Assembly: GCF_023806465.1 (NCBI RefSeq)
Contig: NZ_JAMSLS010000003.1
Span: 1 to 64,000, forward strand
Reading direction: 5' to 3'
Length of the DNA stretch: 64,000 bases
Source of the DNA: Thermomicrobium sp. CFH 73360
Lineage (GTDB): Bacteria > Chloroflexota > Chloroflexia > Thermomicrobiales > Thermomicrobiaceae
Shown: piece by piece, positions 1-64,000 of the stretch
Position numbering within the stretch: position 1 is the first letter of the stretch
Layout of the letters: each line of letters starts with the position of its first letter
The notes under the pieces: generated by a model
Database searches by the model: none
Told to the model about the DNA's origin: nothing
The model's input: only the letters and a program-made list of their open reading frames with translations
Made by a program: the position numbers and the translations under genes

Positions 1-939
1 GCTCCACGGATTCCCTTCCTCGTTGGTGGCTCAGCCGATCTCAGCGAGTCTACCCGGACTTCGCTGGAGGGCTACCCCCCGATCGCCAAAGAGCGATACT
101 CTGGACGAAACATCCACTTTGGTGTCCGCGAACATGCCATGGGAGCAATACTCAATGGGCTGACCCTCCACGGCGGCCTGATCGCCTACGGCGGAACCTT
201 CCTTGTCTTCAGTGACTACTTGCGCCCCGCCTTGCGCCTTGCTGCCCTCATGCATCTTCCGGTGATCTACGTCTTTACCCACGATAGCATCTTCCTTGGT
301 GAGGACGGCCCAACGCACCAGCCTATAGAGCACCTTGCTTCCCTCCGCGCAATCCCCAACCTCACCGTCATCCGCCCAGCCGACGCTGCCGAAACGGTGG
401 AGGCCTGGCGCGTTGCGCTCAACTACAACGAAGGGCCGGTAGCGCTCGTCCTCACCCGCCAGAAGGTGCCTACCGTCACTGCCGGCGTGGCCGAGGGGCT
501 GGCGCGCGGCGCCTACGTGGTTCGCGAAGCTTCACGCTGGCCGCCCGACCTCCTTCTCATTGCCAGTGGCTCCGAAGTTGCCCTCGTCATGCAGGCTGCG
601 GAGACACTCGAGCGTGACGGGCTGGCCGTCCGCGTCGTGAGTATGCCGAGCTGGGAACTCTTCGATCGGCAACCAGACGACTACCGTGCCGCCGTGCTCC
701 CGCCGGAGGTGCCGCGGCGTCTCGTCGTCGAGGCGGCTCGCCTCTTGGGCTGGGAGCGGTATCTAGGACCGCACGGCCGTGGACTCGGGGTCGACCGGTT
801 CGGTGCCTCCGCACCGGCTCCAGTTTTGGCCGAGCACTTCGGCTTCACCGTAGAGCATGTCGTCGCGCTCGCCCGCGAGCTCGTCGCCATGACACCGGCA
901 CCACCAGGCATGAGTACCCCGACCGTGACGGGAAGCTAA
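1..939 (+). CDS. tkt: Transketolase, C-terminal part (5' end outside window)
   Basis: The reading frame is open from base 1 and ends with TAA at 937-939, giving 312 residues of the pyrimidine-binding and C-terminal domains. Recognisable transketolase blocks are GGSADLSEST near residue 9, GRNIHFGVREHAMGA near residue 37 (this block contains the catalytic Glu that activates thiamine diphosphate) and GGTFLVFSDY. Transketolase moves two-carbon ketol units between sugar phosphates in the non-oxidative pentose phosphate pathway. The N-terminal diphosphate-binding domain must lie upstream. No gene follows directly, so this is the last gene of its transcription unit inside the window. Confidence 0.95.
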   Translation, partial: APRIPFLVGGSADLSESTRTSLEGYPPIAKERYSGRNIHFGVREHAMGAILNGLTLHGGLIAYGGTFLVFSDYLRPALRLAALMHLPVIYVFTHDSIFLGEDGPTHQPIEHLASLRAIPNLTVIRPADAAETVEAWRVALNYNEGPVALVLTRQKVPTVTAGVAEGLARGAYVVREASRWPPDLLLIASGSEVALVMQAAETLERDGLAVRVVSMPSWELFDRQPDDYRAAVLPPEVPRRLVVEAARLLGWERYLGPHGRGLGVDRFGASAPAPVLAEHFGFTVEHVVALARELVAMTPAPPGMSTPTVTGS

Positions 940-1941
940 AGCGACGCGGTGACCTGCCCTCGCTTCTGCGTCACAAGCGCCCTCGGCGCTGTCGGCGTTC
1001 TACCACACTTCGGCACACTGCTCTTTGGGCCAGGCGCAACGCGGTCGGCGCCCGATTCATCGCACGCCGCATCCTTGTCCCTGCGCGAGTTGGCCAGCAC
1101 CGTGCACGTCCACACCGCCGAGCACGGTGCAGTGTGGCCGAAAGCGCGCCGCGTTGTAAGTGAGTCTGACCATGCCCGCCTGGGGCAGCAGGCCTTGCGC
1201 CAGCGCCAGTGATAGGTCATCCTCGCGCAACGAAGCTTCTTTGCGTCCATCTCTGAGACTCCCACACCCCACGGCCGCGATGTATGGTCCCCACCGACAT
1301 TGCTGGGTGTTGCGCGTGTGGGGGCTCGCCTCTTCTCGCCAGGACCGGCAAAGGTCTGCAGTGCGGGGAAAGCGTAGGACCAAGCAGGGTGCGTCAGAGT
1401 GTGCCGCATCGCACCCGCATCTACGGCGATCTTTGTCCTGATCGTGAGAGAAGGCTCCACAGGGGATGCTTCTGCGGTGGGATCATCCGCCCCGGTGTTC
1501 CGTGTTATCGTCACGTTGTTGACTGGTGAGAGAATGTATTGGTGTCGGGATCGTTCGTCTTCTCGGGAGTGCAGCTCATGCGCGCTCTCGGCAAACCATC
1601 ACGGAGGCTCGCCAGCTGCAGCGGAATCGGCAACGTGGGTGGGCGATCCAGGGACGAGTACCAGGTGCCCTCTCAACTTGCTTCACCGCGGTGTTTCCCT
1701 GTCCCTCGTGGGTGAGTTTGCGACGCCACCAGCTGGGGGAACCGGGTGTTGGGGCGTTGAGCCGTGTGTCCTATTGCCCAACACTCCGCACTGCACAGCC
1801 CTCACTCAGCCGCACGATGGCAGCGGATACCGAGCGTCGTTTTCCCGTGAGGTAGTCCCGACCGTCTTCGCACAATCTGCCATGGCATGCTCCCCTGGCG
1901 TGGGGGTGTCCCCCCGGTGTAGCACGTGTACGGCATTACCG
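940..1941. other. Gene-poor gap, about 1.0 kb
   Basis: I find no open frame with protein-like composition on either strand. The longer open frames are Arg/Ser/Pro-rich and resemble no family, and the longest forward one runs on antisense through the MFS gene. No tRNA, CRISPR or insertion-sequence ends were seen. The segment lies between the ends of two convergent genes. Confidence 0.6.
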
Positions 1942-3489
1942 TCACTCTGCTGGGTTGGTGCTGCCTCTCCGCGTGTTGCTTACCACCAGTTCCCCTCGTG
2001 GAAAGCCCCACACCACCAGCCCGACTGCCAGGATGACCAGGGTGAGGATCCCAAAGTACACCCATCCCAGGGCATCGGCCAAGGCTACCCGGAGCGCTGC
2101 CAGCGTGTCTTGGGCCAATGTCGCCCGGAGTGCCGGCTCCAACAGAGCGGTTGTCGGCACGTTTCCGAGAGCTCCGGTGCGAGCAGCCAGCCCCGCACTC
2201 AAGATCATCCCCAGGGCGGCTACCCCAACCGCCCCGCCAATCGACCGGGCAAACCCCACCAGTGCGGTCGCGATTCCTCGTTCCTCCCAGCCGACCGCAT
2301 TCTGCACCGCGATGATGAACGCCGTCGCGCTGAATCCCATTCCCACCCCGAACAACCCTGCGACTGTCACCGGGAAAGCCAACCCAGCCGAGCGCGGCAC
2401 TGCTTGCAACAGGAGCGCCGCGGCCAGCATCGCTGCCATCCCCACAAGTACCGAGCTCCGGAAGCTGAAGCGCAGGATCACCCGCCCTGCCAGGGTCGAC
2501 GCCACCGACCATGCGACCGCGAAGGGCATGATCACCCCGCCCGCAGTCATCGCCGTCCCGCCGAGCACCCCCTGCACAAAGAGCGGGAGATATGAAGTGG
2601 TCCCAAACATCCCTGCTCCGATGAGGATGCTTCCCAGAACCACCACCCCTATCAGCCGTTGCCGGAGCAGGGGGAGTGGCACCACTGGTTCAGCCGCCCG
2701 TCGCTCGATCCACCAGAATGCACCCAGAAGTGCTGCCCCAAGAACCAGACTTCCCAGCGCCAGAAGGCGCCGCTGCTCGCCTCCACCCTCGAGGTCCAGT
2801 AAGCCCAAAAGCACGAGCGCCAGCCCCAAGGTCAATGTCAGCGCCCCTGCGTAGTCAATCCGGTGCGGCCGCCGTATCACCGGTTCCGGGAAAGCAAGTC
2901 CAAGCAGCGCGAGTGCGGCAAGACCAAAGGGAAGATTCACGTAGAAGACCCAGCGCCAGCTCAGCGTGTCGGTCAAGAATCCTCCCACCGCCGGGCCGGC
3001 GACTGCCGAGGCGCCCCACACGGCACTCGTCAGCCCTTGCAGCCGTGCTCGCTGTTCGATCGGGAAAAGGTCGCCAAGGATCGTCAACGTTACCGGGATG
3101 ATCCCGCCTGCACCCAGCCCCTGCAACGCGCGAAAGATGACAAGCTGCAGCATCGACTGCGCCAGACCGCAAAGCATCGAGCCGGCAAGGAACAGCCCCA
3201 TCGAGACGAGCAGCACCCGCTTACGGCCATACAAGTCGGCCAATCGTCCGTAGAGCGGTATCGTGGTGGTGCCAGTCAGCAGATAGGCAGAAAAGACCCA
3301 CGGGTACAAGGCCAGCCCGCCTAATTGTCCGACGATCGTCGGCATCGCCGTCCCTACAACGGTGGCGTCCAGCGCCGCAAGAAACGTCGCTGCTAAAACT
3401 CCCGCCACGATTGCCACCTGAGCGCGGCGTCCAAGCACACGCACTGCCGCGCTGCGAACTGCTTCCGTGCCTGCCGGCTGTCTGCTCAT
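1942..3489 (-). CDS. DHA2-family MFS drug:proton antiporter (EmrB/QacA type)
   Basis: This is a 515-residue membrane protein with about 14 predicted helices, the usual size for the 14-TM DHA2 group. After a basic N-terminus the first helix carries LAALDATVVGTAMPTI (the DHA2 'LDxTIV' motif), followed by motif A (GRLADLYGRKRV) and a motif C-like segment (ASAVAGPAVGGFLTD). The likely role is proton-driven export of lipophilic drugs or other toxic compounds. The frame stays open further upstream to 3810, but hydrophobic protein begins only after the ATG at 3489. A GGAGG abuts that ATG directly, too close for a normal ribosome site, so one of the in-frame GTG codons about 16-18 residues downstream may be the true start. 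Confidence 0.88.
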   Translation of the reverse strand: MSRQPAGTEAVRSAAVRVLGRRAQVAIVAGVLAATFLAALDATVVGTAMPTIVGQLGGLALYPWVFSAYLLTGTTTIPLYGRLADLYGRKRVLLVSMGLFLAGSMLCGLAQSMLQLVIFRALQGLGAGGIIPVTLTILGDLFPIEQRARLQGLTSAVWGASAVAGPAVGGFLTDTLSWRWVFYVNLPFGLAALALLGLAFPEPVIRRPHRIDYAGALTLTLGLALVLLGLLDLEGGGEQRRLLALGSLVLGAALLGAFWWIERRAAEPVVPLPLLRQRLIGVVVLGSILIGAGMFGTTSYLPLFVQGVLGGTAMTAGGVIMPFAVAWSVASTLAGRVILRFSFRSSVLVGMAAMLAAALLLQAVPRSAGLAFPVTVAGLFGVGMGFSATAFIIAVQNAVGWEERGIATALVGFARSIGGAVGVAALGMILSAGLAARTGALGNVPTTALLEPALRATLAQDTLAALRVALADALGWVYFGILTLVILAVGLVVWGFPRGELVVSNTRRGSTNPAE

Positions 3490-3623
3490 CCTCCGGCCTC
3501 GCAGCCCCGTAGATGCGACCGGCAGTATGACGCAACCGGAGCCACTCAGCAACGGTGGCCGCGTGGTACATGGGGAGTGTGGTGAGCCGTATTTCGGCGA
3601 CCCCAAAACCCTCGTTCTCTCCG

Positions 3624-3629
3624 TATACT
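3624..3629 (+). promoter_or_regulatory. Candidate -10 element TATACT for the secreted nuclease gene
   Basis: TATACT lies 85 bases upstream of the nuclease start, with no good -35 hexamer at 17 bp. The same hexamer recurs upstream of several other genes in this window (5381, 22844, 45192, and 21385 on the minus strand), which supports its use as the -10 box here. Confidence 0.4.
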
Positions 3630-3713
3630 GCTTCCAGCTCTCTTGAGGTCGGTGAGTGCACCCTGACCTGCGGTCGGGAGACGCTCCATCCGGGGATCGA
3701 GGTGACTGAAGTG

Positions 3714-5294
3714 ATGCGACGAACTGTCTCTCGTCTGGTGCGTCCAGAACTTGTTGCGCTCCGCCCCGCGCTCCTCCTGCTGCTCGTACTGACCCTCCTG
3801 CTTCCGTCACCGCTCCTTGTCCAGGCCGCTCCCACCGGCCACGACGCGTTCCTCGATACCTGGGCCCGGAGCGACCTTCCCGTCGCCCAGGGCCGCGTCA
3901 GCCGCACGTGGATGTGGGGCCCGGAACCCTTCACCACGCCACTCCGTGAGCCCTACGCCGAGGCACCCGGTGGCTTCCGCCTTGTCCAGTACTTCGATAA
4001 GTCTCGGATGGAGATCACCAATCCTCTCACTGATCGCTCTTCTCCCTGGTATGTCACCAACGGCCTCCTCGCCAGGGAGCTCATTACTGGCCAATTGCAG
4101 CTCGGTGACGCCACATTCCAGGCCGTCCCACCGGCCCAAGTCAACGTCGCCGGTGACCCTGATGATCCGAACGCACCAACCTATGCGAACTTCGCACACC
4201 TCCTCGCCGCCGCACCACTTCCGGTGGGTTCTGTGGTCACGCAGACGTTGGACAATGCTGGAATCGTCCGCGACGATCCCGGTTTGGCACGCTATGCCGT
4301 CACTGCCGCGGTGCTCGTCCCGGAGACGAACCACAGTGTTGCTTCGGTGTTCTGGGGCTTCATGAACGCCCGTGGTTTGGTCTACACCGGATGGCGCTTC
4401 CGTGAGGACACGCTCTTCCCCAATCCGTTCTATGCCACGGGTTTTCCCATTACCGAACCCTACTGGGTCCGTGTCCGGGTTGCTGGCACGCCACGCGATG
4501 TGCTCGTGCAGTGCTTCGAACGCCGCTGCCTCACCTATACCCCAGAGAACCCGCCGGGTTGGCAGGTTGAGGCCGGCAACATTGGCCAGCACTACTACCG
4601 CTGGCGCTATGAGCAGCTCGGCCGGACCCCGCAGCAGGCTGGGGTCTACGAACTCGCGACGGTGACGAACGTTGTCGACGGTGACACCATCGATGTCGAG
4701 TTCCGCGATGGCCGCACCGCTCGCGTCCGGCTCATCGGCGTGGATACGCCCGAGGTCTATGGCGAGGTGGAATGCTTTGGCGTTGCTGCCTCGCAGTTCA
4801 CTGCCGAGTGGCTCAACCGCAAGCAGGTCGCCCTTGAACGCGACGTCTCAGAAACTGATCGCTACGGCCGGCTATTGCGGTATGTCTGGATCGGTCCCTA
4901 CCTCTTCAACGAGCTCCTTGTCCGTGAAGGATACGCTGGCGTCACGACCTATCCGCCCGACGTGAAGTACGCCTGGCGCTTCCGCGAGGCCGAGCGAGTC
5001 GCCCGCGAGGAGCGCGCCGGGCTTTGGGGTGTTTGCCCGAGTTCCCCGGTCGGCGGAGGGCAGGAGCCGCTGCCTGAACCTCCTTTGAGCCCGACTCCCC
5101 TGCCGACATTGACACCGTCGCCCAGTCCGGAACCCTCCCCTACCTGCGATCCCAGCTATCCCACGGTCTGTATCCCGCCCCCACCGCCTGACCTCGACTG
5201 CTCAGATATCCCGTACCGTCGCTTCCCCGTGCTTCCTCCTGACCCACACCGCTTCGATCCCGATCGGGACGGTATCGGCTGCGAGGTGGGCTGA
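3714..5294 (+). CDS. Secreted SNase-like nuclease with N-terminal Chloroflexota-type domain and C-terminal excalibur domain
   Basis: The 526-residue precursor starts with a basic N-terminus and a long hydrophobic signal sequence (about residues 15-38). Residues ~40-305 form a domain with FDKSRMEI, NGLLARELITG and CLTYTPENPPGWQVEAGN blocks that I recall from other secreted Chloroflexota proteins. Residues ~311-450 are a staphylococcal-nuclease fold with VVDGDTIDVEF, VRLIGVDTPEVYG and DRYGRLLRYVW, which place the Asp, Arg and Glu residues expected in Ca-dependent thermonucleases. A Pro/Thr-rich linker leads to an excalibur motif (DLDCSDIPY ... DPDRDGIGCE) at the C-terminus, a probable Ca-binding module. 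GAGG at 3699-3702 suits the ATG at 3714 or the adjacent GTG at 3711. It probably degrades extracellular nucleic acids. Confidence 0.88.
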   Translation: MRRTVSRLVRPELVALRPALLLLLVLTLLLPSPLLVQAAPTGHDAFLDTWARSDLPVAQGRVSRTWMWGPEPFTTPLREPYAEAPGGFRLVQYFDKSRMEITNPLTDRSSPWYVTNGLLARELITGQLQLGDATFQAVPPAQVNVAGDPDDPNAPTYANFAHLLAAAPLPVGSVVTQTLDNAGIVRDDPGLARYAVTAAVLVPETNHSVASVFWGFMNARGLVYTGWRFREDTLFPNPFYATGFPITEPYWVRVRVAGTPRDVLVQCFERRCLTYTPENPPGWQVEAGNIGQHYYRWRYEQLGRTPQQAGVYELATVTNVVDGDTIDVEFRDGRTARVRLIGVDTPEVYGEVECFGVAASQFTAEWLNRKQVALERDVSETDRYGRLLRYVWIGPYLFNELLVREGYAGVTTYPPDVKYAWRFREAERVAREERAGLWGVCPSSPVGGGQEPLPEPPLSPTPLPTLTPSPSPEPSPTCDPSYPTVCIPPPPPDLDCSDIPYRRFPVLPPDPHRFDPDRDGIGCEVG

Positions 5295-5380
5295 GGGATC
5301 ACTCAAGAAGTCGCTTGTCGCGCCAAGGCGACGGGGATGAGCGACTTCCTGCCGCGAAACGCAACATGATACTTTCGAGC

Positions 5381-5386
5381 TATACT
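5381..5386 (+). promoter_or_regulatory. Candidate -10 element TATACT for the NmrA/QorB-like gene
   Basis: TATACT sits 44 bases upstream of the ATG at 5430. No convincing -35 hexamer is visible at the standard distance. Confidence 0.4.
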
Positions 5387-5429
5387 GAGCAAGAAAGAGC
5401 GCGTTCGAGCGAGCGAAAGGATCAACAGC

Positions 5430-6287
5430 ATGATCGGCGTAACTGGTTCCACAGGTCGACTCGGTCGACTCGTCATCGCCGAGCTCCTGGAGCGTGTCCC
5501 CGCGGGTCGCATCGTCGCACTCGCTCGGAACCTGGAAAAGGCGCGTGACCTGTCCATGCGCGGGATCACCATTCGCCACGCCGATTACGATGATCCAGCA
5601 ACACTCGACTCTGCCCTCGCCGGAATCGAGCAACTTCTCCTCATCTCCGGTTCAGAGGTCGGCCGCCGGATTGTGCAACACCGTAACGTCATCGAGGCTG
5701 CACAGCGTGCCGGTGTCCGCCTTCTGGTCTACACGAGTCTCTTGCACGCCGATCGCTCGCCGCTCCGCGCACTCGCGGAAGAACACCTCGCAACGGAGGA
5801 AACGGTGCGCACAAGCGGTCTCCAATGGGTCATCCTCCGCAACAGCTGGTATACGGAGAATTATGAAGAGCGTGCCCGAGCCGCCGCGACCACCGGCGAG
5901 CTCGTTGGTGCAACGGGACGGGCACGGATCGCCTCGGCCACGCGGGCTGACTATGCTGCGGCGGCAGCAGTCGTTCTGACCGGTGATGGTTACGCTGGCC
6001 GGATCTACGAACTTGCCGGTGATGAGGCTTGGACAATGGATGACCTCGCATGTCTCATCGCCGAAGGTAGTGGGCGGCCAGTCACGTACCGTGATTTGTC
6101 ACCTGAGAAGTATGTTGCGTATCTCGTCGAGCGTGGAACACCTCGCCCAATTGCTGACGTGCTTGCCGCGCTCGAGGCAGGGATCGCTCAGGATGCGCTC
6201 TTCGACGAGAGCCGCCAGCTTAGCCAGTTGATTGGCCGTCCCACAACCCCGCTCCGCGAGGTCGTTTACCACTGGCTCCGAACCTGA
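5430..6287 (+). CDS. NmrA/atypical SDR NAD(P)-binding protein, QorB (YtfG)-like quinone oxidoreductase
   Basis: The 285-residue protein opens with the dinucleotide-binding loop GVTGSTGRLGRLV, followed by ALARNLEKARDL (NADP-type second strand) and YDDPATLDSALAGIEQLLLISGSE, the arrangement of E. coli QorB and NmrA-like atypical SDRs. The Tyr-x3-Lys catalytic pair of classical SDRs is absent, as is usual in this group. VILRNSWYTENYE and YELAGDEAWTMDDLA also match QorB-like proteins. The likely activity is NAD(P)H-dependent quinone reduction, or redox sensing, in the cytoplasm. AAAGGA precedes the ATG at suitable distance. It appears to be monocistronic. Confidence 0.85.
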   Translation: MIGVTGSTGRLGRLVIAELLERVPAGRIVALARNLEKARDLSMRGITIRHADYDDPATLDSALAGIEQLLLISGSEVGRRIVQHRNVIEAAQRAGVRLLVYTSLLHADRSPLRALAEEHLATEETVRTSGLQWVILRNSWYTENYEERARAAATTGELVGATGRARIASATRADYAAAAAVVLTGDGYAGRIYELAGDEAWTMDDLACLIAEGSGRPVTYRDLSPEKYVAYLVERGTPRPIADVLAALEAGIAQDALFDESRQLSQLIGRPTTPLREVVYHWLRT

Positions 6288-7664
6288 CCGGTAACGCGGC
6301 CCGTCCGCTGCTCTACGGATCTCTTGCCTGCGCTTTTCTCGCCACTACCCTCCTCTCCACAGCCGCTCGTGTCACCCGCGTCAGAAGAGAGCGGTTCGTC
6401 GACCACGAAGAACTACACCTTCACCGCTCGAAGGAGCAGCAGCAAGACGCCTCTCTCCAGTCAGGACTGTTCTGGTCGGTACAACCGACCGCCCAGGTAT
6501 TGAGTCGTAGCCGGGCTCGTCTCAGCACAACCACTCCTGCCCAGGCACCGATCGCACCCTGCTCCCCTGCCCTCTCATCATGGTCAGCGAGCTGTCAGCC
6601 GACTGCTCCAGGTAACGCTGATGGTGCTGCGTGGGCACGGGACGGGTACACCAGCGTTCCCGCGCTGTGTCGATTCGAGGCACCAAGACACCACGAGTCG
6701 GAGCGCTTCGCCCAAGGCGACGCCTATTCGATTCCAGAAAGGAAGCGAGCAATTGGTCGCCGGAAGGAAGGCCGGCATTTGATGCGGTTCCGCTCCTGAG
6801 GAAACTGTAGGGAGATGTCATGGGGAGCGGTATCGTCCCATCGCGTGCTACCAGGACATGCGGGTAACAGGGCTCCGACGTGCTTCCTTGAGGCTCTACC
6901 ACTCGTCGTTGATCAGGAAGGAACAGCGAACGCCACAGAAGGCACGAGACAGCACTCGAAGGATGTTCTGCGGCTCTTTGGCTTTGCCTGAGCCGGCCGC
7001 TCCACACTCATCGACCTGGTTGCGGTCTGGGGTGTGTTCAGTTGGCCCGGCGTGATCCTCGCACGTGCCTTGGCTCTCCGTGGCTTTTTGGTTGCTCCCT
7101 TCTCTGTGACCTTCATGCAGGGTTTCTGATGGACACTCATCGGAGTACGGTGGCCTGCTGGTGCTAGGCACTGTCTTCCGCTTCTGGAGCACCTTGAACG
7201 TGGAGAGTAGCGTACAGGGTAAGTGATTCCCTCGTGACCGAGTAGTTTGGCAAGGTGAGTCCCTGCATTGGGAAACTGGCTGCCTGGCTGGTGCAGTCTT
7301 CTCTCCACCACACGCTGCCACCCCTACCGATCCGGCTGCGGCGCCCCTCCGCATGTCAGCTGCCTCAGCAAGAGTCGCCGAGCAAGGGGGCGTAACCAAT
7401 CGTGATCCTCCGGGGACTGTTCCTGTGAATGCACGGCAAACGCCATCTGCACGCCTTGTCTGGGTCGACACTGCACTCCATCGCGGGGAGTCCGCGAGGC
7501 AGTCGCTCTCCCGCGTACGAGGAAATGCCGGCCCCCTATCTGTGCTCAGCGATGCGAGAGCATGCCTTTCTGGCTTGGCCAAGAAGTCCCAAAAGAATTC
7601 CGGACATCGTTCCCAGATGATGGCTGCGGTGCTTGCCGATCCTTCGCCATGAAGGGAGTCGTGA
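6288..7664. other. Gene-poor gap, about 1.4 kb
   Basis: No convincing gene on either strand. The longest open frame (268 codons, minus strand) is Ser/Thr/Arg-rich with scattered Cys and Trp and no domain-like pattern. A short forward frame just after 6288 has one hydrophobic stretch but no ribosome site or family resemblance. I saw no RNA gene or repeat. GAAGGGAG at 7651-7658 is the ribosome site of the next gene. Confidence 0.55.
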
Positions 7665-8939
7665 GTGTTCATGCGCGATGTCTTTGTGCGTCGCCAGCCC
7701 ATCTTTACGCGGCGCCTTGAGGTTTGGGGTTACCAGATCATAGCCGGACGCTTCGGCTACGTCGAGCCTGTGGTGTCATCGCCAGGACGGCCACAGACAG
7801 GTCGCCTGACTCTTCCAGGCTCGCCCGGTCTACCGCCTGTCCCCAGTGATGAAGCGCGCCTCTTGCTGGAAGCGCTCGCCGAAATCAGTCTACCCGCCCT
7901 GGTTGGCGAGTCGCTGGCCGTAGTTCGTCTGGCACCGACGACAGCACTCACGGCTCGTGATTTCCTTGTCTCACTCGCCCCGCCCGATCGTCTCGTTGCG
8001 CTGATGACGCTCCATCCTGTTCCGGACCGTGCAGTGCTTGCCGACGCACTCGATGCCCTTCGGGATGCCGGCTTCCGTGTCGGTCTTGCCGGTTTTCAGG
8101 GCCAGCCTGAGTTCTTGCCATTTGCTCGCACCGTTGACCTCGTTGCAGCAAGTTGTCAGGAGATTGGCCCAGAAGGGCTCGCTGAGTTCGCCAATCAGCT
8201 GCGGGCATGCCGGGCTCAACTTTTGGCAACCGATATTGACACCTACGACGTCTACGATCGCTGCCGCGAATCTCGTGTCACCCTCTTTGCGGGCCCCTTT
8301 CTCTCGGCCCCTCGCTCGGTCCGGTCGACTCGTGCTCCCTCGAACCGCGCTCTCCTGCTCCTGCTTGCCCGGTTGCAAGATCCTGAGGCGGAGTTCTCCG
8401 AACTCGAAGCACTCATCTCTTTGGACGTTGGTCTCACCTATCGGCTCCTCCGGCTTGTCAACTCGGTCTGGTACGGTCGACGTCGGATCGAGTCAGTTCG
8501 TCAAGCCCTGCTGCTCCTCGGTACCCGACTCGTCTCGGCCTGGGTGACCTTACTTCTTATGGCGGATATTCCGGACAAACCGCACGAGCTGCTCACGACA
8601 GCAGTGATCCGTGCGCGGATGGCAGAGCTCGTCGCCGCTGCCCGCGGACGGACCAGTCGTGAGGCTGCATTCCTGACCGGACTCCTCTCGGTGCTCGATG
8701 CCCTGCTTGACCAACCGATGGAGGAGCTGCTCGCGTCGCTCCCGCTCACTGACGAACTACGCGCAGCGTTGCTTCAGCACCAAGGAGAACTTGGTGCAGT
8801 CCTCGATGCTGTCCTTGCCTATGAGCGAGGAGACTGGAATCGCCTCGCCTTGCTGGGTTTGCGGCCCTCTCTCCTCACGTCTGCCTACCTCGATGCAATC
8901 GCGCTTGCTCGCGAGATTGATCTCGCCATGGCCGCCTGA
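7665..8939 (+). CDS. Degenerate EAL-HDOD signalling protein (first of a tandem pair)
   Basis: The 424-residue protein has an N-terminal EAL-like region (residues ~1-215) and a C-terminal HDOD domain (~225-410). It begins with the VRRQPIFTRRLEVWGYQI signature of the YuxH group. The Glu-Ala-Leu triplet itself is not present, nor are most metal ligands of active c-di-GMP phosphodiesterases, so catalysis is unlikely. HDOD hallmarks include LEALISLDVGLTYRLLRLVNS and REAAFLTGLLSVLDALL. Such proteins usually act as protein-protein adaptors in regulation or motility. The start is GTG at 7665, six bases after a GGGAG; ATG at 7671 is an alternative. The next gene begins 7 bases downstream, so both are probably cotranscribed. 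Confidence 0.85.
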   Translation: MFMRDVFVRRQPIFTRRLEVWGYQIIAGRFGYVEPVVSSPGRPQTGRLTLPGSPGLPPVPSDEARLLLEALAEISLPALVGESLAVVRLAPTTALTARDFLVSLAPPDRLVALMTLHPVPDRAVLADALDALRDAGFRVGLAGFQGQPEFLPFARTVDLVAASCQEIGPEGLAEFANQLRACRAQLLATDIDTYDVYDRCRESRVTLFAGPFLSAPRSVRSTRAPSNRALLLLLARLQDPEAEFSELEALISLDVGLTYRLLRLVNSVWYGRRRIESVRQALLLLGTRLVSAWVTLLLMADIPDKPHELLTTAVIRARMAELVAAARGRTSREAAFLTGLLSVLDALLDQPMEELLASLPLTDELRAALLQHQGELGAVLDAVLAYERGDWNRLALLGLRPSLLTSAYLDAIALAREIDLAMAA

Positions 8940-8946
8940 GGTCGCC

Positions 8947-10191
8947 GTGCATGAGGTACTCATTACCCGTCAGCCTGTCTTCGATCGCCATCTTGACACC
9001 GTCGCTTACGAACTTCGTTACGGTCAACCAGTGTCGACTCTGCAGTCGGGTGCGTCATCGAATGCCCAACGCTTCCTCGATACCGTCCTTGAGCTTGGGC
9101 TCGATGCACTCGTCGGGGCCCGCCTTGCAATTGTCTCCTTCCCGCCTCCAGTCATGGTCTCGTCGTTGCCGGATCTTCTGCCTCTCCTCCCCGCTGACCG
9201 GCTCGTCCTGGCCGCTGGACCGGACGACCTTCGCGAGCCGGAACTCCGAGGAGTGATTCGCCGTCTTCTGGCGAGTGGCTGTCGGTTGCTCCTTAATCTT
9301 GCGGACGATCCCCTCTTCACTGCCCTACCGCTCGATGACGCAGATTTCATCCGCCTCTCGCTCCGCCATGCCAGGGCCAAGCTCGACCGGCGGCGCGCGC
9401 TCGAACGTTGGCTGACAGAGCAGCTGGCAGATGTCGCATCCTATCGCTCTGGTGGCCTACGGGTGCTGGTGTCCGATGTCCAGGACTACCGGGAGTTTGT
9501 GCGATCACGCGATCTAGGTGTCGATCTCTTCCAGGGTGATTTTCTCTTCCGTCCGATCCTTGTGCGTGGGCGTCGGCAGCCAGTCTCGAGCGCTGCCTTG
9601 TTCCTCCTTGCTCGCCTCAGCGATCCAGCCATCGAGTTCGAGGAAGTCGAGCGTCTCCTCGCACAGGACGTCCAGCTGACCTACAAGCTGCTCAAACTGG
9701 TCAACGCGGTCTGGTTCGCCCGTCGTACCCGCGTGGAGTCGCTTCGGCAAGCGCTGCTTGTCCTCGGTCTGCGGAGCGTTGCGGCCTGGGTGGCCGTGCT
9801 TGTGCTGGCAGGGATCGAACGGAAGCCAGTTGAACTCGTCCGTACTGCACTCGTCCGCGCTCGCATGTGCGAGCTTGTTGCCGGTGCTCTCGGCGTCTCG
9901 TCGCGCGAGACAGCTTTCCTCACCGGACTTCTCTCGGTACTGGACGCTGCACTCGATGTGCCTCTGGCCGATACGCTCGCTGAGCTTCCGTTGACGAGCG
10001 AGGTCACAGAGGCACTGCTCTACCACCGTGGCCCGCTCGGCCGTGTGCTCGCCGCTGTCCTCTCGTACGAGGTCGGGCATTGGTCACCACTCGCAGATCT
10101 CCCCATCACTCCAATGCTCCTAACCGAGGCCTTTATTGACGCACTTGCCTTTACCGCTCAGGCCCTCGTTGGGCTCGATCTTGCCCCCTAA
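8947..10191 (+). CDS. Degenerate EAL-HDOD signalling protein (second of a tandem pair)
   Basis: The 414-residue protein is a paralogue of the preceding gene and is clearly alignable along its whole length. EAL-like region: ITRQPVFDRHLDTVAYELRY at the start, closer to the family consensus than in the first copy. HDOD region: VERLLAQDVQLTYKLLKLVN and RETAFLTGLLSVLDAALDV. The catalytic EAL triplet is again missing. The frame is open far upstream inside the first gene, but the GTG at 8947 has GAGG five bases before it and gives a protein of the same length as its neighbour. It overlaps the end of the convergent hydrolase gene by four bases at the stop codons. Confidence 0.86.
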   Translation: MHEVLITRQPVFDRHLDTVAYELRYGQPVSTLQSGASSNAQRFLDTVLELGLDALVGARLAIVSFPPPVMVSSLPDLLPLLPADRLVLAAGPDDLREPELRGVIRRLLASGCRLLLNLADDPLFTALPLDDADFIRLSLRHARAKLDRRRALERWLTEQLADVASYRSGGLRVLVSDVQDYREFVRSRDLGVDLFQGDFLFRPILVRGRRQPVSSAALFLLARLSDPAIEFEEVERLLAQDVQLTYKLLKLVNAVWFARRTRVESLRQALLVLGLRSVAAWVAVLVLAGIERKPVELVRTALVRARMCELVAGALGVSSRETAFLTGLLSVLDAALDVPLADTLAELPLTSEVTEALLYHRGPLGRVLAAVLSYEVGHWSPLADLPITPMLLTEAFIDALAFTAQALVGLDLAP

Positions 10192-11069
10192 CGCAGCACC
10201 GGAGCGGCCGCCGGCCGCTCGAGAAAGACCGCGATCGCGCGCCCAAGTGCGCGGGGCCGTTCCTCCGGGAGAAAGTGGCTCGCATGGACGAACGCCAGAA
10301 AGCGGGCTCCAGCGATTGTCCTAGCATATTCCTCCGCTTCGTCGAGACGGAACTGCGGGTCGCGTGCTCCCCAGGCAACGAGGAGCGGAATCCTGCCTTC
10401 CCAGCAGCGTTCAGCGAGCGCTACTCGCCAGCACTCGAGGTCAGCCGCACTGAAGAGCGGTTGCCGTGCCAACCGGACGAGCGTGCGCCGAAAGCCGAGT
10501 TCGAAAGGCTCCCAGTAGCCGCGAAGCGCCTCCCGGTCGAGCACGCTCGGATCGGCGAGGAACGGGCGCATTGCCAGCCACAACATCCATGGCCGTGCCA
10601 AGGCGATCGCTCCGTCGCCGAGCAGTGGGACACGAAGGAGAGAGAGTGGCGAGAACCCCGCTCCACGCCAGCGTTCCACACGGAAACTCGTATTGGTCAC
10701 AACGAGGTGCGTGACTCGTTCTGGCCAGCGTTCGAGTAGAGCTACCGCGACAAGCGCTCCCGCATCGTGCCCGACAAGCGCACACCGCTCGACCTGGAGT
10801 CGTTCGAGCAGCCGAGCAAGCTGTTCAGCGAGTTCGGTCACAGTGCTCGCACCGCGTGCGGGTTTGTCGGACCGTCCAAAGCCGAGCAGGTCAGGAGCGA
10901 TGACTCGCCGTTCCCGACCGAGAATCGGCAGCACCTTGCGCCACAGAAAGCTCGAGGTTGGGATCCCATGCAAAAGAACAACTGGTTCGCCCTCCCCACG
11001 TTCGCGGACAAACCACCGTCGGCCATCGACGTAGACGAATGCACCGCCGGGGGTCTCAATCCTGGCCAT
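10188..11069 (-). CDS. Alpha/beta hydrolase, haloalkane dehalogenase / epoxide hydrolase-like
   Basis: The 293-residue protein starts at an ATG preceded by GAGGAGGG. It has the oxyanion motif LLHGIPTSSFLWR, the nucleophile elbow VGHDAGALV with Asp (not Ser) as the nucleophile, a helical cap (~130-210) with several Trp, the acid strand VAWGARDPQF and the catalytic His in HASHFLPEERP. An Asp nucleophile in GHDxG points to haloalkane dehalogenases or epoxide hydrolases rather than esterases. The Trp after the nucleophile, typical of dehalogenases (GHDWG), is Ala here, so substrate and reaction are open. It is convergent with the EAL-HDOD pair. Confidence 0.88.
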   Translation of the reverse strand: MARIETPGGAFVYVDGRRWFVRERGEGEPVVLLHGIPTSSFLWRKVLPILGRERRVIAPDLLGFGRSDKPARGASTVTELAEQLARLLERLQVERCALVGHDAGALVAVALLERWPERVTHLVVTNTSFRVERWRGAGFSPLSLLRVPLLGDGAIALARPWMLWLAMRPFLADPSVLDREALRGYWEPFELGFRRTLVRLARQPLFSAADLECWRVALAERCWEGRIPLLVAWGARDPQFRLDEAEEYARTIAGARFLAFVHASHFLPEERPRALGRAIAVFLERPAAAPVLR

Positions 11070-12632
11070 GGGTGCCCTCCTCTCGTGCGCTGCTTCTCGT
11101 TGCGCAAAGTTCTGCCGCGAACGTCCACGGCAACCACTCACGGGAATCACGACCATTCGCACCAGCCCCTCGGGCTACCCGCCCACCCCGGTTGTAAGGA
11201 GTGCTCGGATACCTTCGCCCTCTCCTTCGCTTACAACCGCAACGAGCAAAAATGGCGCGTCTGGTCAGGGAGCAATGCAGGCATTTCTTCCCCGGATAAT
11301 GCTCATCCTCGAGCCGTGCCACTGATCTACACGTGACAGAGCTCAGGCGTGACGACCGAGCTCGCCGGGTATCCCTCGGCCAGCGGAGTCGCCGCCCTCG
11401 CCTGATCAGCCTAGCAGGAGAGAGCCGATCTCGGCGCTGGATCCCGCGTTGCTCCCGAGTTTGCCGCCAGGGTGCATCGTGACCAGATCGTACCCGTTCC
11501 TTCACCCGGTTCACGAGATGGCCCGAGGCGTCTTGTGACGCAGAGCCTTCAATTCAGCGAGTGTGCACTTACCCTCCCTTCTCGGCGAAAGGCCTGTTTC
11601 CCTGAATCCCGGAACCACGTGCCGGCGCGTCGATATGCTCGATTTGTGTGAGGATCAACTGGTCTCCTCCCCGCCTCGAGACCCTGCAGCACGTCCGGAA
11701 GGCGGAGGGCTAGCCTCCTGTTCGGTGTCACCCACACAGCCCGAACCTCAGGAATGTCCGGCCTGCTGCGTGCAAGCGGGTCACCATGTGTGCTCCTTGG
11801 TGCGAGTGGCTAGAAGGATCATTCTTGCTGACCTTGGTTCCAGAACACGAGCGCGCACAAGAGGTACCCTGGACGGCTGGGAGGAGAAAGGTGCTGGCGA
11901 GAGAGTATTGACTGTTGCACCATCTCTCCCCTGCTCTGGTCACCGTTTCAGGTCGGGCGATGCGGCTCAGCCGGTGTGACACGAGAGGCGCGACTCACGG
12001 AACAGTGCTATGTGCTGCACGCGACTCTCACTTCCCTGTGTCCTCAAAGGTGCATCGTGGAGCGCATGTGCCTCAGTCCCTGCGTCCCGATCGTTGCTGC
12101 TTTCCCTACCTTGTGGCCGCCGGATGTGTCCGGCGAGGAGATGTGGGTGTGCTCACGTGCGTCTGCATGACGAAAGGGTACGACCCCTTGTACTCGAGTG
12201 CTGTAGGTATGCCATCCATCCTCTACCTCAAGACGCGTACCATGCAGAGTGCTCTGACAGGGCAGGGGGGCAGCGGCTAGGCACGAGCATGATGGTGTGT
12301 CGCCGCATGGTTCACCAACGGATCCGGTGCGGAGCCGCGGTGTCGCGGAACGTAGAGCTACTGTGCAAAGACCTTTTGGGTTCCCAGAGCTGGTCGATGA
12401 ATCCGATGTGGGAATACTTTCTGCCCAAGCATGCATGCGGAGCGGCCTGCGCTCCAAAACGATCGTGCAGGTGCGCCAGCGAGGGGCTGACAGTTCGCGT
12501 ACCCTGCCCGTCGACTCTTCGCTGCCTGGCCGACCGCAGGGGATGCCGGCGTCGAACCTCGTTGCCCGTGTCTGTGGTCACGTCCAGGCTGTCGCGCCTG
12601 CTCGGAAGAGAGTCGCTCAGGGGGGATATCCT
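11070..12632. other. Gene-poor gap, about 1.6 kb
   Basis: No gene could be supported. Open frames on both strands are short, rich in Cys/Arg/Ser and resemble no family. No insertion-sequence ends, tRNA or CRISPR repeats were seen. Promoters of the leftward hydrolase and the rightward flavin reductase should lie at its two ends. Confidence 0.55.
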
Positions 12633-13115
12633 ATGGTCGATCCAGAACGCTTTCGTGACGTGATGGCTCGTCATGCGGCCGGAGTGACGGTTGTCACGAC
12701 CGCCCACCCATCGGGCTATCACGGCGTGACAGTCACCGCTTTCTGCCCGCTCTCGCTGGAGCCACCGCTCGTCCTTGTTTGCATCGGACGTGAGCAGCAG
12801 AGCCATCGTCTTCTTGAGGAAGCGACCGGCTGGGTCGTGAACTTGTTGGCGCGGGAGCAGGAGTTCCTCGCCGAGCAGTTCGCCGGGCGCGCGCCACTGG
12901 CTGACCCACGCTTCTCACGCATCCCGCATCATCTCGGCCTCCTCGGGATCCCCCGCATCGACGGCTGCCTTGCCTGGATCGAGTGCCGCCCCTGGGCCCG
13001 CTACGATGGCGGCGACCATTCGATCTTCGTCGGTGAAGTCGTGGCTCTGGACCTTGGTCCTGCCGATGATCCCTTGATTTACTTCGATCGGCAATATCGG
13101 GAACTGGCCTGGTGA
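12633..13115 (+). CDS. Flavin reductase-like FMN-binding protein (HpaC/DIM6-NTAB family)
   Basis: The 160-residue protein has the usual length and pattern of the flavin reductase domain. RHAAGVTVVTT near the start and GVTVTAFCPLSLEPPLVLVC match the FMN-binding signature, and HSIFVGEVVAL near the end is also typical. It probably reduces FMN or FAD with NAD(P)H for a partner monooxygenase, but no monooxygenase gene is adjacent. The frame is open upstream, but GGGGGAT before the ATG at 12633 and the onset of family similarity fix the start. Confidence 0.87.
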   Translation: MVDPERFRDVMARHAAGVTVVTTAHPSGYHGVTVTAFCPLSLEPPLVLVCIGREQQSHRLLEEATGWVVNLLAREQEFLAEQFAGRAPLADPRFSRIPHHLGLLGIPRIDGCLAWIECRPWARYDGGDHSIFVGEVVALDLGPADDPLIYFDRQYRELAW

Positions 13116-13587
13116 GCGTCACAGCTGCGCCGGCTCCATTCGCTGCTCAATGAGCAGCAACGGTGTCGCGGGACATACAGCTAGCCTCACTATTCCCGAA
13201 CGTGGATGTGTCACGTCCCGCCATGGATCGACTGCCCCATCTCCCTGCCCGCATCCGTGCTGGTGCACTCCCGGTTGATCGGAGCTCGAGAGGTTCGTAG
13301 TGTTTCTGGTCTCTGACTTCACGAGAGAAGCAAGACAATTTTAGCTCGATGAGATTCCGCACTGCGTCCCCGGTGAGTGTGTGTTTCTCCCCAGCTATCT
13401 TTCAATGCCAGCGGTCATCTCTACCTCTTGTTTATGAACAGTGTCCGCGAATGTGTTCCAGGACACGGGATCCCATGGGTTGTAATGTGCTCTGCGCATG
13501 CCAGTCACCATGCGCCAAGTTCATCTTGATGAGTGTCTGGGAGTACACTCCCTATGGGGAGAGTAACGTGTGTGAGGGAGCCTTAGG
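13116..13587. other. Intergenic region with a short hairpin at 13142-13158
   Basis: No gene seen. GCTGCTC (13142-13148) and GAGCAGC (13152-13158) form a perfect seven-base stem with a three-base loop shortly after the flavin reductase stop. There is no T-run after it, so it may be a weak terminator or a transcript-end stabiliser. The rest shows nothing recognisable. Confidence 0.45.
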
Positions 13588-14232
13588 GTGGCTGAACAGC
13601 TTCAAAACCAATCCGGTGAAGTTCCAGAAACGGTCCCGGCGCAGCGGCGGGAACGCCCGCTTTGGCTGCTTCTTGGGTTGAATATCGCCCTCCTGGCGGT
13701 CCTCGTTAGTGCCGTCTGGCTCGCGGTTTGGATGATGCGCCGCGGTGAGGCGCCGCGCCCCGCTCCTTCGGCCGGCGACTTTCTTGCGGGACAAGCCCTG
13801 ACCGTTGGAACTCCAGCCCCCAACTTTCACCTCCCGCTCCTCGACGGAGAAGAGATAGACCTGAGCGCGCTCCACGGACGCCCTGTCCTGGTCAACTTCT
13901 GGGCTTCGTGGTGCGCTCCCTGTCGGGCGGAGATGCCGGCGCTCGAGCGGGTCGCGCAGAACTACGAGCAGGCTGGGCTCGTCGTGGTCGGCATTAACCA
14001 GCTTGAGGATCCAGACACAGTGCGGCAGTTCGTTCAGGAGTTCGGAATCTCTTTCCCCATTGCGCTCGATCGTGATGGGACAGTCAGCCGAGACTGGCGC
14101 GTGTATGGAATTCCTCAGACGTATCTGATCGACGCTGACGGGGTGATTCGCAAGGCTTGGGTCGGGATGGTCACTGAAGACTCAGTCTCTCGTGCACTCG
14201 CGGAACTTGGCCTTCCGTCGACTACTTCTTGA
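13588..14232 (+). CDS. Membrane-anchored thiol:disulfide oxidoreductase, TlpA/ResA-like
   Basis: The 214-residue protein has a short cytoplasmic N-terminus, one membrane anchor (~25-48), and an extracytoplasmic thioredoxin fold. FWASWCAPCRAEMPALE carries the CxxC active site (about Cys109 and Cys112) and GIPQTYLID the cis-Pro loop. Insertion of residues between strands (GINQLEDPDTVRQFV) fits the TlpA/ResA/AhpC-TSA branch. Likely role: reducing disulfides on the outer face of the membrane, for example during cytochrome c maturation, although no ccm/res genes are nearby. The start is GTG with GAGGGAG upstream. Confidence 0.9.
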   Translation: MAEQLQNQSGEVPETVPAQRRERPLWLLLGLNIALLAVLVSAVWLAVWMMRRGEAPRPAPSAGDFLAGQALTVGTPAPNFHLPLLDGEEIDLSALHGRPVLVNFWASWCAPCRAEMPALERVAQNYEQAGLVVVGINQLEDPDTVRQFVQEFGISFPIALDRDGTVSRDWRVYGIPQTYLIDADGVIRKAWVGMVTEDSVSRALAELGLPSTTS

Positions 14233-14460
14233 GGAGCTTCTTCTCCTGGTTCCTGCGTCGTGCTGAGGAGCATGTCACCGTCCCCAACTGGGTAGTGTCT
14301 CCACAGGGAGCCCAAGCTCTCTGTTGGACATTGAGCTTCGCGCTGCTCGCCCAGTGGTGCTGTCTCCGCAGGTGCCCCCTGCTGGACGCTTCGGGTGGGA
14401 GCTCGTGCGCACGCTGATGGAAAGACTGTCAGGTGACTGGCTGAGCAGAAGCTGCTCGTG

Positions 14461-15660
14461 TCACTCGTCGGGTTGGTTACCGTGCACTTCTTGACTTGCG
14501 CCAAACAGTGGTCGAGCAATGCTGTCATCTTCTGCGCGCTGGAAACGTGTGAGCCGGAAGAGTGCCGGTGGAGATGTCGTCGGCTCGGTTGTCAGATCAG
14601 CCAAGAGTTCGCCGATCGCCGGGGCGAACTTGAAGCCGTGTCCTGAACACGCGCTGCAGAGCACGACCTGTGGCCACTTGGGGTGCCGGTCAATCACGAA
14701 GTGATGGTCAGGGGTCATCGTATAGAGACAGGTTAGGTACCACAGCACAGGGCCGGTGGCGCCGGGCCAGTAACGCTCGAGCGTCGTGCGCAGCTCCTCG
14801 ATCTCCGTGGGCTCGGCTGTACGGCGAACCGTCTCCGGTGTACAGACTTCGCCAGCATCGTGCCGGCCAAACTTTACCCCCTGGCCAGGAAGCTCTGGGA
14901 ATGCACCGTAAATTCCGGTCTCGTCTTCCCATAAGGCGAACGGGAAGTGCTCCGCGCGGTAGCGGGCGGGTGTCGTCGGGGCGAAATGTACATGGAGGAT
15001 TCGCCAGACTGTGAGCGGCAGGTTGAGTTCCGGGACGCTCGTCGGTAGCCAAGGCCCAGTGGCGAGGACGAGCCGTTCTGCGTGGAATGTCCCGAGCGAC
15101 GTCTCGACCCGAACCCCGTCACCGTCCGGAATCCAGCGCTCCACCGGGGTGGAGTAGTGCAGTTCTGCACCCGCCGCTCGCGCTTCGTCGACGAGTGCTG
15201 CCATGGCTGCTTCCAGATCGATCAGGGCGACCTCGGCTTCCCATACCGCAACCTGATCCGGTGCCAAGCGCAGGCCTGGAAAACGTACCGCCGCAGTTTC
15301 CGCATCCAGGAGTTCGTGTGTGAGACCGTGTTCGCGGGCGCTGGCCAGTGCCCCGCTCACCAGTGCCGTCTCCGGACGGCCGATGTACAGGCCTCCTGTC
15401 TTCCTGAGCAACTGGCGCCCACTGGTCCCTTCCAATTCACGCCAGAGTGACCAGGCACGTCGTACGAATGGGACATAGTCCGGTGCTTCGTAATACGCTG
15501 TCCGGATAATGCGCGTCTTCCCGTGCGAGGAGCCGCGGTCGTGTCCGCGTGGAAAGGCGTCGAAGCCGAGCGTGCGATAGCCGCGCTGGGCAAGATGAAA
15601 GGCGGCCGAACTTCCCATTGCCCCGAGCCCGACGACGATAACGTCGAGACTGCGCACCAT
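14461..15660 (-). CDS. Monomeric sarcosine oxidase / N-methyl-amino-acid oxidase-like flavoprotein
   Basis: The 399-residue protein begins with the FAD-binding beta-alpha-beta motif (VIVVGLGAMGSSAAFHLA) and continues with RGSSHGKTRIIRTAYYE, the typical segment of the MSOX/SolA family. CLYTMTPDHHFVID places a Cys where monomeric sarcosine oxidase attaches FAD covalently, and SGHGFKFAPAIGELLADL is the C-terminal FAD contact. It should oxidise an N-methyl or secondary amino acid to imine, releasing H2O2 and formaldehyde after hydrolysis. The substrate cannot be read from sequence. Start ATG at 15660, preceded by a GGGGGG-type ribosome site and a good promoter. Confidence 0.9.
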   Translation of the reverse strand: MVRSLDVIVVGLGAMGSSAAFHLAQRGYRTLGFDAFPRGHDRGSSHGKTRIIRTAYYEAPDYVPFVRRAWSLWRELEGTSGRQLLRKTGGLYIGRPETALVSGALASAREHGLTHELLDAETAAVRFPGLRLAPDQVAVWEAEVALIDLEAAMAALVDEARAAGAELHYSTPVERWIPDGDGVRVETSLGTFHAERLVLATGPWLPTSVPELNLPLTVWRILHVHFAPTTPARYRAEHFPFALWEDETGIYGAFPELPGQGVKFGRHDAGEVCTPETVRRTAEPTEIEELRTTLERYWPGATGPVLWYLTCLYTMTPDHHFVIDRHPKWPQVVLCSACSGHGFKFAPAIGELLADLTTEPTTSPPALFRLTRFQRAEDDSIARPLFGASQEVHGNQPDE

Positions 15661-16134
15661 AACCCCCCAAGCCGACAGATTCACCCTATCGTATCTCCAT
15701 TGCCCCCTGCTAACAATCCGGGAATAGTGAACCTCTATCGTCCCAGCGATTCGTGATCCGTCCGCATGCATTGCCGAAAGCTTGCGGATTGTACACAATC
15801 ACAGAGACCCTGACCCGGTTTAGGGGTGACAGCCGAGTGGCTCCAGCGTGTGAATCGAGTACTCCAGCGAGTGAACCAGGTGCCAGAGCGTCCAGCGACC
15901 CCGCCCCCATCACTGGTCTGCCTCTCGGTGTTGTCTGCCCTCTTCTGTCCATGCAGACGGTGGCTGTGGAAAGGCGGTGTGGACCTCAGCTCGGAAGACT
16001 GAGCGGCGCGACACGATCGTCCACACTGACCACGGGAGGATGAGTCCTGGACATGGCGCGGCGGTGGGCTGCTCAGCTGAGGGGGCCGGCCGAACAGTCC
16101 AGTGTTGTGTGACAAGTTCGCGGGTGAATGCGGT
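15661..16134. other. Intergenic region carrying the promoter of the oxidase gene
   Basis: Apart from the promoter at 15688-15716, nothing is recognisable. The open frames are short and composition is unlike a gene. Confidence 0.5.
15688..15716 (-). promoter_or_regulatory. Promoter of the sarcosine-oxidase-like gene
   Basis: Read leftward, TTGTTA (15716-15711) is followed by 17 bases and then TACGAT (15693-15688). Transcription should begin near 15681, about 20 bases before the ATG. Confidence 0.55.
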
Positions 16135-17238
16135 TTACCGAATGTCCTGACCAGGGCCTGGCAGCACGAGACCCGCCGGTTCGACGAGTTCGCCCCGCCG
16201 CGAGAGCACGCCGAGCCCCAGTGATGCTGCGGTCTGCAAAGCATCGCGGTAGATGCGTTGCCCGTACACATAGGCGAGGAATGGTGGCTCAACCGCTTCA
16301 CGTGCGAGTCGGCTGAGGAAGGACTTGGTTGTCAGTTTCCTAGCCCAGTTCCGAATGTCTCTGCGATGCAACTGGACCTTTACCTCGACAACAACCCAAT
16401 GTTCCTGCCCCTGTGGGTCCACAACCAAGGCGGCGAGATCAAGTTCGCCGTTGACAGCCACGCTCCAAGGATTCTGCTTGATGGTATAACCCTTTCGCTC
16501 TAGTGTGGCCACGAGGGCATCCGCCGCGTCAGCTTCGACCATCGCACCGATCGTGACGGTCACCGAGGCGAGTTCGCTCCGAATCTGGCGGAGTGTCCGT
16601 TCGTGACGTTCGGCAGTTATCGTCAGCTCCTCAAGACGCTGCTCGTGGCGCTCGCTAGTGGCAGCAAGGCGGGTGGTGATCTCGGTGAGTTCCGCGAGGC
16701 GCTGGTCATGGCGTGCGGCGAGGGCGCGGAGGGCGGCGAGTTCCTGCTCGTGGCGCTCGCTAGTGGCAGCAAGGCGGGTGGTGATCTCGGTGAGTTCCGC
16801 GAGGCGCTCATCGTGGCGTTGGGCGAGTTCCTCCAGTCGTGCCAGACGCTCATCATGGCGCTCGGCGAGGGCGCGGAGGGCGGCGAGTTCCTGCTCGTGG
16901 CGCTCGCTGGTGGCAGCAAGGCGAGCAGTGATCTCGGTGAGTTCCGCGAGGCGCTCATCATGGCGTTGGGCGAGTTCCTCCAGTCGTGCCAGGCGCTCAT
17001 CATGGCGCTCGGCGAGGGTGACCAACCTGGCGAGCAGCTCCTCGTGACGAAGCGTCGTGTTCCGGAGTTCCCTGAGGTCCTGCTCTATCCGATCCAGCTG
17101 CTGGCCTCGTCGCTGCATCTCGATCGGAAGCGCGAGTAGCTCCTGCGTCAGGACATGGCGCCGGAGTTCTTCCCGCAGCTCAGGATATTCCTCTATTGCC
17201 CGGAGCAGCGCTCGAAGCTGCTCAATCGACAGGGACAT
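16135..17238 (-). CDS. Long coiled-coil protein with C-terminal PD-(D/E)XK nuclease-like domain (DUF3782-like)
   Basis: The 367-residue protein has an N-terminal helix (IEQLRALLRAIEEYPELREE), a coiled coil (~50-235) built of near-identical heptad blocks such as RHDERLAELTEI and RLAATSERHEQEL, and a C-terminal domain with GELDLAALV followed by WVVVEVKVQ. The E..D..ExK order is that of the PD-(D/E)XK nuclease fold. Proteins of this build are common in thermophilic bacteria, archaea and cyanobacteria and have no established function. The ATG at 17238 has AGAGGGG upstream; an upstream in-frame start has none. A -10-like TATAGT lies on the minus strand at 17279-17274. The gene stands alone. Confidence 0.8.
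   Translation of the reverse strand: MSLSIEQLRALLRAIEEYPELREELRRHVLTQELLALPIEMQRRGQQLDRIEQDLRELRNTTLRHEELLARLVTLAERHDERLARLEELAQRHDERLAELTEITARLAATSERHEQELAALRALAERHDERLARLEELAQRHDERLAELTEITTRLAATSERHEQELAALRALAARHDQRLAELTEITTRLAATSERHEQRLEELTITAERHERTLRQIRSELASVTVTIGAMVEADAADALVATLERKGYTIKQNPWSVAVNGELDLAALVVDPQGQEHWVVVEVKVQLHRRDIRNWARKLTTKSFLSRLAREAVEPPFLAYVYGQRIYRDALQTAASLGLGVLSRRGELVEPAGLVLPGPGQDIR
16651..17005 (-). repeat. Internal direct repeats coding for heptad blocks
   Basis: The segment starting with CTCGCTAGTGGCAGCAAGG recurs at 16651, 16756 and (with slight change) 16903. The offsets are 105 and 147 bases, that is 35 and 49 codons, both multiples of seven. The repeat therefore grows or shrinks by whole heptads and keeps the coiled-coil register. 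Confidence 0.85.
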
Positions 17239-17467
17239 CAGTGATTTCCCCTCTGCGCATGTGCATCTCAACAACTATAGCAGAGTCTCCCAACTTGATC
17301 ATCCGGTGGCAGTCGGCTCGCCCTCTCTTCTCGGGTGACATCTCCCTGTGTGATGATCGCCCACCTGCCACTGTGTTCTGCGCTGTGGTCTTAAGCGAAT
17401 TCGTCGAACAACGTACATTTTCACCATAACTCACGGTCGGTTGGTAGTGATCGCTCTGACGAGTTGC

Positions 17468-18073
17468 TCATAACCAGCGTTTGACTGTCCATTCGAGGCC
17501 GCGCTCGAAGGGGATTGTCACCGTGTGGACGTCCGGATGAGAGCGTACGAGCTCCTGGTAGTCTCTACAGTCGTGTGAGACCACATTGTCGGCGATGACG
17601 AGACCACCCGGGATCACGCGGTCAATTCCCGCAAGAAAGAGTCGGCTGTAATCGTCCTTCTCGGCGTCGAGAAAGAGGAGACCAATGCCATCAAATCGTC
17701 GCACCAGTTCTGCTGCGTCTCCCTCGAGCACTGACGCCACATCAGCCAGTCCGGCTTCAGCCAGGTTCGCATTCGCTTCCCGGACTCGCTCCGGACGGAT
17801 CTCGCTCCCGATGACCTGCCCACCATAGGTCTGGGCGGCCAAGGCCAGCCAAATCGTCGAGTAGCCCACGGCCGATCCTGCCTCAAAGATGAGTCGTGGC
17901 CGGAGCGCAAGGATCAGTCCATAGAGGAATGCACCGGTCGGCGGTGTGAGTGCGCGGATACGGAGCTCTTGTGGTAGTCCAGCCGCACGCTCGGCAGCGT
18001 CCCGCTCGTGCAGGCGGTCAAGGACAAGGCGGGCTCGCTCATTGGCGATGAGGTGTTCCTGTGGTCTCACCAC
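17468..18073 (-). CDS. SAM-dependent O-methyltransferase (family 3, catechol/caffeoyl-CoA type fold)
   Basis: The 201-residue class I methyltransferase carries motif I as IFEAGSAVGYSTIWLA, an acidic strand end SEIRPERV, GDAAELV, and the metal-binding pattern LFLDAEKDDYSRLF ... VIADNVVSHD found in cation-dependent O-methyltransferases. It should methylate a catechol-like or other hydroxylated small molecule in the cytoplasm. Two adjacent GTG codons (18073 and 18070) can start it and the ribosome site is weak, so the exact start is uncertain by one residue. No partner gene is near. Confidence 0.86.
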   Translation of the reverse strand: MVRPQEHLIANERARLVLDRLHERDAAERAAGLPQELRIRALTPPTGAFLYGLILALRPRLIFEAGSAVGYSTIWLALAAQTYGGQVIGSEIRPERVREANANLAEAGLADVASVLEGDAAELVRRFDGIGLLFLDAEKDDYSRLFLAGIDRVIPGGLVIADNVVSHDCRDYQELVRSHPDVHTVTIPFERGLEWTVKRWL

Positions 18074-18589
18074 GGCTCATGCTCCGTTCGTTCATACTCC
18101 CTCGCGCCGGCGAGTGTAGCACGTCGGATTCGCGGGGCGCTCCGACGCTGGTGCCCGTGAGGCTTCCTGCGGCGAGAGGAGCGTTGCTGGCACGCGACCC
18201 GTGGATCGTTTTTCCATCAGCTGCTCCGCTCACCAGCTCCCTGGTGTCGCGTACCATCTGAGAGGGGTTCAACGGATTTGTTGAGACTGCAGAGACCCTT
18301 TCCCCTCGACCAAAACGTGCCGTAGTGTGTATCTCCCTTGTGCTTCTGGGCTACGCGAGGAACACCCCTGACGAATCTCGTACGTGCTCTCAACAGAGTG
18401 GTGTGAAGGGTGGGCCAAATTCCTAACTGAGAGAAGAAGATCTTCGTGGCGGGAATTTGCACGAAGTGGGGGCTGCGCTCTGGGTAGTAGTGAGAGCAGT
18501 ACTCTTGGGTGAAGGCGGTTGAGATGCGACTGAGTTGGGGAATTACCACCCGGCTTTCCCGTGCTACGCCTGTTGCCCGCGCGACAGGA
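18074..18589. other. Gene-poor gap before the transporter relic
   Basis: No gene or RNA recognised. The long minus-strand frame through this stretch (18269 onward) has a composition unlike protein and is antisense to the transporter relic. Confidence 0.5.
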
Positions 18590-20041
18590 GGCGGGGTGTT
18601 GCAGGTCCGCCTGGGTGTCGGAATTTTCGCAGCGACATTGGGAGCGATTTTCACTAGACCGGCACGGATCTCGGAGGCGCAAGGGGTGCTGCTCGGCGCA
18701 GCTGCCCGGCTGGCCACTAGCTTCTGTTCGACCTGAGCAGGCGGCTACAGCGGTGCTTGATGACTGAAACATACATCTCCTCGTCTTCGGCCTAATGATC
18801 TCGGCTGCTCTCGCTGAACAGGCAGGGGTCTTTCGGCTTCTCCCAGGATACGCTGTGCGGTGGACAGATGGCTCGACACAGCGTCTATATGCAGCAGTCT
18901 TTGCATTCGGTGTGAGGGTGACGGCAGTACTCTCCAACGATGCAAGTTCGTAGAGGGCGAAACGACGCGGCCGCGGCAGAGGCGTGACGGCAGTACTCTC
19001 CAACGATGCAAGTTCGTAGAGGGCGAAACGACGCGGCCGCGGCAGAGGCGTGACGGCAGTACTCTCCAACGATGCAAGTTCGTAGAGGGCGAAACGACGC
19101 GGCCGCGGCAGAGGCGTGACGGCAGTACTCTCCAACGATGCAAGTGCCATCCTTCTGACTCCAGTGGTCGCAATGCTTCTGCTCGGACTTGACCTCCCTC
19201 CGATGCCCTTCCTCTTTGCGACCCCCTGCATTGCCGATACAGCATCGTTCTTGCTCCCGGTAAGCAATCCGATCAACGCCCTCGTCTTGAGCGAACAGAT
19301 CGACTGAGCGTTCTTCCTCTGCTTCCTGTTCGTCCCAGGCGCCTTCGCAAGTGTCACCAACGACGTGGTCTTCGCCTGGTGGTTCTGTGATGATCTGCGT
19401 GGGCACGAGGACTCCGCACGTTGGCGTGTTGTGCTGCCGAACGACCAATCTGTTGCGCACCGCATGCTGATTGGTCTTGCTCTGGCCTCTGTGTTTGGAT
19501 TGTGGATGCGTCTTCCGCTGGGTCTGTGAGCGGTGAGTGGCGCGCTGACGCTTGGACAACTGGCACCTGTACCTGGAGCACCCTGCGGCGAGGCATTTCC
19601 TGGCCACTCTTTGGTTTCCGCACTGGCATGGTAGTCATTGTCCAGAGGTTTTAGGAGCTTGCCATAACGGAGCGGTTCGGTACTCCGCTCCTGACCCTTG
19701 ATGAGGAATCGTCTTTCCGAGCTATCCTGGAGACCACCTTTGGTGCAGCACGTGGTTCCAAGCTCATCAACACCGTCCCGTTGACGCTCGTGATGCGGGC
19801 AGCGCTCTCTGATGCCGGTCTTCCCGCTCCGCAGCACCAAGCACTGGAGTATGCGACTGTCGTTAAGGCCCACTGCGGCCCGAATGTCACCACCGTCGGT
19901 TTGTTGGCGACGATGCTCTGGGTCCTACAGCTACACTGCTACGGGATTACGGTATCGCTATGGCAGTATCTCTGCCTTGGCCTTCTTGTTGTTCCGTCAA
20001 TGTTGCTGATTGGCACGCTGATGATCTGGGTCCAAACGTGA
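18590..20041 (+). pseudogene. Decayed ArsB/SLC13-type ion transporter gene
   Basis: Joined forward frames spell a transporter of the ArsB/citrate-transporter superfamily. Frame 2 gives GVGIFAATLGAIFTRPARIS near 18600. Frame 3 gives HLLVFGLMISAALAEQAGVF, VTAVLSNDASAILLTPVVAM and FATPCIADTASFLLPVSNP. Frame 2 then resumes with WPLFGFRTGMVVIVQRF and finally NVTTVGLLATMLWVLQ. Disruptions include frameshifts near 18,715 and 19,590 and stop codons at about 18,771, 19,305, 19,527 and 19,652. The 66-bp tandem repeat at 18918-19145 adds a TAG in each full unit. An intact relative would have about 430 residues and about 11-12 helices, and would export arsenite or transport organic anions or Na+. No arsR or arsC is adjacent. 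Confidence 0.85.
18918..19145 (+). repeat. 66-bp perfect tandem repeat (three units plus 30 bases) inside the transporter relic
   Basis: Units begin at 18918, 18984, 19050 and 19116, each with GTGACGGCAGTACTCTCC. The first 30 bases of each unit encode the conserved VTAVLSNDAS of the transporter. The other 36 bases, rich in GCGGCCGC and containing a TAG, have no counterpart in the family. The copies appear identical, which implies recent amplification. Sixty-six is a multiple of three, so the downstream frame is retained. Confidence 0.95.
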
Positions 20042-20051
20042 AGGATGACGA

Positions 20052-21311
20052 CTAAGGGCGCCAAAGAAGACACGGCACGAGCTGTTCGGTGGACTCCAAG
20101 CTGGCGTGCGCACCAAAGAAGGGTCGCAGTTGCGCGCCGGGCGGGTCCCAGGGAAAGCTGGCTGCCCCTACGGCCAAGAGCACAAGCTCGCCGACGCGGT
20201 ATTGTGCTTCTGGGTGATACGGCGGTGGACCGAACAATCCTTCCTCGAACAGCTCGGATCCTGCCAGGATCACGCCGTCGTTTGCAGCAAGTTGCCGCAC
20301 ACGTTCCAGAACATCGGCCGCTCTGCCCGGCAAGGGGTGAAGGTAGACAGCACGTCGTTCCCCTGCCGGCGGCAAGGCCAAATGTGCAAGGAGTGTGGGG
20401 TCGGATAACGGACGTTGCCGTGCTGGATCAAGTGCTACCATCCCGTGATCGGCAGTCAGAACCACCAGCACGTCGCGGCGTGGCAGGCGGGCAATGAGTT
20501 CCTCCACAATGAGCCGATCAAGCTGGCGGAGTTCGATGTGCCAGGCGGTTGACTCTGGGCCAGCAAAGTGCCCGAGCGTGTCCAGACTGTCCCAATAGAG
20601 CGTGACGAGTTGCCGGCCTGGTTGTGCCAGTGCGGCGTGGGCGTGGGCGACGAACTCGCCGACCGTGCGGTAGCCGCGAAACTCCGCTCCCGCCGTCTGC
20701 ATCTTAGTCAAAGGCGTGTCACGAAAGGCCTCGGGACTCACCACGGTTGAGCGGATGCCAACGGAAGCAGCGCGTTCGGCGATCGTTGGTACGGGGAGAA
20801 ACTGGCGAGGCTCGAGCCCAGCGTTGGCATAGCTCGGGAAGCGGCCAAGCGGCGACCAGAACAGCAAGTTGGAGAGCATGCCGAACTCGCGGAGAAATGC
20901 AGTGAAGCCGATGAGGCCGTGCCGAGCCGGAGGCTCACCGGTGGCTAGTGCTGTGAGCGCAGCGACGGTGGTCGAAGGAAGGACGGAAGTCAGTGGAAAC
21001 AGCACCCCTTCCTCCGCGAGACGTGCAAGCCCCGGCACCTCGCCGTCTGCCATTGCCCACGCAAGGCGCTCGTACCCGAGACCGTCGATGATGATGAGCA
21101 GCACCGCTTCCACCCCTTGGGTGAGATGCGATGGCCAGAGGTCATCTGAGACTGGTGTGCCAGCAGGCAGAGCGCCGAGCGTTGTCAGAATCGACCAGGG
21201 AAGATTGACGATCCCAAACCCCTCGTAGCTTGGCCGCACCCAACTCGGTCGCTCTGCCGAGAAACGTGTCCGCTCCCGTACCAGTTGCACTGCCTTCTCT
21301 CTGCTTTCCAT
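20052..21311 (-). CDS. Alkaline phosphatase superfamily protein (type I phosphodiesterase/nucleotide pyrophosphatase)
   Basis: The 419-residue protein has the metal-site blocks of the family in order: LLIIIDGLGYERL (~75), LPSTTVAALTALATGE (the Thr nucleophile), YWDSLDTLGHFAGP, VVLTADHGM and FGAHASL. The Asp, Thr, Asp/His, Asp-His and His ligands of a two-zinc site are all present. There is no signal sequence, so it probably acts in the cytoplasm on a phosphodiester or phosphonate substrate. The frame is open to 22415 but the upstream part is antisense to the ureohydrolase gene. GGAAGGAGAGGGG precedes the ATG at 21311. The gene is divergent from the ureohydrolase and converges on the transporter relic. 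Confidence 0.87.
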   Translation of the reverse strand: MESREKAVQLVRERTRFSAERPSWVRPSYEGFGIVNLPWSILTTLGALPAGTPVSDDLWPSHLTQGVEAVLLIIIDGLGYERLAWAMADGEVPGLARLAEEGVLFPLTSVLPSTTVAALTALATGEPPARHGLIGFTAFLREFGMLSNLLFWSPLGRFPSYANAGLEPRQFLPVPTIAERAASVGIRSTVVSPEAFRDTPLTKMQTAGAEFRGYRTVGEFVAHAHAALAQPGRQLVTLYWDSLDTLGHFAGPESTAWHIELRQLDRLIVEELIARLPRRDVLVVLTADHGMVALDPARQRPLSDPTLLAHLALPPAGERRAVYLHPLPGRAADVLERVRQLAANDGVILAGSELFEEGLFGPPPYHPEAQYRVGELVLLAVGAASFPWDPPGAQLRPFFGAHASLESTEQLVPCLLWRP

Positions 21312-21379
21312 GGTTTCCCCTCTCCTTCCCACCCCGATTCTCCTCCGGCGTTGCGTTCTCCAATCCTTAGGGCGAGCCG

Positions 21380-21385
21380 AGTATA
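21380..21385 (-). promoter_or_regulatory. -10 element TATACT for the phosphodiesterase gene
   Basis: Read leftward, TATACT lies 69 bases before the ATG at 21311. It is part of a compact divergent promoter region shared with the ureohydrolase gene. A good -35 hexamer is not evident. Confidence 0.4.
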
Positions 21386-21396
21386 CCGAGATCGGC

Positions 21397-21425
21397 TTGA
21401 CGGGAGGCGGCGCACGCGTCACAAT
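21397..21425 (+). promoter_or_regulatory. Promoter of the ureohydrolase gene
   Basis: TTGACG (21397-21402), 17 bases, then CACAAT (21420-21425). Transcription should begin near 21432, about 27 bases before the ATG at 21459. Confidence 0.5.
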
Positions 21426-21458
21426 GCTCAGGAAGTAAAACGTTTCGCGGCGGTGTCG

Positions 21459-22439
21459 ATGCAAGAGCAGTACGAGGTAGGCCGCTCCGAGGTGTCGATT
21501 CTCCCGGCTCAAGCCGGTTGTCCCACTGTTCTCGGACTTCCCCGCCTCAACGAGTTGCAGCAGCCGCCCCACATCGCCTTTCTCGGTGTACCGTACGGCG
21601 TGCCCTACACGGGTAGTGGTCCAGAGCTCCCCTCGGCGGCCGCACCAACGGCGTTCCGTGCGGCATCGCTGGCTTTTCAGCCGTATTACCGGAACTACGA
21701 CGTTGATTTCGACGGTGATCTCTTTGCCGACCGGGCACTTTCGTTGGCCGATGCCGGGGATGTCATGCTTCTCCCCGGTGACCATGCGGGGAATCTTGCT
21801 CGGATCACTGGTGCAATCTCCCAGTTGCTCAACAGTGGGACGGTCCCGATGGTACTGGGAGGTGACCACGCAGTCACGATACCGGTATTGCGCGCCTACA
21901 GCGGCTTTCGCTCGCTCTGTGTTGTTCAGATTGATGCGCATCTTGACTGGCGCGATGAAGTCAATGGTATTCGGGAAGGGTACTCGAGTCCAATGCGCCG
22001 AGCGAGCGAACTCCCAGCGGTACGTGCCATGCTCCAGGTGGGACTGCGCGGTGCTGGGAGTGGGCGTGCTGAGGAGTTTGCGGCAGCTCGGGCCTGGGGA
22101 AGCGTCCTCATTCCAGCCCGTGTCGTACACGAGCGGGGCGTCGTGTGGGTTCTGGAGCGGCTCCCAGTAGCGGACGGCTATTACGTCACGATCGATGCGG
22201 ACGGGATCGATCCGGCGTTTATGCCGGGTGTCAATGCGCCGGCACCAGGTGGACTTGCCTACTGGCAGGTGTTTGATCTTCTCTGTGGTGTGGCGCGGCG
22301 CGGTCGGGTTGTTGGGATTGATCTCGTCGAGCTCGCTCCGGCACGAGATCCCAGTGGCGTGACACTGGCGCATGCGGTGCGGCTCTTGCTGGTCGCAATT
22401 GGTGCGATGGCACACACAGGGCAGTTTGATAAGAGGTAA
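21459..22439 (+). CDS. Ureohydrolase (agmatinase/arginase family)
   Basis: The 326-residue protein carries the three manganese-binding signatures of the family: GGDHAVTIP (~133), IDAHLDW (~158) and TIDADGIDPAFMPG (~244), followed by APAPGGLAYW. These enzymes hydrolyse guanidino groups to urea (agmatinase, guanidinobutyrase, arginase) or formimidoyl groups. The sequence does not decide between them; the length and the PGGL block are more agmatinase-like. The start is weakly supported: no strong ribosome site precedes ATG 21459 or GTG 21453, so initiation may be near-leaderless from the promoter at 21397. A small membrane protein gene follows after nine bases. Confidence 0.88.
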   Translation: MQEQYEVGRSEVSILPAQAGCPTVLGLPRLNELQQPPHIAFLGVPYGVPYTGSGPELPSAAAPTAFRAASLAFQPYYRNYDVDFDGDLFADRALSLADAGDVMLLPGDHAGNLARITGAISQLLNSGTVPMVLGGDHAVTIPVLRAYSGFRSLCVVQIDAHLDWRDEVNGIREGYSSPMRRASELPAVRAMLQVGLRGAGSGRAEEFAAARAWGSVLIPARVVHERGVVWVLERLPVADGYYVTIDADGIDPAFMPGVNAPAPGGLAYWQVFDLLCGVARRGRVVGIDLVELAPARDPSGVTLAHAVRLLLVAIGAMAHTGQFDKR

Positions 22440-22448
22440 GGAGGGCAG

Positions 22449-22826
22449 GTGAGCGGGAAATGGTCACCCCGACTAGAGACACCGGAGCGTCCGGAACAGC
22501 GGGTGTCTGGGACGTGGCTTTTGCTGGGCAGCGGGTTCATCGCAGTTGGGTTGGTATGGAGCTCGCTTGCCTACCGTTTCCAGATCGGCGATGCGCCACG
22601 CGCGATGCTTACGGCATTGGTGGTTGCTGCTCTCCACATCGTGGCGGGGGTGCTGACTTTTCGGCGCGCCAGGGTAGCCTTCCTATCCGGTCTCGTTGCG
22701 GTCGCGGCCGGTATCGTGATTGCGATCGGGGTACGGGTCTTCTTCCTCATCGGCGTGGAATTTGTCGCAGGAGTCCTGCTCATTCTTGGCCGGGCAGAGC
22801 TGCTCTCCGATCGTGGGAGGGGGTGA
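22449..22826 (+). CDS. Small membrane protein, four predicted helices, unknown function
   Basis: The 125-residue protein has a charged N-terminus and hydrophobic stretches at about residues 22-42, 51-69, 76-95 and 96-114, so it should be an integral membrane protein. I recognise no family. GTG start at 22449 with AGGAGGG just upstream, which lies right after the ureohydrolase stop, so the two are very likely translated from one mRNA. Confidence 0.72.
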   Translation: MSGKWSPRLETPERPEQRVSGTWLLLGSGFIAVGLVWSSLAYRFQIGDAPRAMLTALVVAALHIVAGVLTFRRARVAFLSGLVAVAAGIVIAIGVRVFFLIGVEFVAGVLLILGRAELLSDRGRG

Positions 22827-22843
22827 GATCGACGGAATCGGTG

Positions 22844-22849
22844 TATACT
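22844..22849 (+). promoter_or_regulatory. -10 element TATACT upstream of the structured leader
   Basis: TATACT ends seven bases before a predicted start near 22856. The next 140 bases are a highly structured leader before the Lrp/AsnC gene. A matching -35 is weak. Confidence 0.45.
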
Positions 22850-22855
22850 AGGGCA

Positions 22856-22999
22856 CGCCGCTGACGGAACCGGCGCTCGACTCGCGAGGGGCGAGAACCG
22901 GGAAGTCGAGCAGGCAACGGTGCACTGCTGTACGGACTGAGCACCGAGAGGGTGCGCAAGCTGGTCAATGACGACCAGGGAGTGGGGAGCGCTGGAACA
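22856..22999 (+). ncRNA. Candidate structured 5' leader RNA of the Lrp/AsnC-aminotransferase operon
   Basis: Between the -10 box and the coding start there are three consecutive perfect stems: GCTCGACT/AGTCGAGC (22875-22882 with 22904-22911), CGGTGC/GCACCG (22918-22923 with 22941-22946) and CTGGTC/GACCAG (22961-22966 with 22973-22978). CTCGC/GCGAG (22881-22885 with 22891-22895) could form an alternative to the first. The third stem ends five bases before the GGGGAG ribosome site, so folding could control ribosome access. I cannot match it to a named riboswitch class: no T-box GGN-acceptor bulge, TPP or cobalamin core is visible. Confidence 0.5.
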
Positions 23000-23578
23000 A
23001 TGGTTCGCCCGATCGATGACCTTGACCGCTCGATCATCCGCCTCCTGCAGGAGGATAGCCGTATGCCAAGTGCGGAGATCGCCCGTCGGCTCGGCGTTGC
23101 CGAGCGAACCGTACGGGCGCGCATCAACCGGCTCGTGCAGGACGGCGTCGTCAAGCTGGTCGCGATCATCAACCCAGCAGCGCTTGGCTACGATGTCACT
23201 GCAGATATCTTCCTCGAGGTCGAACCAGGGCGATTGGAGGAGGTGGCTGAGCAACTTGTAGCCATGGAAGAAGTCGCCTACGTTGGTCTGACAACCGGCG
23301 ACCGAGACATTAGCATCCAGGTGTTTGTGCCCTCCGTTGATGCGCTCTACCGTTTCATCACGGAGAAGCTACAGCGTATACCAGGTGTTGTTGGGACGAC
23401 GACCTACGTTGTTCCCCGGGTGCTGAAGTGGTTGCACAACTGGTCGTTACCTGCCGATGGTGTGGTGACGACTGGACGACGTATGGTCCGGCGGCGCCGG
23501 CGTGGTCGGGCAGCGCGGAGCCAAGCAGAGGCGTCGGTGACCCCAGCGACGGGAACAGGCGGTGGTGAGAACGCGTAG
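23000..23578 (+). CDS. Lrp/AsnC-family transcriptional regulator
   Basis: The 192-residue protein has an N-terminal winged helix (IDDLDRSIIRLLQEDSRMPS ... VAERTVRARINRLVQDGV) and a RAM ligand-binding domain (~75-150, with VEPGRLEEVAEQLVAM and YVGLTTGDRDISIQVF). A basic Arg-rich tail of about 45 residues follows, longer than the usual ~150-residue family length. Such proteins sense amino acids and regulate their metabolism. ATG 23000 is chosen because GGGGAG lies ten bases upstream; a GTG at 22952 in the same frame would place the leader hairpins inside the coding region. It overlaps the aminotransferase gene by 17 bases. Confidence 0.88.
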   Translation: MVRPIDDLDRSIIRLLQEDSRMPSAEIARRLGVAERTVRARINRLVQDGVVKLVAIINPAALGYDVTADIFLEVEPGRLEEVAEQLVAMEEVAYVGLTTGDRDISIQVFVPSVDALYRFITEKLQRIPGVVGTTTYVVPRVLKWLHNWSLPADGVVTTGRRMVRRRRRGRAARSQAEASVTPATGTGGGENA

Positions 23579-24881
23579 TGCGGCACATGAGGAGTGGCTT
23601 CGTCGGGGACACACTGCGCTCGGTGGCGCAGTGACAAGTTTCGTCCTTCCTGAGACACATGCCGTTGTCCTCTCGCATGGCTTGGGAAGCCGAGTCGTTG
23701 ATGTGGACGGTCGCGAGTACATCGATTACGTACTCGGGTCTGGTCCGCTCATCCTCGGGCATGCGCATCCGGCAGTCGTCGAGGCCGTCTCGCGCCAGGC
23801 AGCGCTCGGGTCGACGTTCTACACCCTCACGCCTGCGGCTATCGAGTTGGCAGAAGAGATCATCCGGGCCGTCCCCTGTGCGGAGATGGTCAAGTTCGTG
23901 TCAACTGGATCAGAGGCGACCTTTCACGCACTGCGTATTGCGCGAGCGTACACCGGTCGCACGAAGATCCTGAAGTTTGAAGGTGGCTTCCATGGTGTGC
24001 ACGACTACGCCCTCATGAGCGCGTTCCCGCCAGAGCCCTCGGACGTTCCCACGCCGCGTCCGGATTCGGCCGGAATTCCACCCCAGGTAGCTGAGACGGT
24101 CCTTGTCTCGCGCTGGAACGACCTGGATCTCACGCGGCAGCTCATCGAGACACATGCGGCAGAGCTCGCTGCGGTTATCTGTGAGCCGTTGCAGCGCGCT
24201 CTGCCGCCGGCTCCTGGCTTCCTCTCCGGGTTGCGAGAGCTCACACAGCGGTACAGCATCCTCTTGATCTTTGACGAGGTTGTGACCGGCTTTCGGCTTG
24301 CTTACGGGGGTGCGCAGGAGCGCTACGGCGTTGTGCCGGATCTGGCTACTTTCGGGAAAGCACTAAGTGGCGGCTATCCGCTCGCCGCGGTTGCTGGTCG
24401 GCGCGAGATCATGAGCGTCACGGATTTTGCGCGCAAGGGGCGTGGCGAGCCGGTCGCGCATTTGAGCGGGACGCTCAACGGCAACCCACTCGCAGCAGCG
24501 GCGGGCCTGGCGACCCTCTCAGTGCTCCGCCAGCCCGGCGTTTACGAGTACCTCTACCGGATCACCGATCAACTCAAGGCTGGCCTCCGCGAACTGGCTG
24601 CAGCGCGGGGGGTGCCGCTGCGTGTCATCGGTGATGGTCCGGTCTTCCAGGTCGTCTTCGCCGAAGACGAACCACGGGACTACGCCGGTATGCTGCGTGC
24701 CGACCGAGAGCTCGCCGTGCGTTTCGGTCTGGCCTGTCTGGAGCGTGGACTCTTTGTCAACCCTGGTGAGAAGTTCTATGTCTCGCTTGCGCATACGGAG
24801 GAAGACGTCGCACGCACGCTCGAGATCTTCGCTGCAGCATTGGACGCGGTGTTGCTCCCTAGCGGGACAGCACTAGCCTAA
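23562..24881 (+). CDS. Class-III PLP aminotransferase, glutamate-1-semialdehyde aminomutase-like
   Basis: The 439-residue protein has the class-III pattern: DVDGREYIDYVLGSGPLILG, VKFVSTGSEATFHALRIARA, KFEGGFHG, IFDEVVTGFRL and FGKALSGGYPLAAVAG with the PLP Lys. HLSGTLNGNPLAAAAG is the C-terminal phosphate-site block. It resembles glutamate-1-semialdehyde 2,1-aminomutase, but the neighbouring regulator and the absence of haem genes favour an amino-acid or omega-amino-acid transaminase or aminomutase. The GTG start at 23562 lies inside the end of the Lrp/AsnC gene, so the two are translationally coupled and the regulator probably senses this enzyme's substrate or product. Confidence 0.87.
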   Translation: MVRTRSAAHEEWLRRGHTALGGAVTSFVLPETHAVVLSHGLGSRVVDVDGREYIDYVLGSGPLILGHAHPAVVEAVSRQAALGSTFYTLTPAAIELAEEIIRAVPCAEMVKFVSTGSEATFHALRIARAYTGRTKILKFEGGFHGVHDYALMSAFPPEPSDVPTPRPDSAGIPPQVAETVLVSRWNDLDLTRQLIETHAAELAAVICEPLQRALPPAPGFLSGLRELTQRYSILLIFDEVVTGFRLAYGGAQERYGVVPDLATFGKALSGGYPLAAVAGRREIMSVTDFARKGRGEPVAHLSGTLNGNPLAAAAGLATLSVLRQPGVYEYLYRITDQLKAGLRELAAARGVPLRVIGDGPVFQVVFAEDEPRDYAGMLRADRELAVRFGLACLERGLFVNPGEKFYVSLAHTEEDVARTLEIFAAALDAVLLPSGTALA

Positions 24882-26443
24882 GTACCGGATCAAACCTGTA
24901 GGAATTCGTCGGCGCGTCGGGCGAACACTGTGAGGAGTAGGATTCCTCCAGCTACTGCAAGGCGTGTTGCGTGGTGGTTGAATCCTGCTCCCGCTTGACA
25001 CGAAGCAAACTGTAACGCGTCTCGTTCCGACTGCCTTCCTAGTCAGTGGTTTCCCAAAAAGTGCAGTGCCTGTGCGCTCTTACAGGGTTCACCATTTCGG
25101 CCAGCCTCGGTTGCATCTTCGGGGATATGCTCGTCCTTCTGTGGCTCGCTGAACGATGCCGAACTCCTGTTGGTGTTTGCACGGGTGCGCTCCTGTAACT
25201 TCAGTTTGCCTCTGGCGTCCTCTTCACTAATGCTCCTTGCGTTTCTGGAGGGACCAGCGCCACGGCGGTGCACGGTCGGCTTGAAGTCTGAGTGGAGGAT
25301 CTCTTCTGGCGGCTTTTGGCGTGGAACGGGCAACGATAGTGGGAGGTGTTGGACAGAAAGTGGCTGATGTCCTCGTCACGGTCGCCTTTTGCGAGGAGTG
25401 TCCCGGTTTCTCCGGGGGGCGATTACCACCATTACTACCTTGAGCACTGCCGATGGCTCAGACGGGTATGAGATTCCACTCGCCTGCGCGGGGACGCTCT
25501 TTGCCCCTGAAGGGGCGGTCAGACTCGACTATCAGGCCTTGCACGCCACCCTTACAGCGTACCTTGCGTTAGTGTCCCACCGTGTCCGGTTCGAACACCT
25601 CTTTGCCATCGCTCGGAACTCGAGTACTGTGCACAGGCCTGCGAATGGTATCCTGCACGGATCCCATAAGGCCGCACTCGGCCCAGCAATGTCCGGCGAT
25701 TGATTGACTTCCTGGGGCCAAGGGGGTGTGTCAGCCAGAACCGTCGTCTGAGGCGAGATCGGTACCGGTAGTGCCCATAGTGCGGCTCTCTCTGCAGGCT
25801 CTTCGGGAGTACCTTGAGAACTTTTTGAGCTTCCTGGCTGGTTCAGAATACCATCGGTTGCGTGTTCTGAGATGATGTAGCAATATTTGTCAAGGCTATT
25901 CGTTGTTGACTCTGATTGTTGTCTTCCGTCTCCTTCATTGTTCTCGGTGGTCGTGAAGGAGACGAAGTCTCGCTCGATTGGCGTTCTGCGAGTCCTAGAG
26001 CGCAATAAGTGCGGCATGGTAGTGCAGCTCCTGACCCTCGTGCTCTCCGCTGTGGTCATCAACTGCTTTGTCCCCTGGTTTTGGTACTGGCGGCCTACTG
26101 GCCGCGACGCTGATCCAGTGATCAGCTGTGTGTGAATGGCATATCGGGCGGTATTGGCGGTTCGCATTCCCCGCTCTGGGCCCGGGTTAGCCTCTCGGAG
26201 AGGGACCCGGCCGTTTTACCCTGTCCACTCTCCACAAGCAAGACGCACGGCGGGCAACCGTTCGATCGCGGGCTGCGACTCTCTCGTCGACGAGCCCCGT
26301 TTCCGCAGTGACGACCATTCAAGCTGAGACTCCGGGCAGGCGCGGCCCCGGGGCTCTCCAATTCCGCGCTGCATCCCCTGGACACCTCGTGCTTCCTCTG
26401 GTAGCCTTCCTCTGCGGGTGTCCGTACAGCGCGGGGGCTCGGC
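24882..26443. other. Gene-poor gap, about 1.6 kb, with possible gene relics
   Basis: No intact gene. A forward frame near 25,460-25,620 (YEIPLACAGTLFAPEG, then a Leu-rich stretch) and another near 25,940-26,100 (VLRVLERNKCGMVVQLLTL, then a hydrophobic helix) look more protein-like than their surroundings. The second loosely resembles the N-terminus of an OppC-type permease. Both lack ribosome sites and are short, so at best they are fragments. I found no clear consensus parS site in the gap although parA-parB follow. Confidence 0.45.
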
Positions 26444-27226
26444 ATGACCCCAGTGATTGCCTTCTTTAACCAGAAGGGCGGAACGGCCAAGACGACCAGC
26501 ACTCTCAATGTGGGCGCGGCGTTGGCGGAACGGGGCTGCCGGGTGCTCGCGCTTGACCTTGATCCCCAAGCAAGTCTCACGATGGCGCTCGGGATCGACG
26601 TCGCCCGTTTGAAGAGCTCGGTCTATGACCTCCTCGTGGAGGAGCCACTTCCGCTCGCCGAGGTCGTGGTGCCGACACGCATCGCTGGCCTCGACCTTGT
26701 CCCCAGTCATCCTGACCTCGCTGCAGCCGAGCTGGAGCTCCTCAATGCGCTTGAACGTGAGCGTCGTCTCGCCCACGCACTCGCCGCGGCGGAACCGCTT
26801 CCCTACGACTATGTCTTGATCGATAGCCCCCCTGCCCTCAATATCCTGAGCGTGAACATCCTGGTTGCGGCGACCGCACTCGTCATCCCGATTGAGCCGC
26901 ACCCGCTCTCGCTCATGGTACTGCGCCGCCTCTTCGAGACGGTCAACCGGGTACGCCGCCTCAACCCTCGTCTCACTGTCCTCGGGTTCCTTCCGACGAA
27001 GGTGCACCACTCCTCCCGTCTGGTCGCCGACATGTTAGCCACACTCCAGGAGCGCTTCCCGGAACTTCCGCTCCTGCCGAGCATCCCGCTCTCGGTCAAA
27101 GGGGCTGAGGCGGTGGCGGAGCACACCTCGATCCTGCAGTATCAGCCACGCTCGCCGCTCGCCGCTGCCTACCGCCAGGCGGCAGCAACGATTGCCGAGA
27201 TGGTGGGGAGCGCTAGCCGTGTCTGA
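26444..27226 (+). CDS. parA: ParA/Soj chromosome-partitioning ATPase
   Basis: The 260-residue protein has the deviant Walker A box FFNQKGGTAKTTSTLNVGAA, the switch DLDPQASLT, Walker B YDYVLIDSPPALN and the hydrophobic IPIEPHPLSL strand, all typical of ParA/Soj/MinD ATPases. It should bind DNA as an ATP dimer and move ParB-bound origin DNA. Length and lack of an N-terminal helix-turn-helix fit chromosomal (type Ib-like) ParA. parB overlaps its last eight bases. The ParA-ParB pair suggests either proximity to the replication origin or a large secondary replicon; the window does not show which. Confidence 0.93.
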   Translation: MTPVIAFFNQKGGTAKTTSTLNVGAALAERGCRVLALDLDPQASLTMALGIDVARLKSSVYDLLVEEPLPLAEVVVPTRIAGLDLVPSHPDLAAAELELLNALERERRLAHALAAAEPLPYDYVLIDSPPALNILSVNILVAATALVIPIEPHPLSLMVLRRLFETVNRVRRLNPRLTVLGFLPTKVHHSSRLVADMLATLQERFPELPLLPSIPLSVKGAEAVAEHTSILQYQPRSPLAAAYRQAAATIAEMVGSASRV

Positions 27227-28205
27227 GGCTACTGCCCCGCGGACAACCCGTCGTCGCCGTTTCACGGTCGATGATCTCCTGGCCGATACCTCACCCCAGG
27301 CACGCGGCACGCGCGAGCTCGCCGAGGCACGCGAGATCGCCCTCGATCGCATCGAGCCCGATCCCGACCAACCGCGCCGCAGCTTCGATCCTGAGCGACT
27401 CGAGGAGCTCGCTGCCTCCATTCGTCTCCAAGGTGTGCTCCAACCCATCGCTGTCCGTTACGATACCGTTCGCGACCGCTTTGTGATCATCCACGGAGAG
27501 CGACGCTGGCGGGCTGCTCAGCTGGCTGGCCTCACCACTATTCCAGCAATCGTTCGGGAGGTGAGTGACGAGCAACGGCTGATTCAGCAGCTCATGGAGA
27601 ACATCCTGCGCGAGGATCTCAATGCGCTTGATCGCGCAGCTGCCCTGCGCCGGCTCAAGCAGCAGCTCGGTGATGTTCCATGGGAGCACGTGGCGGAGGC
27701 GGTCGGAATCAAGCGCAGTCGGCTCTTCCAGCTTCTGGCAACCGAAAAGCTCCCCGAGCCAGTGCAAGAGGCGATTCGGAGTGGACGCCTGTCTGAGAAA
27801 CAGACACGGCCGCTCCATGGCCTTCCAGAACCTTTGCAAATTGCTCTCGCGCAACTCGTGGAGCGTGAGCGGCTTGGCCAGGCCGAGATTGAGCGTCTGG
27901 CGCGGGCCCTGCGTGCTGCTCCAGAGCTCGCCACCTTGCCCTCAGCTGAACTCACCGTGCGGCTGCGTGCGCTTGTCCAGGAAGCTCGCCCAGCGCTGGG
28001 TCGTCGGCGACGCAGTGGTCGATCGGCCTCGCCGGTGAGCGAGTTGGTCGCAGCGTTCGAGCGGGTGCGGCAACTCCTAGAGATGATCGACCCGGCAGCG
28101 CTCGACGAGGCCGAGCGGCAGGTTGTTGTCGAGGCTGTGCAGCGACTCGGCCCGGCACTTCGGCGCTGGCACGCGGTGCTCCAGACGAGAGATTCGGTCT
28201 CGTGA
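27219..28205 (+). CDS. parB: ParB/Spo0J centromere-binding protein
   Basis: The 328-residue protein has the N-terminal ParB/Srx CTPase domain (DRIEPDPDQPRRSFDPERL, then GERRWRAAQLAGL, the arginine-rich box II, and MENILREDLNALDRAAAL). A KorB/Spo0J helix-turn-helix follows (VAEAVGIKRSRLFQLLATEK), then a charged linker and a C-terminal dimerisation region. It binds parS and spreads as a clamp, with ParA as partner. The GTG at 27219, nine bases after GGGGAG, is preferred over an in-frame ATG at 27192. The ParA stop codon overlaps the start, so the two are coupled. Confidence 0.93.
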   Translation: MSEATAPRTTRRRRFTVDDLLADTSPQARGTRELAEAREIALDRIEPDPDQPRRSFDPERLEELAASIRLQGVLQPIAVRYDTVRDRFVIIHGERRWRAAQLAGLTTIPAIVREVSDEQRLIQQLMENILREDLNALDRAAALRRLKQQLGDVPWEHVAEAVGIKRSRLFQLLATEKLPEPVQEAIRSGRLSEKQTRPLHGLPEPLQIALAQLVERERLGQAEIERLARALRAAPELATLPSAELTVRLRALVQEARPALGRRRRSGRSASPVSELVAAFERVRQLLEMIDPAALDEAERQVVVEAVQRLGPALRRWHAVLQTRDSVS

Positions 28206-28373
28206 TTCGGCCTCGCTCGATACGTTTCTCCTCATTGGTGCTCGCTGGTTCGCTGCAGTTGATCCATGGGACACAGTCGCGGTCAGTTGATCGGCGCGGC
28301 TGTGTGGAACAATGGGCCAATGCGGCGCCAGCGACATGCTGCTCGGCACTGGGCGGATCTTCGGGATAGGAAA

Positions 28374-28406
28374 GGCCGGTATCATCTACCAGGGACGATA
28401 CCGGCC
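28374..28406 (-). terminator. Intrinsic terminator of the leftward carboxylase/BioY operon
   Basis: GGCCGGTATC and GATACCGGCC form a perfect ten-base stem around a 13-base loop. Read leftward it is followed by TTTCC. It lies 24 bases after the bioY stop codon and also separates the operon from the convergent parB. Confidence 0.7.
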
Positions 28407-28430
28407 GGCTCGGAACGTGGACGTCTTTGT

Positions 28431-29033
28431 TCAGAGGGCTGCTGGATTCATGCGCCGGACAACCCACCAGGCGCCAGGCAGGGCCAGCGTCGCCAGGACG
28501 ATCTTCAGTGCGTCACCCGGCAAGAATGGCACGAGCCCAAGGAGCGGTGCACGCTCGATCCCGACGAATGCAGCGAGCCAGGAAACACCGAAGAGATAGA
28601 TTGCGATGTTGCCGAGTGCCATCGCCACTGCCGTCGCCAATGGTTGGCGATCCCAGCCACGCTCGGCCAGCCAGCCAGTGACAAAGGCAGCAGCGATGAA
28701 GCCGACGAGGTACCCGCCGGTCGGCCCGAGGAGAACGGCGAGTCCAGCCTTCCCACCAGCGAAGACGGGGAGACCAGCCAGCCCTTGTGCCACATAGAGT
28801 GCCATGCTGGCTGCACCACGCCGGCTGCCCAACACCGCGCCGACCAGAAGCACGGCAAAGGTCTGCCCGGTGATCGGCACCGGTGTGAACGGCAGCGGAA
28901 GACTCACCCGGGCCGCGAGCGCCGTCAACAGGCTCCCGGCGACGACCAGCGCCACGTTGGCCAGTAACCGTGACGTTGCGCTCTGCTGCCAGGAGCGCGG
29001 CAACACCGAGTCCGCGAGGACCACTGAAGCCAT
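28431..29033 (-). CDS. bioY: BioY biotin transporter (ECF S component)
   Basis: The 200-residue integral membrane protein has about six helices and the BioY patterns LPFTPVPITGQTFAVLLVGA and GGKAGLAVLLGPTGGYLVGF. It takes up biotin, alone or with an ECF energising module, which is not encoded nearby. It is the last gene of a leftward operon that makes a biotin-dependent carboxylase, so its role is probably to supply that cofactor. AAAGGAG precedes the ATG at 29033; 49 bases separate it from the LamB/YcsF gene. Confidence 0.92.
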   Translation of the reverse strand: MASVVLADSVLPRSWQQSATSRLLANVALVVAGSLLTALAARVSLPLPFTPVPITGQTFAVLLVGAVLGSRRGAASMALYVAQGLAGLPVFAGGKAGLAVLLGPTGGYLVGFIAAAFVTGWLAERGWDRQPLATAVAMALGNIAIYLFGVSWLAAFVGIERAPLLGLVPFLPGDALKIVLATLALPGAWWVVRRMNPAAL

Positions 29034-29082
29034 CGAACTGTTTCTCCTTTCTCTTTGCTGGCCACTCCTTGGCAAAGCGTCC

Positions 29083-29856
29083 TCAGGCCAAGGGAGCAAG
29101 GCCAGTGCCGAGCGGCCGGACGATTACTCCTACCTCCTCAAGGCGCTGGCGCACCCGCTGGGCGATCTCTGGAGCATTTGGCGCATCACCGTGGATGCAA
29201 ATCGTCTCCACCTCGGCGTGCAGGGTCTCACCCTCGATCGTCGGGATACGTCCGTGGACGACGAGCTCGACGGCTCGTCGGGCGACCTCCTCCGGATCCC
29301 AGGCCTGCTTCCGCCGTTCCAGGACGAGCTGTCCGTGCCGGTTGTAGTTCAGGTCGATATATCCCTCACGCGCCATTGGGACCCCAACGGCAGCTGCCAC
29401 GCGTGGTGCGATCTCCCCCATCATCACGAGCGCAATCCCATTGCCGAGCGCTTTGATCGCCCGGCAGAGTGCCTCGCACAGCTCTTCGTTCTGCGAACAC
29501 ATCACGTAGAACGCTCCGTGTGGTTTGACGTGCTGCAACCGTGTACCGGCCGCCTGGGCGAATGCCTGAAGGGCGCCAGCCTGGTAGAGAGTATAGTCAT
29601 AAACCTCCTGTGGTGTAACGTCGATCCGCCGTCGTCCGAAGCCGAGAAGGTCGGGGAAGCCGACGTGTGCGCCGATCCCCACCCCATGCGCGACGGCTAG
29701 TTCCACCGTCTGCCGCATGACGGCAGGATCGCCCGCGTGCCACCCACAGGCGATGTTGGCGGACGTGATCAATGGCATCAACGCCGCGTCGTTCCCCAGT
29801 GTCCAGCGCCCGAAGCTCTCGCCCATGTCGCAGTTGATATCGATGACGCGGGCCAT
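29083..29856 (-). CDS. LamB/YcsF family protein (5-oxoprolinase subunit A type)
   Basis: The 257-residue protein has the family's conserved DINCDMGESFGRW start, SANIACGWHAGDP, GAHVGFPDLLGFGRR, VKPHGAFY and YIDLNYNRHGQLV blocks. The family member PxpA opens the lactam ring of 5-oxoproline together with PxpB and PxpC. Here the two partner subunits downstream-labelled CT are of the urea-carboxylase kind, so the ring or amide acted on may differ from 5-oxoproline. GAGAGGAG precedes the ATG; only two bases separate it from the carboxyltransferase gene at 29859, so it is translated from the same mRNA. Confidence 0.92.
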   Translation of the reverse strand: MARVIDINCDMGESFGRWTLGNDAALMPLITSANIACGWHAGDPAVMRQTVELAVAHGVGIGAHVGFPDLLGFGRRRIDVTPQEVYDYTLYQAGALQAFAQAAGTRLQHVKPHGAFYVMCSQNEELCEALCRAIKALGNGIALVMMGEIAPRVAAAVGVPMAREGYIDLNYNRHGQLVLERRKQAWDPEEVARRAVELVVHGRIPTIEGETLHAEVETICIHGDAPNAPEIAQRVRQRLEEVGVIVRPLGTGLAPLA

Positions 29857-29858
29857 GG

Positions 29859-30851
29859 CTAGCTCCTCTCGAGGTTGCTCTCGTGAATCGTTTCGTCCTG
29901 CTGTTTCAGCAGCGTGATTGCCTCCTCGAGTGTCACTTCCTTGAAGCGGATGTAGCTCCAGCCGGGCACCATCTGGCCGAGCTTCCACATTGCTGCTTTT
30001 GCGACCACGGCGTTACAGATGAATCCACCCAGCGTCGGCCCATCGATGCAGAGAATGATCGGCTGGTCACCACAGACGTTCACGGCGCCGACCGGATAGC
30101 CATTGTCAAGGATGTTCGAGGGGTGGCCACCACCCGCACCACCACTCTCGCGTGCCCACTGCCATTTGTGGATGTCCAGCCGGTATCCCGTGCGGTTCGA
30201 GGCTGCGTCCAGCTTCCAGTGATGAGAGAAGAAGAACGCCATATCCTCAGCCGTCATATAGTCTGGGTCAGCCTGTGGACCGCGTGTTGCTTCTACTTCC
30301 CACACCTCGTTGTAGCCCGAGTAGCTCGGTATCAGCGAGGCGGGGACGCGCCGACCAGCCGCTTGTGCCGGATCAGTCATTGGCTCACCGAGTGGCAGCC
30401 GGTCACCGGCCTGCAACTTGCGCCCCTCGAAGCCACCAATCGCTCCTGGCAGATAGGTTGCCCGACTGCCCAGCACTGGTGGAACGTCGATGCCCCCGCT
30501 GACGGCGAGGTAGGTGCGGAAGCCGGGACCCTGAAGGTAATCGAACTCGAGAAGATCTCCAGCGCGAACCAGGTAGCTTCGCCACAGCTCAAGCGGCTGG
30601 CCGTTCAGGCGTGCCCCCATGTCGGCTCCGCAGACTGCGATCGCGCGCTCGTCCTGGAAAGCGATGACCAGTCCACCGGCCGTAATCTCGAGGCCTGCTG
30701 TGCCAGGGAGGTTCCCGACCAGCACATTGGCGAAGCGGAAGGCGTAGTCATCCATTGGCCCCGCCGGAGCAAAGCCAAGAGAGAGCATGCCGATGCGGCC
30801 TGGATAATCTTGCACGGTTGTCTCAAAACCGCCGTTGCGCACTTCGAGCAT
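29859..30851 (-). CDS. Biotin-dependent carboxyltransferase subunit, AHS2/KipA type, urea-carboxylase-like
   Basis: The 330-residue protein starts with LEVRNGGFETTVQDYPGR and ends its first half with YLAVSGGIDVPPVLGSRATY, standard for the CT_A_B (AHS2, KipA, PxpC) domain. The second half (SNRTGYRLDIH, SGGAGGGHPSNILDNGYP, AVNVCGDQPIILC, DGPTLGGFICN) is, from memory, the pattern of urea carboxylase rather than of PxpC or KipA. It should form the carboxyltransferase site with the AHS1 partner encoded just upstream in the operon. ATG 30851 is preceded by GGGTGGAGTG. An in-frame ATG 13 codons further up has no clear ribosome site. Confidence 0.87.
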   Translation of the reverse strand: MLEVRNGGFETTVQDYPGRIGMLSLGFAPAGPMDDYAFRFANVLVGNLPGTAGLEITAGGLVIAFQDERAIAVCGADMGARLNGQPLELWRSYLVRAGDLLEFDYLQGPGFRTYLAVSGGIDVPPVLGSRATYLPGAIGGFEGRKLQAGDRLPLGEPMTDPAQAAGRRVPASLIPSYSGYNEVWEVEATRGPQADPDYMTAEDMAFFFSHHWKLDAASNRTGYRLDIHKWQWARESGGAGGGHPSNILDNGYPVGAVNVCGDQPIILCIDGPTLGGFICNAVVAKAAMWKLGQMVPGWSYIRFKEVTLEEAITLLKQQDETIHESNLERS

Positions 30852-30886
30852 GATCACTCCACCCTTCCCACGAGTCGCAGCTTGCA

Positions 30887-31879
30887 TCACGGAACCGGAA
30901 CGCGGGCCGCCGCCTCGGCCTGGCGTTGCCGGAACGCCTTCGCTTCGGGGTCCACCTCTTGGAGGAAGCGGAGATAGGCCCCCACGTCGAAGGTCGCTGT
31001 TTCGTCGATGACATACTGGTACGTTCCATCGTAGACGGCCTGGATCAGCGCCTCCAGTTCGTCGTCGGTCACGCGGGGGCGGAAACGGAGTCGGTCACCA
31101 GGGCGCAAGAGTACCGGGCTCTCGCGGAAGGCAGGATTGCGCTGCAGCGGGTCGTAGATCGGCACGGTGTGCCCAAAGATCTGGTATCCGCCAGCCGACT
31201 CAACGGGGTAGATGGCCAAGCAGGGCCCAGCGATCCCTACTGTCCCGGCCGGCGTCCAGTGCCGGGTTGGGTTGTACTTGGGCAGGACGACCGCATAGCG
31301 CGGGTCGAGCGGATAGGCGAAGGGAAGACCGGGGAAGAAACCGAGTGCCGCATTCCACCAATCGGTCGCCATGATGTAGCGAAAGAACTCCTCCTCGTCG
31401 CGAAGTCCGTTGTACATCGCTGCGTACTTCGAGTTCGTGCCGTCGATGATGTTGGGTGCATCCGCTCGCTGGTACTGCACATAGCGCGCGATCGCCTCGC
31501 GCGTCCACTTGTCGTCGAAGGCGATCGGGAGCTCAACGATGCGACTGGGCACCACAAGGTTCTCGAATGGCGGCAGGTGCTCGTATTGGTCTTCGACGAA
31601 ATCGATGAGGTCACGCACGGAGATCTGCCGGCAGTCGTAATTGATCAGGATACTGCGGAGTGCCGGGATGGTCTCGATGAGCCCCGCCGGGCGATTGCGC
31701 TTGATCACATCATCGAGCCCGAGGACGCGGAAGCTCATCGTGAGATCGAAGACCATTTCACCGAACTCGACGAGCAGGAAACTGTCGCCGGCGTTGCGGT
31801 AAACAACGCCGGGCCGCCCATTCCGCTCGGGGAAACGTGCCAGGATGACTCCCGAGGGTTGGGTGACGTGTTCGGTCAT
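30887..31879 (-). CDS. Biotin-dependent carboxyltransferase subunit, AHS1/KipI type, urea-carboxylase-like
   Basis: The 330-residue protein belongs to the CT_C_D (AHS1, KipI, PxpB) family but is about 100 residues longer than KipI or PxpB. Its features (YRNAGDSFLLVEFGEMVFDL, ALRSILINYDCRQ, FDDKWTREAIARYVQ, VLPKYNPTRHWTPAGTVGIA, ESAGGYQIFGHTVPIYDP) follow the corresponding domain of urea carboxylase, including the FDD-W-REAI segment that PxpB lacks. With the AHS2 subunit it should transfer carboxylate from carboxybiotin to an amide-like nitrogen. It lies 35 bases before the AHS2 gene and 33 bases after the biotin carrier gene. Confidence 0.86.
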   Translation of the reverse strand: MTEHVTQPSGVILARFPERNGRPGVVYRNAGDSFLLVEFGEMVFDLTMSFRVLGLDDVIKRNRPAGLIETIPALRSILINYDCRQISVRDLIDFVEDQYEHLPPFENLVVPSRIVELPIAFDDKWTREAIARYVQYQRADAPNIIDGTNSKYAAMYNGLRDEEEFFRYIMATDWWNAALGFFPGLPFAYPLDPRYAVVLPKYNPTRHWTPAGTVGIAGPCLAIYPVESAGGYQIFGHTVPIYDPLQRNPAFRESPVLLRPGDRLRFRPRVTDDELEALIQAVYDGTYQYVIDETATFDVGAYLRFLQEVDPEAKAFRQRQAEAAARVPVP

Positions 31880-31912
31880 GGCTACTCGCTCCTTCCACTC
31901 GCTTTTGGGAGC

Positions 31913-32161
31913 TCAGACCTCGTCGCTGACCACAGCGACCGGCTGCCCGGGCCGGATCGCTTCCTCGTTCTCAACGAGGAAGCGCACCAACTTGCCGCCC
32001 ACGTCAGCAGTGATTTGGTGAAAGGTCTTCATGACGCCGACCAGGCCAATAACCGTCCCCGGGGTGATCGTGTCTCCCTCTTGAACAAAGGGAGCAGCGT
32101 CTGGACTTGGCCGACGGTAGAAGATACCAGGCAACGGTGATTTGATGGTGTGCTCTGCCAT
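31913..32161 (-). CDS. Biotinyl (BCCP-type) carrier domain protein
   Basis: The 82-residue protein is a bare biotinyl/lipoyl domain: IKSPLPGIFYRRPSP, FVQEGDTITPGTVIGLVGVM, then Lys45 in VMKTF as the biotin attachment site, and NEEAIRPGQPVAVV at the end. The usual EAMKM sequence is replaced by GVMKTF. It has no N-terminal Pro/Ala-rich extension as acetyl-CoA carboxylase BCCPs do, which points to a dedicated carrier for this operon's carboxyltransferase. GGGAGGAAAGG precedes the ATG at 32161. Confidence 0.9.
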   Translation of the reverse strand: MAEHTIKSPLPGIFYRRPSPDAAPFVQEGDTITPGTVIGLVGVMKTFHQITADVGGKLVRFLVENEEAIRPGQPVAVVSDEV

Positions 32162-32184
32162 CTGGCCTTTCCTCCCTTCCCATC

Positions 32185-33192
32185 TCAACGCTCTCGGTGC
32201 ACCCAATTGTCGATGATGACGGCCAAGATGAGGAGGCCTCCGGTGATGATCATTTGGGTGTAGGTGCTGATCCCCATGATGTCCATCCCGTTCCGAAGCA
32301 TCACGAGGAAAACTGCACCTAAGGCGGCGCCGAACAAGTTCCCCTCGCCACCGCGAATCGAAACGCCACCAAGCACCGCTGCCGCAATCGACTCGAGCGG
32401 GAAACTGGCACCTAAGGTCGGTTCACCAGAGCCGACTCGGGCTGTTAACAGAAGCCCAGTAATGCCCACCAGTACGCCAGCGATTGTGTAGGCCAGGAAC
32501 AGATACAAGCGGACCGCAATGCCGGAGAGTCGCGCCGCTTCCGCGTTGCTGCCGATCGCGTACCAGTACCGGCCGAAGCGAGTCCAGTGCAAGACAACAT
32601 ACATGGCGAGCAGCACAAGGATTGTCACAAGCCACGGCACAGGAATGCTGAGCACCTTTCCCGTGTAGAGCGTGCTTGAAAAGTAGTTGGGAAGGCCAAA
32701 GATTGGGACACCCCGTGACACGTGCAGGGCGAGCCCTGAGACAGCAGTCATCATGGCAAGCGTCACAATAAATGGTGGCACGCGGAACAACGAGACGAAG
32801 AGCCCGTTGAGTGCCCCGATACCCGTCGCCACCGCGATGGCAACCAGGGTTGCCAGGGCTAGCCCAGTTGTCGGTGTATTGGGATGATCGAGGAGCTGAA
32901 GGCCGACGACGATGCTAACGAGCGCAATTGACGAGCCCATTGACAGGTCGAATCCACCGGTCAAAAGCACCAGTGTCTGCGCGACTGACACAATGATGAG
33001 GAAGAGTGCTTGCGTCAGGATGGTCGAAAGGTTCGCGCGCGTGAAAAAGTTCGGCGAAGCGATGGAGAAGAAGATGAGGAGTGCGATCAGCAAGACGGGA
33101 AGCAAACCGAGTTGGTCGAGCATCCCCCGGAGAAACGGGAGACGTCCCACAGCCGCGAACCGCCTGGTCGTCAGCTCACGCGGCGTCGACAC
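32185..33192 (-). CDS. ABC transporter permease, ribose/autoinducer-2 (RbsC) family
   Basis: The 335-residue membrane protein has about 8-10 helices and the RbsC-family blocks LTGGFDLSMGSSIALVSI, LNGLFVSLFRVPPFIVTLA, AIGSNAEAARLSGIAV and ISIRGGEGNLFGAALGA-like GGVSIRGGEGNLFG near the C-terminus. It should form the channel for the ATPase and binding protein encoded immediately upstream. A GTG at 33192 is chosen as start; it overlaps the end of the ATPase gene by 17 bases and has GAGGAGGG upstream. The longer frame to 33294 would lie inside the ATPase gene. Confidence 0.9.
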   Translation of the reverse strand: MSTPRELTTRRFAAVGRLPFLRGMLDQLGLLPVLLIALLIFFSIASPNFFTRANLSTILTQALFLIIVSVAQTLVLLTGGFDLSMGSSIALVSIVVGLQLLDHPNTPTTGLALATLVAIAVATGIGALNGLFVSLFRVPPFIVTLAMMTAVSGLALHVSRGVPIFGLPNYFSSTLYTGKVLSIPVPWLVTILVLLAMYVVLHWTRFGRYWYAIGSNAEAARLSGIAVRLYLFLAYTIAGVLVGITGLLLTARVGSGEPTLGASFPLESIAAAVLGGVSIRGGEGNLFGAALGAVFLVMLRNGMDIMGISTYTQMIITGGLLILAVIIDNWVHRER

Positions 33193-34711
33193 TGCTCTGT
33201 CCGCCCTCCTCTCGCATATGCCCGAAGAAGTACTGGAGCAGCCGCTCTTCGCTCGCTTCTTCGTGAGGAATCGTCGCGACCAGTTCTCCCTCAAACATCA
33301 CCGCGACTCGGTGACAGACGTGCAGAAGTTCCAGCATGTCCGAGGTGATAAAGAGAACCGCTGCTCCTTGCCGGACCAGTTCGTGCAGGAGCTCGTAAAT
33401 CGCGATCTTTGTCCCGACATCGATGCCCTGCGTTGGTTCGTCCATAATGAAGACCTGCGTGTCACGAATCAGCCCTCGTGCCAGCGCAACCTTCTGCTGA
33501 TTTCCCCCGGAGAGGTTGCGGACGCGTGCTGCTGGGTTTGGGGGGACGATGGCGAGGCGCCGGATGTACTCGACGACGGCCCGGCGCTCTTTCCCTTTCT
33601 CCAGGAGCCCGACCAACCGCTCGAAGCGTTCAAGCGCAGCGATTGTCATGTTCTCGAGGACGGAGCGGTTCGTGAGCAGTCCTTCGCCACGACGATCAGC
33701 TGGGAAATACATCACGCCGCGTCGCAGCATGGCATGCGGGCTGAGGTGATCTGCTCGAACCGTCTCGCCGCCGATACGAATCTCACCAGCGGTCAGAGGT
33801 TCGAGCCCGACGAGAGCTCGCCCGAGAAGTCCTTTGCCAGAACCGATCAGCCCTCCGACCCCAAGGATTTCCCCCCTGCGCAGCGTAAGGCTGATATGAC
33901 GGAGTCCATGGACTGAGCACAACCCTCGTACCTCAAGTATGGTCGGAGCATCGGGCGGAACAGGCTGCAGCACTGGATAGATCTGCTCATACTCACGGCC
34001 GGTCATCAGGGTAATCAATCGATCAGTCGTGGTCTCCTGTGCCGCTAGGGTGGCCACATGCCGACCATCACGCATCACCGTTACCCGGTCGGCAATCTCG
34101 TAGAGCTCCTCGAGCCGGTGCGTGATCCAGATGATCCCGACCCCCTGGGCTCGGAGCTCGCGCACGAGTCGGAAGAGGACACCGGTTTCACGATCGGTCA
34201 GTGAGGCTGTCGGTTCATCGAGAATAAGAACTTTCGGGTGTTCGAGTGTCGCCTTGGCGATCTCGACGAGATAGCGTTGCGGCACCGTGAGATCGCGGAC
34301 GCGCGTGGTTGGCGCAATTCCTGCGTCGAAGATACCAAGCTGGGCGAGACTCCGTGCCCGCATCGCTGGCTTACGCAACAGCCCTGGCGCCGTCAGTTCC
34401 CTGCCCAGGAAAATGTTCTCCGCGACGGTCAGAGCTGGAACGAGGCTCAGTTGCTGGAACACGGCCCGGATGCCAAGTTCCTGGGCGTGATGGGGTGACC
34501 GGATCTGTACCGGTCGCCCCTCCAGCTCAATGGTCCCTCCATCCGGGCGGAGTGAACCGGCAAAGATGTTGACCAGCGTCGACTTCCCCGCTCCGTTTTC
34601 GCCAACGAGCGCGTGCACTTCGCCACGACGGAGTTCGAACGACACACGATCCAGCGCCAGCACGCCAGGGAAACGCTTTGTGACCTCGTGTGCCCGCAAG
34701 AGGAAGGTCAT
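33176..34711 (-). CDS. ABC transporter ATP-binding protein, RbsA-like, two nucleotide-binding domains
   Basis: The 511-residue protein is a tandem ATPase. The N half has an intact Walker A (GENGAGKSTLVN), a degenerate signature (LTVPQRYLVEIAKA) and Walker B (LILDEPTASLTD). The C half has a degenerate Walker A (GGLIGSGKGLLG), an intact signature (LSGGNQQKVALARG) and VFIMDEPTQGIDVG. This asymmetry is normal in the sugar importers RbsA, XylG and MglA and in relatives that import nucleosides, autoinducer-2 or branched compounds. ATG 34711 is favoured with CGGAG upstream; a TTG at 34726 overlaps the preceding stop. It is cotranscribed with the TorT-like binding protein and the permease. Confidence 0.93.
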   Translation of the reverse strand: MTFLLRAHEVTKRFPGVLALDRVSFELRRGEVHALVGENGAGKSTLVNIFAGSLRPDGGTIELEGRPVQIRSPHHAQELGIRAVFQQLSLVPALTVAENIFLGRELTAPGLLRKPAMRARSLAQLGIFDAGIAPTTRVRDLTVPQRYLVEIAKATLEHPKVLILDEPTASLTDRETGVLFRLVRELRAQGVGIIWITHRLEELYEIADRVTVMRDGRHVATLAAQETTTDRLITLMTGREYEQIYPVLQPVPPDAPTILEVRGLCSVHGLRHISLTLRRGEILGVGGLIGSGKGLLGRALVGLEPLTAGEIRIGGETVRADHLSPHAMLRRGVMYFPADRRGEGLLTNRSVLENMTIAALERFERLVGLLEKGKERRAVVEYIRRLAIVPPNPAARVRNLSGGNQQKVALARGLIRDTQVFIMDEPTQGIDVGTKIAIYELLHELVRQGAAVLFITSDMLELLHVCHRVAVMFEGELVATIPHEEASEERLLQYFFGHMREEGGQSSVDAA

Positions 34712-34722
34712 CGCTCGCTCCG

Positions 34723-35988
34723 TCAAGACTTCGGTTTCACTGAGAAGACCGGGCGAAAATCACGCGGCCCGAACATATCCTCGTACTTGAAGTCCTTGTA
34801 GTTCTGGGGTGTGACAACCTTAATGATCGGGCCAGCGCGGAACGGAAAGTCGACGCCTGGCTTTTCCCCGTTCAGGATCCGCACCATCATGTCTACCGCC
34901 ATTCGACCCTGGAGGGCAGTGAAGTCAGTTGGTGCAGCAGCGACTTTGCCCGCGGCGATCTTGTCGTACAGCGGTGGGATGATGTAGGTGGACACGATCT
35001 TCGGTTTCTTGGCACGGTTAGCGAGAATATCCGGCGCAGCGTCCGCAGCGACGGCGTTACCCACAATGTAGGTGACGTCTGGGTAAGCGTTTAACGAGTC
35101 CTCGATGAGGGAGACTTGGACATCCTTACCGGTGTCGCCCCATTTCACATCAAGAATCTGCACCTTGCCCGGAACCTTCTCCTCCACGGCCGCCTTGAAG
35201 CCATCGACGGTATCCGGTGCCCACCCCGATCCAGCTGGACCTGGCAGGAAGACGACGGTCACGTTTTGACCGCCCGAGTCTTCAGCAACGAAGGTGCCCG
35301 TGGCATACCCCATGTCATAGAACGAGACGAGCGCCTTCGCCATGATGTCCGGTGCTTGAATATCGTTGATTACTTCAATAACCGGCTTCTTCTTGTTCTT
35401 AACGATGTCTGTGACGAGCTGGTCCTGCGAGGCATAACTAATCGCTGCCAGGATGATTCCCTCGATATCTGCTCGATTGGCAAGGTTCTCGACTTGATTG
35501 ATCTGACCAGTGAGGTCGTTATAGCCTTGAGCAGCAACGAGCTCGATCCCAACGCCGAGAATTTGGGCCTCGTCAACAATCCCATAGTCCACGGCCAGCC
35601 AGTACGGATCTTTCAAATGCGGGAACGAAACACCGATCATGTACGGCTTGTTCGCCTTTGGCCGTGTCCACTTCTCGAACTTGGGGCCCTGTAAGCTTGC
35701 CGCTGGCCGCCCTGGTTGCTTGGTCGAGACGTCATACGTTCCATAATAAGCAGCCACCTCCCAGAGTTCCTCGGTTGCTGCCGGGCTAGCGGCCGGTGCG
35801 GTGGTTGGCGTTGCGGCTGGTGCCGTCGTCGGCTGTGCCCCACCGCTTGCTGGGGTCGGTGTTGTGCCACCGCCGGCACAGGCGGCGAGCAAGCTGCCAG
35901 CTGCGGCTACGGCGCTTCCCATGGTGAGCGTGCGGAGTACGGCCCGCCGCGTGAGGCGAAGGCTGTTGACACCATGTGAGCGATCCAT
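34723..35988 (-). CDS. TorT-like periplasmic substrate-binding lipoprotein (Peripla_BP_4 family)
   Basis: The 421-residue precursor begins with LRLTRRAVLRTL and a hydrophobic stretch ending at the lipobox LLAAC (Cys37), then a Thr/Pro/Ala linker. The mature part has KPYMIGVSFPHLKDPYWLAV, VDYGIVDEAQILGVG and GQINQVENLANRADIEGIIL, which resemble TorT, the trimethylamine-N-oxide-binding sensor protein, more than RbsB. With the RbsA/RbsC-like pair it makes a complete importer. The ligand is unknown; an amine or N-heterocycle would fit both TorT and the neighbouring enzymes. GGAGGGAAG precedes the ATG at 35988. Confidence 0.88.
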   Translation of the reverse strand: MDRSHGVNSLRLTRRAVLRTLTMGSAVAAAGSLLAACAGGGTTPTPASGGAQPTTAPAATPTTAPAASPAATEELWEVAAYYGTYDVSTKQPGRPAASLQGPKFEKWTRPKANKPYMIGVSFPHLKDPYWLAVDYGIVDEAQILGVGIELVAAQGYNDLTGQINQVENLANRADIEGIILAAISYASQDQLVTDIVKNKKKPVIEVINDIQAPDIMAKALVSFYDMGYATGTFVAEDSGGQNVTVVFLPGPAGSGWAPDTVDGFKAAVEEKVPGKVQILDVKWGDTGKDVQVSLIEDSLNAYPDVTYIVGNAVAADAAPDILANRAKKPKIVSTYIIPPLYDKIAAGKVAAAPTDFTALQGRMAVDMMVRILNGEKPGVDFPFRAGPIIKVVTPQNYKDFKYEDMFGPRDFRPVFSVKPKS

Positions 35989-36126
35989 CTCTGGCTTCCC
36001 TCCTCCGAACATCACGACTCTTCATCCGTAGCGGGAGGATCCCCGGCGCACGCACCGGCCGGGGATCCTTCCGCTCTCCCATCCATCCCTTGCCGGCGAA
36101 AATAGACAACTGCGATCGTCACCTCC

Positions 36127-38487
36127 TCACACCCCGAGCTCTCCACCGAGTGCTCGGAGCACGCGCTCTGGCGTCAGCGGCAGCTGCTCGATAGCGCGAC
36201 CAGCTGGCCAGATGGCATCCAGCACTGCACCGGCGACGGAGGCCGGAGTCGCCAGAAGTCCGCCTTCTCCAATCCCTTTGATGCCACCGATCGTCACCGG
36301 CGACGGCGTCTCCAAGTGCTCAATGATGAGTTCAGGAACTTCGGTCGCAGTCGGCAGGGCGTAGGTGACGAAGGTGTCGGTGAGCAGTTGGCCATTCTCG
36401 TCGTAGACCATCGCCTCGAAGAGCGCGCCACCGATTCCCTGTGCGATTGCGCCCATGACTTGCCCTTCGACGATCATCGGGTTGAGCATTGTCCCGCAGT
36501 CTTCAACCGCCACGATCTTGTCCAGATGCACCGTCCCCGTCTCACCGTCCACTTCGCAGACGGTGACGATGCAGCCGTTTGAGTAGGTGGCACGCGGGTC
36601 GTAGAACTTGGTTGCCGAGAGCAACGGCTCTTCACCCTCGGCCCGAACCCGACCATCGAGGTAAGCTGCGAAGGCGACTTGGAAGAGGCTGAGCGAGCGA
36701 TCGGGAGCGCCTCGGACGAAGACGTTCCCCTCCTGAATCTCCAGGTCCTCCGGGGCGACCTCAAGGAGCCGACTGGCGACGCGCAGGACTTTCTCCCGCA
36801 CCTCCTGGGCCGCCAGTGCCACCATTCCGCCACCAATGACCGCACTGCGGCTTGCATAGGTGCCCATACCCCACGGAGCGCGGTCGGTGTCACCGTGCTC
36901 GACAATCACGTCATCGATAGAGACCCCCAGGATTTCAGCGGCAACCTGTGCCAAGGTCGTCTCGTGTCCTTGTCCGTGGCTGTGCACGCTCACGGCCACG
37001 CGGACTTTGCCGGTGGGATCGATAGTCACCGTCGCATTGTCGTGTGACGGGAATGGAAAGCCCGCCTGGAGCGCGATCTCAGAGCCCCAGGCTGTCGGTT
37101 CAACGTAGAGGCTAATGCCAATGCCCAGGTACCGACCCTGCTGTCGGAGCTCCGCTTGCCGTCGCCGCAACTCCTCGTACCCGACGAGTTCCAGCGCTCG
37201 TTCAAGTGATTCCTGGTAACTTCCACTGTCGTAGACCATACCGGTAATCGTGGTGTAGGGGAATTGGTCGCTGGTAATGACGTTGCGGCGTCGGAATTCG
37301 GCTGGATCAAGCCCGAGTTCGCGGGCAATTTCGTCGAAGAACAGTTCTCGCGCCGTCTGCGCGGCTGTCCAACCCACTGCCCGGAAGGCGCCGACCGGGG
37401 CCTTGTTGGTGCAGACGGCGATCACCTCATGCTGGTATGCCTGAATGTCGTAGACGCCGGGAATGATGCCCGCTGCTGCCAGCGGTTCGATAAGGGCACT
37501 TGCCGTGTTGAACGAGTAGGCACCACCGTCACCGATGAGTCGGGCCTTCAGCCCGAGCACCTTCCCGTCGTTGCGCACGGCTGCCTCGAGCTCGATGATC
37601 TGCTCCTTGGCGTGCGTGGCTGCTGCCAGGTTTTCCCGCCGATCCTCTACCCACTTGACTGGTCGACCGAGCACCTTGCCCAGGTAGGCGATTACCACTT
37701 CCTCGGGATAGATCGTCATCTTTTGCCCAAAGCCGCCACCGACTTCTGGCGAGATGACCCGAACCTTGTGCTCAGGAATCCCCAGAAAAAGCGAGAGGAA
37801 GAGCCGCAACATGTGCGGCATCTGCGTCGACGAGTAGAAGGTCAAGTGCCCACTCGACCGCTCATAGACTGAAAGGCAGCCACGTGTCTCCATAGGCGCT
37901 GCGACGAAGCGGTTGGTATGGAAGCGGCGCCGGAAGATCCGGTCGGCCTGGGCGAAAGCGCCATCGACATCGCCGAGTGTTATGACTTTTTGGTAGACCA
38001 CGTTCGTCCCGAGGTCCTCGTGCAGGAGTGGCGCGTCTGGCGCCATTGCGCGCTCAGCATCGGTCACCGCTGGTAGTGGCTCGTAGTCGACCGCGACGAG
38101 TTCGGCCGCGTCCTCGGCAATGTACCGATTTTCCGCCACAACAACCGCCACTGCCTCGCCGACGAACCGCACCTTGTCCTTGGCCAAGACGGTCTGTGGC
38201 GTGGGCTTTAGCCCCTCGATTGGTAAACCGCTGGCCAGAGGAGGTAGCGTCGCGACGTCTTCAGCGGTAAAAACGGCAAGTACTCCTGGGAGTGCCCGGG
38301 CTGCACTCGTGTCGATCCGTCGGATCCGTGCGTGGCCGTACGGTGAGCGCACAAAGGCGGCATGGACAGTGCCTGGAATCTGGAGATCGGCGAGATATCG
38401 CGCCTCTCCAGTCAAAAACCGTGGGTCCTCGACCCGCTTGACGCGAGCTCCCACCCATTTGCCACGCGGCAGAATCTGGAGCGACAT
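36127..38487 (-). CDS. Molybdenum hydroxylase large (molybdopterin-binding) subunit, CoxL/XdhA-like
   Basis: The 786-residue protein has an N-terminal a/b-hammerhead domain (VKRVEDPRFLTGEARYLADL) and the molybdopterin-cytosine-dinucleotide domain with VISPEVGGGFGQKMTIY, AHGQGHETT-like HSHGQGHETTLAQVAAEI, ASRSAVIGGGM and the catalytic Glu in GGIKGIGEGGLL. The active-site loop reads APVGAFRAVGW, so it is neither the CO dehydrogenase form I loop (AYRCSFR) nor the common form II loop (AYRGAGR). It should hydroxylate a carbon next to nitrogen in an N-heterocycle, or oxidise an aldehyde. The 2Fe-2S and FAD subunit genes precede it in the operon. Confidence 0.92.
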   Translation of the reverse strand: MSLQILPRGKWVGARVKRVEDPRFLTGEARYLADLQIPGTVHAAFVRSPYGHARIRRIDTSAARALPGVLAVFTAEDVATLPPLASGLPIEGLKPTPQTVLAKDKVRFVGEAVAVVVAENRYIAEDAAELVAVDYEPLPAVTDAERAMAPDAPLLHEDLGTNVVYQKVITLGDVDGAFAQADRIFRRRFHTNRFVAAPMETRGCLSVYERSSGHLTFYSSTQMPHMLRLFLSLFLGIPEHKVRVISPEVGGGFGQKMTIYPEEVVIAYLGKVLGRPVKWVEDRRENLAAATHAKEQIIELEAAVRNDGKVLGLKARLIGDGGAYSFNTASALIEPLAAAGIIPGVYDIQAYQHEVIAVCTNKAPVGAFRAVGWTAAQTARELFFDEIARELGLDPAEFRRRNVITSDQFPYTTITGMVYDSGSYQESLERALELVGYEELRRRQAELRQQGRYLGIGISLYVEPTAWGSEIALQAGFPFPSHDNATVTIDPTGKVRVAVSVHSHGQGHETTLAQVAAEILGVSIDDVIVEHGDTDRAPWGMGTYASRSAVIGGGMVALAAQEVREKVLRVASRLLEVAPEDLEIQEGNVFVRGAPDRSLSLFQVAFAAYLDGRVRAEGEEPLLSATKFYDPRATYSNGCIVTVCEVDGETGTVHLDKIVAVEDCGTMLNPMIVEGQVMGAIAQGIGGALFEAMVYDENGQLLTDTFVTYALPTATEVPELIIEHLETPSPVTIGGIKGIGEGGLLATPASVAGAVLDAIWPAGRAIEQLPLTPERVLRALGGELGV

Positions 38488-38503
38488 GGCTGTCCCCCTC
38501 TCG

Positions 38504-38983
38504 TCAGGTATCGGCTCGCTCGTGCCGTGCCGCGAGCTGGACTGCCCGCACGATGTTCTGGTATCCCGTGCAGCGGCAAAGGTTCCCGCTCAACGCCTCA
38601 CGAATCTCCTCCTCACTTGGGTTAGGGTTCTCGGCGAGGAGCGCGACAGCAGTGAGCACCATCCCAGGAGTGCAAAAGCCGCACTGCAAGGCGTGTGCTT
38701 CCCAGAACGCCTCTTGCACCGGATGGAGCGTTCCGTCCGTTGCCAGCCCTTCGATCGTCGTGATGGTAGCTCCGTCAGCCTGGGCGGCCAGCACCAGGCA
38801 GGAGCGGACAGCGGCGCCGTCCCAGAGCACCGTGCAGCTACCGCAAACACCGTGCTCGCAACCCAACTTCGTCCCCGTCAACCCCAGTTCCTCGCGTAGG
38901 AAGTCCGCCAGCGTCATTCGCGGTTCGACCACGGCCGAGATGCGCCGGCCGTTGACGGTCACCGTGATCGGTACGCGCTCCAT
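38504..38983 (-). CDS. Molybdenum hydroxylase small subunit, two [2Fe-2S] clusters (CoxS-like)
   Basis: The 159-residue protein has the plant-ferredoxin-type cluster motif with Cys42, 47, 50 and 62 (GCEHGVCGSCTVLWDG) and the C-terminal four-helix cluster domain with CGFCTPGM and CRCTGYQNI. It passes electrons from the molybdenum centre to the FAD subunit. Start ATG 38983 follows GAAGAGGGG. Sixteen bases separate it from the large subunit gene. Confidence 0.95.
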   Translation of the reverse strand: MERVPITVTVNGRRISAVVEPRMTLADFLREELGLTGTKLGCEHGVCGSCTVLWDGAAVRSCLVLAAQADGATITTIEGLATDGTLHPVQEAFWEAHALQCGFCTPGMVLTAVALLAENPNPSEEEIREALSGNLCRCTGYQNIVRAVQLAARHERADT

Positions 38984-39002
38984 CGTCCACCCCTCTTCCT
39001 GG

Positions 39003-39878
39003 TCATGTCGCCTGCACGCGTTGTGCCGCTGCCTCAAGCGCCCGGCGTACCACAACCGGGACGATTTGCTTGCGGTAGACTGCCGATCCGTGGACGTCGG
39101 AGAGTGGTTCGTCAATCGCTTCCGTCGCTCGCACCGCTGCCTCGTGGAACGTTTCAGCAGTCAAGGGCTGCCCCACCAGCGCCTGCTCTGCCGCTGTTGC
39201 GCGCACCGGGCGTGTTGCAACGCCAAAGAGAGCGATCGCAGCTCGCGCGCAGGTGCCGTCAGCAGCGCGCTCCACCAGTGTCACCGCCCCGGCCAAGGCG
39301 AAGTCTCCGTGTCGGCGCGCAACCTCAGCGATACCCCATCCAGTGGCCGCTGATGGGAGAGGGAAACGCACGGCCGTCAGCAGTTCACCGTCAGCGAGGG
39401 CAGTCGTGAATGGCCCAAGGAAAAACTCGCGCGCCGGGACGGAGCGTTCTCCACCTGGGCCCCGTATGACGAGCTCTGCCTCCAGGGCTAGTGCGACCGC
39501 CGGGTACTCCGCCGATGGATCGGCATGTGCCAGGGAGCCGCCGAGTGTCCCACGGTTGCGGATCGCAGGGTGACCGACGAGCCGCGTGGCAGCAGCCAGG
39601 AGCGGGAGATGGTGAGCGACAAGGGGGTCACGTTCCAGACGTCGTTGCCGTACCATCGCCCCAGCGACGAGTGTTCCATCGTCCAGTGACAACTCGTCCA
39701 ACCCGGCGATCTCTCCAAGGTCGACGAGTAGGGTCGGTCGGGCGAGACGCAGTGCGAGCATCGGAATAAGGCTCTGCCCACCAGCCAGCGGGCGAGCCTC
39801 TGCTCCCTCCCGCGCGAGGATCTCGAGCGCTTCGTGAAGACTCTGCGGCCGCTCGTAGGCGAAGGCCGGCGGTTTCAT
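39003..39878 (-). CDS. Molybdenum hydroxylase FAD-binding medium subunit (CoxM-like)
   Basis: The 291-residue protein has the two FAD-pyrophosphate motifs of the CoxM/XdhB family, LAGGQSLIPMLALRLARP (~33) and NRGTLGGSLAHADPSAEYP (~107), and the CO_deh_flav_C region at the end. It accepts electrons from the iron-sulfur subunit and passes them to NAD+ or a quinone. It is the first gene of the leftward operon; its ATG at 39878 follows GGGAGGGTG. Only 19 bases separate it from the small subunit gene. The gene order FAD, FeS, Mo differs from coxMSL only by continuing into the ABC importer. Confidence 0.95.
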   Translation of the reverse strand: MKPPAFAYERPQSLHEALEILAREGAEARPLAGGQSLIPMLALRLARPTLLVDLGEIAGLDELSLDDGTLVAGAMVRQRRLERDPLVAHHLPLLAAATRLVGHPAIRNRGTLGGSLAHADPSAEYPAVALALEAELVIRGPGGERSVPAREFFLGPFTTALADGELLTAVRFPLPSAATGWGIAEVARRHGDFALAGAVTLVERAADGTCARAAIALFGVATRPVRATAAEQALVGQPLTAETFHEAAVRATEAIDEPLSDVHGSAVYRKQIVPVVVRRALEAAAQRVQAT

Positions 39879-39913
39879 CGTCGCACCCTCCCCTTGCATG
39901 CCGGACCGAAAAA

Positions 39914-39972
39914 TGTCACTTTCGTGAGCATCCGTTCACAGATTGCTGCTCGCTCCGGCGTTGTCACTTTCG
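39914..39972. promoter_or_regulatory. Direct repeat TGTCACTTTCG pair in the divergent control region
   Basis: TGTCACTTTCG occurs at 39914-39924 and 39962-39972, 48 bases apart, immediately upstream of the leftward operon. Two copies on one face of the helix could bind a regulator. Confidence 0.5.
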
Positions 39973-39977
39973 GCACG

Positions 39978-40006
39978 ATGACAGTAACGCTCGCTAAGGG
40001 TATGCT
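39978..40006 (+). promoter_or_regulatory. Promoter of the divergent biotin carboxylase gene
   Basis: ATGACA (39978-39983), 17 bases, then TATGCT (40001-40006). Transcription should start near 40013, leaving a leader of about 86 bases that contains the palindrome at 40041-40060. Confidence 0.6.
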
Positions 40007-40040
40007 AGAACTCCGAAGGGTTGGCTGTCAAGACGTGAAA

Positions 40041-40060
40041 CTTTGTAAGCTCGTACAAAG
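40041..40060. promoter_or_regulatory. Palindromic operator candidate in the divergent control region
   Basis: CTTTGTA, six bases, TACAAAG: perfect seven-base half sites, the size and style of a GntR- or TetR-type operator. It lies just downstream of the predicted biotin carboxylase start site and could block transcription of it, and perhaps of the divergent operon. Confidence 0.6.
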
Positions 40061-40098
40061 CCGTTTGTCATGTAGCCCAAAGTGAGGGAGGAATAAGG

Positions 40099-41445
40099 GT
40101 GTTTCGCAAGGTCCTGATTGCCAACCGCGGTGAGATCGCTCTGCGCGTCATGCGCGCGTGCCGGGAACTCGGGATCCGCACGGTGGCGGTCTACTCGGAG
40201 GCTGACGCACAAGCTCGGCACGTCCGGTATGCTGACGAGGCCCGTTGCATCGGCCCGGCAGCGGCGTCACGGAGTTACCTGAATATCGAGGCGATCATCG
40301 CAGCGGCTCGCGAAACGGGTGCCGAGGCGATCCATCCCGGTTATGGATTCCTCGCAGAGAACGCGGAGTTCGCTCGCGCCTGCCGGGAGGCAGGGATCGT
40401 CTTCATTGGGCCAAGCCCTGAGGCGATCACGCTCATGGGCGACAAGGCCGAGGCTCGAAAGCTTGCCGATTCGGTCGGTGTCCCAGTTGTTCCGGGAACG
40501 CCAGACAAGGTCACGCCAGACGAAGCTCTCACTTTCGCCGACCGGATCGGTTTTCCGCTCATGGTGAAAGCAGCGGCTGGTGGTGGGGGGCGTGGAATTC
40601 GCGTCGTGCGCAACCGCGCAGAACTCGAGCAGGCCTTGGAAGTTGCGGCCCAAGAAGCCCACGCCGCTTTTGGTGACGGTGCGCTCTATCTCGAAAAGTT
40701 CCTGGAGCGACCGCGTCATATCGAGGTGCAAGTGCTCGTCGACCATCATGGTACCGCTCTGCACCTCTTTGAGCGGGAGTGCTCGATTCAACGTCGCCGC
40801 CAAAAGCTCTGGGAAGAGGCTCCTTCCCCGGCGCTCACCCCTGGTCTGCGTGCTCAGATCTGCGAGGCTGCGGTGCGGCTGGCCCGTGCGGCCGGCTACA
40901 CCAATGCTGGGACACTGGAGTTCCTCGTTGATGCTGGCGGCTCCTTCTATTTCTTGGAAATGAACACACGCGTCCAGGTGGAGCACCCTGTCACCGAACT
41001 CGTCACGGGCATCGACATTGTCAAGGAGCAGATCCGGATTGCGGCCGGCGAGCGGTTGCTTTGGCGTCAAGAGGACATCACTGTGCACGGCCATGCGATC
41101 GAGTTCCGGGTGAACGCCGAAGATCCGGCGCTCGGCTTCTTCCCCTCGCCAGGTGTGATCGAACGGATGGAGCTCCCGTCCGGCCCAGGCGTGCGCTGCG
41201 ACTTCGGCTTCGGGCCCGGTGATGAGGTACCACCCTATTACGACTCGCTCATCGGGAAGATCATCGTCTGGGGGCGTGATCGGACCGAGGCGTTGGCTCG
41301 TGGGCGACGAGCCCTCGATGAGTTTGTGGTCGAAGGGATCGCGACAACCGCGCCGTTCCACCGCGCACTGGCCGATGATCCTGCAGTTCTTGCAGCCGCA
41401 TACCATGTCCAGTTCTTGGATGAGCGGCTCGCTCACCCGCAGTGA
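40099..41445 (+). CDS. Biotin carboxylase (AccC-like)
   Basis: The 448-residue protein has the full biotin carboxylase architecture: N-terminal FRKVLIANRGEIALRVMRAC, the ATP-grasp lid MVKAAAGGGGRGIRVV, HIEVQVLVDHHG, ECSIQRRRQK, and the catalytic FLEMNTRVQVEHPVTE. It carboxylates the biotin of a carrier protein using ATP and bicarbonate. The window has only one carrier gene and one carboxyltransferase pair, both in the divergent operon, so this is most likely the missing first component of that enzyme; a housekeeping acetyl-CoA carboxylase role cannot be excluded. GTG start with GAGGGAGG upstream. Confidence 0.93.
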   Translation: MFRKVLIANRGEIALRVMRACRELGIRTVAVYSEADAQARHVRYADEARCIGPAAASRSYLNIEAIIAAARETGAEAIHPGYGFLAENAEFARACREAGIVFIGPSPEAITLMGDKAEARKLADSVGVPVVPGTPDKVTPDEALTFADRIGFPLMVKAAAGGGGRGIRVVRNRAELEQALEVAAQEAHAAFGDGALYLEKFLERPRHIEVQVLVDHHGTALHLFERECSIQRRRQKLWEEAPSPALTPGLRAQICEAAVRLARAAGYTNAGTLEFLVDAGGSFYFLEMNTRVQVEHPVTELVTGIDIVKEQIRIAAGERLLWRQEDITVHGHAIEFRVNAEDPALGFFPSPGVIERMELPSGPGVRCDFGFGPGDEVPPYYDSLIGKIIVWGRDRTEALARGRRALDEFVVEGIATTAPFHRALADDPAVLAAAYHVQFLDERLAHPQ

Positions 41446-41647
41446 TCAGCTCTTCGGCGAGGGGTGAGAGCGCATCGGTTACCATGCCATATCGTGCCGA
41501 TGCCGGGATTGGTGATGTCCACGGTGCTGTGGTGGGCGAGCAGTTCTGGCATGTCCTGGCGATTCCACATGCACAGTAGGTGCGAGAGTTGCTCCTCTTG
41601 CGCCCACTGTCTCTTGTGCTCTCTTGGTCGTGGTACCTCGCACCTCC

Positions 41648-42727
41648 TCAGCGGTTTGGCGGGCGAACGAGCGTTTGGGCAATCGCCATGATCGGGTTGG
41701 TCGCCGCTATGGTGACTGCAGGACGCTCCTTCTGGCTCCACACCGTCTCGGGGCGACACTGGAGAAAGTAGATCGTTCCACGGTTGGGAATATCCGTGAT
41801 CGCCCATTCCACGTCTAAGGGGAAGCCGAACTGCTTTTCAAGCTCACGGGCGCGCCGGGCGAGCTCGACGACCTCGGCATCGTCGAGGCACGGGGCAGCC
41901 GCGCGCTCCAGCGGAAGTTCCTCGCGCTGGAGTGTGCCATCGGATCCGCCGCGCCGGTACTGGAACGGCTTGGGATTGATCTGCTTGCGGACGATCTCCA
42001 ACGTCACCTTGCTGACCACGTACTCGTCCGGTGTGACTTCGCCGGCCACCACTGCCTGGCCGAGTCCCCAGCTGCCCTCGATGACCACCAGCGAGCGGTC
42101 GCCGGTCCGTGGGCTAAGGGTGAAGAGCACTCCCGCTGCCCGTGGCTCCACCAGGAGCTGGATAGCGACTCCCACCGCGGCGTCCTCGAGCTGAAGCCCC
42201 CGATGGACGCGATAGGCGATAGCCCGTGGTGTGTAGGCACTGGCCCAACAACGCCGGACTGCGCGCGCAAGTTCGTCGAACCCCTGGATGCCGAGGTACG
42301 TCTCATGCTGGCCAGCGAAACTCGCTGTCTGACTGTCTTCGTCAACTGCACTCGAGCGTACGGCAACAATCGGCTGCGCGCTACCCACCGTGCGGCCGAG
42401 CTGGGCGTATGCGTCGGAGAGATGCCGTGCAAGTGTGTCGGGGAGTGCTGCTGTGGTGAAGGCCTCCTCCACGCGCGCGGCCAACGCCGCTGCCGCATCG
42501 TCAAGACTGGGGTAACGGTCGAGGTCGAGGCGGAAGAGCCCGGTCAGTCCATTATCCTCGAGGAAGGTGTGATATGCCGCGGTCGTCAGTGCGAAGCCGG
42601 GCGGTACGGGGCATCCCGCAGCAAGCAGCAGACCGAGGCTCGCTGCTTTCCCCCCAACGAGAGGACGATCCGCTTCCCGCAGTGTCGCGAAGTTGAGGAT
42701 GAAGGGTGCGTCATGCATGCGAACCAT
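41648..42727 (-). CDS. PEP synthase N-terminal-domain protein (ATP-grasp phosphotransferase subunit, phenylphosphate-synthase-B-like)
   Basis: The 359-residue protein matches only the N-terminal ATP-binding domain of PEP synthase: VGGKAASLGLLLAAGCPVPPGFALT, VAVRSSAVDEDSQTASFAGQHETYLG, VLFTLSPRTGDRS and VEWAITD ... IYFLQCRPET. It therefore has no swivelling His domain or PEP-binding barrel of its own; the His domain is in the gene just upstream in the operon. Size and split match subunit 2 (about 40 kDa) of phenylphosphate synthase, which uses ATP to phosphorylate phenol. GAGAGGAG precedes the ATG. It converges on the biotin carboxylase gene, with about 200 bases between. Confidence 0.85.
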   Translation of the reverse strand: MVRMHDAPFILNFATLREADRPLVGGKAASLGLLLAAGCPVPPGFALTTAAYHTFLEDNGLTGLFRLDLDRYPSLDDAAAALAARVEEAFTTAALPDTLARHLSDAYAQLGRTVGSAQPIVAVRSSAVDEDSQTASFAGQHETYLGIQGFDELARAVRRCWASAYTPRAIAYRVHRGLQLEDAAVGVAIQLLVEPRAAGVLFTLSPRTGDRSLVVIEGSWGLGQAVVAGEVTPDEYVVSKVTLEIVRKQINPKPFQYRRGGSDGTLQREELPLERAAAPCLDDAEVVELARRARELEKQFGFPLDVEWAITDIPNRGTIYFLQCRPETVWSQKERPAVTIAATNPIMAIAQTLVRPPNR

Positions 42728-42752
42728 AACTCCTCTCCGGGCCTTGCGACGC

Positions 42753-44567
42753 TTAGTCCAGGATCGTTACCACACCGTTGTCACCGTCGACGCGGAGCAT
42801 CTGCCCGGTGCGAAGACGCTTGGTCGCAACACCAGTTCCGAGAACGGCTGGAATCCGGTACTCGCGAGCGACGATCGCGGCGTGTGACATCACACCTCCA
42901 ATATCGGAGACCATCCCGCGGACGCGCGCGAGCACGGGGGCCCAGCTGGGCTCGGTGACCGAGCAGACAAGGATCTCGCCGTCGCGGACGTCCTGGAGCT
43001 CCTCCACACTCAACACAACACGAGCGGGTCCTTCGGCGACACCAGGTGCGGCAGCGAAGCCACGCAACAGGTTCCCCTCATCCGGACTCAGCCAGGCCCG
43101 CAGCCGTTCCGGCGTAATGCCCCAGAGCATGATGATCGCCGGATCGCCGATCACCTCTGGAACGACACCGAGGGCCGGCGGTGGTGCCCAGGCGCGCAGC
43201 CGCTCCATGATCTGCCGTCTCCGGGCGATCTCGGACGGCCAGTAGGCTGGACCACGCGATGCCGAACCAATGCTCCAGCCGAGCAGGAGATCCATGAACG
43301 CACGCTCGACGTCCGTGTAGTGCAAGAGGAAGATATCATCGACATTCTGGAAGAAGCCCCTGGCGACAAACAACTTGCCGAGTTCTCGCACTTTGTTCCA
43401 GAAACGGCTCTGATACCAGTGCTCCACATAGAACTTGTGATCCTCGATCGAGTAGTAGACCTCGCGGGTCAGTGCGAGGATCTGATCAAAGGCTTGCTTT
43501 TCCTCCTCGGTGGCGAGGAGTTCTCGGTAACCCTGCGTGATTCGGTCGCGCTCTTGCCGCAGGGCCTCGGTATCACGCTCCAGGTTCTCGCCGCGCTGCA
43601 GACGCTGAATGTAGTCAGCCAAAACGCTTACGACCGGGGTTGGGTCATCGATCCAGGCACGGTGGTGGTGCTGGAAACCGTCACCGGTGTTCATGTAGAA
43701 CCAGGGATCAGCGCTCTGCTCCCACTCAGCCAACCAACGCTGGCCTGCTTCGCTGTTCCGGAGCGCAGCAAAGACGCGCTCACCTGTGCCGTCAGTAAGG
43801 AAAATGTCCGCAACGCCGAGTTCGAGGGCTTTCCGGGCCAGGCGCTTCAGTTCGTCGTTCGGACGGAACATGCTCACGTCGATCGCGCCGACCATCCGAG
43901 TTACTTGCTGGTCAGAGATTTCTGGGAAAGCCTTTTTGCAGAAATCGTAGAAAGTGAAGTAGGCGGCAAACCCGATCATGACAATTTCCATATGGATTTG
44001 CCACACTCGGAAGATGCTATCGATCAGATCGTGGTACGCCGTCAAGTTGTCCATTGAGGCGCCGTAGCCACGACGGCTGAAGACATACTCGGCTGGTTCA
44101 ACGTCGGGGAGCTCCGGAAACTGGATTGCGACCAGCCGATCGATCTCGCCGATTAACTTCTGCTTCCACTCGTCATAGAGCGTCCGCCAGTTCGCGTAAT
44201 AGTAGCCGGCCCGTTCCTGGAACCAGGAGGCACGGCGCTCGATGAGTGCGGGGTCAGTGACCGGAGTCGGGCTGATATAGACATACCCGTTAAGCACGCG
44301 GAAGTCGATGCCCATTGCCGGCGGGATACAGAACATGCGACTGCTCATCTCACCAATCGCCAAGTATCCCGCCTCGGCGGTGATAATGTCGAAGGGGGTC
44401 ATCGCCTCCGGGAAGTGCATACCGTTAAAGAACCAGAGGCGCTGCTCTTCTTCCGCTCGCCGGTCTTCACTGAAGAGGAGATAGTACGGATAGAGCTGCT
44501 CCCACCCTTCTGCCCCAGGTGGTGTGCCGACGTCGAATGGGCTCGGGAACCGCAAGGCGCCGCTCAT
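42753..44567 (-). CDS. PEP-utilising phosphohistidine-domain protein (phenylphosphate-synthase-A-like)
   Basis: The 604-residue protein has a large N-terminal region without a domain I can name (rich in Trp/Tyr/Phe, e.g. FYDFCKKAFPEISDQQ) and a C-terminal swivelling phosphohistidine domain with GGVMSHAAIVAREYRIPAVL, where His is the phospho-acceptor of PEP synthase and PPDK. It lacks the PEP/pyruvate barrel. Size and arrangement match subunit 1 (about 70 kDa) of phenylphosphate synthase, so it may bind the organic substrate and transfer the phosphate from His. GGAGGAG precedes the ATG; 25 bases separate it from the ATP-grasp gene. Confidence 0.82.
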   Translation of the reverse strand: MSGALRFPSPFDVGTPPGAEGWEQLYPYYLLFSEDRRAEEEQRLWFFNGMHFPEAMTPFDIITAEAGYLAIGEMSSRMFCIPPAMGIDFRVLNGYVYISPTPVTDPALIERRASWFQERAGYYYANWRTLYDEWKQKLIGEIDRLVAIQFPELPDVEPAEYVFSRRGYGASMDNLTAYHDLIDSIFRVWQIHMEIVMIGFAAYFTFYDFCKKAFPEISDQQVTRMVGAIDVSMFRPNDELKRLARKALELGVADIFLTDGTGERVFAALRNSEAGQRWLAEWEQSADPWFYMNTGDGFQHHHRAWIDDPTPVVSVLADYIQRLQRGENLERDTEALRQERDRITQGYRELLATEEEKQAFDQILALTREVYYSIEDHKFYVEHWYQSRFWNKVRELGKLFVARGFFQNVDDIFLLHYTDVERAFMDLLLGWSIGSASRGPAYWPSEIARRRQIMERLRAWAPPPALGVVPEVIGDPAIIMLWGITPERLRAWLSPDEGNLLRGFAAAPGVAEGPARVVLSVEELQDVRDGEILVCSVTEPSWAPVLARVRGMVSDIGGVMSHAAIVAREYRIPAVLGTGVATKRLRTGQMLRVDGDNGVVTILD

Positions 44568-44708
44568 CCGCTCCTCCGATCTCTAGTCGACTGCACTGAC
44601 TTCATTCCTAATCATGACCAGAATGTTGCCGTATGCAAGCCGTGCGTTCGGGAATGCAGAACAAGCGTCGCCATGCCAGGTCGGCTCTCTGCTGAGCTGA
44701 CCGAAGGA

Positions 44709-44942
44709 TCAGCCAACAACGACGTGCGTGCTGGTTGCCGTCACGCCTGGTGTACCGTGGATACGCTCCAGGACAAGTCGTCCAAGTTCTTCCACGGTTG
44801 GCTGTTCAACGACGACGATCAGGTCGTAGTCTCCGGTCACAATATCGGCATGCTGGACACCAGGCACGCTGGCCAAGGCCTCCTTGACTGCGCGCGCTTT
44901 CCCGACGTCACAATGCACCAGGACATATGCTCGGGCCGCCAT
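44709..44942 (-). CDS. Stand-alone RAM (Lrp/AsnC ligand-binding) domain protein
   Basis: The 77-residue protein is an isolated RAM domain (AYVLVHCDVGKARAVKEALA, VTGDYDLIVVVEQPT, LERIHGTPGVTATSTHVVV) with no DNA-binding part. Such single-domain proteins form ring oligomers and bind amino acids or other small ligands, and can act on enzymes or on full-length Lrp proteins. Its ATG follows GAGGAGG. It is the first gene of a leftward unit with the two PEP-synthase-like genes, 141 bases further on, and may sense the substrate of that system. Confidence 0.85.
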   Translation of the reverse strand: MAARAYVLVHCDVGKARAVKEALASVPGVQHADIVTGDYDLIVVVEQPTVEELGRLVLERIHGTPGVTATSTHVVVG

Positions 44943-45191
44943 CGCATACCTCCTCTTCCTCTGGTGTTGCGTCGGCTCCTGTCTCGAGTGTGCCTGCCGT
45001 TCGGGGCTTGCGCAAGCGGCAGGATGATCCGAAGAACAGTAGTCCTGGTGTTCGAGTATGTGCCAGGCAGCTGCCTCTTCGACCTTCGGAGCAGGAGAGC
45101 GTCACGCGCCAGGCTAAGAGGTACATCTGGCGGAAAGCGGTTCGTCCTGCTAGCGCGCTGCGACATGACCCGATCTCAAGGCGGCTGCGGC

Positions 45192-45197
45192 TATACT
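45192..45197 (+). promoter_or_regulatory. -10 element TATACT for the sortase gene
   Basis: TATACT lies 39 bases before the ATG at 45236, which supports that start rather than any further upstream in the open frame. No good -35 is seen. Confidence 0.45.
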
Positions 45198-45235
45198 TAG
45201 CGCGCGTGCGGTGGAGAGGGGTTCCCCGGGGGGTT

Positions 45236-46108
45236 ATGAGGCGACGCGCATCAGACAATGGACCACCGCTGCGGGTGCTGACCGTGCCTGGCCAACGCCG
45301 AAGATGGCGTTCGCCCATCCCAGCCCTCAGCTTTGGCCGGGCCGCGCGTACACCTATTGCACGCGGTGAAGGGCGTCCTACCAGTGGACGGCTCTCTCCT
45401 TTTAGTGCCGTCCTTATCCTGGCAGGTCTATTTCTCCTGGCAGTCGCCGCGATGGGGACAGCTGCGCTTCGCCCTTCCCCCGAGCCTCCACCAAGCCAGG
45501 AAGCAAGTATCGTCACTCCGCCCCCACCGATGCAGGCAGTGGCAACGCCGACACCAGTGTCTTTTCCCTCGCCGACGCCACTTGCGGAACAGCTCGGGGC
45601 TTTACCAGTTGTCCCAACTCCTTCCCCTGAGCCGACCCCGACACCCAAGCCGAAGATGCCGCCACCGACGCGGATCCAGATCCCCTCTGTCGGGATCGAC
45701 ACCACGGTCGTCGAGGTCGGCTATCGCATTGTTGAGATCCAAGGGATGCAAGTCATCGAATGGGAAGTCGCTGACTATGCCGCTGGCCATCACAGCACGT
45801 CGGCGAATCCCGGTGAGGGTGGGAACATCGTCATCACCGGCCATAATGATTGGAAAGGTGAGGTGTTCCGCACGCTTGAGCATGTGAAGCTCGGCGATGA
45901 GGTGATCCTCACCAGCGATGCTGGGGTCTTTCGGTACCGCGTCACTGAAATCCACTATCGAAAGGAAGTCGGTGTGCCGCTCGAGGAACGGATTGCGACT
46001 GGCCGCTTCCTCGATCCGATGCCCGAAGAACGCGTGACGCTGGTCACCTGCTGGCCGTACGGGATCGATGATCACCGCATCATCGTCGTCGCCAAGCCCA
46101 TCGATTAG
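45236..46108 (+). CDS. Sortase family transpeptidase (class D/E-like)
   Basis: The 290-residue protein has a basic cytoplasmic N-terminus, one signal anchor (~55-80), a Pro/Thr-rich stalk and the sortase barrel. The catalytic residues are His in VITGHNDWKGEVF (about 203), Cys272 in TLVTCWPYG and Arg281 in DDHRIIVV. Sortases link or process surface proteins at the outer membrane face. No LPxTG substrate was found in the window, so this is a housekeeping or orphan sortase. The frame is open to 44927 but the upstream part overlaps the divergent RAM gene. The next gene overlaps its last 41 bases. Confidence 0.88.
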   Translation: MRRRASDNGPPLRVLTVPGQRRRWRSPIPALSFGRAARTPIARGEGRPTSGRLSPFSAVLILAGLFLLAVAAMGTAALRPSPEPPPSQEASIVTPPPPMQAVATPTPVSFPSPTPLAEQLGALPVVPTPSPEPTPTPKPKMPPPTRIQIPSVGIDTTVVEVGYRIVEIQGMQVIEWEVADYAAGHHSTSANPGEGGNIVITGHNDWKGEVFRTLEHVKLGDEVILTSDAGVFRYRVTEIHYRKEVGVPLEERIATGRFLDPMPEERVTLVTCWPYGIDDHRIIVVAKPID

Positions 46109-47000
46109 GCAACCGGTCTCGCTCCTCGGTGCCGGCGGAGCGGCAACGGCGCTCGGCGTTGCTCTCGCGGCCGCTGGCATCGAGGTGAGTGCGGTCTGGA
46201 GTCGTCGACTCGAGCATGCGCAGGCGCTCGCGACTCGCCTGCCTGGGGCGCTCGCCTGTGCAGATCCGCAGAGTGCAGCTGACCGCGGGGCGCTGGTCGT
46301 GCTGGCAGTACCGGACGGCGCGATCGTTCCACTGTGCGCGCAGCTGCGCTGGCGCTCTGGACAGGCAGTCATTCACTTGGCCGGTGCGTATGGACGCGAG
46401 TTGCTCGCACCTGCTGCGCAGGCGGGTGCGGAGACGGGTGCGTTTCACCCACTCCAGGCCTTCGCTGGCCGGGTTGATCCAACAGCTTGGCTCGGTGTGG
46501 CGGTGGCGATCGAAGCGGATCCACCGCTGGCGACCGAGCTTGCGTCCTTGGCCCGACGGCTCGGGGCCGAGCCGTTCCGCCTCGACCCGGATCAACGCCC
46601 GCTGTATCACGCTGCCGCAGCGCTCGCAGCCAACGGCCTGGTCGCACTCGTTGGTGGAGCGGCCGAGCTCCTCGGCCGGGCAACCGGGCTGGAACGCGAA
46701 GCGGCGGTACGCCACCTCATGCCATTGCTGCGGGGTGCCCTGACCAACCTGGAACACCTCGGCTTATCCCAAGCGCTGACGGGGCCCGTTGCCCGAGGGG
46801 ACCGCCAAACGCTCGAGCGGCACATTGCGGCGCTTGCCCACGAGGCACCGCACTGGCTCAGCCTCTACTGCGCGCTTGCAGGAGCCATGCTTCCATTGGC
46901 CCGCGAACGCGCAGCCGGTGATCCTGAACGACAAGCGGCGCTGGATGCCTTGGCTGACTGGCTCACGAGCGCCGAGAGCGGCGAGGGGGTGTCTGGATGA
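46068..47000 (+). CDS. Rossmann-like/DUF2520 protein in the pantothenate operon, candidate ketopantoate reductase
   Basis: The 310-residue protein has an N-terminal NAD(P)-binding fold (VSLLGAGGAATALGVALAAA) and a C-terminal helical DUF2520 domain with FHPLQAFAG and YHAAAALAANGLVALVGGA. DUF2520 proteins are uncharacterised relatives of 6-phosphogluconate dehydrogenase-like reductases. The gene overlaps panB by four bases and panC follows, and the operon lacks panE/ilvC, so it is a good candidate for the ketopantoate reductase step; this is inference from context. The ATG at 46068 lies inside the sortase gene, so the exact start is uncertain. Confidence 0.82.
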   Translation: MITASSSSPSPSIRQPVSLLGAGGAATALGVALAAAGIEVSAVWSRRLEHAQALATRLPGALACADPQSAADRGALVVLAVPDGAIVPLCAQLRWRSGQAVIHLAGAYGRELLAPAAQAGAETGAFHPLQAFAGRVDPTAWLGVAVAIEADPPLATELASLARRLGAEPFRLDPDQRPLYHAAAALAANGLVALVGGAAELLGRATGLEREAAVRHLMPLLRGALTNLEHLGLSQALTGPVARGDRQTLERHIAALAHEAPHWLSLYCALAGAMLPLARERAAGDPERQAALDALADWLTSAESGEGVSG

Positions 47001-47899
47001 CACAGCGTGTGACGGTCGCCGACATTGTCGCCATGAAGCGGCGTGGTGAGCGGATTGTCATGCTCACCGCCTACGATTATCCGACCGCACGCCTCCTCGA
47101 TGAGGCAGGGATCCCGGTCATTCTGGTGGGTGATTCGCTCGGCAACACCGTCCTCGGGTACGAGACGACGATCCCCGTAACGCTCGCCGAGATGCTCCAT
47201 CACACCAAGGCTGTCACGCGGGCAGTGCGCCGGGCGCTGGTCGTTGCGGACATGCCGTTCCTCACCTTTCAGGTCTCCCCGGAGGAAGCCCTTCGGAATG
47301 CGGGACGGCTGGTGCAGGAGGGGGGCGCCCAGGCGGTCAAGCTCGAGGGCGGCGGTCCGGTTGTGGAGACAGTCGCGCGGCTTGTCCAGGCCGGTATCCC
47401 GGTGATGGGCCACCTCGGTCTCACGCCGCAATCGGTGCATGCACTGGGTGGCTTTCGCCTACAGGCACGCACGGCGCCAGCTGTGCGACAGCTCTTCGCC
47501 GATGCACTCGCGCTCGAGCAGGCCGGTGCGTTTGCGATTGTCTTGGAGCTCGTTCCCACTCCGGTCGCTCGGGCCGTCAGCCAACTTCTCCACATCCCGA
47601 CGATCGGGATCGGCGCGGGCGCTGGCTGCGATGGACAGGTGCAGGTGCTGACGGATCTCTTGCATCTCCTTCCCGGCCCGCTCCCCCGCCACGCCCGGGC
47701 CTACGCCGATCTGGCGACCGTCGTCAGCGAGGCGGTGCGCCGCTACGCGGACGACGTCCGGAGCGGGGCCTTCCCAGGTGAGGCAGAGAGCTTCGGCCTC
47801 CCGCGCGATCTCGATCCAGAGATACTCGCTGCGATTGCCGAAGAGTTCGGCAGCCGGCGTGAGGGCGGAGACAATGAAACTCGTGCGGACAGTCCATGA
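46997..47899 (+). CDS. panB: 3-methyl-2-oxobutanoate hydroxymethyltransferase
   Basis: The 300-residue protein makes ketopantoate from 2-oxoisovalerate and methylene-tetrahydrofolate. It shows VMLTAYDYPTARLLDEAG, the metal site VGDSLGNTVLGY, KLEGG, PVMGHLGLTPQSVHALGGF and GIGAGAGCDGQVQVL. It is about 20-30 residues longer than most PanB proteins because of a charged C-terminal tail. The ATG overlaps the end of the DUF2520 gene in an ATGA arrangement, and panC starts inside the panB tail, so the three are translationally coupled. Confidence 0.96.
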   Translation: MTQRVTVADIVAMKRRGERIVMLTAYDYPTARLLDEAGIPVILVGDSLGNTVLGYETTIPVTLAEMLHHTKAVTRAVRRALVVADMPFLTFQVSPEEALRNAGRLVQEGGAQAVKLEGGGPVVETVARLVQAGIPVMGHLGLTPQSVHALGGFRLQARTAPAVRQLFADALALEQAGAFAIVLELVPTPVARAVSQLLHIPTIGIGAGAGCDGQVQVLTDLLHLLPGPLPRHARAYADLATVVSEAVRRYADDVRSGAFPGEAESFGLPRDLDPEILAAIAEEFGSRREGGDNETRADSP

Positions 47900-48722
47900 A
47901 CTCCGCGCGTGGCGTACCGCGCGCACGGGCAGCACAATCGGTTTTGTCCCCACCATGGGCTATCTCCACGCGGGGCACCTCGCGCTTGTCCGGCGTGCTC
48001 GTGCTGAGAACGATGAGGTGGTGGTGAGTATCTTCGTTAACCCTCTCCAGTTCGGGCCACACGAAGATTACGAGCGTTATCCGCGTGATCTTGCGCGCGA
48101 TCTCCGCCTGCTGGAGCCAGAGGGTGTTGAACTGGTCTTTGCGCCGCCGGTCGAGGAGATGTATCCACCTGGCTTCGCCACGGCGGTGGAGGTGCGTGGA
48201 CCGCTCGCTGAGCGGTTAGAAGGTGCGGCGCGACCAGGACACTTTCGTGGCGTGGCAACGGTGGTGACGCGCCTCTTGAACCTGGTGCAGCCGCACCGTG
48301 CCTACTTCGGCTGGAAGGATGCCCAGCAGGTTCTGGTCGTCCGTCGGGTTGTTCAGGATCTCGCGCTTCCGGTCGAAATCGTGGCGGTGCCGACCGTTCG
48401 GGAGGCGGATGGATTGGCGATGAGTAGCCGGAATGTCTACCTCTCAGCAGATGAGCGCGCCGCCGCGGCTGCCTTGCCGCGTGCGCTCTTCGCGGCGCTC
48501 GCCCGTTTCCAGGAGGGGGAGCGTGATGCCGAAGTACTTCGGCAGTTGGTGCATGCTGCGCTCGCTCAGACGCCGGTCCGTCTCGACTATGTCAGTGTGA
48601 GCGATCGTGAGACCTTCCAGGAACTTGCCCAGGTCGATCGCCCGGCGCTCCTGCTCGTTGCTGCCTGGGTTGGCACGACGCGGCTCATCGACAATGTCCC
48701 GCTCGATCCCGTGCCCGCGTGA
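47874..48722 (+). CDS. panC: Pantothenate synthetase
   Basis: The 282-residue protein joins pantoate and beta-alanine with ATP. Nucleotide motifs are VPTMGYLHAGHLALVRRA (HxGH) and MSSRNVYLS (KMSKS-like), plus NPLQFGPHEDYERYPRD and YFGWKDAQQV. No panD for beta-alanine is nearby. ATG 47874 follows GGCGGAG and lies 26 bases inside panB. Confidence 0.96.
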   Translation: MKLVRTVHELRAWRTARTGSTIGFVPTMGYLHAGHLALVRRARAENDEVVVSIFVNPLQFGPHEDYERYPRDLARDLRLLEPEGVELVFAPPVEEMYPPGFATAVEVRGPLAERLEGAARPGHFRGVATVVTRLLNLVQPHRAYFGWKDAQQVLVVRRVVQDLALPVEIVAVPTVREADGLAMSSRNVYLSADERAAAAALPRALFAALARFQEGERDAEVLRQLVHAALAQTPVRLDYVSVSDRETFQELAQVDRPALLLVAAWVGTTRLIDNVPLDPVPA

Positions 48723-48778
48723 GGTCGCGCCGCTCTGTCCCGTCGGCGTACAATCGCCCACGGCGAAGGAGTTCTGTC

Positions 48779-50416
48779 GTGTTTCTATCGCCTCCACGCG
48801 TGATTGGTGGTCGCTATCGCCTCGAACAGCCTCTTGGCACCGGCGGGATGGCAACAACCTACCTTGCGCGCGACCTTGTGCTCGAGCGACCGGTAGCGGT
48901 GAAGATCCTCCGCGCCGACTCCAGCGATGCGCGCGAGGAAGCTCGATTTGCGCGTGAAGCGCGTGCAGCTGCAGCCGTCTCGCATCCCAACGTTGTGCAG
49001 CTCTACGATGCCGGACGCGATGGCGAGCTTCGCTATCTCGTTCTGGAATGGGTTGATGGTGGCGATTTGGCGCATTTGATCCGGGAGCGTGCCCCGCTTC
49101 CAGTTGACGAGGCTGTGCGCCTGGCACTTGATGTCCTGAACGGTTTGGCTGCGATCCACCGGGCGGGGATCGTTCATCGCGACGTCAAACCCGCCAATGT
49201 GCTGCTCGACCGGCACGGACGTGCGAAGTTGACTGACTTCGGCATCGCCCGGCGGGCCGACGAGCCGACCCTCACCGGCCCAGTGGACCTTCTTGGAACG
49301 GCTGCCTACGTGGCTCCGGAACGGATACGGGGGCAGCCGGCGACTGCCGCCAGTGATCTGTACGCGGTCGGTGTACTCCTCTACGAGCTTCTCACTGGTC
49401 GATTGCCCTTCCCAGGTCAGACACCTGATGAGCTCCTGGCACAGCACCTCCACACGACGCCCGTCCCGTTGCGCCGTTGGCGACGTGACATCCCGCCGGC
49501 ACTGGAGCAAGTAGTCCGACGTGCACTGGTTAAGGAGCCGGAGCTCCGGTACCGTTCGGCTGAAGCGATGGCCGCTGCGCTCCAGGCAGCAAGTCTCGTT
49601 GGGAAAACGAGCGCGCAGACTGATGCTCCTGCGCTGACCACTGCACGTCCGGGACGGGCCCGTTCGGGGACGCTCAGGTTGGCGGGCGGAGTGACAGTCC
49701 TTTCGCTCGCCGTGATCGTGTTGCTTGCGCTTTTCGCACGAGCACAGGTGCCGGGAGAGCAGTCGGCACCGACGCCGACAGTCACTGCAGTCGTTCTCGC
49801 TCCGGCCGATCCGACTGCGACGCCCACCGTGCTACCCACGCCGACGCAACAACCGACGCCGACTCCTCCGGCCACACCGACACCGGTGCCAACTCCGACG
49901 CCCTCGGAAGTGCAGGTGCTGCTCGGTTCGCTCAAGGTGCTCGCGCCGACACCTCCGGAACTCCGGCGGTTTACCGATGCACCCGCACTCACCTTTGCAC
50001 CGGAGGAGCTTGTCGGAGCCTATCTCCCGTCACGTGATGGGGCCTTGCAAGGGTTCAGCCGTGATCTCACCAACGCCGCGTTGCTTTTCGGAAGCGGAAG
50101 CGGTACCGAGCAGGCCTCAGTTTCGTTCGTCATCCCTGCGGGAACGGAACGACTGCTGATCCAGGTCGAAGGTCGGCAGCATCGTGGTGACCCGGTGGCG
50201 GCGCTCCAGATGGAGCTGGCTGGTTGGGTCATTTGGGATGGACAGAATCCATTTGCGGGCGCAGGCTGGTCGACGATGAACGTGGTTCTGCAGTTCGACC
50301 GGCTGCAGAGCGAGGTTCCAGTCACACTGACGCTGCGCAACGTCAGTGGCCCAGGGGGGCGCGGGGCCGAGTCCTGGCTTGCGGTGCGCTTGATACGAGT
50401 GCTCAGTGCTGTTTGA
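48779..50416 (+). CDS. Membrane-anchored bacterial Ser/Thr protein kinase (PknB-like kinase domain)
   Basis: The 545-residue protein has an N-terminal Hanks-type kinase domain (~10-265) with LGTGGMATTYLARD, VAVKIL, IVHRDVKPANVLL, LTDFGIA, YVAPERI and YAVGVLLYELLTGRLPF, so all catalytic residues are present. One membrane helix (~300-320), a Thr/Pro-rich stalk and a ~140-residue outer domain follow. The outer part has no PASTA repeats; it looks like a small beta-rich carbohydrate- or NPCBM-like sensor fold, which I cannot name with confidence. The GTG at 48779 follows GAAGGAG by seven bases. Confidence 0.9.
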   Translation: MFLSPPRVIGGRYRLEQPLGTGGMATTYLARDLVLERPVAVKILRADSSDAREEARFAREARAAAAVSHPNVVQLYDAGRDGELRYLVLEWVDGGDLAHLIRERAPLPVDEAVRLALDVLNGLAAIHRAGIVHRDVKPANVLLDRHGRAKLTDFGIARRADEPTLTGPVDLLGTAAYVAPERIRGQPATAASDLYAVGVLLYELLTGRLPFPGQTPDELLAQHLHTTPVPLRRWRRDIPPALEQVVRRALVKEPELRYRSAEAMAAALQAASLVGKTSAQTDAPALTTARPGRARSGTLRLAGGVTVLSLAVIVLLALFARAQVPGEQSAPTPTVTAVVLAPADPTATPTVLPTPTQQPTPTPPATPTPVPTPTPSEVQVLLGSLKVLAPTPPELRRFTDAPALTFAPEELVGAYLPSRDGALQGFSRDLTNAALLFGSGSGTEQASVSFVIPAGTERLLIQVEGRQHRGDPVAALQMELAGWVIWDGQNPFAGAGWSTMNVVLQFDRLQSEVPVTLTLRNVSGPGGRGAESWLAVRLIRVLSAV

Positions 50417-50441
50417 CAACTGAGACCCTCTGGGGTATCTG
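50413..50441 (+). promoter_or_regulatory. Promoter of lgt
   Basis: A perfect TTGACA (50413-50418) overlaps the kinase stop codon; after 17 bases comes TATCTG (50436-50441). Transcription should begin near 50448, 33 bases before the lgt ATG. Confidence 0.5.
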
Positions 50442-50480
50442 ATGGGATACTCCCACTGGGTATGACAGGAGGCATCGAGT

Positions 50481-51341
50481 ATGGTCACGTTTACCATTGG
50501 TATGGATCCGGACATCGCGCGGATCGGCCCCATCCTTTTGACCTGGCACGGCTTCTTTACGGCAGTCGCAATCTTGGCTGCAGTCTGGTTGGCTGGCCGG
50601 GAGCTGAATCGGAAACAGATCACTATCCCGAACTTCGATCTTCTCGCTGTTCTGACAATCCTTGGCGGTATCCTGGGAGCACGGCTCTTTTTCGTCTTGG
50701 ATCATCTGGGTGAGTATCTGCGCCAACCGTGGCGCATCCTGGCGATCACCGAAGGGGGCCTCACTGTCTATGGAGGGATCATCGGTGGGACGGTGACTGC
50801 TGCCGTCCTGCTGTGGCGTCAGCGAGTGCCGATTGGTCCGGTTGCCGACGCGGTTGTCCCAGGTTTGCTCCTCGCGCAGGGGATCGGCCGCATTGGTTGT
50901 CTCATCAACGGTGATGCCTGGGGCGGCCCCTGCACGTGCCTTGCCTGCTCGGGAGCGGCCGCCGCAACACCGACCGAAGGGCTCGGGTACTGTCCCTTTG
51001 CCCTGCGTTACACGAATCCAAAGGCGCTGCTTCCAGCCGACCTCCTCGGTGTTCCGACCCACCCCTATCCGATCTACGACATGGTAGTGAATTTCCTTGT
51101 CCTCGCAGTGCTCTGGCGCTTGCGCCGGCGCGGCCTGCCTGACGGCAGCCTCTTCGCGCTCTATTGGTTGCTGTATGGCATCGGCCGCTTCTTCGTGAGC
51201 TTTGTCCGGCAGGAAGCCGTCTGGTTCTGGGGGCTCCAGCAGGCGCAAGTCATCGCTCTGGCCACCGCGCTTGTTGGCGCGGTCGCACTTCTCTGGCTTC
51301 TGCGGCGCAGGACGCCTGCCGCAGCAGTCGTGCGTTCCTGA
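50481..51341 (+). CDS. lgt: Prolipoprotein diacylglyceryl transferase
   Basis: The 286-residue membrane protein has about seven helices and the Lgt signature QGIGRIGCLINGDAWGGP, with WHGFFTAVAI near the start and YGIGRFFVSFVRQE near the end. It transfers diacylglyceryl from phosphatidylglycerol to the lipobox Cys of prolipoproteins; the two binding proteins of this window are probable substrates. A 25-residue Cys-containing insert (TCLACSGAAAATPTEGLGYC) after the signature is larger than in the E. coli enzyme. ACAGGAGG precedes the ATG. Confidence 0.94.
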   Translation: MVTFTIGMDPDIARIGPILLTWHGFFTAVAILAAVWLAGRELNRKQITIPNFDLLAVLTILGGILGARLFFVLDHLGEYLRQPWRILAITEGGLTVYGGIIGGTVTAAVLLWRQRVPIGPVADAVVPGLLLAQGIGRIGCLINGDAWGGPCTCLACSGAAAATPTEGLGYCPFALRYTNPKALLPADLLGVPTHPYPIYDMVVNFLVLAVLWRLRRRGLPDGSLFALYWLLYGIGRFFVSFVRQEAVWFWGLQQAQVIALATALVGAVALLWLLRRRTPAAAVVRS

Positions 51342-51346
51342 CGAGT

Positions 51347-53098
51347 TCACCCCTCAGCGGGTGCAGCCGCTTCACCCTGCCGCTTGGCGAGCTCTTCCTC
51401 GATCAGCTTGCGGCGCAAAACTTTGCCGATCAAATTCTTTGGGAGTTCTGTACGGAACTCGATCTCGCGTGGGACACGATGCGGTGCCAGCCGCTCGCGA
51501 CAGAAGGCAAGGAGTTCCCGCGCGTCGATACTCATTCCCTCCTGGAGGACAACGTAGGCCTTCACCATCTCACCGCGGTAGGGATCTGGAATGCCGACGA
51601 CCACTGCCTCTTTCACGGCCGGATGCTGGAGTAATACCGACTCCACCTCGCTGGGAAAGACCTTGAGTCCGCCGACGATGATCATGTCCTTGCGTCGGTC
51701 GACGATCTGGAAGTACCCGTCTTCAGTCATGCGCGCAATGTCGCCGGTCAGGAACCAGCCTCCGCGGAAGACCCGCTCCGTCTCGTCCGGACGCTTCCAA
51801 TAGCCTTGCATCACTTGTGGTCCACGAACGGCGAGCTCCCCAACCTCGCCCGGTGGCAGCATCTGGGTTCCTGTCTCCAAGTCCACCACGATCGCCTCCG
51901 TGCTCGGGAGCGGAAGGCCGATGGTTCCGGCTCTTCGCTCGCCAAGGATCGGATTGCAGTGCGTTACCGGCGCTTCGGAGAGCCCGTACCCCTCGACGAG
52001 CCGAGCTCCGGTCAGGCGCTCGAACTGTTCTTGCACTGGAACCGGCAGCGGCGCAGCACCAGAGATGCAGGCCTTCAGCGACCGTAAGTTGTACTTCTCC
52101 ACCTTCGGTGCGTTCGCAAGCACCGCATACATCGTCGGGACACCCGGGAAGAAGGTGGGCTTCTCACGGTCGATCGCTTCCAAGATTTCCTTCAAATTGA
52201 AGCGTGGGAGAAGGACCATGCACCCACCGGTGACAATCGGGAAGTTCATGACCACCGTCTGCCCGTAGATGTGGAAGATCGGGATGACACCGAGCACGAC
52301 ATCAGTGCCGTCCGGCTCTTCAATGTTGCGCGCCCAGGCGTGGGTCTGGAGCGCAACGGCAACCAAATTCCGATGAGTCAACATCGCACCCTTTGGCACA
52401 CCGGTTGTCCCCGCTGTGTACTGGAGGACAGCCAGGTCGTCCGGATTCCGTGCTACGCCGGGTGGAGTTGTCGGAGCACTCTGCAGAAGTGGTTGGAGCC
52501 AGTGCGTTCGCCCATCCTCGGGGAGTATCACATCGTGTCCCTCTTGCCGCTCCCGGAACAGGGCGAATCCGACCCGAGTGAGTGGCGGCAAGTACTCTTT
52601 GATATTGGTGACGATCACATGCTCAAGCGAGGGAACCTGGTCACGCACCGCTTGCACCTTGGGGAACATCAGCGAGAGGCACAGCACAACCTTCACCTCA
52701 GCGTCAGCAAGCTGAAGAGCAAGCTCTGGCTCGGCATAGAGCGGATTGCATGGCACCACAACTGCGCCAGCACGCAAGGCCCCATAGTAGCCGACCACCA
52801 TTTGCGGGCAGTTTGGCAAAACAAGCGCCACCCGATCACCTGGCTGTACACCGAACCGAAGAAGCACATGCGCAAAACGATTGACGGCCTCGTTGAGCTC
52901 GCGATAGTGGATCGACTTGCCAAAGAAGCGGATCGCCTCTCGCCGCGGATACCGTCCAGCGTTCAGCGTAAGATACTCCGGCATCGTCGTCTCAGGGATC
53001 TCAATCGCCCAAGGAACGCCAGGCTCATAGTGGCGCAGCCAGGGCCGTGCCTCGGGGGTCATCGGCAGCGATTGCGGCAACTGCCTCGTGGCACCCAT
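51347..53098 (-). CDS. Long-chain fatty-acid-CoA ligase (FadD-like)
   Basis: The 583-residue protein is an ANL-superfamily adenylating enzyme: YTAGTTGVPKGAMLTHRN (P-loop), GYGLSEAPVTHCNP, GWFLTGDIARM, DRRKDMIIVGGLKVFPSEVE (hinge) and the catalytic Lys in PKNLIGKVLRRKL. It makes acyl-CoA from a fatty acid, ATP and CoA. AAAGGAG precedes ATG 53098; the ATG seven codons earlier has no ribosome site. It converges with lgt, with only five bases between the stop codons. Confidence 0.92.
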   Translation of the reverse strand: MGATRQLPQSLPMTPEARPWLRHYEPGVPWAIEIPETTMPEYLTLNAGRYPRREAIRFFGKSIHYRELNEAVNRFAHVLLRFGVQPGDRVALVLPNCPQMVVGYYGALRAGAVVVPCNPLYAEPELALQLADAEVKVVLCLSLMFPKVQAVRDQVPSLEHVIVTNIKEYLPPLTRVGFALFRERQEGHDVILPEDGRTHWLQPLLQSAPTTPPGVARNPDDLAVLQYTAGTTGVPKGAMLTHRNLVAVALQTHAWARNIEEPDGTDVVLGVIPIFHIYGQTVVMNFPIVTGGCMVLLPRFNLKEILEAIDREKPTFFPGVPTMYAVLANAPKVEKYNLRSLKACISGAAPLPVPVQEQFERLTGARLVEGYGLSEAPVTHCNPILGERRAGTIGLPLPSTEAIVVDLETGTQMLPPGEVGELAVRGPQVMQGYWKRPDETERVFRGGWFLTGDIARMTEDGYFQIVDRRKDMIIVGGLKVFPSEVESVLLQHPAVKEAVVVGIPDPYRGEMVKAYVVLQEGMSIDARELLAFCRERLAPHRVPREIEFRTELPKNLIGKVLRRKLIEEELAKRQGEAAAPAEG

Positions 53099-53656
53099 CC
53101 AGGAGCTCCTTTCTGGCAACTCTGCTCAGTTCGTGACTCCTCCCACATCCCTGCTGATCAGGGATGCTCTGCTTCCGTCGTCTCTGCATCCGGCACTCAG
53201 AGCGAGGTGCTTACAGCAAGTATGACCCAAAGAGCGTCGTGCCGGAAGAGACAATATCGGGTTTTCAGGAGCTGAAGCCGATCAGCAGCACCCAGCGTCT
53301 CCCTGTGTGCACAGTGTCGTTTTCTCAAAGAGGCCCTGACGCTACTCTGCTGTCGGATCCGGCTTCAGTACAGTCCATCACAGGGAGGGGCGCCACCGAG
53401 CGCACCGTAGCTACCCACACGACGTGCACTCTGGGTTCCTTTTGGTGAGTGTTCATTTCCAAACCAGGAGCCCTGCGGTAGACTGGCGCAGGGGAATGCC
53501 CCCTGGAGTGATGGTTGCGTTGTTCGTGCCGACAAGGTATTGAGCCGGTGATCGATGTCGCGCATTGGCTGCTGACCGGTGTCGTCACGCGTCTGCCGAT
53601 GGAGAAACTGATCCCGGTGCGTATGGCGAGTGGTAGAGCGGGTGAGGAGGCAAAGG
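53099..53656. other. Intergenic region with an eight-base inverted repeat at 53146-53166
   Basis: No gene seen. CATCCCTG, five bases, CAGGGATG forms a perfect inverted repeat 48 bases upstream of the acyl-CoA ligase start. It could be a regulator site or a leader hairpin of that gene. The remainder to the ThDP enzyme holds nothing recognisable except the GAGGAGG ribosome site at its right end. Confidence 0.5.
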
Positions 53657-55294
53657 GTGCGTGTCGCGGATGTCGTCGCGGAAATTCTCAAGCGCGAGGG
53701 AGTCGAGCTCATCATCGGATACCCAGTGAACGACGTGTTGGAGGCTGCCGCCCGCGCGGATATCCGAACGGTTATCGTCCGGCAGGAGCGTGTGGGCATC
53801 CACATGGCGGATGCGATGAGCCGTGTCACCTCGGGCCAACGTATTGGCGTCTTCGCCATGCAGCATGGTCCGGGAACGGAAAATGCCTTTGGCGCGGTTG
53901 CCCAGGCCTATGCCGATAGCGTTCCAGTGCTGCTCTTACCTGAGGGTTATCCGCGTCCACTCATGAACCTGCCTCCCAACTTCAGTGCACTGTTGAACTT
54001 CCGGGAGATCGCCAAGTGGGTCGAGCAGGTTGTCCTGCCCAGCGAAGTGCCGAACGCCCTCCGCCGCGCGTGGACGCAGCTCAAAAACGGTCGGCCGCGT
54101 CCCGTTGTGATCGAACTCCCGCGCGACCTCGTTCAGGAGGAGTTCACCGGCACCTTCGACTACCGCCCGGCTCCTCGTGTGCGTCTCGCCCCGGATCCGG
54201 TCGCTGTCGATGAGGTGGCGGCTGTGCTTGTTGCCGCCCGGCGCCCGGTCATCTATGCCGGGCAGGGGGTCCACTATGCCCAAGCTTGGGAGGAACTCCG
54301 AGCCCTGGCAGAACTCCTTGAGGCACCGGTCTGCACCAGTCTTCAAGGGAAGAGCGCTTTCCCGGAGGATCATCCGCTCGCGCTCGGCGCCGGTGGCCGG
54401 GCCTATCCGGCGACCGTCTCGTATTTCCTGCGTGAGGCCGACGTAATCTTCGGCATCGGCTGCAGCTTCACCAAGACGAACTACGGCGTGCGCATTCCGT
54501 ACGAGGGGAAAACGATCGTCCACGCCACGCTCGATGCGGCCGACCTCAACAAGGACGTCCCGGTGAGTCATGCCATTCTGGGTGATGCCAAGCTCACCCT
54601 CGCGGCACTCTCCGAAGCGGTCAGTGAGCGGCTCGGCGGGAAGCCGCGTGGACGCTTGCCGGAGGTCGCAGCTGAGATTCAGCGTGTCCGTGAGGCCTGG
54701 CTTGCTCAGTGGATGCCCAAGCTGACGTCCGACGAAGTTCCCCTCACACCGTACCGCGTGATCTGGGAACTCATGCGAACACTTGACGTCGAACGCACGA
54801 TCATCACGCACGATGCTGGCAGCCCACGCGACCAACTTTCCCCCTTCTGGATTGCCAAGCGGCCGCTCACCTACCTCGGTTGGGGCAAATCAACTCAACT
54901 TGGCTATGGGCTCGGTTTGGCCATGGGTGCCAAGCTCGCCCGACCGGACATGCTCTGCGTCAACGTCTGGGGCGATGCAGCGATCGGCATGACCGGGATG
55001 GACTTTGAAACCGCAGTACGGGAGCGAATTCCGATTCTGTCGATCCTTTTCAACAACTTTTCGATGGCCATCGAGATTCCCGTGATGCCCGTGGCGACCG
55101 AGAAGTACCGCGCCACGGATATCGGCGGCGACTATGCGGCATTTGCCCGAGCCATGGGTGGTTACGGTGAGCGGGTGACTGAGCCGGGCCAGATCGTCCC
55201 AGCTCTCCAGCGGGCACTCCGCGCGGTTGAGGATGGTACACCGGCGCTCCTCGAGTTCATCACCGGCAAGGAGCTCGCCGTCTCGACACCGTAG
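53657..55294 (+). CDS. Thiamine-diphosphate enzyme, acetolactate synthase large subunit-like
   Basis: The 545-residue protein has the three-domain layout of the ThDP decarboxylase/acetolactate synthase family. The catalytic Glu is in IVRQERVGIHMADA, the central domain has RPVIYAGQGVHYAQAWEE, and the ThDP/Mg site is WGDAAIGMTGMDFETAV followed by FNN. It lacks the residues I would expect of a true valine-sensitive IlvB, and no ilvN follows, so it may be a benzoylformate/oxo-acid decarboxylase or lyase. GTG 53657 is chosen because GAGGAGG lies six bases upstream; an in-frame GTG at 53630 would add nine Arg-rich residues. Confidence 0.85.
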   Translation: MRVADVVAEILKREGVELIIGYPVNDVLEAAARADIRTVIVRQERVGIHMADAMSRVTSGQRIGVFAMQHGPGTENAFGAVAQAYADSVPVLLLPEGYPRPLMNLPPNFSALLNFREIAKWVEQVVLPSEVPNALRRAWTQLKNGRPRPVVIELPRDLVQEEFTGTFDYRPAPRVRLAPDPVAVDEVAAVLVAARRPVIYAGQGVHYAQAWEELRALAELLEAPVCTSLQGKSAFPEDHPLALGAGGRAYPATVSYFLREADVIFGIGCSFTKTNYGVRIPYEGKTIVHATLDAADLNKDVPVSHAILGDAKLTLAALSEAVSERLGGKPRGRLPEVAAEIQRVREAWLAQWMPKLTSDEVPLTPYRVIWELMRTLDVERTIITHDAGSPRDQLSPFWIAKRPLTYLGWGKSTQLGYGLGLAMGAKLARPDMLCVNVWGDAAIGMTGMDFETAVRERIPILSILFNNFSMAIEIPVMPVATEKYRATDIGGDYAAFARAMGGYGERVTEPGQIVPALQRALRAVEDGTPALLEFITGKELAVSTP

Positions 55295-55351
55295 GAGTCT
55301 CACGCCTCTCCTCATCCAGAGGATCAGTCTTCATCCTCCATCGAGGACGGT

Positions 55352-55386
55352 GCCCTGGCGAAGAGCCAGGGGCCCTTTGTTCTTCA
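55352..55386 (+). terminator. Intrinsic terminator after the ThDP enzyme gene
   Basis: GCCCTGGC, a short loop, then GCCAGGGGC and a T-rich tract (CCCTTTGTTCTT). It lies about 60 bases after the stop codon and separates this gene from the tannase-like gene. Confidence 0.65.
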
Positions 55387-55513
55387 GTGCTGAACAATGG
55401 CCTTGCCTACCTCGGCTTGGACACCCAGCATGCCTTGCAAGGTGTTCCCAGACAGAGCACAGCCTGATCAGGCGGATTTGCCCGTCCTGCAGATTTCAGA
55501 GAGGAGAATGGAG

Positions 55514-57076
55514 ATGGATGAGGTGCGACTCGAGCGACACTGCGCAAGGCTGACCGGCCAGCGGGTCGTTGCCGAGGCGATCGCGCTGCCGACACGTGGC
55601 GCGCACCTCGTGATGACCGAGGTCGTCCCTGCGAGCGAGCGGTTGCCAGCCTATTGTCGCATCGAGGGCGTGATTGAGTCGGTTGATCCGACCGCGCCGC
55701 CCATCCGTTTCCGGGTCAACCTCCCGGCTGTGTGGAACGGGCGGGCACTTCATGTCGGGGGCGGTGGCTACAACGGGTTCGTTCCGAGTGGGACAGAACC
55801 AGCACCAGGAGCTCCGCCGGACGCTCTGGTGCCGTTGGCCCGAGGATATGCCACGTTCGGGAGCGATTCTGGCCACCAGGGGATGAACGCGGCTTTCGCA
55901 CTCAACGACGAGGCGCTTGAGAACTTCGGTTATGCTGCGCTGAAGAAGACGCGTGATGTGGCCGTCACAATCATGCGTTGGTTCTACGGTGCGGAGCCAG
56001 ACCGTACGTATTTCGCCGGACTTTCGCAGGGGGGTCGTGAGGCGCTCACCGTCGCCCAACGGTTCCCGGAGGACTACGACGGTGTGCTGAGTATTGTTCC
56101 AGTTCTTAACTTCACGTTGCTTCAGCTGGCTGGAAATCGCATGGGTCGTGTGCTCCTCAATGGCGGTTGGATGGATGCGGGAAAGATCCGCTTCCTAGCC
56201 CAGGCGCAGCGTGAGGCCTGTGGTGGTTGTGAAGCGGTACTGGATGGCTTGTTGATTGACTACACAGCGTGTGACTTTGACGTTGCGGCACTCTGCTGTG
56301 CATCGAGTCCCGAGGAGCCTGGTCTGACCGAGGCGCAAATCGCTGCAGTACGGTTAATGCGTTCACGTTTGGAACTCTCCTACCCGCTCGCGAACGGTGT
56401 CACTTCCTATCCCGGCTGGCCCTCTGGCAATGAGGATCTGCCTGGTGGCTGGGATCTCTGGGTCATGGGCTCTGCACCACCGCCAGCGGTGCAACCGCCA
56501 GGCGTCGATCCTGGTGGCCCAATCATTGTCAACTTCGGTGCACAGTTCGTCCGCTACGCCATTGTCCGCGATCCAGCGTTCCGGACCTATCACTTCGATC
56601 CGGAAGACCCGCGCTGGCGCGAGCGAATCATCCAGGTCTCCGCCATCGTCGATTCGACCGACCCCGATCTCTCCTGTTTTGCGGCACGGGGTGGGAAACT
56701 TATCCTCGTCGAATATCTGGCCGACTATGCGCAGAGTCCTTACGCCGGGATTGAGTATTTCCAGCGTATCCAGGAAAGCCTTGGCGAGGAACTGGTCGAG
56801 TCGTTTGCTCGCCTTTATGTCGTTCCGGGAGCAAATCACCGCGGCGGAAATGCGCCCAGTCAGGCTGACTGGCTCACCGTCCTGGAACGTTGGGTAGAAA
56901 GCAGTCAACCACCTGATGCGAGGATCATCCTCCAGCAGACTGAACCTGTCCTACGCACCTTGCCGGCCTGTCGTTACCCTGATTGGCCGGTGTACGTCGG
57001 TGGTGATCCGAACGATGCGCGGAGCTACTGCTGTCGTCCCGCGCGTGGGTTCGCGCGACGAATTCTGAGGCACTGA
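55514..57076 (+). CDS. Tannase/feruloyl-esterase family hydrolase
   Basis: The 520-residue protein has the nucleophile motif AGLSQGGREAL (Ser about 172), an acid in DSTDPDLSCF (about 380) and a His in VPGANHRGGNA (about 438), in the order and spacing of the tannase/feruloyl esterase family. The two Cys that tie nucleophile and His together in fungal members are absent here. There is no signal sequence, so it may act inside the cell on an imported aromatic ester. Of two ATG codons, 55514 lies eight bases after AGAGGAG and is preferred to 55508. The LigM-like gene follows after a promoter. Confidence 0.86.
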   Translation: MDEVRLERHCARLTGQRVVAEAIALPTRGAHLVMTEVVPASERLPAYCRIEGVIESVDPTAPPIRFRVNLPAVWNGRALHVGGGGYNGFVPSGTEPAPGAPPDALVPLARGYATFGSDSGHQGMNAAFALNDEALENFGYAALKKTRDVAVTIMRWFYGAEPDRTYFAGLSQGGREALTVAQRFPEDYDGVLSIVPVLNFTLLQLAGNRMGRVLLNGGWMDAGKIRFLAQAQREACGGCEAVLDGLLIDYTACDFDVAALCCASSPEEPGLTEAQIAAVRLMRSRLELSYPLANGVTSYPGWPSGNEDLPGGWDLWVMGSAPPPAVQPPGVDPGGPIIVNFGAQFVRYAIVRDPAFRTYHFDPEDPRWRERIIQVSAIVDSTDPDLSCFAARGGKLILVEYLADYAQSPYAGIEYFQRIQESLGEELVESFARLYVVPGANHRGGNAPSQADWLTVLERWVESSQPPDARIILQQTEPVLRTLPACRYPDWPVYVGGDPNDARSYCCRPARGFARRILRH

Positions 57077-57409
57077 GAGCGACCTCTCGTCATCACTGAA
57101 GTCCTGAACCGACTCGGCGTGCCGGAGACACCTGAGCGATGTCGTGCGTGGGAGTGGTGAACTGACCGGCCGGATCGGCACGCCAACCAAGTGCGCCCGC
57201 TGCTCGCGCATGGAAGAACATCCTTGCAGCACGTCCTCGAAATGCAAGGAGCGGTGTCCAGATGTTCGGCATATCGGAACCATCGAGTTGACGCCTCATG
57301 ATAAACATTGTAAATTAAACACTGAATTAGCCTGGGCGTTGCGCGGCGTGACCACCTCCCTAGAAGCCCTGGGGCAAGGAGCGAGAGCAGGAGCGAAAGG
57401 GATCTGTAG
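57077..57409. other. Intergenic region with AT-rich promoter segment
   Basis: No gene. The stretch 57297-57330 is notably AT-rich compared with its surroundings and contains the -10 part of the promoter at 57288-57316. Confidence 0.5.
57288..57316 (+). promoter_or_regulatory. Promoter of the LigM-like gene
   Basis: TTGACG (57288-57293), 17 bases, then TAAATT (57311-57316). Transcription should start near 57323, leaving a leader of about 87 bases before the ATG. Confidence 0.5.
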
Positions 57410-58816
57410 ATGTCGTCAGCACGAGCCCTGAGTCTCCAGGCGCTCCTCGATCAGATCCCAAATATCGTCGATCATCTCTGCAACCAGCCATTGACGCTTC
57501 TCGGAACTTTCCCTGATCTGCCTCCAGAATTCACCAACTGGCGTGACGAGCAGCATGCGTGGCGTGAATCTGTCGCGCTCTTCGACCAGTCCTATCATAT
57601 GACCAACCTTTATCTCAGTGGCCCTGACGCTGTGCTCCTGCTCGAGCATCTTGGGGTCAACTCTTTTCGAAATTTCCGGCCGGGGCACGCCAAACAGCTG
57701 GTCGCTTGTAGTCCAGAGGGCTATGTGATCGGTGATGGTATTCTCTTCTCTCTGCCAGATGGTCGTCTCAAGTTAGTCTCCCGTCCCGGCATCAATAACT
57801 GGGTGCAGTATCACGCCGAGACTGGTGGTTATAACATAACAGTCGAGAAAGACGCCTGGTCGGTTGTTGACCCAAATCGACCTCGAACGGTGTACCGATT
57901 TGAGCTCCAAGGGCCACAGGCGCCAGTGTTGCTCGAAGAGCTGAACGGTGGGCCATTGCCAGAGGTGAAGTACTTCCGTATCGGGGAGATAACGATTGCC
58001 GGTCGCCGTGTGTTCTTCCTGCGCCACGGCATGGCTGGAGTCCCCGGTGCTGAGCTCTTCGGCCCGTGGGGAGACCGAGAGGCGGTCCGTGACGCAATTC
58101 TCGAGGCCGGGCAAAAGCACGGCCTCCGGCGTGTCGGCGCGAAGGCCTATATCACGAGCGGTATCGAGGGCGTGGGCTGGATCCCCTCGCCCGTGCCAGC
58201 AATCTATACAAGCCCAGAACTCCGATCCTATCGTGAGTGGTTGCCAGCGACGAGTGAGGAAGCGATTGGATCGATCGGTGGTAGCTTCTACTCGCCGAAC
58301 ATCGAAGATTACTACTTCACCCCGTGGGATTTGGGATATGGACATCTCGTGAAGTTTGACCATGACTTCGTTGGGCGGGCGGCGCTCGAGCGGATGGCGA
58401 CTGAGCCGCACCGCGTCAAGGTGACGCTTGTCTGGGATGGCGAGGACGTGACGCGGGCTATCCGAACCATGTTTACTGAACCCCCTGGCCGTCGGGCCAA
58501 GTTCATTGATTGGCCATTACCGCGCTATGCACTGTGGCAGTATGATGCAGTCCTCAATCAGCGTGGTGAGCGAATTGGTGTCTCGACGACCTGCGGTTAC
58601 AGCGCAAACTACGGTGCTATCCTCTCGCTGGCGGTTGTCGATCCGGCGTACAGCCAGCCGGGCACGCGCGTGACACTCCTCTGGGGAGAGCCGCACGGCG
58701 GATCACGGAAGCCGCTCGTCGAGCGTCATGTCCAAGTGGAGATCGGTGCGACAGTCGCCCCCGTGCCATTCGCTGAGCATGCGCGACAGTATCTTCTGAC
58801 GGTGCGTGGTCATTGA
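57410..58816 (+). CDS. GcvT-like aminomethyltransferase-fold protein, LigM/DesA-type aromatic O-demethylase
   Basis: The 468-residue protein has the folate-binding GcvT fold and is about 100 residues longer than glycine-cleavage T protein. Its length and blocks (YHMTNLYLSGPDAVLLLEHL, GVNSFRNF, AKQLVACSPEGYVIGDGI, NNWVQYHAETGGYN) agree with LigM and DesA, which move the methyl group of vanillate, 3-O-methylgallate or syringate to tetrahydrofolate. Substrate is not certain. It follows a tannase-like hydrolase and precedes a Liv-type binding protein gene by 48 bases, consistent with uptake and breakdown of methoxylated aromatics. AAGGGA lies nine bases before the ATG. Confidence 0.83.
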   Translation: MSSARALSLQALLDQIPNIVDHLCNQPLTLLGTFPDLPPEFTNWRDEQHAWRESVALFDQSYHMTNLYLSGPDAVLLLEHLGVNSFRNFRPGHAKQLVACSPEGYVIGDGILFSLPDGRLKLVSRPGINNWVQYHAETGGYNITVEKDAWSVVDPNRPRTVYRFELQGPQAPVLLEELNGGPLPEVKYFRIGEITIAGRRVFFLRHGMAGVPGAELFGPWGDREAVRDAILEAGQKHGLRRVGAKAYITSGIEGVGWIPSPVPAIYTSPELRSYREWLPATSEEAIGSIGGSFYSPNIEDYYFTPWDLGYGHLVKFDHDFVGRAALERMATEPHRVKVTLVWDGEDVTRAIRTMFTEPPGRRAKFIDWPLPRYALWQYDAVLNQRGERIGVSTTCGYSANYGAILSLAVVDPAYSQPGTRVTLLWGEPHGGSRKPLVERHVQVEIGATVAPVPFAEHARQYLLTVRGH

Positions 58817-58864
58817 GGTCGATCGAAGGGCGAGGTCAAGTCTGTGCAACGTGAGGAGGGTGCA

Positions 58865-60199
58865 ATGCAGCGGATGGATCGACGAGCCTTCCTGAAGCGA
58901 GCGTTCGGTGCGCTTGGCGTCTCGGCTCTGATGGCAGCCTGTGCGGGTGGGCAGGCAACGCCAACACCCACAGCTGCGCCAGCAGCAACGCCGACACCAG
59001 CTGCAGCCACGCCGACGACCGCCCCGGCTACACCGACGCCAGCTGCAGCGGTGACACCGACGGCCGCGGCCACGGTCACCAGGGAACCGATCCGGATCGG
59101 CGTCCTACTCACGCTCTCCGGTCCGGCGAGTCCGAACGGCGAGGCCAACCTCCGTGGGATCCAACTGGCGTTCAAGGAGGCCGGCAACGCGATCGCGGGG
59201 CGGCCCTTCGAGCTGTTCATCGAGGATTCGGCTGGTCAGCCGGATCAGGCCTTGTCCAAGGCGCGCCAGCTGCTCGAACAGCGGCGAGTCCACCTCCTCA
59301 TGGGGATTACGCTGAGTAGCGAAGCGGCGGCGCTACGGGACTACTTGCACCAGAGCGAGATGCCGACGATCGTCACCAATGCGGCGCTGCAGGCACTGAC
59401 GCGTGACCCGAAGATGCGCAGCCCCTTCATCTTCCGGGTGTCCTATGCGAACGGCCAGTATGATTCGCCCGTCGCCGACTATGCCTATCAGAAACTGGGC
59501 TACAAGCGCATGCTCGGCTTCGCAGCTGACTACGCAGCCGGGAAGGAAGAACTTGCGGCCTTCAAGGCGCGCTTTACGAAGGCCGGCGGTACCTGGGTCG
59601 ACGAGTTCTATTCCCCGATGGGTACGCAAGACTTTGGCCCGTTCCTGCAGCGGATCCAGCAACAGGCCGGGAACATCGATGCCGTCTTCCAGTTCCACGG
59701 ACTGAGTTCTGACGCCATCCGTCTCGTCGTCCAGTACGAAGAGTTCGGGCTGAAGGATCAGATTCCGCTGATCGCCTCCGGTGCGACGACCGACGACTCG
59801 ATCCTGTCCGAGATGGGTGATGCTGCCGTTGGGTTGGTGAGTGGTACAGTCTACACGTCATCCATCGATCTCCCGGGAAACAAGAAGTTCGTCGACACCT
59901 TCCGGGGGGAGTACAATCGCAAGCCTGGGCAGGTCGATTACTTGGGGTACCTCGGTGGGCTCGTCGTGCGCCAGGCGATCGAGGCGGTCAGAGGGAGCGT
60001 CGAAGACAAGCAGGCGTTTATCCAAGCCGTCAAGTCGGTGCGGGTTGCGGCGCCGGCCGGTGAGTTCCGCTTCTACCCGGAGTCGCAGGGCCCTGTGCAT
60101 ACCGTGTACATCTGCCGCGTCGCAAAGGCCGCCGACGGCAGCTATTACAACGAAATCTTGGAGAAGATCCCGAACGTGGACGATATGACGTTTATGTGA
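58865..60199 (+). CDS. Branched-chain-amino-acid-type (Liv) ABC substrate-binding lipoprotein
   Basis: The 444-residue precursor has a Tat-like motif (DRRAFLKRAF), a lipobox ending at Cys26 (LMAAC), a long Thr/Pro/Ala linker and then a Peripla_BP_6 domain (IRIGVLLTLSGPASPNGEA, IEDSAGQPDQALSKARQL, LLMGITLSSEAAALRDY). Members bind branched amino acids, amides, or aromatic acids; the LigM-like neighbour favours an aromatic ligand here. No permease or ATPase genes follow, so it must use components encoded elsewhere. ATG 58865 follows GAGGAGG by five bases; a GTG at 58844 is a weaker alternative. Confidence 0.9.
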   Translation: MQRMDRRAFLKRAFGALGVSALMAACAGGQATPTPTAAPAATPTPAAATPTTAPATPTPAAAVTPTAAATVTREPIRIGVLLTLSGPASPNGEANLRGIQLAFKEAGNAIAGRPFELFIEDSAGQPDQALSKARQLLEQRRVHLLMGITLSSEAAALRDYLHQSEMPTIVTNAALQALTRDPKMRSPFIFRVSYANGQYDSPVADYAYQKLGYKRMLGFAADYAAGKEELAAFKARFTKAGGTWVDEFYSPMGTQDFGPFLQRIQQQAGNIDAVFQFHGLSSDAIRLVVQYEEFGLKDQIPLIASGATTDDSILSEMGDAAVGLVSGTVYTSSIDLPGNKKFVDTFRGEYNRKPGQVDYLGYLGGLVVRQAIEAVRGSVEDKQAFIQAVKSVRVAAPAGEFRFYPESQGPVHTVYICRVAKAADGSYYNEILEKIPNVDDMTFM

Positions 60200-60224
60200 T
60201 CCCCATCGTACCGAAGCATAATCG

Positions 60225-60258
60225 GGGTGGTGAGCCCACGGGCTTACCACCCTGTTTG
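60225..60258 (+). terminator. Intrinsic terminator after the Liv-type binding protein gene
   Basis: GGGTGGTGAGCC (60225-60236), loop CACG, GGCTTACCACCC (60241-60252) with one G-T pair, then TGTTTG. A strong 12-base stem 25 bases after the stop codon. Confidence 0.8.
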
Positions 60259-60506
60259 CTCATTGCCTGGCAATGGCTTGTTTTCCCAACATGCGCTCTT
60301 GCCCGCGAAGCCCTTTGCGCACTCTGTTGATCGAGCAGTTCTCCCTCGCAACGTGCCTCCGTCGAGGCCGGCTCGACTGTGAGCTCTCTGACGTGACCCA
60401 GCGTGTCATGGCTGACCCGTCCCGTCTCCTCGGAGGAACGGTCTCGCACGGGCGATGCCTTCCCGGACGAGGCTGGAGTTCGTGTCTGCTCAGACATACT
60501 GGCAGG

Positions 60507-62258
60507 CTAGCGACCGATGCACTCGGACGCTTGCTTGATGAGATGAGCCATCCGCCGTCGTCGCTCACTGAGGAATTCCTCATACGGATACTCATACCAG
60601 CGCTCCGGAAGCGCGTTCAACTCCAGCATCTTCTGAAGCTGCTCTCTCGAAAAGAGTCTCTCGAGCTTCGGTGCGTACTCGTCCGGCGGTGAGTCATTGA
60701 TTGCCAGGTTGTCCCGCCACCCGATCCAGACGCGGTTGGCCAGCTGATTCGCCTGCTGTGGTGTGAAGCCAAGTTGGGAGAGAAAGGCCCGAGGGAAGAG
60801 GTGGTGGTCGTGCACCGGCTTGATCGGTGGTGCGTGCGTTGGATCCAGAACGTGCCGGCTCGGGATCGTCGAGAAGAGTGCTGGCGCATCCAAGACTACC
60901 TGTGCAGCACGGAAGACCTTGAGAAGGGGCGAGCTTGCTGTCGCCGTCAAGGCGGCGGGGAGCGTGACGCTCTAATAGTCAGGTGTCAGGACCGTTGTCA
61001 TGATGGTCTGAAGCCGCTCGCGGAAAGCGCGGCCGCTGTGGATGCCGTCGAGTTGACGCAAGTCCTCTTCACTCTGCGTCTCGGCTGACCCAGCATACCG
61101 TCCGGTCAGCAGCGCGAGAAAGAGCCAACGTGCCAAAAGCGGGCGTGCTTCACTGTCAGGCAGGCCGAGTTCGAAGCGGGCGATCAGCCACAGCGCATAG
61201 GTCACAGCGAGGGCAGTTTTGGAGCCAATCATGGTGTCGCGCAGAAAGCCGGCCAGCCGCGGAACGTGCAGGAAGTCATGCCAGTGTTCGAGGGCGAGCA
61301 CCTTGCTTTGTGCTTCGGCCAACCGTTGAAACTGCCTTTCGCGTTGATCCTCTGGAAAGATCCCGGTTTCTAGGTCTTTGCCTCGCAGAAGTGCATAGAC
61401 GGTGCGCAAGCGGCTTCGTCGGAAGGCCAGCGCCACTGTTGTGCGGAGTAGTTGCTCTGGCGTCGGTTGCCACACACGGTTCAATGGGGATGGCTTTCAC
61501 TAAGGTAGTTGCTTTGCTTGTTCACAGAACCGTTCCAGCTGTGCCCGGCCACTGTCCCAATACACCGACATCAGGGTGAGAACAAAGTCGGACTGTTTGA
61601 GAGACTTCCCCTGGCTGTTGACACGGACGAAGATCTCAGCAACACGTTCCTCGTCGACGTCGTGTGAGACCTCCAGGACCGTGAACGGGTAGTTCTCCAG
61701 TGCGTGCAGCTGTTGGAAAGCATTCTCGATTTGTCGCTCTTGACTCAGACTCAGACCACCGAGCTGACGATGCCGAGTGAGGTAGCTGCCGATGAGCGCA
61801 TAGAGTGATGTCTCGGGTCTCCACAGGACGCTGATGTCCGCAATCCATCGTGGATCCTTGGCCAGGAACGCGTTGGAGACCTCGAACCGCTCCTCGAGCG
61901 GGTCAAAGGCGATCTTGATTCGACGGTGCACGAACGACTTGTCGCGCACTGGTACGCCAAAGTAGACCGCATAGAGTCCGGTAAGGCGTTGCTGCCCGTC
62001 GATGACCAAGAGGTGCGGCGTGCACTGCCCGTTCGCTCCGATCTGACGGACGTGTATTCTGTCCTGCTGACCAAACTCCCAGAACAAGAGGGTGCCAATC
62101 GGAAACCCGCGGTACATCGAGTCTAGGAGATCGCGCGCTCTCGTGTCCGGCCAGACAAATGGCCGCTGGAGGTCTGGTAGTGCCAGATGCCCGCTCTGGA
62201 TGTCGAGCAAAAGCTTCTTGAGGGGGTATTCTGTCTTCTTGTAAAGCAGTGCGGTCAT
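60507..62258 (-). pseudogene. GmrSD-type DUF262/DUF1524 (type IV restriction-like) gene interrupted by in-frame stop codons
   Basis: One frame of 584 codons spans the whole family. The first part has HLALPDLQRPFVWPDTRARD, FPIGTLLFWEF and LLVIDGQQRLTGLYAV (DUF262, the ParB-like NTPase fold). The middle has WQPTPEQLLRTTVALAFRRS. The last part has PVHDHHLFPRAFL, the His-Me-type DUF1524 nuclease site. The frame is broken only by TAG-TGA at 61502-61497 and by TAG at 60974-60972. The latter reads DY-stop-SVTLPAAL, where I would expect Trp, so TGG to TAG is likely. An intact protein would cut modified DNA. Start ATG 62258 with GAGGGGAG upstream. Confidence 0.85.
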
Positions 62259-62817
62259 GCTGTGGCTCCCCTCGATCGGCAGGACGATCCGAACAAAGAT
62301 CTCGGATGGAGACGAGCTGCACAAGACCTTTCGGTGCCTGTTGCTGTTCATCTGGCCTGGCCGTGGTCAGGGCAGTACACCGACTCTCACTGCCGATCGG
62401 CACCCCAAGAGCGAGCATCCGAGCCATGCCTGGTGGACGCTCCGCTTCCGACCGCTCTCCTGATTAACGTGAGGGGAGGTGATAGTCTGGACAATGACGG
62501 GATCGTTGAGGCTGGCGAGAACCACCGGACTACCAAGACCGTCGTTTCCTGGTATCTGCTTCCACTCGCTGCGCTTCGTGTTCTCGTCCCCCTGCGTCTT
62601 CTGTATCACCCGGCACAGCCAGCGACGGGACCCCTTCAAACATTCTGTGGATCACCGTCGTGGACCGCCCGCCGTATGGCACCGTGCAATGTCGCCCGTT
62701 GAACGCTTTGCCGCTGCTTGCGCCCGTGACAGCGCCAAGTTATCCTCACTACGGCGATAACGCCCTGATATGGTACCGTAGCGGAACAGATACAGTTGAA
62801 AGGGGGCGGAAGCGGCA
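62259..62817. other. Intergenic region between the restriction relic and the permease
   Basis: No gene found. The short open frames are Arg/Ser/Cys-rich. The promoter of the permease should lie at its right end, with AAAGGGGGCGGAAG as ribosome site; I could not pick a convincing -10/-35 pair. Confidence 0.45.
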
Positions 62818-64000
62818 ATGTCAGTGCGACTCTTCGTCCGGCAGTCTTCGGGGCTTGTGCGCAGTATCTCGGCACTCGATGCCTTCATCGGGAATCTCTT
62901 AATCATCAACCTGGTAATCACGGCGACCCAGATTGTTTTAATGCCCTGGCTCTTCCCAGGTCTCAATCTCCCCCTTTCCGTCCTGCTGACTGCACCGCTT
63001 GTCCTGCTCCCCGGGACGGTCTACCTGCTGTACGGACTCGCCATGCCACGTTCTGGTGGTGATTACGTCTACATTAGCCGGACACTCCATCCAGCGCTCG
63101 GCTTTGCAGCCAACTGTTCCGTTGTCCTCTGGAACATGTCCTGGATGGGAGCCTATGCGAACTGGGTCACGACCCAGGGAATCGCCGCGAGCCTCTCGAT
63201 CACCGGTGCCCTTTTCGGAAGCTCCGGTCTCACCGGGCTGGCCGACCGCCTGGCGACACCATGGGTGACGCTCCTCATCGGCACGCTGGTCAATGTCTTT
63301 CTTGCCCTCGTCCTGATCAGCGGACTCCGCCGTGCCCTCCTCGTTCAGCGCACCCTTTTCGTGCTCGCCTTCGCTTCGCTTGCACTCGGTGTCTTCGTTG
63401 TTGCTTTGTCCTCCCACGCGGACTTCCTTGCCCACGCACAACGCTTCTTCGACCCAGCGGCGCTCGAGCAAGCTGCTCGCCAGAGTGGGTTGGAGCTCCC
63501 CGCGTCTTGGAATGACCCGCTTCAGACGCTCTATGCGACCGGCCTCAACGCACTCGCGCTTCTCTTTATGTGGTTCGTCCAGTATGCCGGTGGCGAGATC
63601 CAAAGTGTGCGGCGCACATTGCCCCGCGCTGTGCTCGGTTCCCTCGCAGCTGGAACTGCAATGATTACGCTCATGGCCTGGGCTGCAGCAAAGACGTTCG
63701 GTCCTGATTTTCTGGCCGTCTTCAACCACGTCTTCTCCAACGCGCCTGATTCCTATCCGTTCCCTGTTGCGCCCAGTTGGCAGCTCTTGCAGAGTCTCTT
63801 AACCGAAAGTCCGCTCCTCGTCTGGCTTATGGCGGTTGCCTTCATCGCCTGGCCGATGGCCGCCATTATCATGAATCACCTGGCCAACAGTCGTTGTATG
63901 TTCGCTTGGGCCTTCGACCGCCTGCTTCCCGAGAAGCTCGCAGAGGTGAATGAGCGGACAGGGAGCCCAGTCGTCGCCGTCCTGCTCAGTGCGATCGGAG
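62818..64000 (+). CDS. APC-family amino-acid permease, N-terminal 394 residues (3' end outside window)
   Basis: The frame is open from ATG 62818 to the end of the window. It encodes a membrane protein with a short charged N-terminus (MSVRLFVRQSSGLVRSISAL), a first broken helix region, LYGLAMPRSGGDYVYISRTL (the conserved 'P-R-S-GG-Y' segment of the APC superfamily), and at least nine helices before the window ends at FAWAFDRLLPEKLAEVNERT-like sequence. It should import an amino acid or related amine by ion coupling. Substrate unknown. Confidence 0.9.
   Translation, partial: MSVRLFVRQSSGLVRSISALDAFIGNLLIINLVITATQIVLMPWLFPGLNLPLSVLLTAPLVLLPGTVYLLYGLAMPRSGGDYVYISRTLHPALGFAANCSVVLWNMSWMGAYANWVTTQGIAASLSITGALFGSSGLTGLADRLATPWVTLLIGTLVNVFLALVLISGLRRALLVQRTLFVLAFASLALGVFVVALSSHADFLAHAQRFFDPAALEQAARQSGLELPASWNDPLQTLYATGLNALALLFMWFVQYAGGEIQSVRRTLPRAVLGSLAAGTAMITLMAWAAAKTFGPDFLAVFNHVFSNAPDSYPFPVAPSWQLLQSLLTESPLLVWLMAVAFIAWPMAAIIMNHLANSRCMFAWAFDRLLPEKLAEVNERTGSPVVAVLLSAIG

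Follow-up and report, generated by a model that had tools for sequence, protein, structure and literature searches.

A urea-carboxylase-type carboxyltransferase encoded beside LamB/YcsF in Thermomicrobium sp. CFH 73360 points to a putative biotin-dependent lactamase

The window (the whole 64,000-nucleotide stretch of Thermomicrobium sp. CFH 73360 DNA analysed here) encodes all parts of a biotin-dependent N-carboxylase: a biotin carboxylase, a carrier protein in which K45 of GVMKTF is the candidate biotinyl-lysine, and a pair of carboxyltransferase (CT) subunits, AHS1 and AHS2 (Table 1). The biotin carboxylase gene, one of two found by a search of the genome and a conserved neighbour in relatives, falls outside the interval 29083-32161. 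BioY also adjoins the cluster in T. roseum and in the relative L064; the T. roseum genes for the carboxylase components and YcsF are TRD_RS12635-12650 and TRD_RS12685. For two genes the likely start differs from that of the open reading frame: that of LamB/YcsF is annotated to 29988, with the ATG at 29856 the likelier start, and that of AHS2 runs from 30890, with the ATG at 30851 the likely start, each ATG being preceded by a purine-rich stretch. The LamB/YcsF protein scores 316 bits against NF003814, above the cut-off of 226, and has N.D.GE, G.H.GD and H.K.HG in common with E. coli PxpA. Elsewhere in the window, positions 21285-24881 encode an agmatinase-like protein, an Lrp regulator and an aminotransferase, a set that reappears within Thermomicrobium and, in part, across the family; no link of these genes to the cluster was seen outside that genus and family, and they were not counted as parts of it.

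Table 1 Genes of the LamB/YcsF-carboxyltransferase cluster and its surroundings
Feature	Position	Strand	Evidence
BioY biotin transporter substrate component	28431..29099	-	PF02632, 152 bits
LamB/YcsF (PxpA-like), putative lactam-opening subunit	29083..29856	-	PF03746, 310 bits
AHS2/CT_A_B carboxyltransferase subunit, urea-carboxylase type	29859..30851	-	PF02626, TIGR02712, tree, residue
AHS1/CT_C_D carboxyltransferase subunit, urea-carboxylase type	30887..31879	-	PF02682, TIGR02712, tree
Biotin carboxyl carrier protein, 82 aa	31913..32161	-	PRK07051, 120 bits (cut-off 87); PF00364
ABC permease (RbsC type)	32185..33294	-	PF02653; kept with cluster in relatives
ABC ATPase (RbsA type)	33176..34726	-	PF00005 x2
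TorT-like periplasmic binding protein	34723..36015	-	PF13407, PRK10936
Molybdenum hydroxylase, molybdopterin subunit	36127..38487	-	PF02738/PF20256; 1t3q_B, E 6e-215
Molybdenum hydroxylase, [2Fe-2S] subunit	38504..39115	-	PF01799/PF00111
Molybdenum hydroxylase, FAD subunit	39003..39899	-	PF00941/PF03450
Biotin carboxylase, divergent from molybdenum-hydroxylase operon	40099..41445	+	PF00289/02786/02785; TIGR00514, 646 bits

A first-pass annotation had recognised urea (or guanidine) carboxylase traits in the two CT subunits, and profile scores, PDB matches and trees bear this out. AHS1 is indeed about 100 residues longer than PxpB/KipI (330 aa versus about 218 aa in E. coli PxpB), and the motifs singled out at that stage are all in place: FDDKWTREAI at residues 121-130 and YNPTRHWTPAGTVG at residues 202-215 of AHS1, and HPSNILDNGYP at residues 256-266 of AHS2. 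Among NCBIfam profiles, TIGR02712 (urea carboxylase) gives 255 bits for AHS1 versus 68 for PxpB, and 350 bits for AHS2 versus 182 for PxpC, both subunits scoring under the PxpB and PxpC cut-offs. The best PDB matches of both are to the Kluyveromyces lactis urea carboxylase/amidolyase (3va7, 5i8i; E 4e-46 and 4e-72), with YbgJ/YbgK far behind. The cluster does not encode a single-chain urea carboxylase: its four subunits are separate genes, and the TIGR02712 cut-off (>1303.85 bits) is passed in none of 251 Chloroflexota genomes, that of the strain included, in a scan that returned mostly biotin-carboxylase domains and is of use only for this count.

The phylogeny proposed in the first-pass annotation was computed, and AHS1, AHS2 and their concatenation all fell on the urea-carboxylase side. 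Separation from PxpB/PxpC, represented by 17 sequences of that type and without B. subtilis KipI/KipA, had SH-aLRT support of 100/98 in the single trees and 100/100 in the concatenated tree, and the clade with fused urea carboxylase had support of 97-100. A clade uniting the window subunits with PxpB was rejected by the AU test (p-AU 5.7e-7). Both CT subunits thus group with the urea and guanidine carboxylases within this protein family. At AHS1 columns F175, P177, F181, P194 and T199 (numbered by domain, in the alignment used), LamB-linked enzymes tend to PxpB-like letters; the corresponding letters in fused urea carboxylase are V, L, V, T and A.

One residue separates the known carboxylases, Asn marking urea and Asp guanidine carboxylase (PMC12186494). 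N271 of AHS2 (30078-30080; numbered from the open reading frame start at 30890) aligns with Asn1330 of the K. lactis enzyme, whereas Asp occupies this position in 7/7 fused bacterial sequences examined. Guanidine carboxylase, a bacterial fused uca accompanied by UAAP1/UAAP2 and atzF whose CT family the window shares, is ruled out by this Asn in place of Asp, by the lack of a guanidine riboswitch (no Rfam match in the window) and by the lack of UAAP1/2-like genes in the cluster.

That LamB/YcsF takes the place of allophanate hydrolase had also been proposed, and holds beyond this genome: LamB/YcsF adjoins the CT genes in the window, and relatives of the CT pair, found in at least seven phyla, have it wherever the contig allows a view, with recurrent linkage in Chloroflexota, Rokubacteria, Myxococcota, Pseudomonadota, Actinomycetota and haloarchaea. 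Allophanate hydrolase is missing from the cluster and above cut-off from the strain's own genome, which is 99.7% complete (best match 216 bits, TIGR02713 cut-off 511), and none was seen adjoining any of the close relatives; the allophanate-hydrolase-linked group is that of the fused urea/guanidine carboxylases only.

Neighbouring genes in relatives suggest that a small ring amide, e.g. 2-pyrrolidinone, is opened to GABA. A GABA transaminase gene lies inside or flanks the operon at 10/41 loci in three separate tree clades, and at 0/16 control loci with PxpB or fused urea carboxylase. These clades are L064/L071 (TIGR00700 above cut-off) with L070 (53% identity), loci L132-L136, and Ruegeria TM1040 with Aestuarium, where it is accompanied by succinate-semialdehyde dehydrogenase. 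Glutamate dehydrogenase occurs in the L132 and L135 operons, and L135 also encodes a 4-hydroxybutyryl-CoA dehydratase-like protein (best structure 1u8v, E 6e-145). In the stretches read around the Chloroflexota clusters, the window's included, no GABA transaminase was found, so that for these loci GABA is carried over from the relatives; two class III aminotransferases encoded elsewhere by the strain score 409 and 383 bits, both under the GabT cut-off. The TorT-like binding protein of the window is 63-69% identical to those of the L064/L071/L070- and L132-L136-type operons, a similarity that speaks for one shared ligand or for two very similar ones. 'TorT' is a homology name only, since some other bacterial TorT-like proteins adjoin sensor kinases. 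Gln rather than Asn occupies the specificity position in the proteobacterial, gabTD-bearing group, indicating that pockets differ despite the common product proposed, and some Rhizobiaceae relatives carry other transporters, so that substrates probably vary.

Quinoline 2-oxidoreductase forms a ring lactam adjacent to the nitrogen. It is the closest solved relative of the molybdopterin subunit of the window (1t3q, 719 bits versus 163 for xanthine dehydrogenase), which is thus not nearest to the xanthine dehydrogenases proper. Molybdenum hydroxylase genes also adjoin the cluster in Rubrobacter and Diaphorobacter; because the window and Diaphorobacter enzymes are only 32% identical, the linkage may be analogous.

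Taken together, we favour, with a probability of roughly 55%, a reading in which the biotin carboxylase, carrier, AHS1 and AHS2 form a four-subunit N-carboxylase that, with LamB/YcsF, would act as an ATP- and bicarbonate-driven lactamase converting a lactam to an omega-amino acid; the active site should lie where AHS1 and AHS2 meet. The earlier suggestion of 'a different amide or ureide' as substrate finds support in its direction and is narrowed here, from gene context, to a lactam yielding GABA or a close omega-amino acid. We infer the substrate, the order of the steps and the role of the hydroxylase as follows. The TorT-like ABC importer would bring in the substrate, and, in organisms of this family, the quinoline-2-oxidoreductase-like hydroxylase probably forms the lactam by oxidising the carbon beside the nitrogen of a cyclic imine or N-heterocycle. 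The biotin carboxylase would charge the carrier with CO2, which the urea-carboxylase-type CT would move onto the amide nitrogen of the imported or internally made lactam. The resulting N-carboxy-lactam, activated like allophanate, would be hydrolysed by LamB/YcsF, and the carbamate would shed CO2 to give the omega-amino acid, the conversion most likely being that of 2-pyrrolidinone to GABA. PxpABC opens 5-oxoproline without known biotin, and the part that carboxylation would play in the LamB step is therefore drawn by analogy with urea amidolyase. For Thermomicrobium sp. CFH 73360 itself, 2-pyrrolidinone and GABA are put forward tentatively. So far, no bacterial enzyme of the urea-carboxylase-like type has been assigned such a lactam-opening reaction, and we found no paper on the system in bacteria in the open-licence literature searched.

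The cluster could instead act on another lactam or a cyclic ureide (a hydantoin, an imidazolinone, a hydroxylated N-heterocycle or a polyamine-derived lactam), with the GABA link confined to relatives. Hydantoinase/oxoprolinase genes beside relatives (including the L047 locus), an 'allantoin permease' beside one and a glutamine-synthetase-family/aminotransferase/aldehyde-dehydrogenase set beside another fit this, as does the window itself, with its quinoline-oxidoreductase-like hydroxylase and no gabT nearby; the similarity of its binding protein to those of two gabT operon types speaks the other way, and we consider this reading rather unlikely. A biotin-using 5-oxoprolinase, which would carboxylate 5-oxo-L-proline and open it to glutamate, appears improbable. 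Its LamB/YcsF would be PxpA-like, as observed, PxpABC does open a gamma-lactam and glutamate dehydrogenase adjoins some clusters, but the CT subunits fall outside PxpB/PxpC, the E. coli pxpABC locus has no dedicated biotin carboxylase, carrier or BioY, and GABA transaminase, succinate-semialdehyde dehydrogenase and 4-hydroxybutyryl-CoA dehydratase indicate GABA rather than glutamate.

We give similarly little credence to a urea carboxylase in which LamB/YcsF is a non-homologous substitute for allophanate hydrolase and degrades urea supplied, for instance, by the agmatinase-like enzyme (about 21285-22439). The Asn at the urea position is that of K. lactis, and the ureohydrolase nearby scores 157 bits, slightly under the agmatinase cut-off of 174, with an 'agmatinase' annotation in T. 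roseum. Set against this, the strain encodes a urease (684 bits, above cut-off), the importer is not of urea type, the AHS1 residues near the PLDPR motif are PxpB-like, unlike those of fused urea carboxylase, and the GABA transaminase, succinate-semialdehyde dehydrogenase and dehydratase of relatives are left unexplained.

More broadly, and as a possibility that we regard as less likely than not, the lactamase reading may extend to a widespread, unassigned class of bacterial and archaeal enzymes. In this class, carboxylation of the nitrogen would render stable gamma-lactams open to hydrolysis by LamB/YcsF, coupled in Thermomicrobia to a molybdenum hydroxylase that makes the lactam; the fused urea/guanidine carboxylases would have branched off late, with allophanate hydrolase taking over from the lactam opener. 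If the lactamase reading holds, the urea/guanidine carboxylases would gain an ancestor, and the LamB/YcsF family, named for a lactam-use gene, a chemical mechanism. The operons would then provide a route to break lactams of great stability, such as 2-pyrrolidinone, which is in common use as a solvent and is the monomer of nylon-4. Database labels of such operons ('acetyl-CoA carboxylase', 'allophanate hydrolase subunit 1', '5-oxoprolinase subunit PxpA', 'TMAO reductase system protein TorT') are probably misleading.

Among known systems, urea carboxylase/amidolyase (TIGR02712; K. lactis DUR1,2) shares with the window a biotin carboxylase, a carrier and AHS1/AHS2 homologous over nearly their full length, but is one 1,200-aa chain. 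PxpABC (E. coli ybgJKL) and KipI/KipA resemble the window in their LamB/YcsF subunit and CT-fold subunits; PxpB, however, is about 110 residues shorter than the window AHS1, its CT clade is separate, and the E. coli locus lacks the biotin carboxylase and carrier present here. The nearest precedent, set beside the window by description, is lamA/lamB of Aspergillus, used for lactams and co-regulated with GABA transaminase: in A. nidulans, AmdR regulates gatA, gabA, lamA and lamB (PMC8016842), and YcsF is related to LamB of 2-pyrrolidinone use (PMC3412718). In Trichoderma, a urea-carboxylase gene adjoins LamB and is given no function there (PMC8675399). Unlike these fungal systems, the bacterial clusters encode their subunits as separate chains, together with ABC transporters and molybdenum hydroxylases. 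The ATP-dependent caprolactamase/hydantoinase of the HyuA/OplA family, in which lactam opening is ATP-driven (PMC8453981), would be a functional analogue, its proteins being unrelated and using no biotin.

The carboxyltransferase (CT) subunits encoded in the window score 255 bits (AHS1) and 350 bits (AHS2) against the NCBIfam model TIGR02712, versus 68 for PxpB and 182 for PxpC, and their top PDB matches are yeast urea carboxylase. Trees of 65 AHS1 sequences, of 63 AHS2 sequences and of a concatenation of 62 all placed 17 PxpB/PxpC-type sequences (including E. coli pxpBC) on one side and every other sequence opposite; a forced clade of the window group with PxpB/PxpC was rejected (p-AU 5.7e-7). 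NCBIfam, PDB matches and trees thus agree that the CT belongs to the urea-carboxylase family, as the first-pass annotation had proposed; the three motifs which it quoted were all found as stated.

The Thermomicrobium-like genome holding the window is 3.06 Mb, and among annotated genomes the closest to it, that of T. roseum DSM 5159, carries the same cluster on a 918-kb plasmid (TRD_RS12630-12685). Four of the five enzyme genes lie within 29083-32161, the fifth, for biotin carboxylase (BC), being 8 kb off. Next to the cluster are ParA and ParB genes, and T. roseum has the same block on its plasmid, so the window contig may be plasmid-derived.

Features of the window cluster, in minus-strand order, followed by its surroundings
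Feature	Position	Strand	Remark
Molybdenum hydroxylase subunits FAD, FeS, MoCo	from 39899	minus	first in order
TorT-like periplasmic binding protein	34723-36015	minus
RbsA-type ATPase		minus
RbsC-type permease		minus
Small biotin carrier	31913-32161	minus
AHS1	30887-31879	minus
AHS2	29859-30851	minus
LamB/YcsF	29083-29856	minus
BioY	ends at 28431	minus
Biotin carboxylase	40099-41445	divergent	1 of 2 in genome
N271	30078-30080
Agmatinase-like ureohydrolase, Lrp-type regulator, class III aminotransferase	21285-24881
ParA, ParB	26444-28205
PPDK_N-domain and PEP-utilizers-domain genes	41648-44567		neighbours; jointly resemble a split PEP synthase/rifampicin-phosphotransferase-like protein

The same CT type is found in Thermomicrobium, Thermalbibacter, Sphaerobacter, other Chloroflexota, Rokubacteria, ANGP1, Myxococcota, Pseudomonadota, Actinomycetota, Nitrososphaerota and haloarchaea. 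Six groups make up the urea-carboxylase side: W (the window's own), D (gabT inside the operon), T (Nitrososphaerota), P (proteobacterial and haloarchaeal, with carrier and carboxylase annotated 'acetyl-CoA carboxylase'), H (Chloroflexota, a hydantoinase gene adjoining one locus) and the fused urea/guanidine carboxylases, to which allophanate hydrolase is confined. LamB/YcsF, predicted to be a constant neighbour, indeed recurs in the five non-fused groups, in nearly all loci long enough to reveal one; in Natrialba and in L075 some of the CT genes are several kb away from it, and the 6.6-kb contig of L074 (like L075 from a Nitrososphaerota MAG) shows none. In the concatenated tree, rooted on PxpB/PxpC, the fused carboxylases group together with W, D and T (support 100/100), which suggests that LamB pairing came first and that allophanate hydrolase was a later partner. 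A single clade of all LamB-linked rows apart from the fused group is disfavoured at a modest p-AU of 0.012, for a hypothesis formed after the tree was seen and with long branches present, and this order is therefore kept as a lead.

Several of these loci have further features. A divergent urea-carboxylase-type AHS1/AHS2 pair occurs in three Chloroflexota loci (L047, L048, L049), with LamB/YcsF where visible; in L047 an adjoining HyuA/oxoprolinase-family gene brings two unrelated ATP-dependent ring-opening systems together. AHS1 of L074 and L075 lies near acyl-CoA dehydrogenase, MaoC, CitE-like and aldehyde dehydrogenase genes, joined in L075 by a class III aminotransferase. In one Chloroflexota MAG (L042:3114-5810, L073:13058-15712) BC, its Biotin_carb_C domain shortened, reads into a glucose/sorbosone dehydrogenase (GSDH) domain, which may be a fusion or an assembly frameshift.

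We propose that BC would use ATP and bicarbonate to charge the carrier, from which the CT pair would transfer CO2 onto a lactam nitrogen. The N-carboxy-lactam would be an activated acyl donor, like allophanate; LamB/YcsF would add water to it, and the carbamate would break down to CO2 and an amino acid. In chemical terms this would be the urea amidolyase scheme applied to a lactam instead of urea. The window LamB/YcsF retains residues common to PxpA, and the BioY gene next to the operon is consistent with a biotin requirement. In Aspergillus nidulans, gatA, gabA, lamA and lamB are under AmdR control (PMC8016842) and LamB is linked to 2-pyrrolidinone use (PMC3412718); by analogy, these lam genes are a genetic precedent for our proposal. 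In Trichoderma, a urea-carboxylase gene is reported to adjoin LamB and NADPH dehydrogenase genes (PMC8675399); group D operons also have a gene for a flavoprotein of NADPH-dehydrogenase type, which follows the BC gene (L133:5640-6728, L134:12793-13887, L135:13082-14206) and whose L135 product matches NADPH dehydrogenase/OYE families.

The system probably works like both urea carboxylase and PxpABC. Identity with PxpABC was rejected on the CT clade, and urea carboxylase in the pathway sense on the failure of two defining features. Urea itself, which a nearby ureohydrolase gene could favour, is an unlikely substrate because the genome encodes a urease (above family cut-off), a profile search of it found no allophanate hydrolase, and the importer is not of urea-transporter type. 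K. lactis Asn1330 is, we assume, the active-site position separating urea from guanidine enzymes. Asn at 1330 of 5i8i, located by position counts in the alignment, falls in a column with Asp in 7/7 bacterial fused sequences, Asn in groups W, D and T (N271 in the window) and Gln in P, H and PxpC. One active-site position is Asp in guanidine carboxylases and Asn in urea carboxylases (PMC12186494). Asn or Gln would fit a neutral amide better than guanidinium. Near the AHS1 PLDPR motif, LamB-linked groups tend toward PxpB letters and fused enzymes differ, in keeping with a putative lactam-like rather than urea-like pocket. The earlier suggestion of a different amide or ureide pointed in the right direction.

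GABA transaminase (GabT) is the first operon gene in loci from ANGP1 (L064), Myxococcota (L071) and a Proteobacteria MAG (L070), followed by binding protein, ATPase, permease and AHS1-AHS2-YcsF-BC; L071 also has a carrier gene, located between YcsF and BC. TIGR00700 gives 549 bits for L064 and 566 for L071 (cut-off 507); GabT of L070 was recognised via 53% identity. Group D operons read binding protein-ATPase-permease-YcsF-GabT-AHS1-AHS2-BCCP-BC, with GabT at 550 bits (L134) and 562 bits (L136). Glutamate dehydrogenase is additionally encoded in L132 and L135, and an L135 protein matches 4-hydroxybutyryl-CoA dehydratase of GABA fermentation (1u8v, E 6e-145). In group P, Ruegeria sp. TM1040 and Aestuarium zhoushanense have gabT and a succinate-semialdehyde dehydrogenase gene next to the cluster, arranged differently in the two organisms. 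Counted at >=52% identity to one of three reference GabTs, GabT occurs in 10/41 LamB-type loci, across three tree clades, and in none of 9 PxpB or 7 fused carboxylase loci, the loci being sampled non-randomly and the ten including close relatives and three that supplied references.

No GabT was found in the stretches read around the cluster in Chloroflexota members, nor any aminotransferase above the GabT cut-off in the window's own genome, where class III aminotransferases reach 409 and 383 bits. Judged by sequence identity, the binding protein is what ties the window to the GABA operons: it shares 67-69% identity with the L064, L070 and L071 proteins and 63-64% with the group D proteins, whereas TorT proteins encoded next to TorS-type sensors reach 37-40%. 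GABA as end product would thus be a reasonable carry-over to this organism. In a Rhodococcus rhodochrous BX2 plasmid block (L156:9788-17232), a TorT-like protein, ATPase and permease accompany an amidohydrolase and a succinate-semialdehyde dehydrogenase, with no carboxylase in the block; this may be an alternative route for opening a similar ligand.

The best match for the hydroxylase large subunit is quinoline 2-oxidoreductase (719 bits, E 6e-215), followed by CoxL (621 bits) and 6-hydroxypseudooxynicotine dehydrogenase (490 bits), xanthine dehydrogenase being far lower (163 bits). Quinoline 2-oxidoreductase acts on the ring carbon adjacent to nitrogen, oxidising it to give a ring lactam. The position of the window hydroxylase beside a putative lactam opener suggests a two-step sequence in which the lactam is made and then opened. 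Rubrobacter and Diaphorobacter also have hydroxylases of this superfamily next to the cluster, with 41% and 32% identity respectively, and the association may therefore have arisen more than once. The ureohydrolase-aminotransferase block is again found close to the cluster in T. roseum, and part of it in related genera; speculatively, it could supply putrescine-derived 1-pyrroline to the hydroxylase.
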